Of a stretch of DNA of 64,000 bases, positions 1-64,000 are shown piece by piece. This stretch comes from Collinsella sp. An268 (lineage in GTDB: Bacteria > Actinomycetota > Coriobacteriia > Coriobacteriales > Coriobacteriaceae). Every line of letters begins with the position of its first letter. The stretch's first letter is position 1. A model generated the notes under the pieces. The model had not been told where the DNA came from. It ran no database searches and worked only from the letters and a program-made list of their open reading frames with translations. The position numbers and the translations under genes are program-made. The stretch spans positions 62,001 to 126,000 of the forward strand of contig NZ_NFJH01000002.1 of the NCBI RefSeq assembly GCF_002159765.1, read 5' to 3'.

Positions 1-25
1 GGGGGTCTAACGAAAGGAGACACGA

Positions 26-1051
26 ATGGCAGTAAAGGTTGCGATTAACGGCTTTGGCCGCATCGGTCGTCTCGCGTTCCGCCAGATGTTCGGGCACGAG
101 GGCTCCGAGATCGTCGCCATCAACGACCTCACCTCCCCGGATATGCTCGCTTACCTGCTGAAGTACGACTCCACGCAGGGCAATTACTCCCGCGATCACA
201 AGGTCGAGGCCACCGAGAACTCCATCATCGTTGATGGCAAGGAGATCACCATCTACAAGGAGGCCGACGCCAACAACCTCCCGTGGGGCGAGCTCGGCGT
301 CGACGTCGTCCTCGAGTGCACCGGCTTCTACACCAGCAAGGACAAGGCTCAGGCCCACATCAACGCTGGCGCCAAGAAGGTCGTCATCTCCGCTCCTGCC
401 GGCAACGACCTTCCCACCATCGTCTACAACGTCAACCATGAGACGCTGACGGCCGAGGACAACATCATCTCCGCCGCCTCCTGCACCACCAACTGCCTCG
501 CCCCGATGGCCAAGGGTCTGAACGACTTCGCGCCCATCGTGTCCGGCATCATGACCACCATCCACGCTTGGACCGGCGACCAGATGCCGCTCGACGGCCC
601 GCAGCGCAAGGGCAACAAGCGCCGCAGCCGCGCCTGCGCCGTCAACATCGTCCCCAACAGCACCGGTGCCGCCAAGGCCATCGGTCTGGTGCTCCCCGAG
701 CTCAACGGCAAGCTCATCGGTGCCGCCCAGCGCGTCCCGACCCCGACCGGCTCCCTCACCAACCTCTACGCCGTGGTTGACAAGGTCGTCACCAAGGACG
801 AGGTCAACGCCGCTATGAAGGCCTACGCCGAGACCATCTCCGAGACCTTCGCCTACAACGAGGACGACATCGTCTCCACCGACATCATCGGCGAGACCCA
901 CGGCTCGATCTTCGACGCCACGCAGACCATGTGCTCCGATCTGGGCAACGGCCAGACCCTCGTGCAGGTCACCTCGTGGTACGACAACGAGAACTCCTAC
1001 ACCTCGCAGATGGTCCGCACCATCAAGTACTTCGAGAAGTTCGTCGCCTAA
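26..1051 (+). CDS. gap: Glyceraldehyde-3-phosphate dehydrogenase, type I
   Basis: Catalyses NAD-dependent oxidative phosphorylation of glyceraldehyde-3-phosphate to 1,3-bisphosphoglycerate in cytoplasmic glycolysis. The 341-residue length is normal for the family. The Rossmann start INGFGRIGR lies at about residues 8-16. The catalytic motif SCTTNC places the nucleophile at Cys153, and the conserved WYDNE box is near the C-terminus. The start ATG follows an AAAGGAG ribosome-binding site about 8 bases upstream. It leads a glycolytic block but is separated from pgk by a strong hairpin terminator, so it is probably transcribed as its own unit from a promoter before this window, with some read-through to pgk possible. 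Confidence 0.98.
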
Positions 1052-1088
1052 GTTGAGCTTCGCGAGCACAGCGCGATAAGCGTCTGAG

Positions 1089-1133
1089 AGGGGCGCGGCC
1101 TTTGGGCTTAGGTCCCAGAGCCGCGCCCCTTTT
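1089..1133 (+). terminator. Intrinsic terminator after gap
   Basis: An 11-bp perfect stem, AGGGGCGCGGC (1089-1099) with its complement at 1120-1130, is followed by a short T run. It separates gap from pgk. Confidence 0.8.
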
Positions 1134-1199
1134 CGATGGGGCGCCCGGCGCCCTGTCGGCAGATAGGTTCAATCCACCAGGTAAGAAAGGTAGATGCAC

Positions 1200-2399
1200 A
1201 TGGCTTTCACCAAGAAGACCGTTCGCGACATCGATGTCGACGGTAAGCGCGTCCTCATGCGCGTTGACTTCAACGTGCCGCTGAAGGACGGCGTCGTGAC
1301 CGATGACACGCGCGTGCGCGCCGCCATCCCCACGATCCAGTACCTGAAGGAGCACAACGCCAAGATCATCCTCATGAGCCACCTCGGCCGCCCCAAGGGC
1401 GACGGCCCCGAGCCCGAGCTCTCGCTCAAGCCCGCGGCTGACAAGCTCGCCGAGCTCACCGGCTATGAGGTCAAGTTCGTGGACGACACCTACGGCGAGA
1501 AGGCCAAGGCCGCCGTCGACGCCCTCGAGGCCGGCGACATCCTCGTCCTCGAGAACGTCCGCTTCGATAAGCGCGAGAAGAAGAACGACCCCGAGATCGC
1601 CAAGACCCTCGCGTCCTACGGTGACGTCTTCGTGCTCGACGCCTTCGGCACCGCGCACCGCGCCCAGGGCTCCGTGGTCGGCCCCGCCGCCTACCTGCCC
1701 GCCGTGGCCGGCTTCCTGCTCGAGAAGGAAGTCGACACCCTGACCGGCATCTTCGCTGACCCGGAGCGCCCGTTCGTCGCCATCGTCGGCGGCTCCAAGG
1801 TGTCCTCCAAGATCGGCGTGCTCGATCACCTCATCGACTCCGCCGACACCCTCATCATCGGTGGCGGCATGGCCTACACCTTCTTCCTCGCCAAGGGCTA
1901 CAAGACCGTCGGCACCTCGCTCAAGGAAGAGGACTGGGTCGAGCGCGCGGCCGAGATGCTCAAGAAGGCCGAGGACAAGGGCGTGAAGATCCTGCTCCCG
2001 ATCGACAACGTCGTTGCCGATCACTTCGGTGAGGACGCCGAGGGCGAGATCGTCGCCTCCGACGCGATCCCCGAGGACCGCATGGGCATGGACATCGGCC
2101 CCAAGACCGAGCAGCTCTACGCCGACGCCATCGCCGGCGCCAAGACCGTGTTCTGGAACGGCCCCATGGGCGTCTTCGAGTTCGACAACTTCAGCCACGG
2201 CACCAAGGCCGTCGCCGAGGCCGTCGCGGCCAACACCGAGTGCACCTCCATCATCGGCGGTGGCGACTCCGTGGCAGCCGTCAACAAGTTCAACCTGGCC
2301 GACAAGATGTCCTGGATCTCCACGGGTGGCGGCGCCTCCATGGAGCTCGTCGAGGGCAAGGCCCTTCCGGGAGTGGAGGCTCTGAACGATGCCGAGTAA
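1200..2399 (+). CDS. pgk: Phosphoglycerate kinase
   Basis: Transfers phosphate from 1,3-bisphosphoglycerate to ADP. The protein is about 399 residues, as expected. Substrate-binding DFNVP is at the N-terminus. HLGRPKG, GGSKVSSKIG and the nucleotide-binding GGGDSVAA motif follow in normal order. I chose ATG 1200 over ATG 1194 because the AAAGG ribosome-binding site at 1186-1190 is about 9 bases from 1200 but only 3 from 1194. Its 3' end overlaps tpiA by 11 bases, so the two are translationally coupled. Confidence 0.97.
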   Translation: MAFTKKTVRDIDVDGKRVLMRVDFNVPLKDGVVTDDTRVRAAIPTIQYLKEHNAKIILMSHLGRPKGDGPEPELSLKPAADKLAELTGYEVKFVDDTYGEKAKAAVDALEAGDILVLENVRFDKREKKNDPEIAKTLASYGDVFVLDAFGTAHRAQGSVVGPAAYLPAVAGFLLEKEVDTLTGIFADPERPFVAIVGGSKVSSKIGVLDHLIDSADTLIIGGGMAYTFFLAKGYKTVGTSLKEEDWVERAAEMLKKAEDKGVKILLPIDNVVADHFGEDAEGEIVASDAIPEDRMGMDIGPKTEQLYADAIAGAKTVFWNGPMGVFEFDNFSHGTKAVAEAVAANTECTSIIGGGDSVAAVNKFNLADKMSWISTGGGASMELVEGKALPGVEALNDAE

Positions 2400-3159
2400 G
2401 CGTACCCGCCTCATCGCAGGCAACTGGAAGATGAACAACGACGTGGCAGGGGCCGCGAAGCTCGCCGACGAGCTCGCCGAGGCTCTGCCCGAGGTTCCCG
2501 AGGGCGTCGAGGTCGTCGTCTGCCCGCCCGCCGTCGACCTGTCGACCGTGAACGACCGTATCCAGGCCGCTCCGATCGCTCTCGGCGGTCAGAACGTCTA
2601 CTGGGAGGAGAAGGGCGCCTACACCGGCGAGACCTCCTGCGCCATGCTCAAGTCCGCGGGTGCGACCTACTGCATCATCGGCCACTCCGAGCGCCGCGAT
2701 TACTTCCACGAGACGGACGAGGACGTCAACAAGAAGGCGAAGGCCCTCATGGCCGCCGGCATCGTGCCGATCAGCTGCTGCGGCGAGTCGCTTGAGGTCC
2801 GCGAGGCCGGCAAGCACGTCGAGTTCGTCGTCGACCAGATCAAGAAGGACACCGAGGGCCTCGAGATCACCGACCCCTCGAAGTATGTCATCGCCTACGA
2901 GCCCATCTGGGCCATCGGCACCGGCAAGACCGCCACGGCCGATGACGCCCAGGAGGTCTGCGGCGCCATCCGCGCCACGCTCACCGAGATCTTCGGTGAG
3001 GAGACCGCCAGCGGCATCCGCGTGCTCTACGGCGGCTCCGCCAAGCCCGAGAACATCGCCGGCTTCCTCGAGAAGGAGGACGTCGACGGCGCGCTCGTGG
3101 GCGGTGCCTCGCTCGTGGCCGACAGCTTCTCGGCCATGGTGAAGAAGGCGGCTGAGTAA
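2389..3159 (+). CDS. tpiA: Triosephosphate isomerase
   Basis: Interconverts dihydroxyacetone phosphate and glyceraldehyde-3-phosphate. The 256-residue TIM barrel shows the N-terminal GNWKMN lysine motif, catalytic His99 in IGHSERR and catalytic Glu171 in AYEPIWAIGTG. The phosphate-binding YGGSAKPEN loop is near the end. It overlaps pgk by 11 bases and its stop shares a base with the gpmI start (TAATG), so pgk-tpiA-gpmI form one tightly coupled operon. Confidence 0.98.
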   Translation: MPSKRTRLIAGNWKMNNDVAGAAKLADELAEALPEVPEGVEVVVCPPAVDLSTVNDRIQAAPIALGGQNVYWEEKGAYTGETSCAMLKSAGATYCIIGHSERRDYFHETDEDVNKKAKALMAAGIVPISCCGESLEVREAGKHVEFVVDQIKKDTEGLEITDPSKYVIAYEPIWAIGTGKTATADDAQEVCGAIRATLTEIFGEETASGIRVLYGGSAKPENIAGFLEKEDVDGALVGGASLVADSFSAMVKKAAE

Positions 3160-4724
3160 TGGCAGAGAACAAGCATCATCTGCCGGCGCTCCTCGTGATC
3201 ATGGACGGCTTCGGCCTCGCCCCCGCGGGCGATAACAACGCCGTCTACAAGGCCAACAAGCCGTTCCTCGACAAGCTGTGGGAGGAGTACCCCCACACCA
3301 CGCTCGGCGCCTCCGGCGAGGACGTGGGCCTGCCCGAGGGCCAGATGGGCAACTCCGAGGTCGGCCATCTGAACATCGGCGCCGGCCGCATCGTGTTCCA
3401 GGAGCTCAGCCGCATCAACAACGCCATCAAGGACGGCTCCATCCAGGAGAACGAGACGCTCGCCAAGGCTATGGACGACGTCGCCAAGACCGGCGCGACC
3501 CTGCACCTTCTGGGCCTCGTCTCCCCGGGCGGCGTGCACTCCATGCAGCGCCACGGCGAGAACCTCTGCGCCATCGCCGCCATGCACGGCGTGGAGCGCG
3601 TGCGCTTCCACTGCTTCATGGACGGCCGAGACGTGGACCCGCACTCCGGTGCCGGCTACATCGAGACCCTGAAGGAGAACCTCGAGGCGCTCTCCAAGTA
3701 CACCGGTGTCGATGCGCGCATCGCCACGGTGTCCGGCCGCTACTGGGCCATGGACCGCGACAACCGCTGGGAGCGCGTCGAGCGCGCCTACGATGTCGTC
3801 ACCCTGCCGGCCGAGACCGAGTGCGACCCGGTCGAGGGCGTGAAGGCGTACTACGAGAAGGACGATCGCGGCGACGAGTTCGTCGAGCCCTTCGCCTGCC
3901 ATAACGAGGGCGTGCACGACGGCGACGCGATGGTGTTCTTCAACTTCCGTCCCGACCGCGCCCGCGAGATGACCCGCGCCTTCACGGAGCCCGATTTCGA
4001 CGGTTTCGAGCGCAAAGTCGCCCCGAAGCTCAGCCACTTCGTCACCATGACGGAGTACGATGACACGTTCAAGAACGTCGAGGTGGCCTTCCCCAAGACG
4101 TTCCCCGAGAACGTGCTCGCCGATGTCATCGCGCAGAACGGGCTCAAGCAGCTGCACACCGCCGAGACGGAGAAGTACGCCCACGTGACGTTCTTCCTGA
4201 ACGGTGGCGTCGAGGAGCCGAAGGAGGCCGAGGAGCGCGTGCTCGTGCCCTCGCCCAAGGTCGCCACCTACGACCTGCAGCCCGAGATGAGCGAGCCCGA
4301 GGTCACCGAGAAGCTCGTCCAGGCCATCAACGAGGACCGCGCCGACTTCTACATCGTGAACTACGCGAACTGCGACATGGTGGGTCACACGGGTGTCTTC
4401 GACGCGGCCGTCAAGGCCGTGGAGGCTGTCGACGACGGCCTCTCGAAGGTCATCCCCGCGATCCTCGCCAAGGGCGGCTTCGCGCTCATCACGGCCGACC
4501 ACGGCAACGCCGACCACATGTACGACGAGGACGCGTCGGGCGAGAAGCACCCGTTCACCGCCCACACCACCAACCGCGTGCCGTTCATCGTCGTCGATCC
4601 GGCGGCCAAGCTCACCGGCATCGAGGACGGGCGCCTGTCGGACATCGCACCGACGATGCTCACCCTCGCCGGTCTCGAGCCCTCCGCCGAGATGACCGGC
4701 CGCGTCCTCGCCGTCGAGGAGTAG
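3159..4724 (+). CDS. gpmI: 2,3-bisphosphoglycerate-independent phosphoglycerate mutase
   Basis: Converts 3- to 2-phosphoglycerate through a phosphoserine intermediate using two metal ions. The 521-residue protein begins with the metal-binding IMDGFGL motif. Catalytic Ser66 is in MGNSEVGHLNIGAGR. The alkaline-phosphatase-fold metal ligands lie in the later NCDMVGHTG and TADHGNADHM motifs. Length and order match the iPGM family. It is the last gene of the pgk-tpiA-gpmI unit and is followed by two hairpin terminators. Confidence 0.97.
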   Translation: MAENKHHLPALLVIMDGFGLAPAGDNNAVYKANKPFLDKLWEEYPHTTLGASGEDVGLPEGQMGNSEVGHLNIGAGRIVFQELSRINNAIKDGSIQENETLAKAMDDVAKTGATLHLLGLVSPGGVHSMQRHGENLCAIAAMHGVERVRFHCFMDGRDVDPHSGAGYIETLKENLEALSKYTGVDARIATVSGRYWAMDRDNRWERVERAYDVVTLPAETECDPVEGVKAYYEKDDRGDEFVEPFACHNEGVHDGDAMVFFNFRPDRAREMTRAFTEPDFDGFERKVAPKLSHFVTMTEYDDTFKNVEVAFPKTFPENVLADVIAQNGLKQLHTAETEKYAHVTFFLNGGVEEPKEAEERVLVPSPKVATYDLQPEMSEPEVTEKLVQAINEDRADFYIVNYANCDMVGHTGVFDAAVKAVEAVDDGLSKVIPAILAKGGFALITADHGNADHMYDEDASGEKHPFTAHTTNRVPFIVVDPAAKLTGIEDGRLSDIAPTMLTLAGLEPSAEMTGRVLAVEE

Positions 4725-4766
4725 CGCATTTGGGGACGGGTTCGTTTTAGCCCATCCCGATACAGA

Positions 4767-4796
4767 GGGGGCAAGGCGCGGTGTTGCCTTGCCCCC
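4767..4796 (+). terminator. Terminator 1 after gpmI
   Basis: Perfect 11-bp stem, GGGGGCAAGGC at 4767-4777 paired with 4786-4796, with an 8-base loop. The T run is poor, but a second hairpin follows at once. Confidence 0.7.
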
Positions 4797-4807
4797 GCCC
4801 CACAACG

Positions 4808-4842
4808 AAAGACCATCTGCTTGCAACGGCGGATGGTCTTTT
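4808..4842 (+). terminator. Terminator 2 after gpmI
   Basis: Stem AAAGACCATC (4808-4817) pairs with GATGGTCTTT (4832-4841) and runs into a T tract, a canonical intrinsic terminator in tandem with the preceding hairpin. Confidence 0.85.
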
Positions 4843-4947
4843 GCGTATCTGGGGACGGGGTCGAAGCATGCTCGGCCAATGGCGGAGATCGAAGTCGATG
4901 CACGCAAGCGCGCCGGCGCCGGAGTTGTGCGCAGAGGGGGAGCTAAC

Positions 4948-5802
4948 ATGCCGAGAGAGCCGCGCGTACATGCGGAATCGGGGTTCTATCATGTCATATT
5001 GCGGGGAAACGGAAAGCAGCTGCTGTTCGAGAACGATGATGATCGCCTTCATTTTCTCAAGTTGCTGCGCGGCAAGACGCAAAGCGGCGGCGTGTCCGTA
5101 CTCGCCTGGTGTCTTATGAGCAACTATATCCACCTGTTGCTGAGCGACCCGCAAGACAACTTGAGCTGCGTCATGCACGGTTTGGCAACCGCCTACTCGC
5201 GCTACTTCAACAGTGCGTCGGGACACATCGGGGCGGTATTTCAAGGTAGGTTCACCAGCGTTCCCATCAAAAGCGACCGCCAGCTGCTCCAGGCGCTGCG
5301 CTATATCCACGACAATCCAGAGAAAGCGGGCGTTGCGCCCGCGGGGGAGTACCGTTGGAGCAGCTATGGGGAATACCTCGTAGGGGCGCAGCTGGTAGAC
5401 GATGGCGTGGTCCTCGACCTTATCGGTGGAAGGAGCCAATTTCCGACGTTTTGCAATGATGGGCGGTATGCGGCCTACTTTGTGCGCGCCGGGAAGCGTG
5501 TCGCCGACGAGGACGCCATGGTGCTGGCGCGCGAAGTCCTAGCAGGCGCCTCTCCCGCGGAGCTTACGTCTCTGCCAAAAGAGCGGCGCGACGATGCGCT
5601 GCGCGCACTGCGGCGCGCCGGCCTGATGGTCAAGCAGATCGAGCGGTTGACGGGAATCGGTGCGAGCACCATCTCCCGCGTGACGGCTCGATCCAGACGG
5701 TTGATAGACGGCGATTCAGACGAGGTGTCGAGCTCCTCGGTAGAGGTGATGGCTGAAAAGGGGGATGGCGCGAACGCGTGCAGGGGAGATGCTGTTGGGT
5801 GA
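4948..5802 (+). CDS. REP-associated tyrosine transposase (IS200-like, RAYT)
   Basis: A 284-residue protein of the Y1_Tnp/TnpA_REP family, single-strand DNA transposases thought to mobilise REP palindromes. Signature segments are RVHAESGFYHVILRGN at the N-terminus, FQGRF, and RYIHDNPEKAGV, where the family tyrosine resides. The HUH motif is atypical: NYIHLLL replaces the usual NHVHLLL, so the first histidine is Tyr. The C-terminal ~80 residues look like a helix-turn-helix (KQIERLTGIGASTISRVTARSRR). I chose ATG 4948 because GGGGG lies just upstream and homology begins there; the frame is open further upstream. It sits between gpmI and secG as an apparent insertion, with GGGGACGGG repeats upstream. 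Confidence 0.85.
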   Translation: MPREPRVHAESGFYHVILRGNGKQLLFENDDDRLHFLKLLRGKTQSGGVSVLAWCLMSNYIHLLLSDPQDNLSCVMHGLATAYSRYFNSASGHIGAVFQGRFTSVPIKSDRQLLQALRYIHDNPEKAGVAPAGEYRWSSYGEYLVGAQLVDDGVVLDLIGGRSQFPTFCNDGRYAAYFVRAGKRVADEDAMVLAREVLAGASPAELTSLPKERRDDALRALRRAGLMVKQIERLTGIGASTISRVTARSRRLIDGDSDEVSSSSVEVMAEKGDGANACRGDAVG

Positions 5803-5864
5803 CGGGGGAGTGCGATGCGCGGGGTGGTGAAAGGTTGGCGATTTGCGTCGTTTTTGCCCCCAAC

Positions 5865-5894
5865 TTGCCCAGAGAAGCTCCCGTGCGGTAAAGT
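5865..5894 (+). promoter_or_regulatory. Candidate secG promoter
   Basis: TTGCCC (5865-5870) and TAAAGT (5889-5894) are separated by 18 bases, about 70 bases before the secG start. Confidence 0.5.
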
Positions 5895-5965
5895 ACTGAA
5901 CGATATGTATGTAAGGGGCTGAGACTCACGAGACACCAGCCCCCCGTGTCAACGAGAGGTGACCC

Positions 5966-6220
5966 ATGGGTCCGTTCCAGATCATCATCTTCATCGTGTG
6001 GGCGCTCTCCACGATCGCGCTCATCGGGCTCGTCCTCATGCACTCCGGCAAGGGCACCGGCGTGTCCGATATGATCGCGAGCTCGCTCTACAACGCGAGC
6101 GCGGCGACCGGCGTGATGGAGAAGAACCTCGACCGCCTGACCGTCATCGTGGCGATCGTCTTCGCGCTGTGCATCGTGCTCTGCATGTTCTTCTTCCCGC
6201 AGGGCATCGTGGGCATCTAG
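5966..6220 (+). CDS. secG: Preprotein translocase subunit SecG
   Basis: Small integral membrane subunit of the SecYEG channel that aids protein export. The 84-residue protein has two hydrophobic helices (about residues 4-24 and 54-76) separated by the family loop GKGTGVSD...GVMEKNLDRLT. The start ATG has a GAGAGGTG ribosome-binding site. It is monocistronic between its own promoter and a strong terminator. Its place after the glycolytic genes is a common arrangement in Gram-positive bacteria. Confidence 0.95.
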   Translation: MGPFQIIIFIVWALSTIALIGLVLMHSGKGTGVSDMIASSLYNASAATGVMEKNLDRLTVIVAIVFALCIVLCMFFFPQGIVGI

Positions 6221-6242
6221 GCCATGGTTCTCGCACGCTGAG

Positions 6243-6286
6243 AGGGGCCTCCGTCCAGACAGACCTGTCGGACGGAGGCCCCTTTC
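6243..6286 (+). terminator. secG terminator
   Basis: A 14-bp perfect stem (6243-6256 with 6270-6283) is followed by TTTC. Confidence 0.9.
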
Positions 6287-6478
6287 TCATAGCGGCGGTA
6301 ACAACTTCGAAACAATAATGGCCATAAGGAGTTGCCTGCAGGCAAAAGAAACCAGCTCACGGCCCCCGACACTCCACTTTGGCAGAGAATGTCCAGCGGA
6401 AAGGTCAAAAAACTTGGTGCCGCTACCTGCAAAATCGGGTAACGTTATGCATTACGCGCCCATAACGCATGCCTATGT

Positions 6479-6527
6479 TTGCGTGACTTGGGTGAAGACG
6501 GTGTAAAGGATGCGCAAAGGCGCATCC
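6479..6527 (+). promoter_or_regulatory. Candidate promoter and 5'-UTR hairpin before the first oligopeptide-binding protein
   Basis: The 6287-6546 gap holds no gene. TTGCGT (6479-6484) is 17 bases from TGTAAA (6502-6507). A perfect hairpin GGATGCGC-AAAG-GCGCATCC (6508-6527) lies just before the AAGGAGGA ribosome-binding site. Further upstream is an inverted repeat GTTATG...CATAAC, possibly an operator. Regulation of peptide uptake here is plausible but unproven. Confidence 0.4.
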
Positions 6528-6546
6528 ACATCCGAAGGAGGAATGC

Positions 6547-8208
6547 ATGGCAGGCATCAACATGAATCGTCGCCAGTTCGTGGGCAGCGCCCTTGCGGCG
6601 AGCGCCCTGGCTGCGCTCGCGGGCTGCACCAACAACGGCGGTGGCACCGGTTCGACCGGCTCCGCTTCCGCGGCTGCCCCCACGGTCGGCGAGAACTACA
6701 TGACGTTCTACCTCTCCGAGCCGGCGTACATCGACCCGTACAACGCTCAGGAGAACCAGGGCACCGCGGTCGTGCGCGCGTGCTTCGATGGCCTGGTGAC
6801 GTGGGACTGGAGCGTCAACGAGCCCGTGCCGGTGTGCGCCACGGAGCTCCCGACCATCTCCGAGGACGGTCTCACCTACACCTTCACCCTGCGTGAGGGC
6901 ATGACCTTCCACAACGGCGACCCCGTGGACGCCGCTTCCTTCAAGCGCGGCTGGGAGCGTCTCGCCGACTCCACCATGGCCGCCCCGTCCGAGATCGGCT
7001 ACCACCTCGCACCGGTCGCCGGCTACGCCGAGATGGCCGCGGGCGACGCTGACGAGATCTCCGGCCTCGTCGCCGTCGACGACCTCACCTTCCAGGTCAC
7101 CCTTACCGCGCCGATGGCCGACTTCGTGGCCGTCTGCTGCCACCCGGGCCTCGTCCCGGTGCCCCAGGCCGCTCTCGACGATCCCGCGTCGTTCCTCGAG
7201 CAGCCCATCGGCAACGGCCCCTTCCAGATGGCCGAGGCCTGGCAGCACAACCAGTACATCCTGCTGGACAAGTTCGCCGATTACTACGGCGAGGCGCCTA
7301 AGATCGACGGCGTGTACATGTCCATCCAGGCCGACCCGGACACCGCCTACCGTGAGTTCCAGGCGGGCAACATCGACTTCGCGATGATTCCGACCGGCCA
7401 GATCCAGGACAACGTCGACCAGTACGGCCTCTCCGAGGACGGCTTCACCGTCACCCCGGGCAAGCAGGCCCTGACCGGCACCGAGCTCTCGACCTACTAC
7501 CTCGTCGTGAACCTCAACGACCCGACGCTCGCCGATCCCGCGGTCCGTCACGCCATCTCGCTCGCCATCGACCGTCAGAAGATCGTCGACACCCTCTTCG
7601 AGGGCTATCGTGAGCCGGCTAACTCCATCATGCCGCTGTCCATCGACGATAACGAGCAGAACGTGTGGACCTACTGCGCTTACGACCCCGATCAGGCCAA
7701 GCAGATCCTCACCGATGCCGGCTACGCCGAGGGCGACGTCCAGGTGGCCCTCAACTACAACGGCGACGGCGGCCACGAGGACATCATGTCCTCCATCCAG
7801 GCCGACCTCGAGGCCGTGGGCATCTCCTGCACGCAGGACACCACCGAGTGGGCCACCTACCTCAACAACCTGTCCGCCGGCGAGTTCTCGCTCGCCCGCC
7901 TCGGTTGGACGGCCGACTATCCGACCATGGACAACTTCCTGTATCCGAACTTCTTCAGCACCGCGGACAACAACTACGGCCCGTACAACAACCCGGATGT
8001 CGACGCCGCGCTGCTCGCTGCCCGTCAGATCCAGGATGAGGAGGAGCGCAAGGCCGCGTACCGCACGATCTGCGCTCAGATCGGCGAGGACCTGCCGGTC
8101 ATCCCCATCATGTTCTACGCGCACAACTACGTGGGCTCCGAGCGTCTCGCGAGCTTCAACTACGACGCGCAGACCATCCCGCACTTCGAGACGGCCGAGC
8201 TTGCCTAA
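6547..8208 (+). CDS. Oligopeptide ABC transporter substrate-binding lipoprotein (OppA family)
   Basis: Extracytoplasmic peptide-capturing component of an Opp-type importer (SBP_bac_5 family), 553 residues. A twin-arginine-like NRRQFVG stretch and hydrophobic helix lead to the lipobox LAGC (Cys27), followed by a Gly/Ser/Thr-rich linker, so the protein should be lipid-anchored outside the membrane. The family motif FTLREGMTFHNGDPVDAASFKRGWERL appears around residues 118-140. ATG 6547 is preceded by a strong GAAGGAGGA site. A terminator and a separate promoter lie between it and oppB, allowing the binding protein to be expressed in excess. It is paralogous to the protein at 12774-14459. Confidence 0.93.
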   Translation: MAGINMNRRQFVGSALAASALAALAGCTNNGGGTGSTGSASAAAPTVGENYMTFYLSEPAYIDPYNAQENQGTAVVRACFDGLVTWDWSVNEPVPVCATELPTISEDGLTYTFTLREGMTFHNGDPVDAASFKRGWERLADSTMAAPSEIGYHLAPVAGYAEMAAGDADEISGLVAVDDLTFQVTLTAPMADFVAVCCHPGLVPVPQAALDDPASFLEQPIGNGPFQMAEAWQHNQYILLDKFADYYGEAPKIDGVYMSIQADPDTAYREFQAGNIDFAMIPTGQIQDNVDQYGLSEDGFTVTPGKQALTGTELSTYYLVVNLNDPTLADPAVRHAISLAIDRQKIVDTLFEGYREPANSIMPLSIDDNEQNVWTYCAYDPDQAKQILTDAGYAEGDVQVALNYNGDGGHEDIMSSIQADLEAVGISCTQDTTEWATYLNNLSAGEFSLARLGWTADYPTMDNFLYPNFFSTADNNYGPYNNPDVDAALLAARQIQDEEERKAAYRTICAQIGEDLPVIPIMFYAHNYVGSERLASFNYDAQTIPHFETAELA

Positions 8209-8260
8209 CAGGTTGCGGATCTGATGGTTAGCTCCTGCTGAGAGAGCAAACTGCCAGGGA

Positions 8261-8286
8261 AGGGCGCCGATATCCGGCGCCCTTTC
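8261..8286 (+). terminator. Terminator after first OppA-like gene
   Basis: Stem AGGGCGCCG (8261-8269) pairs with 8275-8283, followed by TTCGTTT. Confidence 0.8.
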
Positions 8287-8352
8287 GTTTGTGTATCGGA
8301 CACTGAGGCCAACAGGGCCTTACGTGCAGGCTCTGCATAATTTCAGCCAATT

Positions 8353-8382
8353 TTGTTGTGAGTCTTGCATATCCGGTATACT
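8353..8382 (+). promoter_or_regulatory. Promoter of the oppBCDF operon
   Basis: TTGTTG (8353-8358) and TATACT (8377-8382) with an 18-base spacer, 60 bases upstream of oppB. Confidence 0.6.
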
Positions 8383-8442
8383 CAGACTTTACGGCCCTAA
8401 AGTGCCACGTTTCTGTAAGCCAGACAAGGGGAGGGTATCGCT

Positions 8443-9480
8443 GTGATCCAGTATATCGTCAAGCGAATCCTACAGTTCATCCCTGTCTTCCTCGGCGTCA
8501 CGCTGATTCTCTTTATCATGCAGAACGTCGTGCCCGGCGACCCGATTAAGCTGATCGCCGGCGAGAGGAAGCTCGATCCGCAGACGGAGATGAACATCCG
8601 CGCCGCCCACGGCCTCATCGAGACCGATGCCGACGGCAAGATCATCTACGACGAGAACGGCGACACCATCGAGACGCCCATGTGGAAGCGCTACGTCACG
8701 TATCTCACCGACCTGCTCCAGGGCGATTTGGGTACGTCCTATCAGCGCGGCACCGAGGTCTCGAGCATCATCTTGCAGAAGTACCCCTACACGGTGCAGC
8801 TGGCCTTGGTGGCTATCGTCATCGAGGCGGTGGTCGGCATCGGCGCCGGCATCATCTCGGCCATCAAGCGCTACTCGTTCTGGGACATCTTGGTGACACT
8901 CGTCACCTCGCTTTTGGTCGCCATGCCCGCCTTCTGGTTCGGCATGCTGCTACAGCTCTTCTTCGGCGTGTGGCTGCCCGGCCTCACCGGCGGCGCGCTG
9001 CAGCTCCCCATCTCCGGTGTGGCGGGCCCCCTCGCCCGTTACCCCGAGTGGATGTACTACATCCTGCCCGCGTGCACGCTCGCGGCGGTGTCGACGGCCT
9101 ACACGGCGCGCATCATGCGCTCGCAGCTGCTTGACGTCATGAACCAGGATTACATCCGCACGGCGCGGGCCAAGGGCCTCTCCAAGGGAGCCATCATCCG
9201 CAAGCACGCGCTCAAGAACGCCCTCATCCCCGTCGTCACGTACGTGGGCATGGACTTCGGCGCGATGCTCGCCGGCGCCATCCTGACCGAGACGGTCTTC
9301 TCCTGGCCCGGCATCGGTCGTGAGACCTACATCGCCATCACCCAGCGCGACTGGCCCATCGTCATGGGCTCGGTCACGGTGATCGTGCTCGTGGTCATGA
9401 TCATCAACCTTATCGTCGACGTGAGCTACGCCTTCCTGGATCCGCGCATCCGCCTCGGCAGCTCCAAGAACGAGGGCTAG
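8443..9480 (+). CDS. oppB: Oligopeptide ABC transporter permease OppB
   Basis: Inner-membrane permease of the peptide importer, 345 residues, BPD_transp_1 superfamily. It begins with the typical VKRILQFIPVFLGVTLILF helix. The EAA-type coupling loop is visible as RTARAKGLSKGAIIRKHALKNALIPVVT. The start is GTG, with GGGGAGGG about 10 bases upstream. It carries an unusually long soluble segment between helix 1 and helix 2 (about residues 45-90). It is the first gene of oppBCDF; oppC starts 12 bases after its stop. Confidence 0.94.
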   Translation: MIQYIVKRILQFIPVFLGVTLILFIMQNVVPGDPIKLIAGERKLDPQTEMNIRAAHGLIETDADGKIIYDENGDTIETPMWKRYVTYLTDLLQGDLGTSYQRGTEVSSIILQKYPYTVQLALVAIVIEAVVGIGAGIISAIKRYSFWDILVTLVTSLLVAMPAFWFGMLLQLFFGVWLPGLTGGALQLPISGVAGPLARYPEWMYYILPACTLAAVSTAYTARIMRSQLLDVMNQDYIRTARAKGLSKGAIIRKHALKNALIPVVTYVGMDFGAMLAGAILTETVFSWPGIGRETYIAITQRDWPIVMGSVTVIVLVVMIINLIVDVSYAFLDPRIRLGSSKNEG

Positions 9481-9492
9481 GGGGCAACGCAC

Positions 9493-10446
9493 ATGATTTA
9501 TCCTTCGCCGCTTGACCATCAGGCGCATCAGGCCGTCGCGGAGACCGCGGTCGCCGCGCGCGCAAATGCAGACGAGGGCGCTTCCCGCACCCTCTGGGGC
9601 GATGCCTTCGGCCGCTTGAAGAAGAACAAGCTCGCCGTCGTCGCAGCCATCTGGATTCTCTTCATCATCCTGGTGGCGGCCACGGCCGACCTGTGGGTCC
9701 CGCAGACGCTCGGCGACCCCAACGCCACCGGCGCCAACATGGCCGCCGAGTCCCGTCTCCCGCCCTCGCTCGAGCATCCCTTCGGCACCGACACGCTCGG
9801 TCGCGACGTGCTCTCCCGCGTCATCTACGGCGCGCGCATCTCGCTCACCGTCGGCGTCGTCGCCACGGGCATCTCCACCATCATCGGTCTTGTGATGGGT
9901 GCCATCGCCGCGTACTACGGCGGTATCTGGGACACCATCATCATGCGCCTCGCCGACATCTTCCTGGCGTTCCCGTACACGCTGTTCGTCGTCGCGATGA
10001 TCGCGGTCATCGGCAACGGCATCCAGAACGTGTTCATCGCCATCGGCATCCTCGGCTGGCCGAGCATCGCCCGCGTTTTCCGCTCGGCGATCCTCTCGGT
10101 CAAGGAGAACGACTACGTCGATGCGGCGCGCGCCATGGGCGCCTCCGACGTCCGCATCGTCGCCCGTCACATCTTCCCCAACTCCGTCGCCTCCATCGTG
10201 GTGTACGCGACCATGAACATCGGTGGCGCTATCCTTACCGAGAGCGCCCTGTCGTTCCTCGGTATGGGCGTCGTTCCGCCCGACCCCTCGTGGGGCACCC
10301 TCATCCAGTCCGGTCAGCAGTATCTGCAGACCGAGCCCTGGCTGATGATCCTGCCGGGTCTCGCGATCCTCTCCACGGTGCTCGCCTTCACGCTTCTGGG
10401 TGATGGCCTGCGCGACGCTCTCGACGTCAAGATGAAGGATGCATAA
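9493..10446 (+). CDS. oppC: Oligopeptide ABC transporter permease OppC
   Basis: Partner permease to OppB, 317 residues. It has an N-terminal cytoplasmic extension of about 40 residues, then the OppC_N helix (LAVVAAIWILFIILVAATADL) and the family segment HPFGTDTLGRDVLSRVIYGARISL. The EAA loop is DAARAMGASDVRIVARHIFPNS. Its TAA stop overlaps the oppD ATG (TAATG), which indicates translational coupling. Confidence 0.94.
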   Translation: MIYPSPLDHQAHQAVAETAVAARANADEGASRTLWGDAFGRLKKNKLAVVAAIWILFIILVAATADLWVPQTLGDPNATGANMAAESRLPPSLEHPFGTDTLGRDVLSRVIYGARISLTVGVVATGISTIIGLVMGAIAAYYGGIWDTIIMRLADIFLAFPYTLFVVAMIAVIGNGIQNVFIAIGILGWPSIARVFRSAILSVKENDYVDAARAMGASDVRIVARHIFPNSVASIVVYATMNIGGAILTESALSFLGMGVVPPDPSWGTLIQSGQQYLQTEPWLMILPGLAILSTVLAFTLLGDGLRDALDVKMKDA

Positions 10447-11573
10447 TGGCTAAGCGCGCAAAGAACCACGTCGATCTTAAGGAGCAGCCCATCCCCGAGG
10501 GGAGCCACCTGCTCGAGGTCGATAACCTCAAGATGTACTTCCATACGCAGGACGGGATCGTCCACGCGGTCGACGGCGTGTCCTACACGCTCGACCGCGG
10601 TGAGACGCTCGGCGTCGTCGGCGAGTCGGGTTCCGGCAAGTCCGTGACCCACATGACCATCATGGGCCTCATCGAGATGCCTCCGGGTAAGATCGAGGGC
10701 GGCGACATCCGGTACCGCGGGCGCTCCCTGTTGGAGATGTCCGAGGAGGATATGCAGCACATCCGCGGCAACGACATCGCCATGATCTTCCAGGACCCCA
10801 TGACCTCGCTCAACCCGGTCTACAAGATCGGCCGTCAGGTGGGCGAGGGCCTGCGTCTGCACCGCGGCTACTCCAAGCAGGAGGCGCTCAAGCGCGCCAC
10901 CGAGCTTCTCGACCTCGTGGGCATCCCCGAGCCCGAGAAGCGTGTGAACGAGTACCCGCATCAGTTCTCCGGCGGCATGCGTCAGCGCGTCATGATCGCC
11001 ATGGCGCTCGCCTGCGACCCGGATATCCTCATCGCCGACGAGCCCACGACGGCCCTCGACGTGACCATCCAGGCGCAGATCATCGAGCTCATGCAGGAGA
11101 TGCAGCAGAAGAACGGCAACGCCATCATCATGATCACGCACGACCTCGGCGTGGTTGCCGATATGGCCGATAAGATTATGGTCATGTACGCCGGCCGTCC
11201 GGTGGAGTTCGGCTCCGCCGAGGAGATCTTCTACGACCCGCGCCATCCGTACACATGGGGCCTCATCCGCTCCATCCCGGATCACGGCATGGACGAGAAG
11301 AAGGAGCTCACGCCCATCGCCGGCAACCCGCCGTCGCTCGTGAACCTCCCCACGGGATGCCCCTTCGCCCCGCGCTGCCCGTATGCGGTCGACATCTGCC
11401 ACGAGAAGCTGCCGGAGCACATCACCACCGAGACGGGTCATTACTCGGCCTGCCATTTTGCCGACGACCCTGCGTTCCTCAAGATGGCGCCCGAGAACTC
11501 GCGCACCCGCGCCGACCTTGCCGCGCGCAAGGCGCAGGGCCAGAGCGCCTCGTCTGAGAAGAAGGAGGCATAA
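10446..11573 (+). CDS. oppD: Oligopeptide ABC transporter ATP-binding protein OppD
   Basis: Cytoplasmic ATPase that powers the importer, 375 residues. Walker A GESGSGKS is at about residues 59-66, the signature [16 protein letters not shown] and Walker [12 protein letters not shown] follow, and the switch histidine lies in ITHDLGVV. The C-terminal oligo_HPY region with the Cys-rich [14 protein letters not shown] block, typical of OppD/DppD, is present. The ATG overlaps the oppC stop, and oppF starts directly after its own stop. Confidence 0.95.
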
Positions 11574-12593
11574 ATGGCAGACAAAGAGCCGCTGCTCAAA
11601 GTCGAGCACCTCTCCAAGGAGTTCCCGGCGGAGTCCGGCATGCTCATGAGCCGCTTCGCCAAGAAGGTCTCGGCCGTCAACGACATCAGCTTTGAGATCT
11701 ACCCCGGCGAGACCCTGGGCCTCGTGGGCGAGTCCGGCTGCGGTAAGTCCACGACGGGCCGCTCCATCATGCGTCTCACGCGCCCGACGGCCGGCCACGT
11801 GTATTTCGAGGGCCGCGACGTCGCGACGATGAGCCACAAGGAGCTCAAGAGCCTCCGCCGCGAGATGCAGTTCATCTTCCAGGATCCGTACGCCTCGCTG
11901 AACCCCCGTATGACGATCGGCGAGATCATCTCGGAGCCGCTGCAGATCCACGGCGACGGCCGCACCGCCGCCGAGCGCAACAAGTACGTGCGCGAGCTCC
12001 TCGATGTCGTGGGCCTGAACCCCGAGCACATCAACCGCTACCCGCATGAGTTCTCCGGCGGTCAGCGCCAGCGCATCGGCATCGCCCGCGCGTTTGCCCT
12101 GCACCCCAAGCTCATCATCTGCGATGAGCCCGTCTCGGCACTCGACGTGTCGATTCAGGCGCAGGTGCTGAACCTGCTGAAGGACCTGCAGAAGCAGTTC
12201 GGCACGGCGTACCTCTTCATCGCGCACGACCTCTCCGTCGTGCAGCACATCTCCGACCGCATCGCGGTGATGTACCTCGGCAAGATCGTCGAGCTCTCCG
12301 ACTGGAAGAGCCTCTACGCCGAGCCGTTCCATCCCTACACGCAGTCGCTGCTCTCCGCGGCCCCCATTCCGGACCCGGACCTTATGAATACGCGCCGCCG
12401 CATCATCCTCGCGGGCGACCCGCCTTCGCCCATCGACCCGCCGACGGGCTGCCGCTTCCATACGCGCTGCCCGATTGCCAAGGCCCGCTGCTCCTCCGAG
12501 CAGCCTGAGTTCCGTCAGGTCGAGCCGGGTCACTTCTGCGCCTGCCACTTTGCCGAGCCGTTCCCCATCAAAGAGTCGAGCGTCGAGCTCTAG
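11574..12593 (+). CDS. oppF: Oligopeptide ABC transporter ATP-binding protein OppF
   Basis: Second ATPase of the importer, pairing with OppD, 339 residues. Walker A GESGCGKS, signature [15 protein letters not shown], Walker [12 protein letters not shown] and switch ITHD-equivalent IAHDLSVV are intact. The C-terminal [14 protein letters not shown] cluster marks the OppF/DppF type. The ATG is contiguous with the oppD stop and has AAGGAGG within the end of oppD. A terminator follows. Confidence 0.95.
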
Positions 12594-12623
12594 CGCGAGG
12601 GCGCACGGCAAGCCATGCATGAG

Positions 12624-12650
12624 AAAGGGAGTCTTTCGGGGCTCCCTTTT
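12624..12650 (+). terminator. oppF terminator
   Basis: AAAGGGAG (12624-12631) pairs with CTCCCTTT (12642-12649) and runs into a T tract. Confidence 0.85.
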
Positions 12651-12773
12651 GCGTAGGCCCCGTCCCGGGCATGCGGCGAGTTTATGCGCTCGCGCGCCTT
12701 GGCGGTGGACGGGTGGCGGGCGTTGCCGTATCGTCATCTCATACCTATCGATTGTCCCGTACAGGAGCTCGCT

Positions 12774-14459
12774 ATGGACGCACGTGTCCCTCAACCCCAA
12801 CTCATCTCGCGCCGGGGCCTCATCGGCGCGGCTGCTTTGACGGCCGCCGCGCTCGCGGCAGGCTGCACCGTGCCGGGCACGGAGGAAGCGGCATCTGAGG
12901 CCGAGGCGCGCGAGCTCGCCGTCGGCATCACCCGTCCGCGGGCGCTCGATCCCTTCGAGGTGGAGGGTACGGCGGCCGAGGCCGTGGCTTCGCTCCTGTT
13001 CGAGCCTCTGGTGCGCTACGATTACGCGGCAGGGGAGCTCGTGGGTGCGGCGGCATGGCGCTTCGAGGTGTCGGACGATGCGCTCACCTGCACCTTCCAT
13101 CTGCGCGAGCAGACGTTTCACACGGGCGAGCCCGTCACCGCGGCGGATTTTAAGCGGTCGTGGGAGCGCCTGATCGATCCCCGCGGCGCCGCGGTGCAGG
13201 CGCTGGGAGCCTCGCCCAACGCCTATCGGCTCGCTCTCGTACAAGGCTACGCTGAGCTCGCTGCGGGAGACGCGGCCGAGCTCTCGGGCGTCGCCTGCCC
13301 GGATGACGCGACGCTCGTCGTGACCCTGACCGAGCCGTACGCCGAGTTCGCCCACATACTCGCGCATCCGTCCCTCGCCGCTGTGCCGGCGTCTGCCGAT
13401 GCCGACCTCGCCGCCTTCGGCTCGAGCCCGCAGGGCGCCGGCCCCTTCGCCATGGAGGGGTCGTGGGGCGAGAACTCCACGGCCATCCGCCTAGCGCGTT
13501 ATGAGGGGTACGCGGCGGTCGATGATGCGCTGCCGAGCGTCCGCTTCGTGCTGTACCCGTCGGTCGCGAGCGCCTATCAGGAGTTCCTCACCGGCACACT
13601 CGACGTCGCCGCCTGCCCCGTCGACGAGCTCGAGGGCGCCATAGCCCGCTACGGCGTCGCCGCGGACGGCCTTACGGCGTCGGCCGGTCAGCGCCTGGTG
13701 GAGAGCGCACGGCTCGCGGTGAGCTACCTTGCCCTCAACACCACCGCGGCACCCCTCGATGACCCTGCGGTGCGGCGGGCGCTCTCGCTCGCCATCGACC
13801 GCGAGGGCCTGGCGAGCCGCGTGTACCGCGATATGCACCTGCCGGCGAGCGGTGTCGTGCCGTCGTGCGTCGAGGGCTACCGCGAGGGCGCGTGGCCCTA
13901 TGCGCTCAACGACCCGCGACAGGCCGAGACGCTGCTCGACGGTGTGCTCCCGCGCGATGAGGAGGGCTTGCGCGGCGAGACGTTGAGCCTTATCTTTGCG
14001 GGGCGCGGCGGGCACGACAACGCCATGGACGAGATCGCGGCGGCCTGGGAGGACCTCGGCTTCACCTGCGAGCCCGAGGAGCTCGAGGAGCAGGATTTCC
14101 GCGAGCGCGTGCGCACCGGCAACTTCCAGGTCGCCCGCTTGGACGCGGTGAGCGACCGCCCCACGGCCGAGAGCTTCCTCTTCCCGCTCTTCCACAGCCG
14201 GAGCGCGGGCGGTGGCAACGTGACGGGTTTCGCGAGCGAGGAGGTCGACAACCTTCTCAACCTGGCGCGCGCAGTGACCGGCGACAGCGAGCGCATGAGC
14301 GCGCTCGAGCAGGCCGACGAGCTCGTGGCGGCAGATGTGCCCGTCATTCCGCTGACGTACCCCCTGCAGGTGATAGCGGCGGGCGAGGCGGCGGACGGGC
14401 TCATCATCGACCCGCAGGGCTATCTCAACGTCGAGGGGATGACGGCGGGGGAGGAGTGA
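12774..14459 (+). CDS. Second oligopeptide-binding lipoprotein (OppA family)
   Basis: A 561-residue SBP_bac_5 protein paralogous to the one at 6547-8208. It shares the order of family blocks, for example FHLREQTFHTGEPVTAADFKRSWERLIDP and ALSLAIDREGLASRVY. An N-terminal ISRRGLIG and hydrophobic stretch end in the lipobox LAAGC (Cys31). I chose ATG 12774 rather than the upstream in-frame ATG 12684 because AGGAG lies 6 bases before it and the signal peptide begins there. It lies downstream of the oppF terminator, so it has independent expression. It probably feeds the same OppBCDF permease with a different peptide range, which is an inference from position. Confidence 0.9.
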   Translation: MDARVPQPQLISRRGLIGAAALTAAALAAGCTVPGTEEAASEAEARELAVGITRPRALDPFEVEGTAAEAVASLLFEPLVRYDYAAGELVGAAAWRFEVSDDALTCTFHLREQTFHTGEPVTAADFKRSWERLIDPRGAAVQALGASPNAYRLALVQGYAELAAGDAAELSGVACPDDATLVVTLTEPYAEFAHILAHPSLAAVPASADADLAAFGSSPQGAGPFAMEGSWGENSTAIRLARYEGYAAVDDALPSVRFVLYPSVASAYQEFLTGTLDVAACPVDELEGAIARYGVAADGLTASAGQRLVESARLAVSYLALNTTAAPLDDPAVRRALSLAIDREGLASRVYRDMHLPASGVVPSCVEGYREGAWPYALNDPRQAETLLDGVLPRDEEGLRGETLSLIFAGRGGHDNAMDEIAAAWEDLGFTCEPEELEEQDFRERVRTGNFQVARLDAVSDRPTAESFLFPLFHSRSAGGGNVTGFASEEVDNLLNLARAVTGDSERMSALEQADELVAADVPVIPLTYPLQVIAAGEAADGLIIDPQGYLNVEGMTAGEE

Positions 14460-14561
14460 GCCCTCGCGCGGGGTAGCGCCCGCGCGCGCCGCCGCGAGGG
14501 GGCGCGCGGCCGTGCGGATGGCTGCGGATAGCGTCCGCGCAAACTTTTTTAAAATTACCCC

Positions 14562-14590
14562 TTGCGCGGACTCCGTGGTATGGGTAATAT
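14562..14590 (+). promoter_or_regulatory. tRNA-Leu promoter
   Basis: TTGCGC (14562-14567) and TAATAT (14585-14590) with a 17-base spacer, ending 14 bases before the tRNA. Confidence 0.75.
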
Positions 14591-14604
14591 ACTCTTCGTT
14601 GCTT

Positions 14605-14694
14605 GTCGGAGTGGCGGAATTGGCAGACGCGCTAGCTTGAGGTGCTAGTGACCACATTTCGGTCATGCGGGTTCAAGTCCCGCCTCCGACACCA
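14605..14694 (+). tRNA. tRNA-Leu (anticodon GAG)
   Basis: The acceptor stem GTCGGAG pairs with CTCCGAC, then A and an encoded CCA. The anticodon loop CTTGAGGT gives GAG. A long variable arm (class II) and the T-loop GTTCAAGTC are present. Confidence 0.97.
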
Positions 14695-14703
14695 TCGCGT
14701 GTC

Positions 14704-14728
14704 AGGGCCTCCTTCGGGAGGCCTTTTT
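14704..14728 (+). terminator. tRNA-Leu terminator
   Basis: GGCCTCC-TTCG-GGAGGCC followed by five T residues; a stable UUCG tetraloop hairpin. Confidence 0.95.
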
Positions 14729-14807
14729 CATATGAGTTCCGCCGATGTCCGCATCGGGGCATCCGGGGTATGCTTAGGGGTGCACCCACGACCGCAAGGG
14801 AGGCGGC

Positions 14808-17213
14808 ATGCCGAGCGACGCGCGCGAAGAGTTACCCAAGATTGCCCAGCTGGTGGAGCTGACGAGCGATGCGGTCGCCGTCTGCGGCCATGACGGGACC
14901 ATCGGCCACGTGAACCGCCGCTTCTGCGAGCTCGCCGGCAAGAACCGCCGCGCCCTCGAGGGGGCGGACATCAAGGACCTGCTCTTCAGCGATGCCTTCG
15001 AGCGCGCGGCGGACCATCGCCTGCCGTTTCCGCTCTCGGGCGATCCCGTCGCGCTGCGCCTCAAGCTCGCGGACGGCTCGTTCATCCCCGTCGAGGTGCG
15101 CGCCACCGCTCCCTCTGCCCGCTCGGGAGACCTCCGCAACAAAATCGTCCGTCGCCTGCAGCCGCGCGAGCGCGTGCTCGTCGTTGTCCGGAGCCTGGCC
15201 GAGCAGGTGGCCCGCGACCGCCAGATGCGGCGCGTGCTCTCGGAGCTCCAGGCGGCCAACAAGCGCCTTTCCGGCACGCTTTCGGTCATCATGGCCACCG
15301 TGGGCGCCGAGGACCTTACCGGCCTTCTGGACTCCGTCCTGAACAAGCTCGTCGATGCGCTCGACGCCGACGGCTCGACCATGTACTTCGCCGAGAACGG
15401 CGGATTCAAGCTCCGCGGGGTCTCGCAGGGGCTGGTGCGCTCGTACGTGCCGGAGTTCGTCCCCTTTGGCGCGGGGATCCCCACCTACGTGTTCCGCGCC
15501 GCGCGCGCCTGCCGCATCTCCGTCGTCCCGGCGGACGAGGGGATTGCCGCAAGCGGCGTCTTCTACGACCTCGACAAGCGCGTCACCCGTCAGCTGCGCG
15601 TGCAGGACGCGCCGCCCTTCAAGACCCTCATCGCCGTGCCGGTGTTCTTCGGCCGGCAGATCATGGGGGTGATGGAGCTCGGCTGGCGTCGCCCCTGCAT
15701 GCCGCGGACCTATGACGTCAACGTGCTCGAGGTTATCTGCGACTACCTCTCCATCGAGCTCGTGAGCCTCATCACGAGTCTGCGCTCGCGTCGGTCCGCC
15801 GAGCTCACGCGCTCGCTCAACAACGTGCGCGACACCGTCTTCACACTCGAGGGCGACCGCAACACGGCGTGGGCCGAGGTCTCGGCCGAGGTGCGCCGCG
15901 TGCTCGGCTGCCATATCTGCCCGGTGCGCTATGACCCGGAGCGTTCGTGCTACGTGCTCGATTTCGAGGGCGGGAGCCAGGTGGTGCTCCCCGGGGGCGC
16001 CGAGTGGTTCGATGCGGGCGGTACCGCGCCGGCCGCGCAGGTGAACCGCGCTGTCAGCGATTACTTCGACAACGCCCGCCTCGCGACCGAGGTGCCAGAC
16101 GAGCTCGAAGGGGCGCGGGTGACGCGCATCGACCGCCTCTCGCGTGCGGGCGAGTGGCTGCTCGCGCACGGCCTTCCCAATCACGGTGCCTTCGTCGAGT
16201 TCGGCCCCGCTGAGGCCTCGAGCGACGCGCCCGCTCCCGAGGCGGTGGACGGCGCGCTCATGACGCGCGCCCGAGCGCTCGCCCTCTCCAACCTCGTCCT
16301 CATCTTGCGCGACAACTCCCAAGAGCCCATCGCCGACGTGGAGTACGACTACCTTGTACGCCTCACGCACGAGTTCGAGATGCTCTTCAGGCGCGAGGCG
16401 CAGCAGGCGGAGGACGCGCACATCTCCCAGGCGCTCCAGGCGGGCATGCAGAGCTCGCTCGGACAGGTGCCGGGCATCACGTCGGATGCGCTCTACTCCT
16501 CGGCGACCAAGCAGGCGCTCGTCGGCGGCGACTTCTACACGCTCATCCGCCTGCCGGACGACCGCGCCGTCATGATTCTGGGCGACGTCTCGGGCAAGGG
16601 CGTGGAGGCGGCCTCCATGTCGGCCCTCGTAAAGACCGCGCTCACCGCCTATGCGTGGGAGGGTGCGAGCCCCCAGCACATGGTGCGCTCGCTCAACAGC
16701 ATGCTCATGAGCTTTTCGCGCGTGGAGACGTTCGCCACCATGTTCGTGGCCAAGCTCGACCTGAGGCGCGGGAGCGCGCTCTACTGCTCCGCCGGCCATC
16801 CGCCCTCGATGCTGCTGCGCCGCCGTCCGCTCGGGGCCGATCCTGCCGCAACCGAGGCGACCGAGATAGAGCTCCTGAGCACCCAGTCGGGCGTGGTGGG
16901 TGCCTTCGAGGGTATGGCGTTTCGCACGGGCTCGTTCCGGTTCGCCCCGGGCGACGTGCTCTTCATGTACACCGACGGCGCCATCGAGGCGCGCAACGCC
17001 GCCGGGGAGTTCTTTGGCGAGCAGCGCCTGCGCGACGTGCTTCTCGCCTCTATCGGCAGCGGGGTCCACGGCCTGTGCCAGCGCGTGCTCGACGAGCTCG
17101 ACAGCTTTACCGACTCCGCCCTGGAGGACGACATCGCAATGGTGGCGCTCCGCTTCGACACGGGCGTCGAGACCGTCCGCCCGCCCGGTGCCGCCGCCCG
17201 GCGCGCCGCGTGA
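14808..17213 (+). CDS. PAS/GAF-domain PP2C phosphatase (SpoIIE/RsbU-like)
   Basis: An 801-residue cytoplasmic sensor phosphatase. A PAS-like domain occupies about residues 10-110 (LVELTSDAVAVCGHDGTIGHVNRRFCELAG). A coiled linker and a GAF domain follow at about 155-320 (LDSVLNKLVDALDADGSTMYF...LIAVPVFFGRQIMGVMELG). The SpoIIE-type PP2C domain is at about 560-790, with metal-binding GGDFYTL, GDVSGKGVEAA, SAGHPP and YTDGAIEARN. Such enzymes dephosphorylate an STAS anti-anti-sigma protein in response to a signal. The next gene, 33 bases on, encodes an STAS domain fused to an anti-sigma-like kinase, which is the likely partner. No sigma factor gene is adjacent. The sensed signal is unknown; the first domains lack transmembrane segments. 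Confidence 0.9.
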   Translation: MPSDAREELPKIAQLVELTSDAVAVCGHDGTIGHVNRRFCELAGKNRRALEGADIKDLLFSDAFERAADHRLPFPLSGDPVALRLKLADGSFIPVEVRATAPSARSGDLRNKIVRRLQPRERVLVVVRSLAEQVARDRQMRRVLSELQAANKRLSGTLSVIMATVGAEDLTGLLDSVLNKLVDALDADGSTMYFAENGGFKLRGVSQGLVRSYVPEFVPFGAGIPTYVFRAARACRISVVPADEGIAASGVFYDLDKRVTRQLRVQDAPPFKTLIAVPVFFGRQIMGVMELGWRRPCMPRTYDVNVLEVICDYLSIELVSLITSLRSRRSAELTRSLNNVRDTVFTLEGDRNTAWAEVSAEVRRVLGCHICPVRYDPERSCYVLDFEGGSQVVLPGGAEWFDAGGTAPAAQVNRAVSDYFDNARLATEVPDELEGARVTRIDRLSRAGEWLLAHGLPNHGAFVEFGPAEASSDAPAPEAVDGALMTRARALALSNLVLILRDNSQEPIADVEYDYLVRLTHEFEMLFRREAQQAEDAHISQALQAGMQSSLGQVPGITSDALYSSATKQALVGGDFYTLIRLPDDRAVMILGDVSGKGVEAASMSALVKTALTAYAWEGASPQHMVRSLNSMLMSFSRVETFATMFVAKLDLRRGSALYCSAGHPPSMLLRRRPLGADPAATEATEIELLSTQSGVVGAFEGMAFRTGSFRFAPGDVLFMYTDGAIEARNAAGEFFGEQRLRDVLLASIGSGVHGLCQRVLDELDSFTDSALEDDIAMVALRFDTGVETVRPPGAAARRAA

Positions 17214-17246
17214 TTAAGCCGCACCGCCCGCGGGAACCATAAGCGC

Positions 17247-17981
17247 ATGCGTGAATGGATGGACATAGCCGTGTTGGCGCCCGCGCGCGATATCGATATC
17301 GCCTCGGTGCCGGGACTCCGCGACGAGGTGGACGCCCTCATCGCCGCGGGGCGCCGGCGGATACTCGTCAACTGCGAGAACGTGACGTTCATCGATTCCA
17401 CGGGCGTGGCGTTCCTGCTGTCCCGGGCGCGCCGCCTCATGCGGGAGGACGGGCTGCTCTCGCTCGTCAACGTGTCGGCGGAGGTGTCGCGCTTTCTGCA
17501 GATCGCCCGCTTGGTGGACGTCCTGCACGTCACGGGCCGCGAGAAGCCGCCCGTGCCGCTGCTCTCGCCGGGGACGCTGCCGCTGTGGAGCCGGAGCATA
17601 TCGGTCGCCGAGGGCGTCGAGCATCTCGCGCTCTACCGCCACCGGGTGGTGGAGCTGCTCGAGACGCTGCCGCTCGGCCGCGACGCCATCTACGACACGG
17701 CGCTCGCCGCGGGAGAAGCGCTCGGCAACGCGTACGACCACGCCGGCGCGGCGGGCTGCGTGCTCAACGCCCGCGCGTACCCCGATCGCGTGGTGATAGA
17801 GGTGTGCGACTGCGGCGGCGGCTTCGAGCTTGCGCCGGGGGAGGAGGTCGCGGCAAGCGAGGAGCGCGGCCGCGGCATCACCCTCATGAGGATGCTCGTC
17901 GATAGCGTGGAGGTGCGCCGCCGCGTGGACGTGCAGGGGACGATGGTGCGTCTCATCAAGCTGTTCGACCAGCACGCGTAA
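17247..17981 (+). CDS. STAS domain - GHKL ATPase fusion (anti-anti-sigma/anti-sigma switch protein)
   Basis: A 244-residue two-domain protein. Residues 5-100 are an STAS domain with the phosphoacceptor region FIDSTGVAFLL. Residues 135-244 are an HATPase_c/RsbW-type kinase domain with EALGNAYDHA (N box), CDCGGGFE (G1) and GRGITLMRMLVD (G2). In RsbV/RsbW systems these are separate proteins: the kinase phosphorylates the STAS serine and the SpoIIE phosphatase reverses this. Their fusion suggests an intramolecular switch controlled by the phosphatase upstream. The target sigma factor is not in the window. A hairpin with a GGGCTTTTC arm directly follows the stop. Confidence 0.88.
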   Translation: MREWMDIAVLAPARDIDIASVPGLRDEVDALIAAGRRRILVNCENVTFIDSTGVAFLLSRARRLMREDGLLSLVNVSAEVSRFLQIARLVDVLHVTGREKPPVPLLSPGTLPLWSRSISVAEGVEHLALYRHRVVELLETLPLGRDAIYDTALAAGEALGNAYDHAGAAGCVLNARAYPDRVVIEVCDCGGGFELAPGEEVAASEERGRGITLMRMLVDSVEVRRRVDVQGTMVRLIKLFDQHA

Positions 17982-17985
17982 AGCT

Positions 17986-18009
17986 GGGCTTTTCCCGTCT
18001 GAAAAGCCC
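17986..18009 (+). terminator. Hairpin after STAS-ATPase gene
   Basis: GGGCTTTTC (17986-17994) pairs perfectly with GAAAAGCCC (18001-18009) with a 6-base loop. There is no T run after it, but it is placed like a terminator and abuts the GATTGTAT repeats. Confidence 0.5.
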
Positions 18010-18010
18010 G

Positions 18011-18070
18011 CTATACAATCCGCCTATACAATCTGGGGCTTTTGTCCCTCGGCATGCGGACATACAATCC
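18011..18070 (-). repeat. GATTGTAT repeat cluster, locus 1
   Basis: Read on the minus strand, three copies of an 11-bp core (G/A)GATTGTAT(GT/AG) occur at 18070-18060, 18034-18024 and 18021-18011, spaced 36 and then 13 bases. The sequence between the first two, containing CAAAAGCC, matches the spacer of the array at 35733-35973. See the finding on this family. Confidence 0.75.
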
Positions 18071-18086
18071 GGGGAGCTGTCGATAT

Positions 18087-18112
18087 GAAAAGAGCGCCGT
18101 TGCCGGCGCTCT
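18087..18112 (-). terminator. Terminator for tRNA-Gly/tRNA-Cys
   Basis: On the minus strand, AGAGCGCCG (18112-18104) pairs with CGGCGCTCT (18099-18091), followed by TTTTC. Confidence 0.9.
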
Positions 18113-18122
18113 CTAACAATCA

Positions 18123-18196
18123 TGGAGGCGACGCCCAGATTCGAACTGGGGGTAAAGGCTTTGCAGGCCTCTGCCTTACCACTTGGCCACGTCGCC
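18123..18196 (-). tRNA. tRNA-Cys (anticodon GCA)
   Basis: On the minus strand, acceptor GGCGACG pairs with CGTCGCC and CCA is encoded. The anticodon loop CTGCAAA gives GCA. The T-loop is GTTCGAATC. It is co-oriented with and 43 bases downstream of tRNA-Gly. Confidence 0.97.
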
Positions 18197-18239
18197 GATG
18201 AAAAAGGCCGAATGTCTTCATCCGGCCCTTGACATGCGA

Positions 18240-18315
18240 TGGAGCGGACAACGGGGCTCGAACCCGCGACCCCAACCTTGGCAAGGTTGTGCTCTACCAA
18301 CTGAGCCATGTCCGC
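18240..18315 (-). tRNA. tRNA-Gly (anticodon GCC)
   Basis: On the minus strand, acceptor GCGGACA pairs with TGTCCGC and CCA is encoded. The anticodon loop CTTGCCAAG gives GCC. The T-loop is GTTCGAGCC. Confidence 0.97.
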
Positions 18316-18453
18316 TTGCAAGGAGATACTATACGGGAGTGGGTGCGCAATTGCAAGCATTGTTTTGAAAAAAATTGCTGGGGTAGAATGATGGCTGTAT
18401 TGACGGAACGTCTGCCCAGTTCAACCGCCTGTCTTCTCTAGGTAAGGATTTCC

Positions 18454-19374
18454 GTGCTCACTATCTCACTGCTCATCATCTTGGCCTTCCTTCTGGCCCG
18501 GTTCGTGATGGGGAGCGTCCAGCGCTATCTCGAGGGGCGTGCCCGCGGGCGGGCGTTTAACCGCATGCTCAACCAGGGCAGGCTCGATGCCGGCGTGTAT
18601 GCCGATGCGCTGTGGTCCGCCACGACGACGGGCGCCCGCAAGGTCCGCAACCGCGTCTCCAACGAGCAGCGCAACGCAATCCTACAGGCGCGCCTCGAGA
18701 TGCGCGATGACTTTCTGGACGATACCAAGCCCGGTCTCTACCAGTACATCATCATCTTCCTCGTCGCGTCGGTTCTGGGCCTCGTCATCGAGACCGTGTA
18801 CACCTTCATCGTCTTCGGTATTCTCGAGAGCCGCGTCGGCCTCGTGTGGGGTCCGTTCTCTCCGCTTTACGGGTTTGGTGCCGTGCTGCTCACCATGGTG
18901 TTGTGGCCGCTGCGCAAGGAGCCCGTGTGGAAGGTCTTTATCATCTCGGCGGTGGTGGGGAGCCTGCTCGAGCAGACGGCCGGCTGGAGCATGGAGCACT
19001 TCGCCCACCTGCAGTCGTGGACCTATCTGGGGCTGCCCGACCACATCACGCAGTGGATCGCATGGCGCTTCGTCGTCATGTGGGGGCTGCTGGGCGTGGT
19101 GTGGTGCCGCGTCATCATGCCCGAGATGATGTACCGTATCGGCGAGCCCACCTCGCGCCGGCAGGTCATTCTGGTGACGTTGCTCGCTGCGTTCATCACG
19201 CTCGACGTGGTGATGACGATCGCGTGCTTCTGGCGCGCGGGCCAGCGCTTCGAGGGCGTGCCGCCGCGCAACGGCTTCGAGGTCTATGTCGACACGCATT
19301 TTGACGACAAGTTTATGGCCGAGACCTTTGAGAACATGAAGATCGGCGAGGACATCGTTCCTTCAAACAAGTGA
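18454..19374 (+). CDS. Putative ABC-transporter type IV membrane protein (CmpB family)
   Basis: A 306-residue protein with an N-terminal anchor helix, a basic cytoplasmic segment (about 25-95) and at least four further transmembrane helices. The core resembles the ABC_trans_CmpB family, with ESRVGLVWGPFSPLYGFGAVLL and GSLLEQTAGWSMEHFAHLQSWTYLGLP as the G.GP..P.YG and E......W.Y signatures. Biochemical function is not established for the family. The start is GTG with AGGTAAGGA upstream. It stands alone between two tRNA loci. Confidence 0.75.
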   Translation: MLTISLLIILAFLLARFVMGSVQRYLEGRARGRAFNRMLNQGRLDAGVYADALWSATTTGARKVRNRVSNEQRNAILQARLEMRDDFLDDTKPGLYQYIIIFLVASVLGLVIETVYTFIVFGILESRVGLVWGPFSPLYGFGAVLLTMVLWPLRKEPVWKVFIISAVVGSLLEQTAGWSMEHFAHLQSWTYLGLPDHITQWIAWRFVVMWGLLGVVWCRVIMPEMMYRIGEPTSRRQVILVTLLAAFITLDVVMTIACFWRAGQRFEGVPPRNGFEVYVDTHFDDKFMAETFENMKIGEDIVPSNK

Positions 19375-19491
19375 CGTGCGGACCGTGAAGGCGGTGGCCG
19401 CTGCCTGCGAGAAGTCCCATGCAAGCGGGTTTCCAAAGGCGCTGAGGGGGCGCCTGGGGCGGGGGAGTCTCAAACTTTTTCAAAGTTTTGC

Positions 19492-19520
19492 TTTACACGG
19501 CGCCGAGGCTTCGGTATATT
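19492..19520 (+). promoter_or_regulatory. tRNA-Val promoter
   Basis: TTTACA (19492-19497) and TATATT (19515-19520) with a 17-base spacer; near-consensus and 30 bases before the tRNA. Confidence 0.85.
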
Positions 19521-19550
19521 ATCCCTTGCGCTTACGAGCGCACCCTGAAC

Positions 19551-19625
19551 GGGCGTTTAGCTCAGGGGGAGAGCGCTTCCCTGACACGGAAGAGGTCACA
19601 AGTTCAAATCTTGTAACGCCCACCA
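19551..19625 (+). tRNA. tRNA-Val (anticodon GAC)
   Basis: Acceptor GGGCGTT pairs with AACGCCC and ACCA is encoded. The anticodon loop CTGACAC gives GAC. The T-loop is GTTCAAATC. Confidence 0.97.
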
Positions 19626-19635
19626 GAAAACACGA

Positions 19636-19665
19636 GGTCAACGGCTTAGGCGGTTGGCCTTTTTT
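19636..19665 (+). terminator. tRNA-Val terminator
   Basis: GGTCAAC (19636-19642) pairs with GTTGGCC (19653-19659, one G-U) followed by six T residues. Confidence 0.85.
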
Positions 19666-19670
19666 CTTAC

Positions 19671-19704
19671 AGGAACAAAATCGGGAACATAATAGGAACA
19701 AAAT
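19671..19704. repeat. AGGAACAAAAT direct repeats beside tRNA-Val
   Basis: AGGAACAAAAT occurs at 19671-19681 and 19694-19704 (period 23). Together with its AT-richer surroundings downstream of a tRNA 3' end, this could be the remnant of an integrative-element attachment arm. The following stretch to 20277 contains no gene I recognise, only one weak minus-strand reading frame (20094-20258) and an imperfect hairpin around 19894-19932. Confidence 0.35.
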
Positions 19705-20093
19705 GTTTCCGAAGCTCGTTCAACATTCGACTCCATGGCCTTTTCGAACTATTCACTTGTGGTGGATTGATGCAGCCGCGAAAAAAGAAGCGAGGCCGTT
19801 TCCCGATTCGATGGTCGGGGCATGCCTCATCGCTATAGAGCGCATAGCGCGAGGAGACCCCGTTCCTCTTCAGGGCCGGAGCCTCCCCGACACGGCTGCG
19901 ACTCGCCTGTGAGCTAACCCAGGAGTCGCGGCCTCGTTGCTATCGTACCACGGCGTGCGGACATTTCTTCATCCCGTCCGCATCGTCCGAATAATGCAGA
20001 ATAGCAGCCACGTGAGCGGGTCGCAGGCGCTTCCCCGGTACCTCGTAAGGGGAACGCCGCCAAATGGCCGCGCGCGAGGCCCTGCGCCGCCCT

Positions 20094-20258
20094 CTATGCG
20101 CCGCCCGCGCACTTCCGCGCCGCCGCTATCCCCATCATGTCCACCCAATCGAGGCCCGCGTAGGTGCTGTGCCTGGCGTGCTCCGCCGACACGCCCAGCG
20201 CGTAGCCGACTTGCTGCCACATCATGAGGTCGAGGAAATGCGGGCGAGCGGCGGGCAT
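20094..20258 (-). CDS. Unassigned small reading frame
   Basis: A 54-residue minus-strand frame (from an internal ATG at 20258; open to 20330) reads HFLDLMMWQQVGYALGV and GLDWVDMMGIAAARKC. Its amino-acid balance looks more protein-like than the usual GC-frame shadows. It lies just downstream of the XRE-TPR gene, with a GGGCGAGCG hairpin around its start and no convincing ribosome-binding site. It may be a fragment of a lost gene. I do not recognise a family. Confidence 0.2.
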   Translation of the reverse strand: MPAARPHFLDLMMWQQVGYALGVSAEHARHSTYAGLDWVDMMGIAAARKCAGGA

Positions 20259-20277
20259 GTTTCCGCTCGCCCTTCTG

Positions 20278-21450
20278 TCAGCGTTGGATGGATGCGCAGA
20301 TGTCGAGATAGCGCGGATCGCTTCCCGCAAATGTCCGCCATGCGGGCGACGCCGCCTGCTCTGCGACCGCCTGCCGCATCAGCTCTGCCGCCTTGTCCGT
20401 TTGGCGCGCCTTGTGCTCGGCCCATGCGGAGCCCGCGCGACCCGGGTCCGCCCTCTTCTCCATGCGGTCAAAGAAGGGGGACCGCGCGGGGTCGGGCGCC
20501 TGGGGCTCGGTTGATCCCGCTGCATGCGCTGCAAACGCCAGGGCGTCGAGCGCCTCCTCCTTCTCGCCTGCCCGACGCAGTGCCTCAGCCTTCTCGAGCC
20601 CCATCGTTACGGGATACCACGGGTTGACCGCCCCCATATCCAGCGCGTCGAAGATCGCTGACGCCGCTGCGGCGGCTTTGCGCGCGAACGCGGGGTCGTC
20701 CCGCATGCTCACCTCCTGCACAAGCGACGACAGTACGTAGTTTGTCGCGCGAAGGCGCTCCGCCTGAAGAAGCTCAAGAGCGTCCTCATCGCGGCCGAGC
20801 CTCCGGTAGGAGGAGATAAGGAGCATCGTCGCGGCGCCTGCATCTGGCCGGCGCACGAGCGGCTCCAAGAGGGCTGCGACCTCCTCGTGGCGTCCCGCCT
20901 GGAAGAGCGTCGTAGCCTTCTGCTGCTGTGCGAGGAAGAGGGTTGACGGATCCGCCGTCACCTCGAGCACGCGGTCGAGCAGGGCAAGCGCTTCATCGGT
21001 GAGCGCATCAGCGCTGGGCAGGCCCCTCGCGCCGCCGCTCCGCTCGGCTGGCGCCGCAAAGGGCGTCGCCATGCCGGCCGCCCAAACCGTGAGGAGGGAT
21101 GCCAGCATAAGGAGCAGGTTCGCATCCGAGTAGTGCGCGGTGGCGAGTGCGCGCAGCCGCTCGTGCGCGGCGGCGGGGTCCTGCTCGGCGAGTGCGTAGA
21201 CCTCGGCGTAGAGCGCGGCGGATTCCGCTTCGCTCAGCTCGTCGCGCCAGTCGAAAAGCTCGTCTAGGGTGAGGGAGAAGTACGCGGCGATGCGCGGCAG
21301 AAGGCTCACGTCCGGCAGGCTCTGCTCCAGCTCCCATTTGGACACGGCGGCCTTTGAGACGCTCAAGTGCGAGGCGAGCTCCTCCTGCGTGACGCCCTTG
21401 CGGCGCCGCTCGCGCGCTATCGTGCGTCCGATGTTGATGGTTGCGCTCAT
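20278..21450 (-). CDS. XRE-family transcriptional regulator with C-terminal helical repeats
   Basis: About 390 residues. The N-terminal 60 residues are a clear Xre/HTH_3 domain (RERRRKGVTQEELASHLSVSKAAVSKWELEQSLPDVSLLPRIAAYF). The rest is Ala/Leu/Glu-rich helical sequence that resembles TPR-type repeats (for example EVYALAEQDPAAAHERLRALATAHY and LISSYRRLGRDEDALELLQAERL). Such proteins are usually peptide- or ligand-responsive repressors or activators. I prefer ATG 21450, five bases after GGGAG; ATG 21453 is also possible. It points away from the divergent padR operon, so it may regulate it, but no operator is proven. Confidence 0.85.
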   Translation of the reverse strand: MSATINIGRTIARERRRKGVTQEELASHLSVSKAAVSKWELEQSLPDVSLLPRIAAYFSLTLDELFDWRDELSEAESAALYAEVYALAEQDPAAAHERLRALATAHYSDANLLLMLASLLTVWAAGMATPFAAPAERSGGARGLPSADALTDEALALLDRVLEVTADPSTLFLAQQQKATTLFQAGRHEEVAALLEPLVRRPDAGAATMLLISSYRRLGRDEDALELLQAERLRATNYVLSSLVQEVSMRDDPAFARKAAAAASAIFDALDMGAVNPWYPVTMGLEKAEALRRAGEKEEALDALAFAAHAAGSTEPQAPDPARSPFFDRMEKRADPGRAGSAWAEHKARQTDKAAELMRQAVAEQAASPAWRTFAGSDPRYLDICASIQR

Positions 21451-21618
21451 CATGGCTCCCTTGACGTGGTGAACTGAAGGCTGCCGGCCGCCATATCCAG
21501 TATGGGGTCGAACGGAGGTGGAATCAAAGGAGCATTGGTTGATGTTTCGCGCACGATGTCAACCAGGCCTCGACATCCCATCGGGATGCCGGCGATCAAG
21601 GGTCCGCTAGCATGGTTG

Positions 21619-21653
21619 TTGACATAACATACTATGCGACATATAGTGTATGT
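21619..21653 (+). promoter_or_regulatory. padR promoter with overlapping operator palindrome
   Basis: Consensus TTGACA (21619-21624), 17-base spacer, TATAGT (21642-21647). The imperfect dyad ACATAC (21627-21632)...GTATGT (21648-21653) with inner CTAT...ATAG overlaps the promoter, matching the ATGT/ACAT half-sites known for PadR repressors. Autoregulation is the likely meaning. Confidence 0.7.
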
Positions 21654-21683
21654 CACACAGTATTCAAGGAGAGGAGGTGTGCG

Positions 21684-21995
21684 GTGGAGGCTCAGATGAA
21701 GCGAGGCTTTCTCGAGGCCTGTGTGCTTGCGGCTGTCTGCGGCGAGGAATCGTACGGCTACCGAATCGTGGAGGATGTTCCCGCGAGCATGGGGCTCACG
21801 GAATCTACGCTCTATCCGTTGCTCAAGCGGCTCGAGAAGGCGGGTTGTATTACCGTGCGCACCGCCGAGCATAACGGGCGGCTGCGCAAGTATTACCGCA
21901 TCACCGAGGCCGGGCGGGAGCGTATCGAGGAGTTTCTGGCCGCTTGGCCATCCGTGCAGGAGATCTACCGCTACGTTGAGGAGGCCCAATCATGA
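21684..21995 (+). CDS. PadR-family transcriptional regulator
   Basis: A 103-residue winged-helix repressor of the short PadR type: MKRGFLEACVLAAV...ESYGYRIVEDV then GLTESTLYPLLKRLEKAGCI, the recognition helix. I chose GTG 21684, which has AGGAGG six bases upstream; ATG 21696 is an alternative. It overlaps the next gene by ATGA. The arrangement PadR - HAAS/DUF1700 - membrane protein is a recurrent envelope-stress operon in Gram-positive bacteria, where PadR represses its own operon. The inducer is unknown. Confidence 0.92.
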   Translation: MEAQMKRGFLEACVLAAVCGEESYGYRIVEDVPASMGLTESTLYPLLKRLEKAGCITVRTAEHNGRLRKYYRITEAGRERIEEFLAAWPSVQEIYRYVEEAQS

Positions 21996-22690
21996 CGCGC
22001 GATGAGTTTCTGGACCGGCTCGGCAAGCTTCTCGCCTGCTTGCCGGCGGACCAGGTGGAGGAGACGAGGCAGTTCTATGCGGAGGCTATCGCCGACCGCA
22101 TGGAGGACGGAATGACCGAGGAGGAGGCCGTAGCCGCCATGGGCGCGCCGGGTGCCGTTGCCGAGGCCATCCTCGACGGCCTGCCCGCCGTGCCGCGCGC
22201 GATCGCCAAGACGCGCCGTCGCAGCACCGCCCTGCTTTGGGTTCTCGCCATCGCGGGATCGCCCGTGTGGCTGCCGCTGTTGCTTGCGTTTGCCGCCATA
22301 GCCATCACGGTGTACCTCTGCATCTGGATATTGGCGCTTTGCGTGTGGATCGTAACCGTCGCTATCGGTGGTGTGGGCGTGGTGGAGCTTGTGTTTGCCG
22401 TATCCGGCATCGTCATCGGGCATGTTCCGTATGTGCTCGCCTCTGCCGGCGTGGGCCTCGCGTTTCTCGGGGCAGCGCTCCTTATGGGCGCGGGCGCCTG
22501 GACCGTCTCCAAGCAGATTGCGCGCCTTTCGGCGCGTTGGGCGCAAAAGGCGGTTTCGCCGTTCTGGAACGACCGCGGCAAAGGGCCGGACAGCGGATTC
22601 CCCGCTGCGCCGGGGAAAGATTGCGGAGCGCGTCGAAGCGGTGGGGTGCGCACCGCCCGCGGCATGCGCCTCGCCATATCAAATGAGTAG
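21992..22690 (+). CDS. HAAS/DUF1700-domain membrane protein
   Basis: A 232-residue protein with an N-terminal HAAS-type domain (residues 1-65: RDEFLDRLGKLLACLPADQVEETRQFYAEAI and EEEAVAAMGAPGAVAEAIL). Four hydrophobic helices (about 75-180) and a basic cytoplasmic tail follow. HAAS domains typically accompany PadR regulators and are thought to link membrane state to the operon. The start overlaps padR (ATGA), so it is co-translated. Confidence 0.85.
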   Translation: MTRDEFLDRLGKLLACLPADQVEETRQFYAEAIADRMEDGMTEEEAVAAMGAPGAVAEAILDGLPAVPRAIAKTRRRSTALLWVLAIAGSPVWLPLLLAFAAIAITVYLCIWILALCVWIVTVAIGGVGVVELVFAVSGIVIGHVPYVLASAGVGLAFLGAALLMGAGAWTVSKQIARLSARWAQKAVSPFWNDRGKGPDSGFPAAPGKDCGARRSGGVRTARGMRLAISNE

Positions 22691-22702
22691 GAGGAGTGCA
22701 TC

Positions 22703-23008
22703 ATGACGAGCATCAAGAAGACCTATCTCGCCGTGGCGGGCGGTCTTGTGGCGGCGGGCATCGTGCTCGCGGGCATAGGGTTCATCGCCTCCGGTTGCAA
22801 TCTCGCCGTGTTTGGCACGCAGATCGATCTGCGCGATGACACCGTCGTCCTCGGTGGCGTTACGGTCGACGACCCGACGGGGCTACCCCTTATCGAGCAG
22901 CTTGCCGCGGTCGGCGAGGTTGACACCGCGGGCATCGCCGCTCCCGCCGCTCCGGAGGCGCCGTCGCGCCCGGGTAGCGGCGGGGACAACAGTCCGGCTC
23001 GGTCGTAG
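22703..23008 (+). CDS. Small membrane protein, truncated DUF4097-like position
   Basis: A 101-residue protein with one N-terminal transmembrane helix (TYLAVAGGLVAAGIVLAGIGFIA) and a short Pro/Ala-rich exposed tail. In comparable PadR-DUF1700 operons the third gene encodes a DUF4097 putative adhesin whose N-terminus looks like this. Here the beta-repeat domain is absent. It may be a natural short form or a truncated remnant. An AGGAGTG ribosome-binding site supports translation. Confidence 0.6.
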   Translation: MTSIKKTYLAVAGGLVAAGIVLAGIGFIASGCNLAVFGTQIDLRDDTVVLGGVTVDDPTGLPLIEQLAAVGEVDTAGIAAPAAPEAPSRPGSGGDNSPARS

Positions 23009-23018
23009 GGGGTCGGTC

Positions 23019-23483
23019 ATGGACGGTCGGCTGCGCACTATCACGGCATCCGAGGTGGAACGGCTCGAGTTGCTCTATCGGGAGCTCGCGCGCCACCACA
23101 ATGAGGTCTCCCTGCATTTCGGAGGCGACTTTCCCGCTGTGCCGATTGAGAAACAACTGAGCGAATGCGCCGAGGATCTCTCCAAGGGTAAGGCTGTGGT
23201 GGCGGTAATCGAGGTGCGGGGCGAGCCGGTTGCCTTCTGCAAGGTGGATGTCGTCGGTGAATGCGGTTACGTCGACGAGCTCGCCGTCATGCCCGAGCAG
23301 CGCGGTCGGGGGCTCGGCTCCCGTCTGATGGACTGGGCCGACGCTCTGTTTCGCAGCTATGGCGTGCGTCAGGTTGAGCTCCGCGTGGTGATAGGCAACG
23401 AGGGCGCACGGCGCTTCTACGAGAGGCGCGGGTTTTTGCCCTCGGTGCTGGAAATGAGACGGCTTCAGCGGTCTGAGCAGTGA
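23019..23483 (+). CDS. GNAT-family N-acetyltransferase
   Basis: A 154-residue acetyl-CoA-dependent acetyltransferase. The acetyl-CoA loop motif A is seen as VDELAVMPEQRGRGLGSRLMDWA, followed by NEGARRFYERRGF (motif B). The substrate is unknown. It follows the small membrane protein by 10 bases and so is likely part of the same operon. Confidence 0.88.
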   Translation: MDGRLRTITASEVERLELLYRELARHHNEVSLHFGGDFPAVPIEKQLSECAEDLSKGKAVVAVIEVRGEPVAFCKVDVVGECGYVDELAVMPEQRGRGLGSRLMDWADALFRSYGVRQVELRVVIGNEGARRFYERRGFLPSVLEMRRLQRSEQ

Positions 23484-23544
23484 GCATTGCCGAAGGGACC
23501 ATCTCCACGGAGTGGGTCGTCAGGCCTATCCAGCCAAATAACCC

Positions 23545-23895
23545 TTATGCGCGCAGGACCTTCTCGAGGGCGCGCCCGCGGGCGAGCTCGTCCACGAGCT
23601 TGTCGAGGTAGCGTGCGTTCTGCTCGACCGGATCCTCTATGGCGGAAACGTCCACGCCGCAGATCTTGCCTGTGATGAGCCGGCGGTTGGGGTTCAGCGC
23701 CGGCGCCTCGGCAAAGAACGTCTCGTACGTGAGGTCGCGCTCGAGTTGGCTGGCGAGCTCCTCGGTGCTATAGCCGGTAAGCCAGCAGGTAACGGCGTCG
23801 ACCTCGTCGCGCGTGCGCCCCTTGCGCTCCGCCTTTGCGACAAGCAGCGGGTAGATCTGGGTGATGGACATCTGGGCGATGGGTTTGCAGGCCAT
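23545..23895 (-). CDS. DUF2200 family protein
   Basis: A 116-residue protein matching DUF2200 along its length: ITQIYPLLVAKAERKGRTRDEVDAVTCWLTGY, then APALNPNRRLITGKICGVDVSAIEDP and YLDKLVDELARG. No biochemical function is known for this family. It converges on the acetyltransferase gene. GGAGGAG precedes the ATG on the minus strand. Confidence 0.88.
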   Translation of the reverse strand: MACKPIAQMSITQIYPLLVAKAERKGRTRDEVDAVTCWLTGYSTEELASQLERDLTYETFFAEAPALNPNRRLITGKICGVDVSAIEDPVEQNARYLDKLVDELARGRALEKVLRA

Positions 23896-23985
23896 GGTCT
23901 CCTCCGCGGGGTAAAGGTGCAGGGGGTCGCACCCATGCTACCGCATGATGTGCGGGGCATGTTTCCGCGATGGGGACGGCAGAGG

Positions 23986-24114
23986 AATCTAGTGCCTAGT
24001 TCAGCCGGGTTGTGCGAAGTAGCCCGAAAGGACGGCAAGGCTTCTACCTGCACCTTTTGTAACCTTCCGGTGCGCGTATACTCGCCGGGGAGCCCGCAAA
24101 CTAGGCACTAGATT
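23986..24114. mobile_element. 129-bp MITE-like element, copy A
   Basis: Bounded by a perfect 16-bp inverted repeat, AATCTAGTGCCTAGTT (23986-24001) and its complement (24099-24114). A second element of exactly the same length with related ends and a shared TCTACCTGC interior is at 32119-32247. It encodes nothing. TGGGGACGG lies just outside its left end. No clear target duplication is visible. Confidence 0.7.
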
Positions 24115-24138
24115 GTTTGCGCCGTCTGGAGCGCGAAG

Positions 24139-25449
24139 CTAGCAGCACGCCACGTCCGTCTTGCCGATCATGATGTTCAGAATCTCGACGTCGGTCGGCT
24201 TCATGCCGACGCGTCCCACGTAACCCATGCTTGCGATGGTCTCCTCCAGCGTGCCGCGCACCAGGCCCTCGCCCGCGTGGAACCCGTTGCCGCTGCGCGC
24301 CATCTCGAGACCCACGAGCGCCGCGTCCACCGCCGTCGAGATCTTGGCGGCGCAGCTCGATTTGGCGCCGTCGCACACGATGCCGCCCACGTTGCCGATG
24401 GTGTTGATGATGGTGCCGGCCACCACGTCGTAGCCGCACCCCTCCATCCACGCGATGCCGGCGCCCGCTCCCGCCGCCGCGCACACGACGCCGCAGAAGG
24501 CAGAAAGGCTCCCGATGTAGCTCTTGAGGTGCACGGCCGTGAGGTCGGAGACGGCGAGCGCGCAGAGCAGACGCTCGCGGTCGACGCCGGTGGCCTCGGC
24601 GTACTCGAGCACGGGCAGCGCGCAGGTGATGCCCTGGTTGCCGCTGCCGCAGTTGATGACGACGGGTTTGGGGCAGCCGTTCATGCGCGCGTCGGAACCG
24701 GCCGCGGCGCGCGCCCGGGCGCGGACCGAGGGGCTCTCCCCAAAGTGGGCGATGAGCGTGCGGCCGACCTCGGCGCCCCAGGGGTTGTCGAGCCCCTCGC
24801 GCGAGATGGCGTCGTTGAGCATGAGCTGGCGCTCGAGCACCTCGCGCGCGTCGCCGAGCGCGCCGGCGTCGGCGAACGCGAGGATGCCCTCGATGGTGAG
24901 GAGGTCGTTTGCTGCCTGCGCGTCGGCGGGGTCGGGCGCGCCCTGCGTCGTGCCGGCGCGGTAGAGCTCCTCGCCGTCGCGCTCCACCAGGGCGACGTCG
25001 GTGTGGTGCTCGGCGATGACGACGCGAGCCGTATGGCCCGCCGCCTCGGCGGTGATGTCGATGTAGAGGTTCGGGACGTCCTCGACGAGCTCGACCGTGC
25101 AGTACGCGGGGTCGGCGGCGAGCTCGCGCGTGCGCGCGATGTCGGAGGAGGTGACGCTTTCCAGCACCTCGAGCGCGCTCTCGGCATTGCCGCCCACGGC
25201 ACCGAGGGTCGCTGCCGCCTCGATGCCGTGCATGCCGTCCGAGTTGGGGACGGTCACGCTCTTGACGTTCTTGATGATGTTGCCCGAGCACCCGGCAAGC
25301 AGGCGGGTGGGCTCGGCGCCGAGGACCTTGCGGGCGAGCGCCGCGGCATAGGCGACGGCGATCGGCTCGGTGCACCCCAGGGCGCAGACGAGCTCGCGCT
25401 TGAGAACCGAGCGGTAGGCGGAAAACGTGGCGGCGGTGTCGTGGTCCAT
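24139..25449 (-). CDS. L-cysteine desulfidase family protein (CyuA/UPF0597)
   Basis: A 436-residue member of the UPF0597/CyuA family, Fe-S enzymes that degrade L-cysteine to pyruvate, sulfide and ammonia. Visible signatures are CALGCTEPIAVAYAAA near the N-terminus, CSGNIIKNVKSVTVPN, the Cys-containing CPKPVVINCGSGNQGI, and the C-terminal half GTIINTIGNVGGIVCDGAKSSCAAKI. These cysteines are candidate cluster ligands. I chose ATG 25449 with GGGAG just upstream. It is monocistronic on the minus strand and converges towards copy A of the 129-bp element. Confidence 0.88.
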   Translation of the reverse strand: MDHDTAATFSAYRSVLKRELVCALGCTEPIAVAYAAALARKVLGAEPTRLLAGCSGNIIKNVKSVTVPNSDGMHGIEAAATLGAVGGNAESALEVLESVTSSDIARTRELAADPAYCTVELVEDVPNLYIDITAEAAGHTARVVIAEHHTDVALVERDGEELYRAGTTQGAPDPADAQAANDLLTIEGILAFADAGALGDAREVLERQLMLNDAISREGLDNPWGAEVGRTLIAHFGESPSVRARARAAAGSDARMNGCPKPVVINCGSGNQGITCALPVLEYAEATGVDRERLLCALAVSDLTAVHLKSYIGSLSAFCGVVCAAAGAGAGIAWMEGCGYDVVAGTIINTIGNVGGIVCDGAKSSCAAKISTAVDAALVGLEMARSGNGFHAGEGLVRGTLEETIASMGYVGRVGMKPTDVEILNIMIGKTDVACC

Positions 25450-25593
25450 GCGGGCTCCCGGGGTACGGCGCGCCGCCCGCAAGGGGCTGCGCGGCTGGTT
25501 GCATCGTATAGCGTAAAGTATCGCACACGGGCGTACCCACCGGGTGGGGAAGCAAGCTGGTAACGTCTCCGTTTACCGGGCCGGCGCCGCCGC

Positions 25594-26436
25594 TTACCCG
25601 AGATGCGCGCCCTTGGCGGCGAGGATGGCGTCGATGAGGACGGCGACGCCGCGATCGTTGTTGCTCGGCAGCTCGAAGGCGGCGTGCTCGCGCATGTCCG
25701 GGGTGGCGTTGGACACGATGAAGCTGTGTCCGGCGGCGTCGAGCATCTCGGTATCGTTGTACGTGTCGCCCACCGCCGCGGTGTCAGCCATGTCGATGCC
25801 CAAAAGCTCGGCGAGGTGGGCGAGCCCCGCGCCCTTGTTGACGCCGACGTTCATGAAGTCAATCCACTCGATGCCCGCGCAGGCGACCGAGAGCGCATCG
25901 CCGAATGCCGGCGCGAAGACCTCATCGTACCAGCGCTTGCTGTCGTTGGTGGGCACCAAGACGGTGAACTTGTTGGCCTCGACCGTCACCTCGGCGAGGT
26001 CCTCTACATAGATGATGTCATGGTAGTAGACGGCAAGGGCGTCGTGGTGGGCGCGGCCAAAGGTGGGCACGTAGGCCCGGTCGAAGGCGCAGAGCACCGG
26101 CACGCCCGCCCCGCTTGCGATCGTCGTGCGGGCGAGCTCGTGGTAGAGCGCGGGGTCGAGGAGGCTCTTGTAGATAAGCTCGTCGCGGTAGGTGATGGCG
26201 CCGCCGTTGTCCGCGATGAACGCCATCTGGGCGGCGTGCTCGGGAAACATCTCGCGCAGGGTGGGGCCGGGCCGGCCGCTCGCGGGGCAGAAGGGCACCC
26301 CCGCCGCGGCGAGGGCGTCGATGCGCTCCGCCATATGGGGCGGCTGCGACTTGTCGTCCGCAAGCAGCGTGCGGTCCATGTCGCAGGCGATCAGGCGGAT
26401 GGAGGCGAGGTCGGTGTCGGCGGTGTAGGCGCGCAT
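25594..26436 (-). CDS. HAD-superfamily hydrolase, Cof type
   Basis: A 280-residue phosphatase of the Cof-like type IIB HAD group. Motif I is IACDMDRTLL (nucleophile Asp), motif II is SGR, and motif IV is GDTYNDTEML near residue 230. A cap domain lies between them. Such enzymes hydrolyse sugar phosphates or other small phosphoesters; the substrate cannot be told from sequence. Start ATG 26436 has AAGGAG upstream. It is transcribed divergently from argG. Confidence 0.9.
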   Translation of the reverse strand: MRAYTADTDLASIRLIACDMDRTLLADDKSQPPHMAERIDALAAAGVPFCPASGRPGPTLREMFPEHAAQMAFIADNGGAITYRDELIYKSLLDPALYHELARTTIASGAGVPVLCAFDRAYVPTFGRAHHDALAVYYHDIIYVEDLAEVTVEANKFTVLVPTNDSKRWYDEVFAPAFGDALSVACAGIEWIDFMNVGVNKGAGLAHLAELLGIDMADTAAVGDTYNDTEMLDAAGHSFIVSNATPDMREHAAFELPSNNDRGVAVLIDAILAAKGAHLG

Positions 26437-26634
26437 GCGGGGGCTCCTTGCTGGTAGACGTAGCGTGCGGCGCATCGATGGGGCACCGCGGCATTGATTG
26501 TATCAGCAGCGCATGCGCGGGCGGCGTTTACCGGACGGAAACATGGGGCCCTACATTGTGTCTGATTGGAGAATATGCGCGCCGACCGTCAGATATTCGT
26601 GTAATATACAAACCAGCGCGAAAGGATGCGCCAT

Positions 26635-26662
26635 TTATGCATAATTTCGCATAATGTATGCG
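26635..26662. promoter_or_regulatory. Candidate arginine-regulator operator before argG
   Basis: TTATGC (26635-26640) and GCATAA (26649-26654) form a perfect dyad, and a third TATGCG follows at 26657-26662. TAATAT (26602-26607) upstream could be the -10 region. The dyad is in the place of an ARG box, but the bases differ from the classical TGAAT/ATTCA consensus. Confidence 0.45.
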
Positions 26663-26683
26663 ATCGAGAGCGGAGGGAGCTCC

Positions 26684-27904
26684 ATGGCTGAGAAGGAGAA
26701 GGTCGTCCTCGCCTATTCGGGCGGTCTCGACACGTCGGTCTGCATCAAGTGGCTGCAGGTTGAGAAGAACCTCGACGTCATCGCCATCTGCGGCAACGTC
26801 GGGCAGGATGAGAAGGATCTCGAGTGGATTCGCCAGAAGGCGCTTGATATGGGCGCCATCGCGAGCGAGGCCGTGGACATGCGCGCCGAGTACGCGGCGG
26901 ACTTCCTCTCCAAGGCCATTTGGGCCAACGGTAAGTACGAGGGCGTCTACCCGCTGCTCTCGGCCCTCTCGCGCCCGCTCATCTCCAAGCACCTCGTGGA
27001 CCTCGCCCACAAGTACGGCGCCAAGTACGTGGCGCACGGCTGCACGGGCAAGGGCAACGACCAGGTGCGCTTCGAGACCTCGATCCGCGCGCTCGACCCC
27101 GACCTCGAGATCATCGCGCCGGTGCGCGAGTGGGACCTGACCTCCCGCGAGTCCGAGATGGAGTGGGCCGCGGCGCACGACGTGCCCGTGCCCACCACCA
27201 AGAAGAAGCCCTACTCGATTGACGACAACCTCTGGGGCCGCGCCATCGAGTGCGGCGTGCTCGAGGACACGTGGAACACCCCGCCGGCGGACATCTGGAC
27301 GATGACCGCGGCGCCGGAGGACTGCCCGGCGGAACCCGAGACCGTCATCATCGGCTTCAAGGGCGGCGTGCCGAGCTCCATCAACGGTGAGGAGCTGCCG
27401 CTTCTCGATCTCATCATCAAGGCGAACGAGATCGCCGGCCGCAACGGCTACGGCCGCCTCGACATGATCGAGGACCGCGTGGTGGGCATCAAGAGCCGCG
27501 AGTGCTACGAGTGCCCGGGCGCGCTTCTGCTCATCGAGGCGCACAAGACGCTCGAGACGCTCTGCCTCGACTACGAGACCCTGAAGGAGAAGGCCAAGCT
27601 CGACGTCGAGTGGGCGAGTGCGGTCTACCGCGGCCTCTGGTACAGCCAGAACCGCCACGCCATCGACGCGTACAACGCCTACACCCAGAAGTACGTGACG
27701 GGCGAGGTGCGCTTCAAGCTCTGCCGCGGCGGCATCTTTATGGACGGCGTGCGCAGCGACTACAGCCTCTATAGCAAGCCGCTCGCGACCTACGACGAGG
27801 GCGACATCTTCCCCCACGAGGCGGCACCCGGCTTCATCGAGCTCCACAGCCTGCAGTCGCGCACGTGGTCGCGCATGCAGGGCCCGGGCTCGGGCCTCGC
27901 GTAA
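26684..27904 (+). CDS. argG: Argininosuccinate synthase
   Basis: Joins citrulline and aspartate using ATP to form argininosuccinate. The 406-residue protein begins with the PP-loop motif LAYSGGLDTSVCIKWL. Later motifs are GKGNDQVRFE and the C-terminal synthetase region SRECYECPGA. I prefer ATG 26684 (MAEKEK) with GGAGGGAG upstream over ATG 26654, which lies in the operator dyad. argH follows with its own promoter. argCJBD/argF are not here, so the strain may make arginine from imported citrulline or hold those genes elsewhere. Confidence 0.96.
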   Translation: MAEKEKVVLAYSGGLDTSVCIKWLQVEKNLDVIAICGNVGQDEKDLEWIRQKALDMGAIASEAVDMRAEYAADFLSKAIWANGKYEGVYPLLSALSRPLISKHLVDLAHKYGAKYVAHGCTGKGNDQVRFETSIRALDPDLEIIAPVREWDLTSRESEMEWAAAHDVPVPTTKKKPYSIDDNLWGRAIECGVLEDTWNTPPADIWTMTAAPEDCPAEPETVIIGFKGGVPSSINGEELPLLDLIIKANEIAGRNGYGRLDMIEDRVVGIKSRECYECPGALLLIEAHKTLETLCLDYETLKEKAKLDVEWASAVYRGLWYSQNRHAIDAYNAYTQKYVTGEVRFKLCRGGIFMDGVRSDYSLYSKPLATYDEGDIFPHEAAPGFIELHSLQSRTWSRMQGPGSGLA

Positions 27905-27921
27905 GGGGCCGCGGGGCGCCG

Positions 27922-27950
27922 TTGGGCGCCACCGAGGTTTCGCGTATAGT
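27922..27950 (+). promoter_or_regulatory. argH promoter
   Basis: TTGGGC (27922-27927), 17-base spacer, TATAGT (27945-27950). A GC-rich dyad (GCGGTCCGC / GCGGGCCGC) lies in the leader. Confidence 0.65.
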
Positions 27951-28009
27951 TAGAAAGCGCGGTCCGCTTGTCCCGCGGGCCGCGTTTCTCGTATTGAAGG
28001 AGGTTGTCC

Positions 28010-29437
<1,428 letters not shown>

Positions 29438-29573
29438 CGGCTGGCGCCCCGCCCGACGCGGCGCCGACCGGGAGCCCCGCCCGACGCAGCGCCCGCCGCG
29501 CCGCCGGCGTTATGCCATACTGATGGAAGGCAATCGGCGGGCCTTGCCGCCCGCTCACGCGAAAGGAGCCCTC

Positions 29574-29990
29574 ATGGCCGACATCGAGAGAACCTACATC
29601 ATGATCAAGCCCGATGCGGTGCGCGACCGCAAGGTCGGCGAGATCATCACCCGCATCGAGCGCACGGGCCTTACCATCGAGCGCCTCGACATGGCGACGC
29701 TCGACGCCGACACGGTGCGCGAGCACTACGCCCATCTGGCCGACAAGCCGTTTTTCGCCGATCTCGTCGCGTTTATGACGAGCGGCCCCGTCGTCAAGAT
29801 GATCGTCTCCGGCCTGGGCGCCATCGGCAAGATGCGCACGATCATGGGCGCCACCAACCCGCTCGACGCCGCGCCCGGCACCATCCGCGGCGACTTTGCC
29901 ATCGACGTCAACTCCAACATCATCCACGGCTCGGACGGCCCCGATACGGCCGCCATCGAGATCCGCCGCTTCTTTGGCGAGGACGCGTAG
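29574..29990 (+). CDS. ndk: Nucleoside diphosphate kinase
   Basis: Exchanges terminal phosphates between nucleoside di- and triphosphates. The 138-residue protein has the ERTYIMIKPDAV start, GATNPLDAAPGTIRGDFA, and the active-site NIIHGSD with phospho-acceptor His118. AAAGGAG precedes the ATG. The translational GTPase gene begins six bases after the stop, so the two are probably co-transcribed. Confidence 0.95.
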   Translation: MADIERTYIMIKPDAVRDRKVGEIITRIERTGLTIERLDMATLDADTVREHYAHLADKPFFADLVAFMTSGPVVKMIVSGLGAIGKMRTIMGATNPLDAAPGTIRGDFAIDVNSNIIHGSDGPDTAAIEIRRFFGEDA

Positions 29991-29996
29991 GGCCCG

Positions 29997-32060
29997 GTGA
30001 CCGCCGCAACCGATGCCGTGGTGGGGCTCGTCGCCCCGGTCGACGCGGGCAAGACCACCCTCGCCGAGGCGCTGCTCTTTCGCGCGGGCGCCATCCGCCG
30101 GCAGGGCCGGGTCGACCACGGCGACGCGCACCTCGACACGCACGCGCTGGAGCGCGAGCGCGGCATCACCATTTTTGCGAAGCAGACGGCGCTCGACCAT
30201 GCGGGCGCCCATCTGATGATCGTCGACACACCGGGGCACGTGGACTTCTCCGCCGAGATGGAGCGCGTGCTCCCGGTGCTCGACTACGCGGTGCTCGTGG
30301 TGAGCGCGACCGACGGCGTGCAGGGCCATACCGAGACCCTGTGGGAGCTGCTCGCGCGCTACCGCGTGCCCACCATCCTGTTTATCAACAAAATGGACCT
30401 GGCGGACGGGGATGCCGCCGCCGTGCGGGGTGTCCTGGCGCGCCGTTTGGGCGCGCCGCTCGTGGCGGGGGAGGGCCTCGCCGCGGTGTGCCGCGCCGCC
30501 GATCGCGCGCCCGCCGCCGCGCTCGAGGACGCCGCTGCAGGCGCGCCCGCCGCCGCGCTCGAGGACGCCGCGGCCACTGATGAGCGCGCTCTCGACGAGT
30601 ACCTCGAGACGGGGACGCTCGCCCCGGCGACGGTGCGGCGCCTGGTGGCGGAGCGCGCCGTCTTCCCGTGTTTTGCGGGCGCCGCCCTCAAGGGCGAGGG
30701 CGTCCCTGCGCTGCTCGACGGCATCGCGGCGCTCGTGCGGCAACAGATGTGGCCCGCCGCCTTCGGTGCGCGCGTGTACCGCGTGAGCCGCGGCCCGCGC
30801 GGCGAGCGGCTCGCATGGCTCAAGGTGACGGGAGGCGAGCTCCGCGCCAAGATGCCGCTTGCGGGCGTGACGCGCGGCGAGGCGTGGGAGGAGAAGGCCG
30901 ACCAGGTGCGCCTCTACGACGCCGACAGCTACGAGATCGCCCAGGCTGTTCCCGCCGGGCGCGTCTGCGCGGTTTCGGGCCTCACGCGCGTGATGCCCGG
31001 AGACGGCATCGGGGCCGAGGCCGCCGCCGCGCCACCCGCGCTCGTGCCCGTGCTCTCGTACCGGGTCGACCCCGGCGAGGCGGACATCACCCATCTGGTG
31101 CGGGCGCTCCGCGAGCTCGCCGACGAGGAGCCGTTGCTCGGGGTGCGCTGGGAGGAGCAGCTGGGGGAGGTCCATGTACAGCTCATGGGCGCCGTGCAGC
31201 AGGAGGTGCTCGCCGAGGAGCTGCACCGGCGCTTCGGCCTTTCGGTGACGTTCGGGACGGGCGGCATCCTCTACCGCGAGACGCTGACGGCGCCCGCCTG
31301 CGGCGTGGGGCACTTCGAGCCCCTCAGGCACTATGCCGAGGTGCGGCTGCTCATCGAGCCCGGGCCGCGGGGCTCGGGCGTGGTCGCCGGGTCGCGCGCG
31401 AGCGAGGACGATCTCGATCGCAACTGGCAGCGCCTTATCTTGACGCACGTGCTCGAGCGCGACCATCCGGGCGTGCTCACCGGCGCGCCCCTGACCGACG
31501 TGCGCGTCACGGTTCTGGGCGGCCGTGCGCACCTCAAGCACACCGAGGGCGGCGACTTTCGCCAGGCGACGTACCGTGCCGTCCGGCAGGGGCTTATGGA
31601 GGCCCGCACGGCGGGCGCGTGCGAGCTGATGGAGCCCTGGTACCGTTTTCGCCTCGCGGTCCCGTCCGACAAGGTGGGGCGGGCGCTTGCGGACGTGCAG
31701 CGCATGGCGGCGGTATTCGACCCGCCCGAGGTCGCGGGCGACCGGGCGCGCCTCACCGGCATCGCGCCCGTGTGCGAGATGCGCTCCTATGCGCTCGAGG
31801 TCGCGGCCTATACGGGCGGCCGCGGCCACCTCTCGCTCGAATTCGCCTGCTACCGGCCGTGCCATAACGCCGAAGAGGTCATCGCGGCGGGGGCCTACGA
31901 CCCGGCGGCGGATCTCGCCAACACGCCGGACTCCGTCTTCTGCGCGCACGGTGCGGGCTATACCGTCCCGTGGGACGAGGTTCCGGCGCATGCCCACACG
32001 GTCATCGAGCCGGCGCGCCTGCGCCCGTGGCGCTCTGCCGAGGAGGTCTTCGGCTCGTGA
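29997..32060 (+). CDS. Ribosomal-protection-type translational GTPase (TetM-like)
   Basis: A 687-residue EF-G-like GTPase. The G domain shows PVDAGKTTL (residues 14-22), RGITI switch I, DTPGHVDF, and NKMD. Domains II-V follow (for example VSRGPRGERLAWLKVTGGELRAKMPL and GGRGHLSLEF). It resembles the TetM/TetO family in length and layout, but the P-loop and several motifs are divergent from acquired resistance genes and base use matches the chromosome. I therefore expect a resident paralogue that removes something from the ribosome rather than proven tetracycline resistance. A 12-residue stretch (APAAALEDAAAG) is tandemly duplicated at about residues 170-195. GTG start without a strong ribosome-binding site, coupled to ndk. 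Confidence 0.85.
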   Translation: MTAATDAVVGLVAPVDAGKTTLAEALLFRAGAIRRQGRVDHGDAHLDTHALERERGITIFAKQTALDHAGAHLMIVDTPGHVDFSAEMERVLPVLDYAVLVVSATDGVQGHTETLWELLARYRVPTILFINKMDLADGDAAAVRGVLARRLGAPLVAGEGLAAVCRAADRAPAAALEDAAAGAPAAALEDAAATDERALDEYLETGTLAPATVRRLVAERAVFPCFAGAALKGEGVPALLDGIAALVRQQMWPAAFGARVYRVSRGPRGERLAWLKVTGGELRAKMPLAGVTRGEAWEEKADQVRLYDADSYEIAQAVPAGRVCAVSGLTRVMPGDGIGAEAAAAPPALVPVLSYRVDPGEADITHLVRALRELADEEPLLGVRWEEQLGEVHVQLMGAVQQEVLAEELHRRFGLSVTFGTGGILYRETLTAPACGVGHFEPLRHYAEVRLLIEPGPRGSGVVAGSRASEDDLDRNWQRLILTHVLERDHPGVLTGAPLTDVRVTVLGGRAHLKHTEGGDFRQATYRAVRQGLMEARTAGACELMEPWYRFRLAVPSDKVGRALADVQRMAAVFDPPEVAGDRARLTGIAPVCEMRSYALEVAAYTGGRGHLSLEFACYRPCHNAEEVIAAGAYDPAADLANTPDSVFCAHGAGYTVPWDEVPAHAHTVIEPARLRPWRSAEEVFGS
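30505..30571 (+). repeat. In-frame 36-bp tandem duplication in the TetM-like gene
   Basis: The 31-base stretch beginning GCGCGCCCGCCGCCG at 30505 recurs at 30541. The period is 36 bases, adding 12 residues to an Ala-rich loop of the G domain. The reading frame is preserved. Confidence 0.85.
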
Positions 32061-32118
32061 GGCCCGCGATGCGCGGCGCGCCGTGCTCGCGAAATGGCTG
32101 CCCGCTAGGGGGTTATTC

Positions 32119-32247
32119 ATTCTAGTGTATAGTTCAGAGCGCCCCTCTTGAGTAGAGCCAAAATCGCTCAAGCCCTCTACCTGCGTATCTGTTGCGACTG
32201 GTGGGCCGGTGTGCGTTCGAGGCCCCGCCTGAAATAGGCACTAGAAT
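32119..32247. mobile_element. 129-bp MITE-like element, copy B
   Basis: Left end ATTCTAGTGTATAGTTCA (32119-32136) and the complement of its right end (32230-32247) match at 15 of 18 positions. It has the same length as copy A at 23986-24114 and shares TCTAGTG, TAGTTCAG and the TCTACCTGC interior. The 32061-32495 gap otherwise holds the GGGGACGCTC repeats and the promoter region of the next gene. Confidence 0.65.
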
Positions 32248-32270
32248 AAATGACCCCCCAAAGAGACGTC

Positions 32271-32336
32271 CTGAGCGCCCCCGGGGACGCTCGAAACCGC
32301 GCCCTGAGCGCCCCGGGGACGCTCGAAATCGCGCTC
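32271..32336. repeat. Tandem GC palindromes (REP-like doublet)
   Basis: Two near-identical 33-base units (from 32271 and 32304), each holding a self-complementary core GAGCGCCCC/GGGGACGCTC. They adjoin copy B of the 129-bp element. GGGGACG is shared with the repeats beside the RAYT gene. Confidence 0.6.
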
Positions 32337-32495
32337 CCGGCGCACCCATTCCGCGCCATATGCGCGGCGGCGCGTCCAAATCCTCAGCGAAGGTCGGTCT
32401 CGCGCTATACTCAGACGCTTGTGGGCCGTCGCGGGGACGGACTGCTGCAGAAGATCGGCCTTGGCGGAGAGCGGGCCGCGTGAAGGGGAGAGGGT

Positions 32496-33683
32496 ATGCC
32501 GGATATCGTGCATCGCAGACCGGATCTGAGAGAGTTCGTGCGCAGGGACCCGGTGCTCGTCATCGCATGCGCGCTCGCGCTTCTGTCGTGCGCGGTGGTC
32601 CCTCCAGATGCCGGCTATCTCGGCTATGTCGACCTGCGCACGCTCGGCCTCCTCTTCAGCCTCATGACGGTGATGACGGGGCTCACGCGCCTGGGTGTGT
32701 TCCGCGCGGCGTGCCGGGCGCTGCTCGCCGTCGTCCGCGGGCCGCGCTCGCTCGCGCTGGCGCTCACGCTGCTCGCGTTCTTCTCGAGCATGCTGATCAC
32801 CAACGATGTCGCGCTCGTCACCTTCGTGCCGCTCGCGCTCCTTTCCCTGGGGCATCTGGGGTCGCCGCGCCTCACGTGCTTCACAGTGGTGATGATGACC
32901 ATCGCGGCGAACCTGGGGAGCATGGCCACGCCCGTCGGGAATCCCCAGAACCTGTATCTCTACTCCGCCTCGCACCTGCCCCTGATGGATTTCATATTGC
33001 TCATGCTGCCCTATACGGCGGCGGCGCTCGCGCTGCTTGTGGGGGCTATCGCGCTTTTCGGACGCGCCCTGGGCGCTCGGCCGGCCCTCGCGCCCGCGTC
33101 CCGCGCCCCGCGGGGAGCGGAGCCTGACACCGCGCTGGACGATGTGGAGGGGCCCGTCCGCGTGCCGCTCGCCCGCACCGTCCCCTGGGCGGTCCTGTTC
33201 GCGCTCGCCCTCGCCGCCGTGGCGCGCGTGCTGCCGTATCAGGTCCCCGTAATCGCGGCCGTCGCCGTCGGGCTGGCGTGCGACCGGCAGGCGCTTCGCC
33301 ATGTGGACTACGCGCTGCTGCTCACCTTCGTGGCGTTCTTCGTCTTTGTGGGCAACATGGGGCGCATCGGCGCCGTCGATGCGTTTATCGCGCAGGTGGT
33401 GGCGGGCAACGAGCTTCTGGTCTCCATCGCGGCGAGCCAGGTGCTCTCCAACGTGCCCGCGGCGATTCTCCTCTCGGGCTTCACGAGTGCCTGGCCCGCC
33501 CTCATCGTCGGCACCAACGTGGGCGGCCTCGGCACCCTCATCGCCTCGATGGCGAGCCTCATCTCCTACAAGCAGGTGGCGCTCGTGCTGCTGCACGAGA
33601 AGGGTCGCTACCTCCGTCTCTTCACCCTCTGGAACGTGGCGTTTCTGCTCGCGCTCACCCTGCTCGCGCTTCTCATCGGGTAG
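32496..33683 (+). CDS. SLC13/ArsB-type anion permease
   Basis: A 395-residue integral membrane protein of the ion-transporter superfamily. About ten hydrophobic helices are visible. The paired re-entrant signatures are FSSMLITNDVALVTFVPLAL with ANLGSMATPVGNPQN in the first half, and ASQVLSNVPAAILLSG with GTNVGGLGTLIASMASLIS in the second. These resemble ArsB/NhaD/DASS carriers. The transported anion is not determinable. A cytoplasmic Pro/Ala-rich loop separates the halves (about 188-220). GGGGAGAGGG precedes the ATG. Confidence 0.85.
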   Translation: MPDIVHRRPDLREFVRRDPVLVIACALALLSCAVVPPDAGYLGYVDLRTLGLLFSLMTVMTGLTRLGVFRAACRALLAVVRGPRSLALALTLLAFFSSMLITNDVALVTFVPLALLSLGHLGSPRLTCFTVVMMTIAANLGSMATPVGNPQNLYLYSASHLPLMDFILLMLPYTAAALALLVGAIALFGRALGARPALAPASRAPRGAEPDTALDDVEGPVRVPLARTVPWAVLFALALAAVARVLPYQVPVIAAVAVGLACDRQALRHVDYALLLTFVAFFVFVGNMGRIGAVDAFIAQVVAGNELLVSIAASQVLSNVPAAILLSGFTSAWPALIVGTNVGGLGTLIASMASLISYKQVALVLLHEKGRYLRLFTLWNVAFLLALTLLALLIG

Positions 33684-33759
33684 GGCGGGGGCCTGCCGGC
33701 GCCGTTTCCTGTGGAGGTTTCGCGACCCGGTGCGCGCCGGGTGCTACCATGGGGCCCTT

Positions 33760-33809
33760 GCAACGCGCTGCGGAAGGCATAAGTCCAGTTGCCCTCCGCA
33801 GCGCGTTGC
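33760..33809. promoter_or_regulatory. Long hairpin between permease and DUF2798 gene
   Basis: A 15-bp perfect stem, GCAACGCGCTGCGGA (33760-33774) with 33795-33809, extended inside by GGCA/TGCC. It is followed by GTGCGTTTT and lies 42 bases before the next ATG, so it is either a terminator, an attenuator or a protein-binding dyad. Confidence 0.6.
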
Positions 33810-33851
33810 GTGCGTTTTGAGGGAGCTGGGCACGAAGGGGGATCCTGCCTC

Positions 33852-34358
33852 ATGCCCACCACGTTTCGCCAGCGCTGCGTGTTCTCCGTCCTCATGGCGT
33901 TCGCCATGGTGTACGGGATGGAGCTCTACAACCAGGTTCTTCTCGCGGGCGGCCTTTCCACCCGCCTCTTTCTCGCCCCGTTTGTCGACATACTGCCGCT
34001 CATGGCGGCCGTGATAGCGCTCGAGGCGCTCGTCGGAGGGCGCGTCGCGCACCGGCTCACGTTCCGCCTGCTCGATGCGACGAAGGTCCCGCCGCTTATC
34101 GTCACCGTCTTCATGGGGGCGTTCACCTGCTGGACCATGTGCCCGCTCATGAGCCTCGTGGCGACCGTCGCCTTCAAGCAGCCGCCGGCGGGCGAGCTCG
34201 TCGCGGTGTGGGTGCAGACGGTGGCGACCAGCTTTCCCATGGCCATCTGCTGGCAGCTCTTCGCGGCCGGGCCCGCCGTGCGCGCCGTGGCGCGGATGCT
34301 CTACCGCCTGCCCGTGCTCGCGGGCGGCGAGGACGGCCCGCGTCGCGCGAGGCTGTAG
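33852..34358 (+). CDS. DUF2798-type four-helix membrane protein
   Basis: A 168-residue protein with four hydrophobic helices arranged as two similar halves (CVFSVLMAFAMVYGMELYN and PPLIVTVFMGAFTCWTMCPLMS), consistent with a double DUF2798 unit. Function is unknown. ATG 33852 was chosen at the start of homology; GGGGG is about 13 bases upstream, which is a weak site. It probably shares or follows the transcript of the permease, depending on the hairpin between them. Confidence 0.7.
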   Translation: MPTTFRQRCVFSVLMAFAMVYGMELYNQVLLAGGLSTRLFLAPFVDILPLMAAVIALEALVGGRVAHRLTFRLLDATKVPPLIVTVFMGAFTCWTMCPLMSLVATVAFKQPPAGELVAVWVQTVATSFPMAICWQLFAAGPAVRAVARMLYRLPVLAGGEDGPRRARL

Positions 34359-34406
34359 GGCGCACGCGCCGCGCCTGTGCGGGGCCTGCGCGCCGGCACC
34401 GTGGGG

Positions 34407-35405
34407 TCACACGAGGTCGTAGGGCATCCGGCGGGCGATGAGGTAGAAGAGGCCAAGCACAGGCCAGGCGAAGCCGGGCATGAGGTAGGCGACGGCCAGC
34501 GTGGCGAGCCGCGCGGCGTAGAACGCGACGCGCCTCCCGCCCGTGCGCTCGCGCGTCTCCGCGCTCATGCGGACAAAGGCACCGCCCGGTGTCGATCCGC
34601 CGTGCCGCCAGGGCACGACGCCCTCGACCCAGATAAACGCCGCTGCGGCGATGACGAGCGGCCATGGCCCGTCGCCCCAGCGCGCGTCGCCCGGCAAGGC
34701 GGCGAGCACCACCGAGCAGGCACCCGCCGCCACCACCGCGATGATCCCCATCAGCAGCGTGTCGAGCCAAAACGCGACGAAGCGGCGGACGAAGCCGGGC
34801 GCGTGCGTGACGGCTTCCTCCTCGGCGAGGGCGCCGGGCGGCAGCACGCGGGCGAGCGCCGCCGCGCCGAGCCATCCGAGCACCGCGCCCGCCGTGTTGT
34901 AGATGAGGTCATCGACGTCGGCCGTGCGGTAGGCGTAGGGGTAGAGCCCGAAGAGCCCCGTGCCCTGCGCGGCCTCGATGACGCACGACGCGGCGAGCCC
35001 CAGCAGCGCCGAGGGAAGAAGGCCCAGGCGCAGCAGGCGCCCCGCGATGAAGCCCAGGGGGATGAAGAACACCACGTTGAAGGCGATCTGCGGCAGGGCC
35101 GACAGGCCCTCGCGGGAGAGGTCGCCCACAAACGCGAGCGGGTTCGTCTGCCAGGGGATGCCGTAGGTGATGCCGGGGCCGCTCTCGCCCGCGGGCAGCG
35201 GCCAGAGCGTGAAGCACCCGAGGCCGAGCACGTAGAGCACGGCCAGGTAGGTCGAGACCACCGAGGCGAAGCGCAGCCGCCCGTCGCGGTGGTACAGCCA
35301 GGCGAGCAAGGGCAGCGTGAGCACCGCCGAGGCGACGGGCCACAGGGCGAGCGCGAGCAGGAGGTTCTCGCTGTATCCGGCAAGAAAGCGCTTGAGGATG
35401 GTCAT
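34407..35405 (-). CDS. VanZ-RDD fusion membrane protein
   Basis: A 332-residue integral membrane protein. Residues 1-185 resemble VanZ (YLAVLYVLGLGCFTLWPLP, FNVVFFIPLGFIAGRLLR, SCVIEAAQ and the DVDDLIYNTAGAVLGWL signature). Residues 205-330 form an RDD domain (VRRFVAFWLDTLLMGIIAVV, then three more helices). VanZ-like proteins are linked to low-level glycopeptide or lipid II-related phenotypes, while RDD function is unclear; the combination has no known role that I can state. The frame is open upstream, but ATG 35405 begins the homology. Confidence 0.82.
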   Translation of the reverse strand: MTILKRFLAGYSENLLLALALWPVASAVLTLPLLAWLYHRDGRLRFASVVSTYLAVLYVLGLGCFTLWPLPAGESGPGITYGIPWQTNPLAFVGDLSREGLSALPQIAFNVVFFIPLGFIAGRLLRLGLLPSALLGLAASCVIEAAQGTGLFGLYPYAYRTADVDDLIYNTAGAVLGWLGAAALARVLPPGALAEEEAVTHAPGFVRRFVAFWLDTLLMGIIAVVAAGACSVVLAALPGDARWGDGPWPLVIAAAAFIWVEGVVPWRHGGSTPGGAFVRMSAETRERTGGRRVAFYAARLATLAVAYLMPGFAWPVLGLFYLIARRMPYDLV

Positions 35406-35732
35406 CGTCCACCGTACCTTGGTGTCGTGGGGCGGAAAAGGGGCGCACCGGGTGGGACGCGGCGGCCACGCCGCGGCACGCGCTGCGGTGCGGGCGCCCG
35501 CCGCGTTGCGGTGCCTGTTCCATGGTGCGCGCATCGGCGCGCCGGTGCCATCGAATTGCCTTACGGCACGGTGACACTTTGGTAAGGATGGTTATGAACG
35601 GCTTATGGCCGTCGCGTCACCTCCGCGTCTGCCTTACGACGAACGGTCGCAAGGCGAGTGGCAGGGCCGCGCGTTTTCGGGTGGGGAGAAGCGGCGGACG
35701 GCATATCGGGATTAGGCGAGGAGAAAAGAGAC

Positions 35733-35973
35733 GGATTGCATGTCCTCGCCGTGCGGGGAGAAAAGCCGCAGATTGTATGTTCAGGGACCTGGGGGAGATA
35801 TGCCGCAGATTGTATAGGCAGATTGTATAGCCCGAATTCTGAACGTCAAAATCCCAGCTCAGCGATGTGCAAAGATGGGGCGGATTGTATAGAAAGATAC
35901 AATCCGCCCCATCTTTTCCCGCCACAACATACAATCCGCCGCATCTTTCCCATTTCACCCGGGCATGCAATCC
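35733..35973. repeat. GATTGTAT repeat array, locus 2, with central 20-bp hairpin
   Basis: Five plus-strand cores of (G/A)GATTG(T/C)AT(GT/AG) start at 35733, 35770, 35807, 35820 and 35882 (steps 37, 37, 13, 62). Three inverted copies follow at 35897-35905, 35927-35937 and 35963-35973. A perfect 20-bp stem with a 6-base loop (35871-35890 / 35897-35916) sits at the turn. The 35406-36040 gap contains no gene. The unit also occurs at 18011-18070. Confidence 0.8.
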
Positions 35974-36040
35974 GGCGTCTTCATCCCCTTTGTGCCAAGG
36001 CGCAACGGCGGCCCTCGGGCCGGTTGCCGCGCCCGCGCCC

Positions 36041-37045
36041 TTAGCGCGCTTCGCCCGGCGCGCCGCCCTCCTGCGACATGCGCCGGCGCAGCAGCAGGCA
36101 GGCGCCGAGGGCGGGGTCGTGCGCCGGTGCCACCAGGCGGCAGCGCGCGGGGAGCGCCCGGGCGAGGGGGTCTAGGATGAGGGCGCCCGCGCGGAACGTG
36201 CCGCCGACATAGGTGACGGGGATGGCCGCATCGCGTCCGCCGGGACCCTCATCGCGTCCAGCGCGGCCCTCATCAGGGCGAGATGCGTCGTCTGTGGGGA
36301 AGATCTGCCGCACGATGGTGGCGACCATGGCCGCCTCCTCGCGCGCCGCCCGGGCGAGGATGTCCCGCGCGCAGGCGTCTCCCGCCTCGGCGGCGCGGGT
36401 CACGAGCGGTGCGAGCCGGGCGATGCGGTCGCGCTCCGCCATGTGCCGCTGGGCAAAGCCGATGAGGTCGAAGTCGTCGGCAAGGCCGAGTTCCTCCCGC
36501 ACGAGGTCGAGGATCGCGCCGGCGGGCGCGCGCCCGTCGCTCTCCCGCGTGAAGGCGTAGAGGAGCTCCTTGCCGAGCCAGCCGGCAGAGCCCTCGTCAC
36601 CCAGCTCGTAGTCCCATCCGCCCACGCGGAGCGACCTGCCCCGGCAGACGCCGTAGGCGATCGAGCCCGTGCCGGCAATGATGACGATGCCGTCGGCGAG
36701 GTCGAGCCCGGCGGCCCAGGCGGCCTCCACGTCGTTGACGAGCACGTAGGGGTGGCCCGCGCACACGCGCCGGACGATGTCGTCCAGCCGCCGCGTGGCA
36801 TCCGCTCCCTCGCCGTAGCCGCAGATGCCGAGGCCGATGCCCCACTCCTCGCCGAGGGCGCCCGTTGCGGCGGCGCGCGCGATGCCCTCGGCGAGCACGC
36901 GCTCGGCCCCGTCGAACCCCGCTTGGGCGTAATGGCACGTACCGAGCTCGAAGCGCTCGAGCACGCGCAGGTCCTCGTCCAAAAGAGTGAAGGCGGTCTT
37001 GGTGCCGCCCCCGTCGATGCCGAGCGTGCGCATGCGTGTGGCCAT
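36041..37045 (-). CDS. BadF/BadG-type ATPase, probable N-acetylglucosamine kinase
   Basis: A 334-residue actin-fold sugar kinase. Phosphate 1 motif GIDGGGTKTAF is at the N-terminus, the adenosine region IIAGTGSIAYG is near residue 130, and GWDYELGDEGSAGWLG, characteristic of the NAGK branch of the BadF/BadG family, follows. It likely phosphorylates an amino sugar during cell-wall recycling. The C-terminal third holds an Asp/Gly/Arg-rich insert (about 258-275). AGGAG lies about 10 bases before the ATG. It is divergent from the superoxide reductase gene. Confidence 0.87.
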   Translation of the reverse strand: MATRMRTLGIDGGGTKTAFTLLDEDLRVLERFELGTCHYAQAGFDGAERVLAEGIARAAATGALGEEWGIGLGICGYGEGADATRRLDDIVRRVCAGHPYVLVNDVEAAWAAGLDLADGIVIIAGTGSIAYGVCRGRSLRVGGWDYELGDEGSAGWLGKELLYAFTRESDGRAPAGAILDLVREELGLADDFDLIGFAQRHMAERDRIARLAPLVTRAAEAGDACARDILARAAREEAAMVATIVRQIFPTDDASRPDEGRAGRDEGPGGRDAAIPVTYVGGTFRAGALILDPLARALPARCRLVAPAHDPALGACLLLRRRMSQEGGAPGEAR

Positions 37046-37167
37046 ACTTGAGAATCTCCTAAGGTCGGGGCGGGGGGCGGCGCCCGGTGTCTACCGCGCG
37101 CCGTGCGCGGGCATAATAGGCCCGATTATAGGTCAAGCCCCAAGCGAGCTTTAGAGAGGAGCCCCCT

Positions 37168-37530
37168 ATGGCAGTGTTTTTTAAGGATGCGAACGGTAAC
37201 TTCTTCACCTCGGTCAAGGCGGGCGTGGGCGCCCCCGAGGGCTTCGAGCCCGTCGAGGCCAACTCCGTCGACGCCGCTAGGGAGAAGCATGTGCCCGCCG
37301 TCGACCTCGAGCGCGACGGCCACATCATCCACGTGCAGGTGGGCGAGGTCGCGCACCCCATGGAGCCGGAGCACTATATCGAGTGGATCGCGCTCGAGGC
37401 GGACGGCCGCCTCGAGGTCCACGCGCTCAAGCCCGGCCAGACCCCGGCCACGTTCTTCGCGGGCGGCGTCAAGAGCGGCCGCGTGTACGCGTACTGCAAC
37501 CTGCACGGGCTGTGGGTGAAGGAGTTCTAG
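37168..37530 (+). CDS. Superoxide reductase (desulfoferrodoxin, neelaredoxin type)
   Basis: Reduces superoxide to hydrogen peroxide without making oxygen, a defence typical of anaerobes. The 120-residue protein has the iron-centre II ligands in EKHVPAV, VGEVAHPMEPEHYIEW and YCNLHGLW (four His and one Cys). The N-terminal rubredoxin-like Cys centre of full desulfoferrodoxin is absent. GAGAGGAG precedes the ATG. Monocistronic. Confidence 0.93.
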   Translation: MAVFFKDANGNFFTSVKAGVGAPEGFEPVEANSVDAAREKHVPAVDLERDGHIIHVQVGEVAHPMEPEHYIEWIALEADGRLEVHALKPGQTPATFFAGGVKSGRVYAYCNLHGLWVKEF

Positions 37531-37565
37531 CTCCGCTCGGCGCCGAGTACCTGCCGGCGCTTCGC

Positions 37566-37616
37566 TATACTGATAGATACGATTGGCTGGATGAGGGCCG
37601 CCTGCGGGCGGCCCTC
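37566..37616 (+). promoter_or_regulatory. -10 box and 5'-UTR hairpin before NAD-synthetase-like gene
   Basis: TATACT at 37566-37571 is a likely -10. A perfect 10-bp stem with a TGCG loop, GAGGGCCGCC (37593-37602) and complement (37607-37616), lies between it and the ribosome-binding site. Confidence 0.5.
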
Positions 37617-37641
37617 TCCCCATACGAGGGGGAGAAGGGGT

Positions 37642-39594
37642 ATGAGGATCGCGCTTGCGCAGATAGACATGCGGCTGGGCGACATCGAGGGCATCTGCGC
37701 CCGCATCGAGAGCCAGGCGCGCATCGCCCGCGACCAGGGGGCGGACCTCCTCGTCACGCCCGCCCCGCTCTTTGGCGGCACGGCGCCCGGCGGGCTCATC
37801 GAGGAGCGCAACTACGAGCACGCGCTCCTCAGCGCGCTCGCCGATCTCGCCGGCAGGCTCGCCGCGCTCGGCATCGACGCCGTGGTGCCCGCCCCCGTGT
37901 CGGTGGAGCACATGCCCGTGCTGGAGGCCTTCCTGCTGCGCGAGGGGCGCACCGTCCCGCTCCGGAGCCTCTACGCGTCGCGGCGCACGGGCAGCCTGGA
38001 GGAGATGTGGTTCCCGCCCGTCTTCGAGGTCGCGGGAACCCGCATCGCCGTCACGTACGACCCGGCGCGCGATATGCCGGTGCTCGCCCCCGGCTGCGAC
38101 CTGGTGCTCTTTCCGCTGGCGTCGTCGTTCGACGCGGCGGACGAGGCCACGGCCGCCGTGGCGTCGCTCGCCGACGGCCACACGGTGGGCCTTGCGCGCG
38201 AGAAGGGCGTCTGGCTCGCCTGCCTGGCGCCCGTGGGCGCCTTCGACGAGGCCGTCTTTCTGGGCGGCTCGTTTGTGCTCGACGACGCCGGCCGCTGCGT
38301 GGCTGCCGCGCCCCCGTTTGAGGAGGCGCTGCTCGTGCAGGATATCGAGCGCGGCAAGACGCTGCCGGCGCTCGAGCCGCTGGAGCTCCCTCACTACCGC
38401 CGCGAGGCATGGACGTGGGAGGCGCTCCGCCTGTACGTGCGCGACAGCGTCGACGCCCTCGGGTCGACGGGCGCGGTCCTCACCCTGGCGGGCGACCTGC
38501 CGAGCTCGCTTGCCGCCGTGCTCGCGGTCGACGCGCTGGGTCCCCGCAACGTCACGGGCCTTCTCATCGGCCGCTCCGACATGCGCACCCCCGCGCTGGA
38601 GACGCTCGAGGTCGAGCGCACCGAGCGCGCCCGCACGCTGGCGCAGACGCTCGGCATCAGGCTTATCGAGCGCGCCCCGGCGGACGCCGCGCGCCTCATC
38701 GACCGCGACGCGCCCGCCCTCGGCTCCGCCCTCGCGCGCGAGCGCTTGGAGGGCCTCTACCTCGAGGACGCGGCGTTCGAGCTCGGGGCGGTGGCGGTAA
38801 GCGCCCTCACCAAGACCGACTTCGCCCTCGCCGCGCCGCTCGCCGCGGGCGGCTACACGGGCGCCATCGCGCCCTTTGGCGACGTCTATCTCACGCAGCT
38901 CGAGTTCCTGGCGCGCGAGCGCAACCGCGCCGGCGCCGCGGTGCCCGCACCGCTTGTGACGCTCAACGCCGTGGAGGACCGCATGGCCGCCATCGTGGCT
39001 GCGGCCCTTGCCGGCGCGCCCGCGTCGGCGGCGTACCGCGAGCGCATGGCGCACCTCATGGCGCCGCTCGAGCCCGCGCAGATCGACGGCGTGCTCGAGG
39101 CGCATCTGGAGCGCTCGCTCGCGCTCGACGAGATCCCGCTCGCCGCGACCGCGCCCGACGCCGTGGCGCTCCTGCTCATGATCGTGCGCGCCGGAGAGGC
39201 GGCGCGCCGCCGGCTCCCGCCCGCGCCCATGGTCTCGGCGGCGCCCTTTGCGGAGCGCCGCTGGCCCTGGCAACTCGCATGGTCGGATACGGGCGCGGGT
39301 GCCGAGGAGCCCCTCACCTGCGCCGCCCTGGTGGAGGCGGAGGGCGAGCGCTTCGCCGAGGCGGGGGAGGAGCACGGCCGGCTCGTGCGCAGCGAGATCA
39401 TGGGGCTGGTCGCCCGCATGCTCGGCATCCCGACCGACGACATGGATGCCGACGACGTGGAGGGCGAGCTCATGCGCCGCATGCAGCAGGCCTTCGAGTC
39501 GGCTGCCGAGGAGGGGCACCCGCCGTTTTCGGGCGGGCACCCGCAGGCGCCCGGGGGCAGGCCGCAGGGCTTCTCGTTCTTTTCGGACAACTGA
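37642..39594 (+). CDS. Degenerate glutamine-dependent NAD synthetase-like protein
   Basis: A 650-residue protein laid out like NadE: an N-terminal nitrilase/amidase-like domain (MRIALAQIDMRLGDIEG, to about 260) and a C-terminal NAD-synthase-like domain. Key motifs are degraded. The PP-loop SGGxDS is replaced by LAGDLPSS at about residue 280, although the following VLAVDALGPRNV is family-like. The nitrilase Glu region reads TPAPLFGGTAP and the Cys region reads VTYDPARD with no Cys. KTE is KTD. A Gly/His/Pro-rich tail ends the protein. It is probably catalytically inactive or changed in function. A true nadE is expected elsewhere. The reading frame is long and intact, so it is under selection. 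Confidence 0.7.
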   Translation: MRIALAQIDMRLGDIEGICARIESQARIARDQGADLLVTPAPLFGGTAPGGLIEERNYEHALLSALADLAGRLAALGIDAVVPAPVSVEHMPVLEAFLLREGRTVPLRSLYASRRTGSLEEMWFPPVFEVAGTRIAVTYDPARDMPVLAPGCDLVLFPLASSFDAADEATAAVASLADGHTVGLAREKGVWLACLAPVGAFDEAVFLGGSFVLDDAGRCVAAAPPFEEALLVQDIERGKTLPALEPLELPHYRREAWTWEALRLYVRDSVDALGSTGAVLTLAGDLPSSLAAVLAVDALGPRNVTGLLIGRSDMRTPALETLEVERTERARTLAQTLGIRLIERAPADAARLIDRDAPALGSALARERLEGLYLEDAAFELGAVAVSALTKTDFALAAPLAAGGYTGAIAPFGDVYLTQLEFLARERNRAGAAVPAPLVTLNAVEDRMAAIVAAALAGAPASAAYRERMAHLMAPLEPAQIDGVLEAHLERSLALDEIPLAATAPDAVALLLMIVRAGEAARRRLPPAPMVSAAPFAERRWPWQLAWSDTGAGAEEPLTCAALVEAEGERFAEAGEEHGRLVRSEIMGLVARMLGIPTDDMDADDVEGELMRRMQQAFESAAEEGHPPFSGGHPQAPGGRPQGFSFFSDN

Positions 39595-39654
39595 GGCCGG
39601 GCACCGTCGCTCGCAGGGGCGCCCGCGGCGTGCCCGCCGCGCCCCAATCCGCCC

Positions 39655-39698
39655 TTGCGCCGGCGCCCCCGCACGGGTATAGTAGAACACATGTTCTA
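39655..39698 (+). promoter_or_regulatory. SOS-type promoter of ruvCAB
   Basis: TTGCGC (39655-39660), 17 bases, TATAGT (39678-39683). Overlapping the start-site region is the perfect palindrome frame TAGAAC-ACAT-GTTCTA (39683-39698), matching the GAAC-N4-GTTC LexA box of Gram-positive bacteria. Confidence 0.85.
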
Positions 39699-39732
39699 AC
39701 TATGTCGGCATGCGGCGGGAGAGAGGAGGCGC

Positions 39733-40257
39733 ATGGTCATCTTGGGTATCGACCCCGGGCTCGCCAACACGGGCTGGGGGATCGTCGAGGAGCGCCGCGG
39801 CGAGGTGCGCTGCCGCGCGTACGGCTGCATCCATACCGGCGCGGACGAGCCGCTCGACCAGCGCCTGCGCGCCATCGTGGACGACCTCGCCCGCGTGGTG
39901 GGGCGCTATGGGCCGGACGCCGCGGCCGTGGAGGGCGTCTACTTCGGCGCCAACGTGCGCTCTGCCATCCCCACGGCGCACGCCCGCGGGGCGGCGCTCG
40001 TGGCCTGCTCGCTTGCCGACGTACCGGTGGGCGAGTACACCCCCATGCAGATCAAGCAGGCGGTGGTGGGAACCGGCGCGGCCGATAAGCGGCAGGTCAC
40101 CTTCATGGTGCGGAGCCTGCTGCATCTCGATCACGACCCCAAGCCCGACCACGCGGCGGACGCCCTCGCCTGCGCCATCTGCCATGCGCACCTGGCCCGC
40201 ACCGAGGCACTCACCCATGGCACGTACGTCCAAGAGAAAGGCGACCCCTACTCATGA
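39733..40257 (+). CDS. ruvC: Holliday junction endonuclease RuvC
   Basis: Resolves Holliday junctions by paired nicking. The 174-residue protein has catalytic residues Asp7 (GIDPGLANTGWG), Glu67 (AVEGVYFG), and His140/Asp143 in DHAADALA; the His replaces the Asp of E. coli as in several other RuvC proteins. It is the first gene of ruvCAB, which overlap by ATGA at both junctions, under a LexA-type box. Confidence 0.96.
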   Translation: MVILGIDPGLANTGWGIVEERRGEVRCRAYGCIHTGADEPLDQRLRAIVDDLARVVGRYGPDAAAVEGVYFGANVRSAIPTAHARGAALVACSLADVPVGEYTPMQIKQAVVGTGAADKRQVTFMVRSLLHLDHDPKPDHAADALACAICHAHLARTEALTHGTYVQEKGDPYS

Positions 40258-40871
40258 TCGCGCAACTTTCAGGCACGCTTCTGGAGGCCACGCCCACCCA
40301 GGCGGTCGTCGATGCGGGCGGCGTGGGCTTCGAGCTCGGCATCTCGGGCACCACCGCGGCGGCGCTGCCGGCCCCGGGCGGCGCGGTGAGCCTCTACACG
40401 CGCTTTCGCCTCGCCAACGACGCCATGGCGCTCTACGGGTTCGCCACGCGCGAGGAGCGCACGATGTTCGACCGGCTCATCGCCGTGTCGAGCGTGGGGC
40501 CGCGCATGGCGCTCTCGGTGCTGTCGCGCTTCACGGTGGGGGAGCTCTACGCCGTGGTGATGGCGGAGGACGCCAAGGCCATGGCCACGGTGCCCGGCGT
40601 GGGCAAGAAGACCGCCCAGCGCCTGATACTCGAGCTCAAGGGCACGCTCGCCAAGGACGCGAGCCTCGCCGGCACCGCCGTGCCCGTGGCGGGCCAGCTC
40701 CCGCTTTCCGCCGCCGGCGCCGACGTGCTCGGCGACGCCCGGGCGGCGCTCCTCTCCATGGGCTTCAGCCCGCAGGAGGCCGAGCTCGCGCTCGACGGGT
40801 ATGATGGTCAGAGCATGCGCGTCGAGGAGCTCCTCGGCGCCGCCCTCAAGCGACTGGGGATGGAGGCATGA
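40254..40871 (+). CDS. ruvA: Holliday junction branch migration protein RuvA
   Basis: DNA-binding tetramer that targets RuvB to junctions, 205 residues. The OB-fold N-terminus ([28 protein letters not shown]), helix-hairpin-helix segments ([18 protein letters not shown] and [20 protein letters not shown]) and the C-terminal RuvB-contacting domain ([20 protein letters not shown]) are present in order. It overlaps ruvC and ruvB by four bases each. Confidence 0.96.
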
Positions 40872-41941
40872 TGTGGGAGGCCGATGACTCGCGCGACCTG
40901 TGGGACGACACGCCCCAGGCGCACGCCCCGCGCGCCCCGAGGGGCGACCGCTTTGTGACGGGCAACTTGACGACGGACGACCTCGACGTCGAGCGCTCGC
41001 TCCGCCCCCAGAAGCTCGACGACTACTGCGGTCAGGACCATATCAAGCAGAGCCTGCGCATCCTCATCGAGGCGGCGCAGAGCCGCGGCGAGTGCCTCGA
41101 CCACGTGATCTTCTCGGGCCCGCCGGGCCTCGGCAAGACGACGCTCGCCACCGTGGTCGCCAACGAGCTCGGCGCGCAGATCAAGACCACGTCGGGCCCC
41201 GCCATCGAGCGCACGGGCGACCTCGCGGCCATCCTCACCAACCTGCAGCCGGGCGACGTGCTCTTCATCGACGAGATTCACCGCCTCAACCGCTCGGTGG
41301 AGGAGATCCTCTATCCCGCGATGGAGGACTTCGCGCTCGACATCGTGATCGGCAAGGGGCCGGCAGCGCGCTCCATCAGGCTCGAGATACCGCACTTCAC
41401 CCTCATCGGCGCCACCACGCGCTCGGGCATGCTCACCGGCCCTCTGCGCGACCGCTTCGGCATCTCGTTTCGGCTCGACTACTACGCCATCAAGGACCTG
41501 GCGCAGATCGTGCTGCGCTCGGCCTCCATCTTGGGCGTCTCGGTGGACGAGGACTCGGCCCAAGAGATCGCCTCGCGCTCGCGCGGTACCCCGCGCCTCG
41601 CCAACCGCCTGCTCAAGCGCGTGCGCGACTACGCGCAGGTGCGCGGCACGGGCGCGGTCGACATCGCTATCGCGCGGGAGGCGCTCGAGTTCTTCGAGAT
41701 AGACGAGCTCGGGCTCGACTGGATGGACATCCGCATTCTGGAGCGGCTGGCCAAGACGTACCACGGTCGTCCGGTGGGCCTCACCACGCTCGCGAGCGCC
41801 GTGGGCGAGGACCCCTCGACGCTCGAGGACGTCTACGAGCCCTACCTCCTGCAGCGCGGCCTCATCGTGCGCACGCCGCAGGGACGCCAGGCGACGCTCG
41901 CCGCCTTCGAGCACCTGGGGGTCGAGCCGCCGCGCGCATAG
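40868..41941 (+). CDS. ruvB: Holliday junction branch migration helicase RuvB
   Basis: AAA+ ATPase motor, 357 residues. Walker A is [11 protein letters not shown], Walker B is [10 protein letters not shown], sensor 1 is GATTRSGML, and the arginine finger region is LRDRFG. The C-terminal winged helix (RTPQGRQAT) is intact. The N-terminal ~25 residues are a variable Asp-rich extension. It ends the operon, followed by a 13-bp GC hairpin. Confidence 0.97.
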
Positions 41942-41952
41942 TGATTTACGTT

Positions 41953-41992
41953 CGAGGGGCGGAGCTACCATCGTGGACGGCTCCGCCCCTCG
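41953..41992. terminator. Hairpin after ruvB
   Basis: Perfect 13-bp stem, CGAGGGGCGGAGC (41953-41965) with 41980-41992. The T run is lacking on either strand, so termination efficiency is uncertain. It lies between convergent genes. Confidence 0.6.
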
Positions 41993-42031
41993 CGAATTGC
42001 TCACTGCCTTACGTAATGGATACCGTTGTCG

Positions 42032-42931
42032 CTACATATGGTTGTTGCGCCAACACATATCATGAGGGTTCCACGTTGGGTGTTGATGGACGGGAAGGAG
42101 TGCGGGTGCGAAGAGCGTCCTCGCTAGCTGTTGGGCGCTAGATAAGTCAGGGGCCACTTGATCCAGCCTCGCTTGGTGCGCCAACCTTCTATAGGTCTGT
42201 TCATAGTTTTGGAACCAGAACTCCGGAATCGCAAATGTCTCCGGGAGTTTGATTTTTCGAGCAGCTGCCTCCTTCGCTACTTCGAATGCGAGCAACTCTC
42301 CGTCAACGGTGCATGTCTTTGCGAGGATGATGATGTCGACCAGGTCTTTAACGCGTGAAGAAGGCTTGTCGTTGTGAGTTTCGATGATGGCGAGAAACTT
42401 GTCTGCCAGCGCAGACTCGGCTCGGCAAACGGAATAGTCGAACACGGGGAGTCCCTCTACATCGAGCCTGTCAGCAGGGGTAATTCTTTCAGGTTTCAGA
42501 CCGGCAACCTCATCGATAACGAGGTCTATGGAGATTGGCTGGGCGGTTTTGCTTCCAAATAGCGGCGTGAACCATACTTTCATGCCGCAGCGATATTCAT
42601 CGTCAGACTTGATGGCTTCTACTCGGTCGAAATGAAAGGCGATAAAGTCTCCAAGGTCGAGGGAGGCGAGGCGCGTCAGTTCTTCAACGGCGGAAAGAAG
42701 GGTATCCTCTTGAGAAACAAGATCGATGTCTCGTGTGGCTCGTGCGTCAATGGTTCGCGCGAGCATGCTCATTCCTCCCTTCAAAACGAATGGCGAATCC
42801 TCGCTACTGAACACTCGACACAACAGCCGATGAAGGTAGAAAGCTGACATTGCTCGACCGGTGTCGAGCGGCGATGCCTTAGCAGCGGCTTTAACAGCCA
42901 TCTCCAAGGCGGCAGGGGTTCGGTATCTCAT
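42032..42931 (-). CDS. AbiEii-type nucleotidyltransferase toxin
   Basis: A 299-residue toxin of the type IV AbiE system. The nucleotidyltransferase signature appears as FVLKGGMSMLARTIDARATRDIDL near residues 40-62. The second acidic region is ISIDLVIDEVAG and the ADKFLAI lysine motif follows. Family members add nucleotides to tRNAs or otherwise block growth during phage infection. The start overlaps the antitoxin stop by ATGA. GC content and codon use are visibly lower than neighbouring genes, consistent with horizontal gain. Confidence 0.88.
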   Translation of the reverse strand: MRYRTPAALEMAVKAAAKASPLDTGRAMSAFYLHRLLCRVFSSEDSPFVLKGGMSMLARTIDARATRDIDLVSQEDTLLSAVEELTRLASLDLGDFIAFHFDRVEAIKSDDEYRCGMKVWFTPLFGSKTAQPISIDLVIDEVAGLKPERITPADRLDVEGLPVFDYSVCRAESALADKFLAIIETHNDKPSSRVKDLVDIIILAKTCTVDGELLAFEVAKEAAARKIKLPETFAIPEFWFQNYEQTYRRLAHQARLDQVAPDLSSAQQLARTLFAPALLPVHQHPTWNPHDMCWRNNHM

Positions 42932-43572
42932 GAGTTTCGCTCCTCTCGCGCAGCGAGGATGTGCTTCTTCAGCGGCATAAGCAGTCTCTTCTTTTGGGGA
43001 GTCTTCGCGATGCCCTGCACAAGGTCCTCGAGTCGGTGAAGGTCGAGCCCTCTGGCGGAGGCGTCGCGAAACGCATTGCCGATAAGGGAAGGGTCTTCGA
43101 AGTCGAGGCAAAGATCCACGAGGGTCCGTTCGGGTCGTGTGACGGGGAGCCCCAGCATCCACGAGACGTCTTGGCGGTCAATGGCCCGGATGCCGAAGCT
43201 TGTCGATATGAGCCGAGAGTTGATTCTTGCTGGCGAGAATATACGGTAGGGCGTGGAGAAAAAGTCTCCTATGCCTAGTAGGCAGGCGGCGGTGTGGCCG
43301 CCAATTGCGATGCCATCCCACGTGCGCTGTCGCTCCCAAGTAAACAGTGAAGGCTTAGTGAGCTTCCAGATGGCGGTCAGCTCATCGGTTTCAAGTGCCG
43401 GTGTTCCCGTGAGGCGGTAAGCACCATGGCAGATGCGCTCGGCCCTTCCAACGGCGCAGGCGTGGGCGAGGGCGTTGCGCGTGATGCCGAGCCGCGCCGC
43501 CTGTGCCGTGGTGAAGACGCCTTCTGATGCTGACAGCTCGTTCATAGAGGAAATGTGATTCGCATACATCAT
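42928..43572 (-). CDS. AbiEi-type antitoxin/repressor
   Basis: A 205-214 residue antitoxin. The N-terminal winged-helix (EGVFTTAQAARLGITRNALAHACAVGRAERICHGAYRL) binds DNA and represses the operon. The C-terminal AbiEi domain contains THP-like SFGIRAIDRQDVSWM and PVTRPERTLVDLCLDF. Start is ambiguous: ATG 43572 coincides with the predicted transcription start (leaderless), while ATG 43545 begins the homology but has no ribosome-binding site. It is placed between ruvB and the recombinase of the polysaccharide locus. Confidence 0.85.
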   Translation of the reverse strand: MMYANHISSMNELSASEGVFTTAQAARLGITRNALAHACAVGRAERICHGAYRLTGTPALETDELTAIWKLTKPSLFTWERQRTWDGIAIGGHTAACLLGIGDFFSTPYRIFSPARINSRLISTSFGIRAIDRQDVSWMLGLPVTRPERTLVDLCLDFEDPSLIGNAFRDASARGLDLHRLEDLVQGIAKTPQKKRLLMPLKKHILAAREERNS

Positions 43573-43610
43573 GTTGCAATTGTACAAAATAATCAAACGA
43601 TTGCAACATG
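43570..43610 (-). promoter_or_regulatory. abiE promoter and operator
   Basis: Perfect 11-bp inverted repeat CATGTTGCAAT (43570-43580) / ATTGCAACATG (43600-43610). On the minus strand TTGCAA and TACAAT with a 16-base spacer form a promoter lying inside the repeats, so AbiEi binding would block it. Confidence 0.75.
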
Positions 43611-43683
43611 AACATAGCCAGAAGCGAATCGACGGCAGCAACGGCGGCCTTTACGCATGCGATAGGAAACGGGGTGCGGCTCA

Positions 43684-44298
43684 ATGGCGGGGCGGGTGTT
43701 TGGATACGCGCGGGTGAGCACGCGCGAGCAGAATCTCAACAGACAGATCGATGCGCTCAACGCGTTTGGGGTGGACCGGATCTTCGCCGACCGCGCGAGC
43801 GGCCGCGACTTCGACCGGCCCGCCTGGCGCGAGCTCCTCTCCGCCATCGAGGGCGGCGACGTGCTCGTGGTCAAAAGCATCGATCGGCTCGGCAGGAGCT
43901 ATGAAGAGGTCATCGACATGTGGCGCACCATAACCAAGGAGCGGCGCGTGGCGGCGGTGGTGCTCGATATGCCGCTGCTCGACACACGGCAGGAGACCCA
44001 GGGCATAACCGGTACGCTCATCGCCGATATCGTGCTCGAGCTTCTTTCCTATGTGGCGCATGTCGAACGTGAGAATATCCGGCAGCGTCAGGCCGAGGGC
44101 ATCGCAGCGGCCCATCGCCGGGGCGTGCGCTTCGGCCGTCCGCGTAAGGAGCGCCCGGGTGCCTACGGGGAGATCGTAAATCTCTACGGGGCGGGCCAAC
44201 TATCCCGCAAAGAGGCCGCCTGCCTGCTCGATGTGAGTGTGAGCACGTTCGATAGGTGGCGCAAAGAGGATCTGCTGGCAGGGTTGACTGAACGGTAG
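43684..44298 (+). CDS. Serine recombinase (resolvase/DNA invertase family)
   Basis: A 204-residue small serine recombinase. The catalytic domain starts GYARVSTREQNLNRQIDAL, with nucleophile Ser12 and Arg in DRASGRDFDRP and SIDRLGRS. The long E helix follows (LELLSYVAHVERENIRQRQAEGIAAA) and the C-terminal helix-turn-helix is LSRKEAACLLDVSVSTFDRWRKED. Size and layout fit Hin/Pin-type invertases and resolvases. Thirty-six bases after its stop begins a 172-bp segment bounded by 19-bp perfect inverted repeats, the likely substrate. This suggests control of the downstream polysaccharide operon. Confidence 0.92.
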   Translation: MAGRVFGYARVSTREQNLNRQIDALNAFGVDRIFADRASGRDFDRPAWRELLSAIEGGDVLVVKSIDRLGRSYEEVIDMWRTITKERRVAAVVLDMPLLDTRQETQGITGTLIADIVLELLSYVAHVERENIRQRQAEGIAAAHRRGVRFGRPRKERPGAYGEIVNLYGAGQLSRKEAACLLDVSVSTFDRWRKEDLLAGLTER

Positions 44299-44334
44299 CC
44301 CGAGAAAACCGCTGGTGAGGGCGGAGTGACCTGC

Positions 44335-44506
44335 TGCAAAAGGTACAGGTTTTAACCCTCTAACTCCGGCCACCTACTATAAGGCACCCCTACGCCATAT
44401 TTTAAACAAATCGGGATTTTCATAAGGCTCTGACACTGCCTTTACCTAGCGCCGACCGGTTGTGACATCAAACGCGCCGGTCGTGTCAAAACCTGTACCT
44501 TTTGCA
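44335..44506. promoter_or_regulatory. Putative invertible segment with 19-bp inverted repeats
   Basis: TGCAAAAGGTACAGGTTTT (44335-44353) and its exact complement (44488-44506) bound 134 bases without a gene. The minus strand holds TATAGT (44381-44376), the -10 sequence used at ruvC, argH and padR, although no good -35 is present. As read, such a promoter would point away from the polysaccharide genes. An inner dyad CGACCGG...CCGGTCG lies at the right side. The adjacent recombinase makes site-specific inversion the leading reading. Confidence 0.65.
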
Positions 44507-44564
44507 CCCTTCCAGCCTACGGGGATGCAAGAGGAGCAGGTGACCGGGGAAGGAGGAAGCGTTC

Positions 44565-45146
44565 ATGGCCACATCGGTTTTGCAGCCGCGACACACCGCG
44601 CTTCGCCTGCCTCAAGGTCGTCGCGTGCCCCGCGGCAGCACCCGGTGGTATGCGCTTACCGTTCCCGAGGGGCGTGAGGAGAGCATCGCACGCGACTTGC
44701 GCAAGCTCGTACCCGCAGATCTTCTCCATGACGTCTTCGCTATCCGCAAGGAGTATTGGGTCAAGCGCGGAGGTGCATGGAGCCTCAACTCAAAGATTGC
44801 CTATGCCGGTTATCTCTTCGGGCAGACGGCTGATCCCGCTGGACTCCAGAAGGCGCTCGCGCAGCTCACGCTGCCGGTGGTGCTCGTCGGCGCGCACGGG
44901 CACGCATGGGCGCCGCTTGCGCCCGAGGCGGAGGCATGGCTCAAGCGCGCGCTCGATGTCGGGCACGTTCTCCGTTCGAGCACGGCTCTGGTGGAGGACG
45001 GCAAGCTCCGCATTGTCTCAGGTCCGCTCCGAGGCATGGAGGGGCGCCTGCGTGACGTAGACAGCCACCGACGGCGCTGCATGGTCGACATCGCCGATGC
45101 CGACGGCGGCTTCAGCGAGCTCATGCCGCTCGAGGTGCGCAAGTAG
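44565..45146 (+). CDS. Specialised NusG-like antiterminator, first copy
   Basis: A 193-residue NusG paralogue. The NGN domain begins at about residue 25 (RWYALTVPEGREESIARDLRKLV) and contains KIAYAGYLFG. The KOW domain is C-terminal (STALVEDGKLRIVSGPLRGMEGRLRDVD). NusG itself is encoded elsewhere in such genomes; paralogues at the head of polysaccharide operons (RfaH, LoaP, UpxY types) promote full-length transcription of the long operon. The ATG has AGGAGG eight bases upstream. It is the first gene after the putative invertible segment. Confidence 0.8.
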   Translation: MATSVLQPRHTALRLPQGRRVPRGSTRWYALTVPEGREESIARDLRKLVPADLLHDVFAIRKEYWVKRGGAWSLNSKIAYAGYLFGQTADPAGLQKALAQLTLPVVLVGAHGHAWAPLAPEAEAWLKRALDVGHVLRSSTALVEDGKLRIVSGPLRGMEGRLRDVDSHRRRCMVDIADADGGFSELMPLEVRK

Positions 45147-45151
45147 GCACG

Positions 45152-45367
45152 CAGTTGTTTGCGCGCGCCCCAGCGGCCGCATGGATGCCGGGGCGCGCGC
45201 AGCCAACTGGGATGCTGGGAAACCGGTGTCCGCTGCAGAACATACCTTTTCTCCGGATGGGTGGAGCCACGTTGCTGACCTGCTCGGGTTGGGGGAGTGC
45301 ATAGGCCGGGTGAGAACCTGCCCCATGGGCAGGATGGGCGAAGCCGTAGCCGCATCCCCCCAACCCG
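45152..45367 (+). ncRNA. Structured leader between the two NusG-like genes
   Basis: CAGTTG-TTT-GCGCGCGCCCC (45152-45171) pairs with GGGGCGCGCGC-AGC-CAACTG (45190-45209), giving a 17-bp helix with a 3x3 internal loop. A second long-range stem CGGGTTGGGGG (45285-45295) pairs with 45357-45367 and encloses a CCTGCCC/GGGCAGG hairpin. LoaP-type proteins are known to recognise leader helices, so this may be their target. No match to a riboswitch class is claimed. Confidence 0.45.
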
Positions 45368-45410
45368 GCCGTGCCACCCCCGACTCGTCATGCAGGAAGC
45401 GGTGGTAGCC

Positions 45411-45950
45411 GTGTGGTACGTCATCCAGGTCATGCACGGGCGCGAGGACGCCATGGCCCGTCTCATCGGGCGCGTCGTTCCCGCTGAGGTCATGGGGGAG
45501 TGCTTCAGCCCCACGTTCGAGACCGAGACCAAGGTCAAGGGCGAATGGGTGCGCGTAAAGCGCCAGATGCTCCCCGGATACCTCATCGCCGTCACCGACG
45601 AACCGCGCCGCCTGGCAGATGCGATCGCACCCCTTCCGGAGTTCTGCCGGGTGCTCATGCAGGGCGGTAGGTTCATCCCGCTGGGGCGGGATGAGGTGGA
45701 GCTCATCGACGGCTTCACGCGGACGGGGGCGCGCTGCGTGCCCATGTCCGTCGCCGTCAAGGAGGGCGACCGCGTGGTGGTGACCGAAGGGCCGCTCAAG
45801 GGCCATGAGGCGCTGATTGCCGAGGTCAATCGCCATAAGTCGCTCGCCTATCTGGAACTCGACATCTGCGGCCGTCGCGTGCGGACGCGCGTGGGGTTGG
45901 GTGTGTTGAGCGCCAAGCGCGCCGAGGAGCGTGCGGCGGAGTCTCGATAG
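45411..45950 (+). CDS. Specialised NusG-like antiterminator, LoaP type
   Basis: About 179 residues. The NGN domain begins WYVIQVMHGREDAMARLIGRVVP and contains KRQMLPGYLIA. A linker leads to the KOW domain (VKEGDRVVVTEGPLKGHEALIAEVNRHKSLAYLELDICGRR). WYVIQV and GYL are typical of LoaP/UpxY proteins. I prefer GTG 45411 with GGTGG five bases upstream; ATG 45390 is possible. It lies 33 bases before the initiating transferase gene. Two paralogues in tandem are unusual. Confidence 0.82.
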   Translation: MWYVIQVMHGREDAMARLIGRVVPAEVMGECFSPTFETETKVKGEWVRVKRQMLPGYLIAVTDEPRRLADAIAPLPEFCRVLMQGGRFIPLGRDEVELIDGFTRTGARCVPMSVAVKEGDRVVVTEGPLKGHEALIAEVNRHKSLAYLELDICGRRVRTRVGLGVLSAKRAEERAAESR

Positions 45951-45983
45951 CGTAATGCTTGTACGATTCAAAGGATGGGATAC

Positions 45984-48023
45984 ATGCTTGGGGGAAGAAG
46001 CTCCTCATCCGCCGGGGAGGTTGTAATCGATACCGGAGGCCTGCAGGATACGCCAAGCGAGACGCCCGGGATCGTTGATGAGCCCGATGATGGGCGAGAG
46101 GCGTATGCGGACCTTCGCGAGGCCGAGGAAGCGGCGGACAACGATTGCCGGCTTGCCCAGAAATCGTTCCTGCTCTTCAAACGAAGCTCGGATATCGTGC
46201 TCGCTTCGGCGGGGCTTGCGGTGCTTTCGCCGGTGCTGCTCGCCACGGCAATTGCTGTCAAGGTAACGAGTCCTGGGCCCATTATCTTCAAGCAGTTGCG
46301 CTTCGGTAAGAACAAAAGGCCATTTGTTTGCTACAAGTTCAGATCAATGCGTACAGAGGCGCCGGACAACCTGCCCACAGCGCTTATGAACGAGGACAAG
46401 AACTGCCTGACGCCCATCGGGGCGTTCATACGCAAGACATCACTTGATGAGTTGCCGCAGCTAGTGAACATCATTAAAGGAGACATGTCCGTTATCGGTC
46501 CGCGTCCCATGATATTGAGCGAGTATCGGCAAATCGAGATGCGTGACGCCTACGGGGCGAATGATATCCAGCCCGGTCTTACTGGCTTGGCGCAGGTCAA
46601 CGGACGAGATTTTGTAACGCCCGGGCTCAAGGCACGGATGGATGGTGTGTATCGCCATAACCTGAGTGCCCATCTGGATGCGGTGTGCTTTATAAAGAGC
46701 ATCGAGGTCGTATTGTCGCGGCAGGGTAATGCTGCCGACAGCGGCGTTGGTAAGTCAGTTAAAAAGACGGAACCCGCACCGCTCACGCTCCCCAAGAAGC
46801 GCACGAAGATCTTGGTGGTCAGTCAGCACTACTGGCCCGAGCCCTTCAATTTCGCCGAAATATGCGAGGAGCTTGTTCAGCGCGGGTACGACGTCACGGT
46901 GCTCACGGGCCTGCCCAACTACCCCGAAGGGGCGATCTATCCGGGATACGAAGGCGGAAAGAACCGGTATCAGGTACGTAACGGCGTGCGCATCATCCGC
47001 TCTCCTTTGATACCGCGTGGCACATCGACGGTACAGCGCGTGGTGAACTATTTCAGCTTTAGTCATGAGGCGACCAAGATGACGGCGGGCTTGGAGTCCG
47101 ACTTCGATGTCGTGCTTGCGTTCCAGACCTCTCCCGTCATGATGGCGGAGCCCGCTCTCGCCTATGCCAAGCGTACGGGCGTGCCGGTGTTGCTGTGGTG
47201 CATCGATATCTGGCCGGAATGCCTGACGGCGGGCGGTATCCCCGCGGGAAGCGCGCCCTACAACCTATTCAAGTTGATTTCTAAACGGATTTATCGCTCG
47301 GCGGATAGGCTGGCGGTCACATCCCCTCTGTTCAAAGAGTACTTGCACGACATGTTTGGAATGAACACGTCTGAGCTGATTGATTTACCGCAGTATGCGG
47401 AGGATCTCTTCACCGACGAGGCGGAGGATATTCCCGAGGGGTATGACCGAACGAAGATTAACCTCACCTTTGCGGGAAATATCGGTTCGGCGCAGTCTGT
47501 CGAGACGATTATCGAGGCAGCGCGCCTCGTGAAGGAGGAGGAGCGCCTGCTGTTCCATGTCGTGGGTTCGGGATCATCCGAGCAGACATGCAGGGATTTG
47601 GCAAAACAATATGGCCTGAACAACGTGGTGTTCCATGGGCGACATCCTCTGGAGGAGATGCCCGCGTACTACCAGGCGTCTGATGCGATGCTGGCGACCT
47701 TTGCAGATAACCCCGTACTGGGGTATACACTGCCGCGCAAGATCCAATCGTATCTTGCCGCCGGCAAGCCCATCATCGGGACGGTGACCGGTGAAGCGGC
47801 ACGCGTCATTAACGAGGCGCCTTGTGGCTTGGCATCGGCGCCGGAAGATCCCGTTGGGCTCGCCGCCAATTGCCTGGTGTTCGCTGAACAGCCTGACAGT
47901 ATTCGGGTGGCCCTCGGCAGACGCGGCAAAGCGTATTACGAGAAACACTTCACCAAGCAGGCATTCTACAGCCGGCTTGAGAAAGAACTGAATGATTTGA
48001 AGGGAAAGAAACATGGCGCATGA
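45984..48023 (+). CDS. Fused phosphoglycosyltransferase and glycosyltransferase (WcaJ-like/WbuB-like)
   Basis: A 679-residue bifunctional enzyme. Residues about 55-260 are a small bacterial sugar transferase (PF02397 type): membrane-entry helix SDIVLASAGLAVLSPVLL, then KQLRFGKNKRPFVCYKFRSM, RKTSLDELPQLVNIIKGDMSVIGPRP and GLTGLAQVNGR. It transfers a sugar phosphate to undecaprenyl phosphate. Residues about 270-675 are a GT-B family 4 glycosyltransferase resembling WbuB (L-FucNAc transferases), with LVVSQHYWPEPFNFAEICEEL and the C-terminal E-x7-E-like region GYTLPRKIQSYLAAGKPIIG. ATG 45984 fits the AAAGGATGG site better than 45975. The fusion lets one protein add the first two sugars; the specificity is inferred from neighbouring capEFG. 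Confidence 0.85.
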   Translation: MLGGRSSSSAGEVVIDTGGLQDTPSETPGIVDEPDDGREAYADLREAEEAADNDCRLAQKSFLLFKRSSDIVLASAGLAVLSPVLLATAIAVKVTSPGPIIFKQLRFGKNKRPFVCYKFRSMRTEAPDNLPTALMNEDKNCLTPIGAFIRKTSLDELPQLVNIIKGDMSVIGPRPMILSEYRQIEMRDAYGANDIQPGLTGLAQVNGRDFVTPGLKARMDGVYRHNLSAHLDAVCFIKSIEVVLSRQGNAADSGVGKSVKKTEPAPLTLPKKRTKILVVSQHYWPEPFNFAEICEELVQRGYDVTVLTGLPNYPEGAIYPGYEGGKNRYQVRNGVRIIRSPLIPRGTSTVQRVVNYFSFSHEATKMTAGLESDFDVVLAFQTSPVMMAEPALAYAKRTGVPVLLWCIDIWPECLTAGGIPAGSAPYNLFKLISKRIYRSADRLAVTSPLFKEYLHDMFGMNTSELIDLPQYAEDLFTDEAEDIPEGYDRTKINLTFAGNIGSAQSVETIIEAARLVKEEERLLFHVVGSGSSEQTCRDLAKQYGLNNVVFHGRHPLEEMPAYYQASDAMLATFADNPVLGYTLPRKIQSYLAAGKPIIGTVTGEAARVINEAPCGLASAPEDPVGLAANCLVFAEQPDSIRVALGRRGKAYYEKHFTKQAFYSRLEKELNDLKGKKHGA

Positions 48024-49068
48024 GGCGTTCGGCGGCAAGACGCTGATGATCACGGGGGGCACGGGGAGCTTCGGCAACACCGTGCTCAAGCACTTCCTGG
48101 AGAGCGACGTCGGGGAGATCAGGATCTTCAGCCGCGACGAGAAGAAGCAGGACGACATGCGGCACGCGCTGCAGGCGCGGCACCCGGGGCACGCCTCCAA
48201 GGTCCGCTTCCTCATCGGCGACGTGCGCGACGCGCGGTCCGTGCGAGACGCCATGCGCGGGGTCGACTACGTCTTCCACGCGGCGGCGCTCAAGCAGGTG
48301 CCCTCCTGCGAGTTCTTCCCCATGGAGGCGGTCCGCACCAACGTGATCGGCACCGACAACGTGCTCCACGCCGCGATCGACGAGGGCGTGGACAGGGTCG
48401 TGTGCCTCTCCACGGACAAGGCGGCCTACCCCATCAACGCCATGGGCAAGTCGAAGGCCATGATGGAGTCGGTCATCTACGCCAACGCCCGCAACGGCGC
48501 CGGCAGGACCACCATCTGCTGCACGCGCTACGGCAACGTCATGTGCTCCCGCGGCAGCGTGATCCCGCTCTTCATCGACCAGATCCGCGCCGGGCGCCCC
48601 GTGACGGTCACCGACCCCTCCATGACGCGCTTCCTCATGAACCTCGACGAGGCGGTGGACCTCGTGGAGTTCGCCTTCCTGCACGCCGAGCCGGGCGACC
48701 TCTTCATCCAGAAGGCGCCCGCCTCCACCATCGGCGACCTCGCCGAGGCGGTGCAGGAGCTCTTCGGCAGGACCGGCACCCGGGTCATCGGCACCCGCCA
48801 CGGGGAGAAGCTCTACGAGACCCTCATGACCCGCGAGGAGCGCCTGCGCGCCGAGGACATGGGGGAGTACTACCGCGTCTCGTGCGACTCCCGCGACCTC
48901 AACTACGACCGGTTCGTGGTCGAGGGCAGGGTAGAGACCCAGGCGGACGAGCCCTACACGAGCCACAACACGCGGCGGCTCGACGTCGCCGGGACGGTGG
49001 AGAAGATCAAGACCGCCGAGTACGTGAGGCTCGCCCTCGAGGGCCGCGAGCACGAGGCGGTGCAGTAG
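48013..49068 (+). CDS. capE: UDP-GlcNAc 4,6-dehydratase/5-epimerase (CapE/FnlA)
   Basis: First enzyme of UDP-N-acetyl-L-fucosamine synthesis. The 351-residue extended SDR protein has the nucleotide motif TGGTGSFGNTVLKHFL, FHAAALKQVPSCEFFPMEAVRTNVIGT, the catalytic region STDKAAYPINAMGKSKAMME with the MxxxK motif, and a long C-terminal extension. It overlaps the upstream fusion gene by 11 bases and shares its stop base with capF. Codon use is much more GC-rich than the cassette that follows. Confidence 0.92.
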   Translation: MAHEAFGGKTLMITGGTGSFGNTVLKHFLESDVGEIRIFSRDEKKQDDMRHALQARHPGHASKVRFLIGDVRDARSVRDAMRGVDYVFHAAALKQVPSCEFFPMEAVRTNVIGTDNVLHAAIDEGVDRVVCLSTDKAAYPINAMGKSKAMMESVIYANARNGAGRTTICCTRYGNVMCSRGSVIPLFIDQIRAGRPVTVTDPSMTRFLMNLDEAVDLVEFAFLHAEPGDLFIQKAPASTIGDLAEAVQELFGRTGTRVIGTRHGEKLYETLMTREERLRAEDMGEYYRVSCDSRDLNYDRFVVEGRVETQADEPYTSHNTRRLDVAGTVEKIKTAEYVRLALEGREHEAVQ

Positions 49069-50291
49069 TGAAAGTTCTGGTTACGGGAGCCAAGGGCTTC
49101 GTGGGCCGCAACCTCTGCGAGTCGCTGAAGAGCGTCCGCGACGGGAAGGACAGGCGGGAGAGGTATAGGCCTCTCCTGCCCCTGACCGTCTGGGAGTGCG
49201 ACGTCGAGACCCCGCGCGAAGAGCTCGACGCCTGGTGCGCGGGGGCCGACTTCGTCTTCAACCTCGCCGGCGTGAACCGCCCCGAGGACCCCGCCGACTT
49301 CATGGCCGGCAACTTCGGGTTCGCCTCGGAGCTGCTGGGGCTCCTCGAGCGCCATGGCAACCGCTGCCCCGTCATGCTCGCGAGCTCGGCGCAGGCCTCC
49401 CTCGTCGGCCGCTACGCGGGCTCCGCCTACGGCGAGTCCAAGCGCGCGGGCGAGGAGCTGTTTTTCGATTACGGCAAGCGCACCGGCGCCCCCGTCCTCG
49501 TCTACCGCTTCCCGAACCTCTACGGCAAGTGGTGCCGCCCCAGGTACAACTCCGCGGTCACGACGTTCTGCGACGCCATCGCCAACGGCCGCCCCTACAC
49601 CGTCAGCGACCCCTCGGTCGAGCTGGAGCTCCTCCACATCGACGACCTGGTGGGGGAGATGCTCTCCGCCCTGCTGGGGGAGGAGCACCGCTGCGGCTAC
49701 GACGGCCTCGAGCCCGTCCCCGACCCGGGGGGGCGCTACTGCCACGTCCCGGCGACGGACCGGGCGACCCTCGGCGAGATCGTCTCCCTGCTCGAGTCCT
49801 TCAGGAGGAGCCGCGGGGACCTGTCCGTGCCCGACCTCACCGAGGGGTCGCTCTCCAAGAAGCTCTGGTCGACCTTCGAGAGCTACTACGGCGCCGGCTC
49901 CCTCGCGTACCCGCTGCGCGCGAACCGCGACGGCCGCGGCTCCTTCACTGAGTTCCTGCGCACCCCGGACCGCGGGCAGGTGTCCGTGAACGTCTCCAAG
50001 CCCGGCGTCACGAAGGGCAACCACTGGCACCACAGCAAGTGGGAGCGCTTCCTCGTCGTCTCCGGCGAGGCGCTCATCCGCCTGCGCCGCGTCGGCGTCG
50101 ACGCGGAGGGGAGCCCGTACCCGGTGGAGGAGTACCGCGTCTCCGGCGCGGAGCCCACCGTGGTCGAGATGGCGCCCGGCATGACACATTCAATAACGAA
50201 CCTCTCGGACACGGACGACCTCGTCACCGTCATGTGGGCCAGCGAGCCCTTCGACCCCGAGAGGCCCGACACGTATTTCGAGGAAGTGTAG
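49068..50291 (+). CDS. capF: UDP-6-deoxy-hexosamine reductase/epimerase with cupin domain (CapF/FnlB)
   Basis: Second enzyme of the UDP-L-FucNAc pathway. The 407-residue protein has an N-terminal SDR domain (VLVTGAKGFVGRNL, SSAQAS, Y-K pair in YGESKRAGE) and a C-terminal cupin domain (about 285-400) with VSKPGVTKGNHWHHSKWERFLVVSGEA, the metal site. The GTG start overlaps the capE stop (TAGTG). A G7 run at 49727-49733 is in frame. The next gene starts with GTG two bases after the stop, where base composition falls sharply. Confidence 0.92.
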   Translation: MKVLVTGAKGFVGRNLCESLKSVRDGKDRRERYRPLLPLTVWECDVETPREELDAWCAGADFVFNLAGVNRPEDPADFMAGNFGFASELLGLLERHGNRCPVMLASSAQASLVGRYAGSAYGESKRAGEELFFDYGKRTGAPVLVYRFPNLYGKWCRPRYNSAVTTFCDAIANGRPYTVSDPSVELELLHIDDLVGEMLSALLGEEHRCGYDGLEPVPDPGGRYCHVPATDRATLGEIVSLLESFRRSRGDLSVPDLTEGSLSKKLWSTFESYYGAGSLAYPLRANRDGRGSFTEFLRTPDRGQVSVNVSKPGVTKGNHWHHSKWERFLVVSGEALIRLRRVGVDAEGSPYPVEEYRVSGAEPTVVEMAPGMTHSITNLSDTDDLVTVMWASEPFDPERPDTYFEEV

Positions 50292-50292
50292 C

Positions 50293-51408
50293 GTGACGGT
50301 ATACGCACACATCAATACCGTGCCTAATGGTTCCACGGGTGGGATTATGATAAAGGAGCATAGTGAGCTCCTTTCGCACGGGAAGGATTCGTATGCCTTT
50401 TGGGGTCGAGGCCGCGAGGCTCAAAACGACCATGAGATGAAGTTCGCTACAAAGCCCGAAGTCTATCTTGATGCCCTGCAAACTCGTTTGGACGGTCGTG
50501 CAGGATTTCATTCGAAGACGGCTACGAAGCGTTTGCTAAGGCGCCTGGATGAAATAAAGCCAGATGTCGTTCACTTGCATAATCTGCACGGGTACTACAT
50601 CAATATCGAAATGCTGTTCAATTGGCTGGCTGCACAGAATTGCAAGGTCGAATGGACCTTGCATGATTGCTGGGCATTTACAGGCCATTGCGCGTATTTC
50701 ACATATGTGAAGTGTGCGCAATGGCAATCTCATTGCGCGTACTCAGATAAATGCCCTCAGCTCAATACCTATCCCAAGACGATTTGTAAAAAAGCCTGCG
50801 CGCGGAACTTCGATGAAAAGCGTCGTCTCTTTGCAAGCATTTTACCTGAGAGGATGAAACTCATCACTCCCTCTCAGTGGCTTGAGGGGTTGGTCAAGCG
50901 GAGTTTCCTCGGGACTTATCCCATCGAGGTTCGTCACAACACCATCGATACAACCGTTTTCAAGCCAACTCCAAGCGACTTTCGCGCGCGCTACGGTATC
51001 GGTGATCGTTTCATGATTCTTGGCGTCGCCAGCCCGTGGACCGAGCGGAAAGGACTGTCAGATTTCATTCGCCTGGCAGGAGAGTTCGGCAACGAGGGGT
51101 TTGCGTTCGTCCTCGTTGGGCTAGACAAGAAGCAGTTTCGGTGGTTGCCGAGGGGCATTATCGGCATCCCCCGCACTGATTCTCCGCGGGAGCTTGCGGG
51201 AATATATTCTACGACTGACGTGTTGTTCAACCCGACGCATGAGGACAATTTCCCCACGGTAAATCTAGAGGCCGAAGCTTGTGGCACATCTGTTGTGACG
51301 TATGACGCGGGAGGTTGTAGCGAAACGCTATTGTCGGCGACATCCTGCTCGGTTGCTGGTTACGAGCAGGCAAAGATTGCGATCATGCGACTATCTGGAA
51401 GGAATTAA
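50293..51408 (+). CDS. Glycosyltransferase family 4
   Basis: A 371-residue GT-B enzyme that adds a sugar to the repeat unit. N-terminal AHINTVPNGSTGGIMIKEHSELL and DVVHLHNLHGYYINIEML are typical of WcaC-like transferases. A Cys-rich central insert follows (HDCWAFTGHCAYF...CPQL...CKKAC). The C-terminal donor site includes GVASPWTERKGLSDF and NPTHEDNFPTVNLEAEACG. It begins with GTG two bases after capF and opens the AT-rich cassette. Donor and acceptor unknown. Confidence 0.88.
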   Translation: MTVYAHINTVPNGSTGGIMIKEHSELLSHGKDSYAFWGRGREAQNDHEMKFATKPEVYLDALQTRLDGRAGFHSKTATKRLLRRLDEIKPDVVHLHNLHGYYINIEMLFNWLAAQNCKVEWTLHDCWAFTGHCAYFTYVKCAQWQSHCAYSDKCPQLNTYPKTICKKACARNFDEKRRLFASILPERMKLITPSQWLEGLVKRSFLGTYPIEVRHNTIDTTVFKPTPSDFRARYGIGDRFMILGVASPWTERKGLSDFIRLAGEFGNEGFAFVLVGLDKKQFRWLPRGIIGIPRTDSPRELAGIYSTTDVLFNPTHEDNFPTVNLEAEACGTSVVTYDAGGCSETLLSATSCSVAGYEQAKIAIMRLSGRN

Positions 51409-52329
51409 TTGAAAGCGATAGTGGAAAGCGTTGCTTGGGATAACGCGAAATCGAGCGGCGCTAACATTGGGGCAAAAGGATCGAGGGCATACTTTGAATC
51501 TGCAGCGGTTTCGCTTTGGTCTGTTAAGAGAACAAATCCTGATTGGGAAGCTCTATTAGTAACGAACACTGAAGTCCCTAGCGATGTGCGCGACATTCTA
51601 GATGGTTTTGGGGCGATAGTCATTCACCAACCGTTTGAAAAGTTTTCATTTCCATTTGACGTGCCTTGGCATCTTGCATACTACAAGCTATGCGCTGTCG
51701 ACTCTGTGCTTTCCTCTGAATCATACCAATACGTTTGTATGCTTGATACAGATACTTGGGTTAGGGGTTCTCTCGAAGAACTATATGCTTCTTCGAGGGG
51801 GGGGGTATCGATGATTGATCTGCATGCGCCTTTAGCCGACAGAGATCGAAGGGCGATGGAGACAGATCTCAAGCACATCGGTATTGAAAAACCGGAATGT
51901 TTCTTGCCCTTCTATGGCGGCGAGCTTCTGTGTGGCGGTGTGTCTGAGCTTCGCTTGGTTTTGGATGCGTGCTCATACGTTCACAGAAAAATGGTTTCTC
52001 ACGGGTACGTTTCCAAACGAGGTGATGAATTTCTGCTGTATGCATCCACGGCTCTTGGATCTTTGCCAACTGTAGTGTCGGCGAACGGGTACGCCACGCG
52101 CTGCTGGACGGGTCGCTACTATTCCGTTCCTAGATGGGAAGACTTAGCCATACTCCATTTACCTGCTGAGAAAGTTTACAGCTTTCCTCGTGCTTTTAAG
52201 AAACTAAATCACATGGGTCAGATTGATCCGGCATGGTTCGAACGGTCGTGTGGCTTAAGGCAGTCAAGGCGTCCAGTTTCCCCTCTGTGGATGGCTAAGA
52301 GATCGCTTGATAAGGTGTTGAAGCGATGA
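51409..52329 (+). CDS. Glycosyltransferase, GT-A type with DxD motif and poly-G tract
   Basis: A 306-residue enzyme. VCMLDTDTWVRGSLEEL at about residues 110-125 contains the metal-binding DTD motif of a nucleotide-sugar-diphosphate GT-A fold, of the GT8/GT32-like kind. The start is TTG directly after the preceding TAA, with GGAAGGA upstream. An uninterrupted run of nine G (51797-51805) encodes RGGV just after the DxD motif. In this AT-rich gene such a run is striking. The frame is open at present, so the gene is in the ON state if phase-variable. Confidence 0.8.
   Translation: MKAIVESVAWDNAKSSGANIGAKGSRAYFESAAVSLWSVKRTNPDWEALLVTNTEVPSDVRDILDGFGAIVIHQPFEKFSFPFDVPWHLAYYKLCAVDSVLSSESYQYVCMLDTDTWVRGSLEELYASSRGGVSMIDLHAPLADRDRRAMETDLKHIGIEKPECFLPFYGGELLCGGVSELRLVLDACSYVHRKMVSHGYVSKRGDEFLLYASTALGSLPTVVSANGYATRCWTGRYYSVPRWEDLAILHLPAEKVYSFPRAFKKLNHMGQIDPAWFERSCGLRQSRRPVSPLWMAKRSLDKVLKR
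51797..51805 (+). repeat. Poly-G tract (G9) in glycosyltransferase gene
   Basis: Nine consecutive G residues in frame. Gain or loss of a single G would truncate the enzyme soon after its DxD motif. Confidence 0.95.
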
Positions 52330-53462
52330 GGCTCACCTTTTTTTCAAATTACTTCAATGCGCATCAACTGCCCTTGGCGCTTGAGTTTTGTGCCATGGAG
52401 GGGGTCGATTATACCTTTGTATCCCTTATGCACACGGAAGGTGCCGTGGGACGGGACTCTCTCGACGCGATTTATCCCTTCGTATTGCGTGAGTATGAGG
52501 GGACTGATCAAGCTGATGAAGCCATGAGGCGCGCTATTGAGGATGATGTTGTCGTTTTTGGCGACATGGCCGGTAAAGAACAGTACGTTCGAGCTAGGGC
52601 GAAGACGGGCAAGATGTTCTTTCGCTATGCCGAGCGTCTTCTCAAGCGCGGTGACTGGTGGCGCTTTGTGCCTCCTAAACGTTATAGAACGTGGGATCGA
52701 TTCGGACGATATAAAAACTCAAACATGCATGTTCTCTGCGCAAGCGCATATACGGCTCGCGACCTCTCCATGTTCGGCTTTCCCCGGAGCAAGTGTCTAA
52801 AATGGGGGTACTTTCCACAGGTTGCGACAAACGATGCACAATATGCTCTTCTGAGTTCACAGAAAAGTCGATGTGCGAACACCGTCTGTAGCGTACAGCG
52901 GCTTATTCCATTAAAGCGCGTCGATATGCAACTCCAAGCACTCGGTCTCCTCAAACAGGAAGGGTTTGACTTACATCTTCGTATAGCGGGAGATGGTCCT
53001 GAGAGGCATCGTCTTGAGTGCCTCGCTATAGATTTGGGAATATCTGATCGCGTTCATTTTTTGGGAGAGCGTTCTCATGAGGAGGCCCTTTTGCTCATGA
53101 GCGACAGTTCCATTTTTCTTGCCACCAGCAACCGAAGCGAAGGATGGGGGGCAACGATTAATGAAGCCATGGCAATGGGGTGCTGTGTTATCGCAAGCAG
53201 CGAAATGGGCAGTGTTCCGTTTCTGATTCGTGACGGAGTTAATGGCTTATCCTTTGACGGTGGCTGCGAGTCCCTGACATCGAAGCTGAGGTTTGTTGCT
53301 ACTCATCTTGATGATCTTCGTTTGATGGGGAAAAATGCAGTCGAAACAGTTAGCACGGATTGGAGTGCGGCATCTGCGGCGGTAAATCTTGTGCGCGTAG
53401 CCAAGGCGCAGATGGATCGCAGGAGTTTCTTGCCGGAAAAAGGCCCATTGAGCCGGGCCTAA
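52326..53462 (+). CDS. Glycosyltransferase family 4
   Basis: A 378-residue GT-B enzyme. N-terminal LTFFSNYFNAHQLPLALEF and central CSVQRLIPLKRVDMQLQALGLLKQEGFDLHLRIAGDGPERHRLE lead to the donor-binding ATSNRSEGWGATINEAMAMGC (E-x7-E motif). It overlaps the preceding gene by ATGA, showing coupling. The sugar is unknown. Base composition matches the AT-rich cassette. Confidence 0.9.
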   Translation: MRLTFFSNYFNAHQLPLALEFCAMEGVDYTFVSLMHTEGAVGRDSLDAIYPFVLREYEGTDQADEAMRRAIEDDVVVFGDMAGKEQYVRARAKTGKMFFRYAERLLKRGDWWRFVPPKRYRTWDRFGRYKNSNMHVLCASAYTARDLSMFGFPRSKCLKWGYFPQVATNDAQYALLSSQKSRCANTVCSVQRLIPLKRVDMQLQALGLLKQEGFDLHLRIAGDGPERHRLECLAIDLGISDRVHFLGERSHEEALLLMSDSSIFLATSNRSEGWGATINEAMAMGCCVIASSEMGSVPFLIRDGVNGLSFDGGCESLTSKLRFVATHLDDLRLMGKNAVETVSTDWSAASAAVNLVRVAKAQMDRRSFLPEKGPLSRA

Positions 53463-53486
53463 AGTTGTCCGTGGAAAGATGCGAAT

Positions 53487-54740
53487 ATGAATAGTGAGCA
53501 TTCGAATCGTGATGGGCAAGCAGCAAGTTTTTACTCGCGCATTGGTGGTCTTCTGGCTGCTGCTGCAATTGTGGTTACGGTAGCGTCACAGTTTGCTGGT
53601 CGAGATTTACTCGTGATTTATGGCCCGCTTTGGATTTCTATTGCCGCGTTAAACTTCCACAGTCGAGGCTCGTGTACCGTTTTGAGCCCTTTTTCTTTGT
53701 TTTTTCTTCTGTCTTATGCCTCATTAGCTTCTGTTTGCTCTGTCATGTTTTTCGTGACAGGAGAAGCTGGCTACATCACTAATCTCTTTATATGTATTAC
53801 TAAAGTCTTTCTGATGTATCTTGTTGGCATGGCGCTCTCGTCATCTATGGTGAACGAAAAGCATCTTTGTCACCTTGCGTATATTTACATAGCTGCTAGT
53901 GTTGCGTATGCACTTTGGGTTCATTTGAACTATATACCGGGCTTGAGCTCTTGGTTATCTAATGAGGTTTATCTATTTGGACAGAAGAACAGCTTTGGTC
54001 AAATAATATCTGTTGCGATAATCTTGTGCGCTGTAATTCCGAAGGCGACGGCTAAAGGACGTTTTCTGGCAGCTTCATCAGCTATCTACATGTTTGCTAT
54101 ACTTGTCGCCGCTCAGTGCAGAAGCTCAATGATTGCTTGTGCTATTGCACTTATTGCTTGGCTCCTAATTGATAGGAAATACAAGCTGCTTTTCGCAGCG
54201 TTATCTCTTTGCGTTGCTGGATTAGTTTTTAGCCCGCGAATCCAGTCGGTTGTGGCTCATGCATTTCTTTTGGATAAATATGCTGGCGCGGGATTGAGCG
54301 CTATTTCCAGCGGAAGAACAGGTTACTGGGCTGACGCTTTGAAATCTATTTCCATGCATCCTTTTTTTGGGGTGGGGGACTACTATGTCGATAACTTTTA
54401 TTTAAATACCTTCGCGAATCTTGGCGTAATGGTGGGCGGTCTCGTCGTCATGCTGATATTAGTCCGATTTCTAATCAACTTCTCATCTTTGGTAAAAAAA
54501 CGACATGGCCAACGTGGCGCTACGACCCATGCGGCGAACGCAGAATATATTGAATGCATTTTAGGATGTGTGCTTTCAGTATTCTATCTTGTTGTGTCCT
54601 TGTTTGAGGCGCTTCCTCCCATTGGTCCAGGTGTTTGTAGCTTTGTGTTCTGGATTGCATGTGGCTATTTAGATGAAAAAACCGCCGCGCCTCTTGGTTC
54701 AACTCATCATTCTAAAACGGGGGAGATCTTCAGTCGATGA
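53487..54740 (+). CDS. wzy: Polysaccharide polymerase (Wzy-like)
   Basis: A 417-residue membrane protein with roughly ten transmembrane helices. A large external loop holds the O-antigen polymerase-type segment SSGRTGYWADALKSISMHPFFGVGDYYVDNFYLNTFANLGV. It would join repeat units on the outer side of the membrane. Homopolymers T7 (54362-54368) and A7 (54494-54500) occur but are expected in AT-rich sequence. It overlaps the next gene by ATGA. As usual for Wzy, identification rests on topology, loop motif and context. Confidence 0.82.
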   Translation: MNSEHSNRDGQAASFYSRIGGLLAAAAIVVTVASQFAGRDLLVIYGPLWISIAALNFHSRGSCTVLSPFSLFFLLSYASLASVCSVMFFVTGEAGYITNLFICITKVFLMYLVGMALSSSMVNEKHLCHLAYIYIAASVAYALWVHLNYIPGLSSWLSNEVYLFGQKNSFGQIISVAIILCAVIPKATAKGRFLAASSAIYMFAILVAAQCRSSMIACAIALIAWLLIDRKYKLLFAALSLCVAGLVFSPRIQSVVAHAFLLDKYAGAGLSAISSGRTGYWADALKSISMHPFFGVGDYYVDNFYLNTFANLGVMVGGLVVMLILVRFLINFSSLVKKRHGQRGATTHAANAEYIECILGCVLSVFYLVVSLFEALPPIGPGVCSFVFWIACGYLDEKTAAPLGSTHHSKTGEIFSR

Positions 54741-55996
54741 AAGTCTTGGTCGCTCATTCGGGATGGCAGCATTCTGCCCATCTTGCTAGTGCCTTAGAAA
54801 AGGCTGGGATGCTGGACTCATACATCACGACAGTGTACGATACTCCCAAGTCTGCCTTAGTGAATTATCTTAAAAAGGTGCCATCCTCTTCATTTAGGCA
54901 AGGCATAGCAACAAGACACTTAGATGATCTTGATCAGAATAAGATTACCTGTTTATGCACATTGTCTGGTCTTCTTAGCATCGTGTTGAGTAGACTGGGC
55001 TGGCGCCGCCTTTACGAACTTAACGAATTGCAACTAAATTACCGCTTTGGGAAAAAGGTCGCGAAGCTTGCTGCTCGAAAGCATGCCGATGCCATAATAA
55101 TGTATGAAGGCAAGGCAGCGGGAGCTTTCAAATGGCTGAAAGGCCATGTCCCCGGCACATTACGTATCATTGATTCTGCTTCCGCTTGCTCTATCTTTGT
55201 TGGAAGGAAAATGGCGGACGAGTATAAGTCCGTTAATTCTGAAGAGCCGTTTTTTGCCCCATTACTTCTTGAGGGCAGGGATGCAGATTATGTAACCAAA
55301 GAAATTGATCTTGCCGATAGATATCTGGTGGCGTCTAGCTATGTCAAGCGTAGCTTCGTGGAAAGCGGTCTTGCTCCGGAAAAGGTGATGGTTTGCGCTA
55401 ATGGTGGCAATTTCCCCATTAAAGGCGAACCAAAATCTAAGCCAGAGGCTAGACCTCTTCGTTTTGTCTACTGTGGCAGGTGTACACCACAAAAAGGCGT
55501 GCACCATCTTCTGGAAGCGTTCAAAGGGCGCCAAGAATCTCTGAGACTTGTTGGAGTTTACGACCGTTGCGATTCATACTTAGAGCGCTGGGCTAAGGAG
55601 CCCAACATCGAGTTTACGGGCAAGATTACCCATCATCAGGTGATCAATCAGCTTGACTGGGCTGATGTGTTTATTTTCCCCTCATTATCCGATGGCTTTT
55701 CGTTTGCCTGTGCGGAAGCCCTTTGCAGAGGGCTTCCTCTTGTTTGCACGGATTGCACGGGGATCAGTGATTTCATCAGCGAGGGGGTCAACGGTTTCGT
55801 TATTCCGGCAGGCAGATCTTCTGCGCTGGCAGATGCTGTCAATTGGTTTTCCGAAAATCCTGAGCGTATTCCAGTCATGAGCGCCGCTGCGCTCGAAACA
55901 GCCGGGAAGCTTACGTGGGAGCGCTATGACAAAGAAATTAGCGATTTATTCTACGGCATTCTTGTCACAAAAGAGAAGGGGGGTGCGTTGACATAG
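54737..55996 (+). CDS. Glycosyltransferase family 4
   Basis: A 419-residue GT-B enzyme. VLVAHSGWQHSAHLASALEKAG is the N-terminal fold. FVYCGRCTPQKGVHHLLEAF and FPSLSDGFSFACAEALCRGLPLVCTDCTG form the donor-binding half with the E-x7-E motif. It ends in a G6 run (55978-55983) shortly before its TAG. It overlaps wzy by four bases, and the wzx frame begins right after it. Confidence 0.9.
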   Translation: MKVLVAHSGWQHSAHLASALEKAGMLDSYITTVYDTPKSALVNYLKKVPSSSFRQGIATRHLDDLDQNKITCLCTLSGLLSIVLSRLGWRRLYELNELQLNYRFGKKVAKLAARKHADAIIMYEGKAAGAFKWLKGHVPGTLRIIDSASACSIFVGRKMADEYKSVNSEEPFFAPLLLEGRDADYVTKEIDLADRYLVASSYVKRSFVESGLAPEKVMVCANGGNFPIKGEPKSKPEARPLRFVYCGRCTPQKGVHHLLEAFKGRQESLRLVGVYDRCDSYLERWAKEPNIEFTGKITHHQVINQLDWADVFIFPSLSDGFSFACAEALCRGLPLVCTDCTGISDFISEGVNGFVIPAGRSSALADAVNWFSENPERIPVMSAAALETAGKLTWERYDKEISDLFYGILVTKEKGGALT

Positions 55997-56022
55997 ACGC
56001 ATCTAGCCAGCGTAAGCTGGGA

Positions 56023-57513
56023 GTGGTTTTGGGGTATGTTAACACAGTCGTGCAAACGCTTGTGTCATTCATATACACCCCGTTGTTATTGTCTGGAATC
56101 GGGCAGTCTCAATATGGTCTTTATCAAATAATCGGCTCGCTTACCGCCTACATCAATATCCTTGAGTCGATGCTTACAACATCAGTTTTGCGGTTTTACT
56201 GTCAAGCCAAGGCTGATCATAACGAAGAGAAAATGGAGAATGTTCTGGCGATAGCGCGATTCGTATACCGCGTCGCCTCTGGCTTAGTCGCCGTTCTTTC
56301 CGTTGTGTTTGCCTTCTTTTTCACGGGCGCTTACTCTAAGAGCATGTCCACGGATGAACTTCGTGAGGGCATTGTGATGCTTTTTGTGGTCTGTACGAAC
56401 ATAGTCCTGAACATGTCTTTCTTTACGTACTCTACCGTAGTCCTTGCACATGAGAGATTTGTATTCATCAAGGTGCTTGAGTTAGTTGGCCTTGTGCTGC
56501 AGCCGCTTGTCGTCCTTGCTCTCATTCGAGTCTTTCCGCAAGCGCTGGTCATAAGCCTTGTGCAGCTTGCTGTGTCTTTTATTAGCTGTGTTCTTAAGCG
56601 TTTTTATGCGGTTCGTGAGCTTGGCTGCAAAATTGTTGCTCACGATATCAGCTTGAAGACGGTTATGCCAATCGTTGGTTTTTCTGGCATCATGCTCGTC
56701 TCAATGGTGGCAGACATTGTTTTTGCGAAAACGGGTCAGATGATTGTCGGCTACGTTATTGGCACTGCTGCTGTTGCCGTTTACTCTGTTGGATATCAAG
56801 TTTACCAGGCTTATGGCGTTCTTGGCAGGATGGTCTCAAGCGTTTTCGTTCCGCGTGTGACGGAGATTACTAAAAACCCCAATTCTTCGAGAGAGTTGTC
56901 GATTCTCTGGAACAAAACTGGCAGGCTATCAATGTTAATCATTGCCGGGATACTTGCGGGTTTTGCTCTATACGGTCAAGAATTTATCAGTATATGGGTG
57001 GGGGATGGCTACGACCAGGCCTTTATAGTGGCTCTACTGATGATGATTGCGTTTGTTCCCGATATCGTTCAGGCTCTTGGGCTTACTATTCTTCAGGTCA
57101 TCAATCGCTATAACTTCCGCGCCTCAGTTTATGTGGTATGCGCCTTAGCGAATGTTACACTCTCCTTCCCACTTGTTTCTAAACTTGGCGTGCCGGGTGG
57201 TGCGCTCGCCGGCCTTATTGTTTTGCTTGCCGGGAGCGGTCTCGTGATGAACGTGTATTACGGTCGCGTAATTGGTCTTGATGTATTCGGATTTTGGCGC
57301 GCTGTTCTTGGCTCGCTAAGGGGGGTGCCCATAGCAGTGTTGGTTGGCATGGCGATCGCTCGCGTACAGCTACCGTCTGCTGCGTTGTCGCTTGTGATTC
57401 ATTGTTTTGTTTTTGCGGTCGCATACGTATTGGTAACCTACTTCGTCTCAATGAACTCATACGAAAAAGAGCTTGTCGGAGGGCTGCTCTCGAGGCATGG
57501 GAGGATGCGTTAA
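56023..57513 (+). CDS. wzx: Polysaccharide flippase (Wzx-like)
   Basis: About 496 residues with 12-14 transmembrane helices of the MATE/PST flippase superfamily. GYVNTVVQTLVSFIYTPLLLSGIGQSQYGLYQIIGSL is the typical N-terminus. It would move lipid-linked repeat units across the membrane for Wzy. The first canonical start is GTG 56023, but the frame continues upstream as DIDASSQRKLG, which resembles the normal Wzx N-terminus, and the only good ribosome-binding site (AAGGGGGG) is at 55976-55983. No ATG/GTG/TTG in this frame lies next to it. The true start may be a rare codon (GTT 55987 or ATA 55993), or the frame may have shifted. Confidence 0.88.
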   Translation: MVLGYVNTVVQTLVSFIYTPLLLSGIGQSQYGLYQIIGSLTAYINILESMLTTSVLRFYCQAKADHNEEKMENVLAIARFVYRVASGLVAVLSVVFAFFFTGAYSKSMSTDELREGIVMLFVVCTNIVLNMSFFTYSTVVLAHERFVFIKVLELVGLVLQPLVVLALIRVFPQALVISLVQLAVSFISCVLKRFYAVRELGCKIVAHDISLKTVMPIVGFSGIMLVSMVADIVFAKTGQMIVGYVIGTAAVAVYSVGYQVYQAYGVLGRMVSSVFVPRVTEITKNPNSSRELSILWNKTGRLSMLIIAGILAGFALYGQEFISIWVGDGYDQAFIVALLMMIAFVPDIVQALGLTILQVINRYNFRASVYVVCALANVTLSFPLVSKLGVPGGALAGLIVLLAGSGLVMNVYYGRVIGLDVFGFWRAVLGSLRGVPIAVLVGMAIARVQLPSAALSLVIHCFVFAVAYVLVTYFVSMNSYEKELVGGLLSRHGRMR

Positions 57514-57532
57514 TTGGCAGCGGACTCGATAG

Positions 57533-58313
57533 GTGTATTTGCTTGGCGACTCTATCACCCAAGGACTGGGGAGCAAGAAAGTTAGCTTTGTTGATGAGCT
57601 TGCTCGCTTATTGGGGGATGGCTTTGAAGTAATTAATCTTGCATACACCGGTACGACAATAGCTTATGGCATGAAGCTGCTAAATGAAGGGAAAATAGCT
57701 GCGGAGGATGGGCGGTCGGTGTGCGTTATCCTTTACGGAAACGTTGACGCGCAGATACGGCCAAGCCGTTCTGGAATGGTGTTTCCGCGCATTCCGAAGC
57801 ATTATCAGGGGGGGTATGTTGATGCCGAGACCTTTCTACTCCCTCTCTTTGGGTAGGCACATAATCCAGCTTGTCGACAATGCGGCAAGGCATTTCTTTT
57901 CTTCATTGATTCGAGCAATAGATGGTACTGAACAGTGGGTTTCTCCCGAGGCTTTCGACAGATGCTACGCAGATCTTTTGGATAAACTGGTCATGCAGGA
58001 TATGGCAATCGTTTGTTGCTCATGCGTTTATATTGACGAACGGCTGTTTCCTGGAACGCCCGAACAGTACAAATTATTTAGCAGGCTTATTCGAACGAAT
58101 ACGCAGCGTCGCAACGTCTGCTATCTAGATTTGTATGCGCTTCTAAAGAGATCGGTAAGCCAAGAAGGTTGGGACAAGGTCTACAACAAGGATCATTTCC
58201 ATCCGAATGGTGGAGGCTACAAATTAATTGCCAAGGAAATAGCAAATGCAATAATGAATGAATCGCCGAAAAGCTGCATGCCGACCAAGAAGTTGCATCA
58301 ATCTAGGGGATAA
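57533..58313 (+). pseudogene. SGNH-family hydrolase/esterase, frameshifted at a poly-G tract
   Basis: Two frames together make one SGNH hydrolase of about 259 residues. The first (57533-57856, GTG start) holds block I LGDSITQGLGS and block III-like YGNVDA. It runs into G7 at 57808-57814 and stops at 57856. The second frame picks up as PRPFYSLSLGRHIIQ and ends with block V DHFHPNGGGY (catalytic Asp/His). Removing one G joins the two exactly. The gene is therefore either a phase-variable locus in the OFF state or a decaying gene. SGNH enzymes often add or remove O-acetyl groups on polysaccharides, which fits its place after wzx. Confidence 0.8.
57808..57814 (+). repeat. Poly-G tract (G7) at the SGNH frameshift
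   Basis: Seven consecutive G at the point where the reading frame changes. Loss of one G restores a full-length SGNH protein. Confidence 0.9.
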
Positions 58314-58392
58314 ACGATTTGATCTGAATGCATAATTGCGCTTTGATGATTGCATGGCTTTGATTATTTGTCTTTAACGGAAGGAATACACC

Positions 58393-58605
58393 TTGAGAAG
58401 CGCCTCCACCATATTCGTTATCGCAATAGAACGGCGAGGTGATTCTGTTCTCATTCGTTGTCGCAAGCCGGTCGGAGGCTTCGTTTTACTTCGGCGCTTA
58501 GGGATGAAGAGGGTACGGTCTTTAACAGGTGCATTGCGTTTGGACCCACTATCGCACGATGATGTGTACGTGCGTCACTTCCTGCGGATCGCGGCATCAT
58601 CTTAA
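58393..58605 (+). CDS. Possible small protein of unknown function
   Basis: A 70-residue frame with TTG start preceded by GGAAGGA at good spacing, in the 58314-58771 gap between the SGNH gene and capG. The product is basic with no recognised motif. It could be a remnant marking the edge of the AT-rich cassette. Nothing else is recognised in this gap. Confidence 0.2.
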   Translation: MRSASTIFVIAIERRGDSVLIRCRKPVGGFVLLRRLGMKRVRSLTGALRLDPLSHDDVYVRHFLRIAASS

Positions 58606-58771
58606 ATTGATGGGGCGATTTAAATAACGGATTACCTCATCATCATATTCGAAGAAAAGGCATGACACGGAGACCCCTTCTCGCTGGAGCTGTGCTTGCG
58701 CAGAACTGTGCTAATGACGTGCCGTGTCGTTCTGGCCTGCGAACCTGATACGAGAAAGGCTGGTTAAATAA

Positions 58772-59941
58772 ATGAAGGAAATCGAATTCAAGAACGACGG
58801 GCGCCTGAAGCTCCTGATAATCGTGGGCACGCGCCCCGAGGTCATCCGCCTGTCCGAGGTCATCAAGAAGTGCCGCCGGCACTTCGACTGCCTGCTCGCG
58901 CACACGGGGCAGAACTACGACTACACCCTGAACGGCATCTTCTTCCGGGACCTCGAGCTCGACGACCCGGACGTCTACCTCGACTGCGCCGGCGCCGACC
59001 TCGGCGAGAGCGTCGGCAACATCATCGACCGCAGCTACAAGCTGATGGTCGCGACGAGGCCCGACGCCCTGCTCGTCCTCGGCGACACCAACTCCTGCCT
59101 CTCGGCAATCCCCGCCAAGAGGCTCCACATCCCGATCTTCCACATGGAGGCGGGCAACCGCTGCAGGGACGAGCGCCTGCCCGAGGAGACCAACCGCCGC
59201 ATCGTCGACGTGATCTCCGACGTGAACCTCGCCTACTCCGAGCACGCGCGCCGCTGGCTCAAGGACACCGGCTGCGCGCCCGAACGCACCTTCGTCACGG
59301 GCAGCCCCATGGCCGAGGTCCTCTCCGCGAACCTCGCCGCCATCGACGCCTCGGACGTGCTGGAGAGGGAGGGCCTTGGGGAGCGCGGCTACTTCCTGCT
59401 CTCCGCCCACCGCGAGGAGAACATCGACGACGAGGCGAGCTTCCGGAGCCTGTTCTCCGCGGTGAACGCGCTCGCGGAGGAGTACGGGAAGCCGGTCCTC
59501 TACAGCTGCCACCCCCGCTCCCGCAAGCGCCTGGAGGAGACCGGCTTCGCGCTGCACCCCTTGGTGCGCACCCACGAGCCCATGGGCTTCCACGACTACA
59601 ACAGGCTCCAGTCCGGCGCCTACTGCGTGGTCTCGGACTCCGGCACCCTCCCCGAGGAGAGCTCCTACTTCGCCTCGATCGGCCGCCCGTTCCCGGCGGT
59701 GTGCATCCGCACCTCGACCGAGCGCCCCGAGGCGATGGAGCGCGGCTGCTTCGTGCTCGCCGGCATCGACGGGAGGGGGCTCCTCAACGCGGTGCGCACC
59801 GCGGTCGCCCTCGACGCGGAGGGCAGCCTCCCCGAGGCCCCGGTGCCCGACTACGCCACGGAGTCCGTGTCCACCAAGGTCGTGAAGATCGTCCAGTCCT
59901 ACACGGGCATCGTCGACCGCATGGTATGGAGGAAGTACTAG
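58772..59941 (+). CDS. capG: UDP-N-acetylglucosamine 2-epimerase family, CapG/FnlC
   Basis: Third enzyme of UDP-L-FucNAc synthesis, a non-hydrolysing 2-epimerase of 389 residues. LLIIVGTRPEVIRLSEVI, AHTGQNYDYTLNGIFFRDL, VLGDTNSCL, HMEAGNRCRDERLPEETNRR and SDSGTLPEESSYF are the family landmarks. Very GC-rich codon use matches capE and capF 8.5 kb upstream rather than the intervening genes. This suggests that capE-capF-capG were once adjacent and that the cassette was inserted or exchanged between them. A terminator follows. Confidence 0.92.
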   Translation: MKEIEFKNDGRLKLLIIVGTRPEVIRLSEVIKKCRRHFDCLLAHTGQNYDYTLNGIFFRDLELDDPDVYLDCAGADLGESVGNIIDRSYKLMVATRPDALLVLGDTNSCLSAIPAKRLHIPIFHMEAGNRCRDERLPEETNRRIVDVISDVNLAYSEHARRWLKDTGCAPERTFVTGSPMAEVLSANLAAIDASDVLEREGLGERGYFLLSAHREENIDDEASFRSLFSAVNALAEEYGKPVLYSCHPRSRKRLEETGFALHPLVRTHEPMGFHDYNRLQSGAYCVVSDSGTLPEESSYFASIGRPFPAVCIRTSTERPEAMERGCFVLAGIDGRGLLNAVRTAVALDAEGSLPEAPVPDYATESVSTKVVKIVQSYTGIVDRMVWRKY

Positions 59942-59973
59942 CGTCGCTCCTGCGAACATGTTAATCGGTCTTG

Positions 59974-60001
59974 CGAGCCGCCTCTTGGGGCGGCTCGTTT
60001 G
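59974..60001 (+). terminator. Terminator of the polysaccharide locus
   Basis: CGAGCCGCC (59974-59982) pairs with GGCGGCTCG (59989-59997), followed by TTTGG. Confidence 0.75.
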
Positions 60002-60112
60002 GTATAACCACGCCGTAATCTGGCGAGCAAATACAGATAATCACGGGTGCCTGAGACGGTCAAGGACCCCTCTATGAGCCGCTCCAATCATGAATTATGA
60101 TGCTGGATGCAG

Positions 60113-60158
60113 TTGGATAACACCAGTTAGATGTTATATGACGTCTAACTGGTGTTAT
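60113..60158 (+). promoter_or_regulatory. dinJ promoter and operator
   Basis: Perfect 15-bp inverted repeat ATAACACCAGTTAGA (60117-60131) / complement (60144-60158) with a 12-base centre. TTGGAT (60113-60118) and TATATG (60135-60140) lie within it. The layout is typical of toxin-antitoxin autoregulation. Confidence 0.7.
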
Positions 60159-60196
60159 AGGGTGGGATATCCCTGTAGTCGGACAAAGGAGGAACC

Positions 60197-60496
60197 ATGG
60201 CAACCGCAACGATGAAACCGGCGACCGTTCGCTTCGACGAAGGGCTCAAGTCCCAAGCGGTCGCCATCCTCGACTCGATCGGACTCAACCTCAACACGTA
60301 TCTAACCCTCTCGCTGCGTCAACTCGTCAACCAGCGCAGGGTTCCCTTCGAGCTCGCTCCCGCGCCCGAGGTGCCGAATGAGGAGACGCGCCGGGCGATG
60401 CTGCTCGCGGAGGCGAAGGAGATGGGCCTCGTCGAGGATGACGCGATCAGGTTCGATAACGCGGACGACGCAATCGCGTATCTCGAGGCGCTGTAA
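60197..60496 (+). CDS. DinJ/RelB-type antitoxin
   Basis: A 99-residue antitoxin. The N-terminal ribbon-helix-helix region (ATVRFDEGLKSQAVAILDSIGLNLNTYLTLSLRQLVNQRRVPFEL) is typical of DinJ/RelB. The C-terminal acidic part should wrap the toxin. AAAGGAGG precedes the ATG. Its stop TAA sits exactly where the toxin start would lie. Confidence 0.9.
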   Translation: MATATMKPATVRFDEGLKSQAVAILDSIGLNLNTYLTLSLRQLVNQRRVPFELAPAPEVPNEETRRAMLLAEAKEMGLVEDDAIRFDNADDAIAYLEAL

Positions 60497-60876
60497 GGTA
60501 TGCCATCAAATATGACGCGTCGTTCACGGCGGATTATCGCCGCGTTACGCGTCGGTATCCTTGTATCAAACGTGAACTCGGTGACGCGATCCGCGAGTTG
60601 TCTGAACATGGCGAGTTGCCCGATTCGTATGGGGCGCACCTGCTCGGCAATCCCGGTGGCAACTACAACGGCCATATAGATTTCCATCTCTCGGACGGCA
60701 AGGTGGACGTGGTGGTGCTCTATCTGCCACATAAGACGAATCCGGAGATTCGGTTCGTCCGGATGGGAACGCATGAGGAGCTGTTTCAGGGGAACGTACG
60801 GCAGCCTCGTTCGGGCGCCTGTTTGCTTGCAGCCTTTGGAAAGGGCTGTGCCATTGTTTTGCCGTGGTCGCCGTAA
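60493..60876 (+). pseudogene. YafQ-type mRNA interferase lacking a start codon
   Basis: The frame reads RYAIKYDASFTADYRRVTRRYP, then GNYNGHIDFHLSDGKVDVVVLYLP and RFVRMGTHEELFQ, a YafQ/RelE-fold toxin. No ATG, GTG or TTG precedes the homology: the codon at 60493 is GTA. A G at 60495 would give GTG overlapping a TGA antitoxin stop, the usual coupling, so one G-to-A change may have kept the stop and removed the start. The C-terminus continues about 30 residues past the normal end (LFQ) into unrelated sequence. Probably inactive, or made at a low level from TTG 60598 as a truncated product. Confidence 0.75.
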
Positions 60877-61277
60877 GACACGTGGTGTTTGACGCGGAGC
60901 CCCGCGAGGACGAGGGCCCTCGCGGATATTCAGAGGCGATTGCCTTGGCCGAGAAGGCGGGGATTGCCGTCGCCAACTCAAGTCCCTCATTTGAGTACTG
61001 GATTCTGCTGCACTACGCCACCGGGGTTCTGGTTGATAGTCCGAGTGACGCCGAGCGCGAGCTGGGCAGGGACGGCAGGATTCTCGGATACGAGAAGCCC
61101 TGCTTACCTTATGAGGATCTCTGGACAAGGTACCTGAAGGGGACCCCATCGGATGCGGCGAGAGCCCGGAGGGCGTCGCTCGCCGACGATGGCCTCAATG
61201 AGAGGTTGGGTAGGCCGGTGACGTATGTGGACGGGCTGGTCGATCGGTTGGCCGAGATTGCCGGCAAGATACGGTAG
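60864..61277 (+). pseudogene. RloB-like C-terminal fragment
   Basis: A 137-residue frame resembling the C-terminal half of RloB-type abortive-infection proteins (HVVFDAEPREDEG, then EAIALAEKAGIAVANSSPSFEYWILLHYATG). The N-terminal half is missing, and the frame begins within the run-on tail of the YafQ remnant. It is likely a deletion scar joining two defence genes. A GTG at 60864 could allow expression, but no ribosome-binding site is evident. Confidence 0.6.
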
Positions 61278-61390
61278 GGAGTCGCTCCGGACGGGCGCTT
61301 GCAGGTATCGAGGCGCTGCGGGCCACATCTACCTATGCACTGCGCTACCATAGCCGTGGCAGAAAACGACCTACAGCGGAAGGACGGCCC

Positions 61391-62938
61391 ATGGCCTGCA
61401 CCACCATTTTGATCGGCAAGGCGGCGAGCTTTGACGGCTCGACCATCATCGCGCGCAACGAGGATTCGCCCGGCGGGCAGTTCGAGCCCAAGAAGATGCA
61501 CGTCGTCATGCCCGACGAGCAGCCGCGCACCTACACCGCCACGGCGTCGCACGTGGTGATCGAGCTCCCCGAGGAGCCGATGCGCTACATGTCCGTGCCC
61601 GATGCCCTGTCCGGCCACGGCATCTGGGCCGCCGCCGGCATCAATGCCGCCAACGTCGCCATGACCGCGACCGAGACCATCACCTCAAACGAGCGCGTGC
61701 TCGGCGCCGACCCGCTCGTCGAGTACCGCCCCGCCCGCGGCATCGAGGGCGAGGAGGGCTACGAGCCCGAGCAGGTGGGCGGCATCGGCGAGGAGGATAT
61801 GGTCACCCTCGTTTTGCCCTATATCAGAAGTGCTCGCGAGGGCGTCGAGCGCCTGGGCGCGCTCCTCGAGCGCTTTGGCACCTACGAGATGAACGGCATC
61901 GCCTTCTCGGACGCAGACGAGATCTGGTGGCTCGAGACCGTGGGCGGCCACCATTGGATCGCCAAGCGCGTGCCGGACGACGCCTACGTGACCATGCCCA
62001 ACCAGCTGGGCATCGATTCTTTTGACTTGGCGGATGCCGAGGGCCCGCGCCGCGAGCACATGGCGAGCGCCGATTTGCGCGCGTGGATGGCCACGCACCA
62101 CCTCGACCTCACGCTCCGCCCCGGCAACGTGGGCTTTGCCGCCGGCGCCGAGGCGCCCTTCGGCGTGGCGGACACCTTCAACCCGCGCGACGCCTTTGGC
62201 TCGCACTCCGACAGCGACCACGTCTACAACACCCCGCGGGCCTGGTACATGCAGCGCTGCCTGAACCCGCACGACCGTTGGGACGGCCCGGGCGCCGCGC
62301 ACACGCCGGAGTCCGACACCATCCCCTGGTGCCGCGTGCCGGAGCGCAAGCTCACCATCGAGGACGTCAAGTACGTGCTCTCGGCCCACTACCAGGGCAC
62401 CCCGTACGACCCGTACGGCAAGCTCGGCACCGAGGCCACGCGCGGTCTCTACCGGCCCATCGGCATCAACCGCAACGGCCAGCTCGCCGTGCTGCAGATC
62501 AGGCCGGACCGCCCCGAGAGCTGCCGCGGCGTGCAGTGGATGGCCTTCGGCTCCAACGTCTTCAACGCGCTCGTGCCCTTCTACACCAACGTGGACGAGG
62601 CGCCGGCGTATCTGGAGAACACCACCGAGCGCGTGACGAGCGAGAGCTTCTACTGGGCGAACCGCCTGATCGCCGCGCTTGCCGACGCGCGCTTCCGCGA
62701 GAACTCCGCGCACATCGAGCGGTATCAGGAGAAGGTGGGCGCCCTCGGGCACCGCATGCTCAACGAGACGGACGCGGCGGTGGCCGAGCTCGAGGCCGAG
62801 GCGGCGCCCTACCTGCTGAAGGATGCCAACGAGCGCATGGCGGCCACGCTCAAGACCGAGACGGAGAAGCTCCTCGGCAGCGTGCTCTACACCACGAGTC
62901 TCGCTATGAAGAACGCCTTCGCCATGTCCGACAACTAG
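61391..62938 (+). CDS. C69-family dipeptidase (PepD-like)
   Basis: A 515-residue N-terminal-nucleophile peptidase that cleaves dipeptides. MACTTILIGKAASFDGSTIIARNEDS places the catalytic Cys at residue 3, exposed after removal of the first residues. NGIAFSDADEIWWLETVGGHHWIAKRVPDDAYVTMPNQLGI is the family core. There is no signal peptide, so it is cytoplasmic. It would complete use of peptides imported by the Opp system. GCGGAAGGA precedes the ATG. Confidence 0.93.
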   Translation: MACTTILIGKAASFDGSTIIARNEDSPGGQFEPKKMHVVMPDEQPRTYTATASHVVIELPEEPMRYMSVPDALSGHGIWAAAGINAANVAMTATETITSNERVLGADPLVEYRPARGIEGEEGYEPEQVGGIGEEDMVTLVLPYIRSAREGVERLGALLERFGTYEMNGIAFSDADEIWWLETVGGHHWIAKRVPDDAYVTMPNQLGIDSFDLADAEGPRREHMASADLRAWMATHHLDLTLRPGNVGFAAGAEAPFGVADTFNPRDAFGSHSDSDHVYNTPRAWYMQRCLNPHDRWDGPGAAHTPESDTIPWCRVPERKLTIEDVKYVLSAHYQGTPYDPYGKLGTEATRGLYRPIGINRNGQLAVLQIRPDRPESCRGVQWMAFGSNVFNALVPFYTNVDEAPAYLENTTERVTSESFYWANRLIAALADARFRENSAHIERYQEKVGALGHRMLNETDAAVAELEAEAAPYLLKDANERMAATLKTETEKLLGSVLYTTSLAMKNAFAMSDN

Positions 62939-63079
62939 CGCGCCAAGGCGGTGTCCCGGGTGCGGGGCGCCGCCTTGGGGCATCTGTGGCCGCCCGGTAC
63001 CAAAGACGCACCGGGTAACTAAGATGCGCCCGAGCGGGTAGAAGAGGGGCAACGATTCGTCAGCGGGAAAGGTGGACCC

Positions 63080-63547
63080 ATGGCCCAGTCATTTGAGGAT
63101 ATCGTCAACAACATGGTGAACATCGGCCTCGGCGTGGCCGCCACGGCGGCCGAGAAGGGCAAGGAAGTCCTGGACGACTTTGCCGCCAAGGGCTCCGAGG
63201 TGCGCGGCGAGGCCCGGCAGAGCGACTTCGCCCGCTCGATGGCCGACGTCTTTGAACAGGCGGGCGGCGCCTTTACCGACGCGACCGCGCGCTTCAGCTC
63301 CACGGGCGCCAGCGTGGCCGAGCGCATCCTGGACGAGCTCATCCTCGCCCGCGTGCGCCCCATGACCAAGACCGAGCGCATCGACTACCTCGCCCACGTG
63401 CGCGACCTCGTCGACTCCGTGGACGAGCGCACCGTGACCGTCGAGGTTGAGGTGGACGAGCCCGCCGGCGCGGACGCCCCGGCAGACGAGGTCGCCGCCG
63501 AGCCCGCGGACGCCCCCGCCGCCGACGCGTCGGATGCGAAGGCATAG
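63080..63547 (+). CDS. Small helical protein upstream of UbiB-like kinase
   Basis: A 155-residue protein with an amphipathic helical N-terminal two-thirds (SFEDIVNNMVNIGLGVAATAAEKGKEVLDDFAAKG) that recalls phasins, and a low-complexity Ala/Asp/Glu/Pro acidic tail. It has no membrane helix. It lies 7 bases before the UbiB-like gene and is probably co-transcribed with it. Function unknown. Confidence 0.7.
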   Translation: MAQSFEDIVNNMVNIGLGVAATAAEKGKEVLDDFAAKGSEVRGEARQSDFARSMADVFEQAGGAFTDATARFSSTGASVAERILDELILARVRPMTKTERIDYLAHVRDLVDSVDERTVTVEVEVDEPAGADAPADEVAAEPADAPAADASDAKA

Positions 63548-63554
63548 CGCCCCC

Positions 63555-64000
63555 ATGCCGAAGGACAGCGCAGGGCAGGACCACGCAGCGGCCTTTGAGC
63601 CGCTCGTGCCCGAGGATACGGTGTATACCGAGGGTGCGCCCGCGGAGGAGGACCCGGTGCCGAGCCGCACCGCCCGCCGCCGCGAGCGCGCCGTCGACAC
63701 GGTGCCCGCCGAGCCGGAGGTCATGGCCGATACGGAGAAGTACCAGCTGACCCCCATTGGCCGCCGCCGGCGCATCGCGACCATCTTCCACATCGCGCGC
63801 AAGTACGAGGTGTGGAACAACATCACGCCTGTGCGCCTGCGCTGCATGCTGGAGGAGCTCGGCCCCATGTTCGTCAAGATGGGGCAGATCCTCGCCAACC
63901 GCTCCGAGATCCTCCCGCAGCGCTTCTGCGACGAGCTCCGGCGTCTCCGCACCGAGGTCGACCCCGTGCCCTACCGCGTGGTGCTCGAGTGCCTCGAGGC
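63555..64000 (+). CDS. UbiB/ABC1-type atypical kinase, partial
   Basis: The first 148 residues of a protein that runs off the window. A variable acidic N-terminus is followed by the conserved UbiB opening: KYEVWNNITPVRLRCMLEELGPMFVKMGQILANRSEILPQRFCDELRRLRTEVDPVPY, containing the KxGQ motif of the family. UbiB/ADCK proteins act on lipid or quinone homeostasis at the membrane. The kinase core is beyond position 64000. Confidence 0.88.
   Translation, partial: MPKDSAGQDHAAAFEPLVPEDTVYTEGAPAEEDPVPSRTARRRERAVDTVPAEPEVMADTEKYQLTPIGRRRRIATIFHIARKYEVWNNITPVRLRCMLEELGPMFVKMGQILANRSEILPQRFCDELRRLRTEVDPVPYRVVLECLE

Follow-up and report, generated by a model that had tools for sequence, protein, structure and literature searches.

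A probable promoter-inversion switch upstream of a loaP-headed polysaccharide operon in Coriobacteriaceae

Genes and sites at the head of the polysaccharide locus

The window is a stretch of 64,000 nucleotides from contig NZ_NFJH01000002.1 of Collinsella sp. An268. It contains a serine recombinase gene, a pair of inverted repeats, two NusG-like genes and a polysaccharide operon in direct succession (Table 1).

Table 1. Features of the putative switch and the adjoining operon (positions in the window)
Feature	Position	Strand	Description
Serine recombinase, 204 aa	43684–44298	+	Resolvase domain and C-terminal HTH; R10, S12, R68 and R71 present
Left recombination site (putative)	44335–44356	+	TGCAAAAGGT-AC-AGGTTTTAAC; 10+2+10 dyad around a non-palindromic AC; exact repetition over the first 19 bp
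Invertible segment (putative), 134 bp	44354–44487		Opposite orientation in Candidatus Coprousia avicola (L007)
Predicted promoter core, TTAAAA-N18-TATAGT	44376–44405	-	Faces the recombinase gene in the window (OFF)
Right recombination site (putative), inverted	44485–44506	-	TGCAAAAGGT-AC-AGGTTTTGAC on the minus strand
loaP1, first NusG-like gene	44565–45146	+	LoaP-type antiterminator; NF033641 E 6.4e-23, below the model cut-off
Structured leader between the loaP genes	45147–45389	+	Predicted RNA fold of -132 kcal/mol, z -4.5
loaP2, second NusG-like gene with KOW domain	45390–45950	+	Pfam NusG and KOW; NF033641 E 5.5e-35
Polysaccharide operon, presumed under the switch	45975–57513	+	Sugar-phosphate transferase fused to glycosyltransferase, Polysacc_synt_2, epimerase, glycosyltransferases, Wzy-like, Wzx-like
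UDP-GlcNAc 2-epimerase	58772–59941	+	Probable last gene of the polysaccharide cluster; PF02350 E 7.8e-75

The sequence TGCAAAAGGTACAGGTTTT (44335–44353, plus strand) starts 36 bases past the stop codon of the recombinase gene. Its exact reverse complement occupies 44488–44506 and 134 bases separate both copies. The chance expectation of a 19-bp inverted repeat in the window is 0 (100 shuffles). No substantial open reading frame is present between the repeats, which thus bound a non-coding segment, followed by the two NusG-family genes and the polysaccharide operon. This layout had been described in the initial annotation and is confirmed to the base. With one mismatch the repeat arms extend to 22 nt, giving the 22-bp dyad TGCAAAAGGT-AC-AGGTTTTRAC, whose two central bases are not palindromic. 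Small serine recombinases cut around a central dinucleotide, and the asymmetry of this core makes inverted sites invert.

A search for the 19-mer elsewhere, as the initial annotation had suggested, returned the switch locus and no other copy in the 2.37-Mb genome. The same annotation had noted a resemblance of the repeat to part of a dispersed element. This reading was dropped, since relaxed forms of the 19-mer are likewise unique in the window and the genome.

A look-alike of the repeat, AAAAGGGACAGGTTTA, sits in a hairpin that is present in roughly 10 to 25 copies in Collinsella genomes (G060, G061, G063, G072 and G076, e.g. at L181, L188 and L191). Part of the hairpin, AACCTGCCAAAA-AGGGACAGGTTTA-TTTTGGCAGGTT, matches the recombination site in 14 of 16 positions, and ATCTGGGCAAACG is common to the hairpin and the invertible segment. 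One Collinsella copy lies ~35 bp upstream of the recombinase gene.

The promoter core listed in Table 1 is the sole promoter-like match between 44250 and 44650 (shuffle mean 0.1). Its -10 hexamer points away from the operon, in agreement with the earlier guess that the assembled state is OFF. The counterpart in Candidatus Coprousia avicola (locus L007) reads TTAAAA-N17-TATAAT and points to loaP1 and the operon (ON). Thus, as far as the sequence can tell, the segment holds a promoter that faces the operon in one of its orientations. In all 28 loci compared, a -10-like hexamer ends 20–22 bp from the proximal site, pointing toward loaP1 in 14 loci and away in the other 14. An exact TATAAT is found within 18–24 bp of the site in 25 of the 28 loci, versus 0.55% of shuffles. 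The -35 element is weak in the window and unrecognisable in Collinsella. Its lack had been noted from the window and is real; the comparison adds that the -10 keeps a set distance to the site in all relatives.

A segment that inverts but acts otherwise, for instance by antisense control of the recombinase or by relocating a regulator site, would be consistent with the missing strong -35 and with the OFF-state promoter facing the 3' end of the recombinase gene. The constant position of the -10 in the 28 loci, on the other hand, argues for a promoter, as does the identity of the downstream gene, which is loaP1, a surface gene or a defence gene and hence belongs to the usual phase-variable set. 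A function other than that of a promoter is therefore regarded as quite unlikely.

LoaP is an antiterminator that promotes read-through of its linked operon via a leader RNA. LoaP is the best model for the products of both loaP1 and loaP2, which are LoaP-like by sequence, with scores (81.7 and 120.9 bits, respectively) below the NCBIfam cut-off of 125 bits. As in UpxY/Mpi-type loci, a NusG-family antiterminator is the first gene of the putatively switched polysaccharide operon. The leader between the two genes is 98% identical in L007 and has no clear relatives elsewhere in the family beyond the window species and L007. It has no Rfam match above the gathering score, the weak matches found being chance-like. 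Judged from its predicted fold, it may be the target of LoaP antitermination.

An AbiEi/AbiEii toxin-antitoxin pair (42032–43641) lies between ruvB and the recombinase gene. The pair is missing in L007, where ruvB and the recombinase gene are ~240 bp apart, and was accordingly either inserted or lost. At 35718–35945, several copies of GCAGATTGTAT and GCGGATTGTAT in both directions are found within 230 bp, partly with a spacing of 37 bp. Their arrangement resembles clustered binding boxes of a regulator or of the replication type.

Orientation of the segment among relatives

When 60 relatives were searched at the DNA level, the region was recovered from a single genome (G006), as three pieces of alternating strand; the wider comparison was therefore made by way of the recombinase and LoaP proteins. 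The match is locus L007 (DVMF01000093.1) of Candidatus Coprousia avicola, the nearest relative (~95% identical DNA, recombinase 98% identical). Both flanks are collinear with the window at ~95% identity and the two 19-bp sites are intact. The inner segment aligns, with 125 identities, only when it is reverse-complemented (alignment score of 221, against 4 in the same orientation).

Using the first NusG-like gene as query, 37 loaP1-type loci across the order were found and examined. An inverted pair of sites with the same AC core is present upstream of loaP1 in 33 of them, and in none of eight loaP2-type loci. The four remaining loaP1 loci deviate in two ways. L029 and L135 each combine a site with an AT core and a site with an AC core; this mismatch should block recombination, and the two loci are possibly locked switches. 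The promoter faces loaP1 at L029 and faces away at L135. L161 (C. aerofaciens, G033) and L164 (G035) have lost the left site; unrelated DNA takes its place and that of part of the segment, and the promoter is directed toward loaP1. These two loci are possibly natural locked-ON alleles.

Seventeen alignable Collinsella loci have sites of identical type; 11 are ON and 6 are OFF, with collinear flanks. On a DNA tree of loaP1, in which most branches are weakly supported, orientation requires six changes, the maximum for six minority rows (bootstraps 5–6). Orientation thus carries no phylogenetic signal among these loci, and the near neighbours L142 and L155 as well as L143 and L158 are opposite in orientation. 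In a third lineage, L205 carries the segment the other way round from L066, L068 and L206. Both orientations with collinear flanks are therefore found between species, one genome per species being compared. The orientation in related genomes was a check that the initial annotation had proposed for its reading of an invertible promoter. That reading is supported by the inversion in L007, with unchanged flanks, and by inverted copies in two further lineages. According to these alignments, the segment inverts at the site boundaries across relatives, and the position of the promoter and the linkage to loaP1 are conserved.

Mis-assembly could flip a segment in a single draft genome and is implausible for a 14 to 14 split in 28 loci. 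A contig of another genome (L051, G016:C131) ends inside the site-like sequence CAAAAGGTAGAC directly after a recombinase gene of the family, which is expected where an assembler meets mixed orientations.

The comparison of one assembly per species would also fit rare inversions that were fixed in each species, with the sites being relics and no switch in current use. The four loci with mismatched cores or a lost site point in the same direction. This explanation is very unlikely: the Collinsella orientations show no clustering on the tree and near neighbours are in opposite states. Furthermore, the sites in the window are exact to 19 bp despite diverged flanks and the position of the -10 is invariant.

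The recombinase family and its targets

The recombinase matches Pfam PF00239 (E 4e-32) and HTH_28, and its catalytic domain is intact. It has the Resolvase domain, the catalytic serine and arginines (read from the sequence) and the C-terminal HTH of small serine recombinases. Its best solved relatives are Tn552 bin3/Sin (E 1e-27), followed by gamma-delta resolvase and a DNA-invertase, which places it by sequence in the Sin/Tn552-like family of serine recombinases.

This similarity to the Tn552/Sin and gamma-delta resolvases, together with relatives in phage and plasmid records, might suggest a transposon resolvase with transposon ends or res sites and no part in capsule control. There is no transposase beside the recombinase gene, however, and the repeats are unique in the genome and bracket the promoter rather than the recombinase gene. 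The inversion of the segment already contradicts a transposon origin, and this layout recurs ahead of loaP1 throughout the order. The probability of such an origin is considered negligible.

Members of the family are present in 44 of 67 Coriobacteriaceae genomes. The gene adjoins the switch in Coprousia and at the loci L029, L066, L068, L097 and L203–L207. The Collinsella loaP1 loci have no recombinase gene within the stretch examined; the only widespread Collinsella family member lies elsewhere (e.g. 87.6 kb versus 1,719.7 kb on contig C1 of G076). The earlier description of a recombinase beside the repeats thus applies to the window, Coprousia and the other loci named, and fails for Collinsella, which keeps the sites and the loaP-type gene with the recombinase at a distance. 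Collinsella orthologues without adjoining sites were initially taken for counter-examples; they were dropped as such once sites turned up at the distant loaP1 loci. Counted by genome, 23 have both recombinase and loaP1, 6 the recombinase only, none loaP1 only and 16 neither. Hence loaP1 accompanies the family in 23 of 29 genomes and occurs in none of the 16 that lack the family, a pattern that shared ancestry could also give. The data suggest that the unlinked Collinsella recombinase acts in trans. Although L068 and L205 lie in genomes of different families, their recombinases are nearly identical, suggesting horizontal transfer.

A site model, AAAAGGT-A[CG]-ACCTTTT, was derived from the sites in recombinase loci, with shuffles and upstream regions as controls. 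Some of the loci scored also supplied sites to the model; the pairs at L028, L031, L033, L034, L099 and L009 and those at the later loaP1 loci played no part in its construction. Inverted pairs with equal cores, ~104–150 bp apart, are found just downstream of roughly twenty recombinase genes of the family. Such pairs are absent from the upstream control regions, and 1260 shuffles give 0 at the 99th percentile. The core, AC or AG, tracks the recombinase tree (2 changes versus a shuffled mean of ~10), and the Collinsella recombinases group with the AC-core members.

Three kinds of target are found next to these sites. loaP-headed polysaccharide operons are present in the window and at L007, L029, L066, L068 and L097. 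Very large exported proteins are encoded at L031, L034, L095, L099–L104 and L108, several of them with repeat-rich or LPxTG-like ends (read from the sequence). At L030 the target is a DNA-methyltransferase/helicase operon (product likewise read from the sequence). In this locus (G008:C26:5000–20000) a family recombinase gene is followed by 13-bp inverted repeats, GTAGACGTTTCTG, 86 bp apart, and then by the operon, possibly a phase-variable defence system. At L032 the inverted repeat that precedes the recombinase gene was set aside, as it is a different one (TCGCGCCAATGTAAGGATGGAAT), also present in L031.

The genome of the window carries another family member at L028 (G000:C26:104000–112335). 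This recombinase gene (7291–7914) is located ~420 bp before the contig end, and its product is 53% identical to the first one. It is followed by AG-core inverted sites 139 bp apart and by the start of an exported surface protein, which is repeat-rich in the G006 homologue (L033). By its arrangement, L028 is a second switch in this genome; its orientation is the same in both species.

With this second member on contig C26, and with Collinsella sites in both orientations that have no neighbouring recombinase, it could be argued that another recombinase of the same genome inverts the segment in trans, and not the product of the adjacent gene. Against this, the second copy adjoins AG-core sites of its own before the surface-protein gene, and the core type tracks the recombinase lineage. 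Action of another recombinase on the window sites is thus unlikely, and the adjacent gene is preferred as the source of the enzyme.

Taken further, the family may provide a modular set of promoter switches throughout the Coriobacteriia, spread in part by horizontal transfer. In such a set the several switches of a cell would be kept independent by the 2-bp core, which is AC at capsule/loaP loci and AG mainly at genes for large surface proteins and at a restriction-modification operon. The window's genome has one of each, and the Collinsella capsule recombinase, now unlinked, would act in trans. The chances that this generalization is correct are rated about even.

Proposed mechanism and comparison with known switches

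The locus in the window is very probably a phase-variable ON/OFF promoter switch for the capsule/exopolysaccharide operon of a Coriobacteriaceae gut bacterium. Judging from the orientations seen among relatives, it is almost certain that these bacteria turn capsule production on and off by DNA inversion. In the proposed mechanism the adjacent serine recombinase would bind the two inverted 22-bp sites and cleave at the central AC dinucleotide, whereupon the 134-bp segment (plus half-sites) with its promoter would be inverted. In the ON orientation, transcription from the promoter would enter loaP1, loaP2 and the polysaccharide operon. With the segment as assembled, the promoter would read back over the recombinase gene's 3' end, leaving the operon off. 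The LoaP antiterminators would let RNA polymerase traverse the long operon, so that one flip gates the whole cluster. Cutting by the adjacent recombinase, control of loaP1 and operon transcription by the orientation, and the passage of polymerase with the aid of LoaP are inferred steps.

The proposed switch works like the UpxY capsule switch of Bacteroides, but with other components. In Bacteroides, the occurrence of invertible promoters ahead of capsule operons that begin with upxY is well established (PMC8748976, PMC11892184, PMC10939037), and invertons in general have been reported in Actinomycetota (PMC11892184). In the capsule loci of Bacteroides fragilis (upxY/upxZ, Mpi), short inverted repeats likewise flank a promoter, and the gene directly downstream, the first of the polysaccharide operon, encodes a NusG-family antiterminator. 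Mpi is, moreover, a serine recombinase able to act on distant loci. The differences are that the host described here is an actinomycetote, that the sites are others and that the recombinase gene is often found beside the switch. Both NusG-like proteins score as LoaP-like and fail the UpxY model NF033644 (23.5 and 41.5 bits, cut-off 100), and the window recombinase reaches 37.7 bits with the Mpi model NF009949 (cut-off 272 bits).

Hin, Gin and Cin are also serine recombinases that act on a pair of inverted dyad sites, each centred on a 2-bp core, and the ON/OFF promoter logic is that of Hin. Hin-type DNA invertases require Fis and an enhancer. The window recombinase differs from them in being nearest to the Sin/Tn552 resolvases and in being encoded outside the inverted segment. 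Sin and BinL (Tn552) are its closest solved relatives in the catalytic domain; unlike the present arrangement with a single simple inverted site on each side, they resolve direct repeats with accessory sites.

In Eggerthella lenta, a related gut actinomycetote, megabase inversions involve capsule loci with loaP and are linked to capsule expression (PMC13174815, preprint 2026). These inversions take place at GATAAGCGCGGTTATG with no recombinase nearby, whereas here a 134-bp promoter segment with its own recombinase is concerned. The cps1 inverton of Akkermansia muciniphila also sets the capsule ON or OFF (PMC13343947). It belongs to a different phylum, and the text of that paper names neither a NusG-type gene nor a recombinase. 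No published account of the loaP-linked switch, its sites or its recombinase family was found in the open-access main texts searched.

Capsule switching by promoter inversion was worked out in Bacteroides. The same logic of an invertible promoter, a NusG-type antiterminator and a capsule operon most likely recurs throughout a whole order of Actinomycetota from the gut, with many Collinsella species among them. The recombinase, the sites and the antiterminator family are different. With the site, the promoter and the recombinase named, the capsule state should be readable from existing sequencing reads. It could then be tested against phage resistance, colonisation and the disease associations of Collinsella and its relatives.
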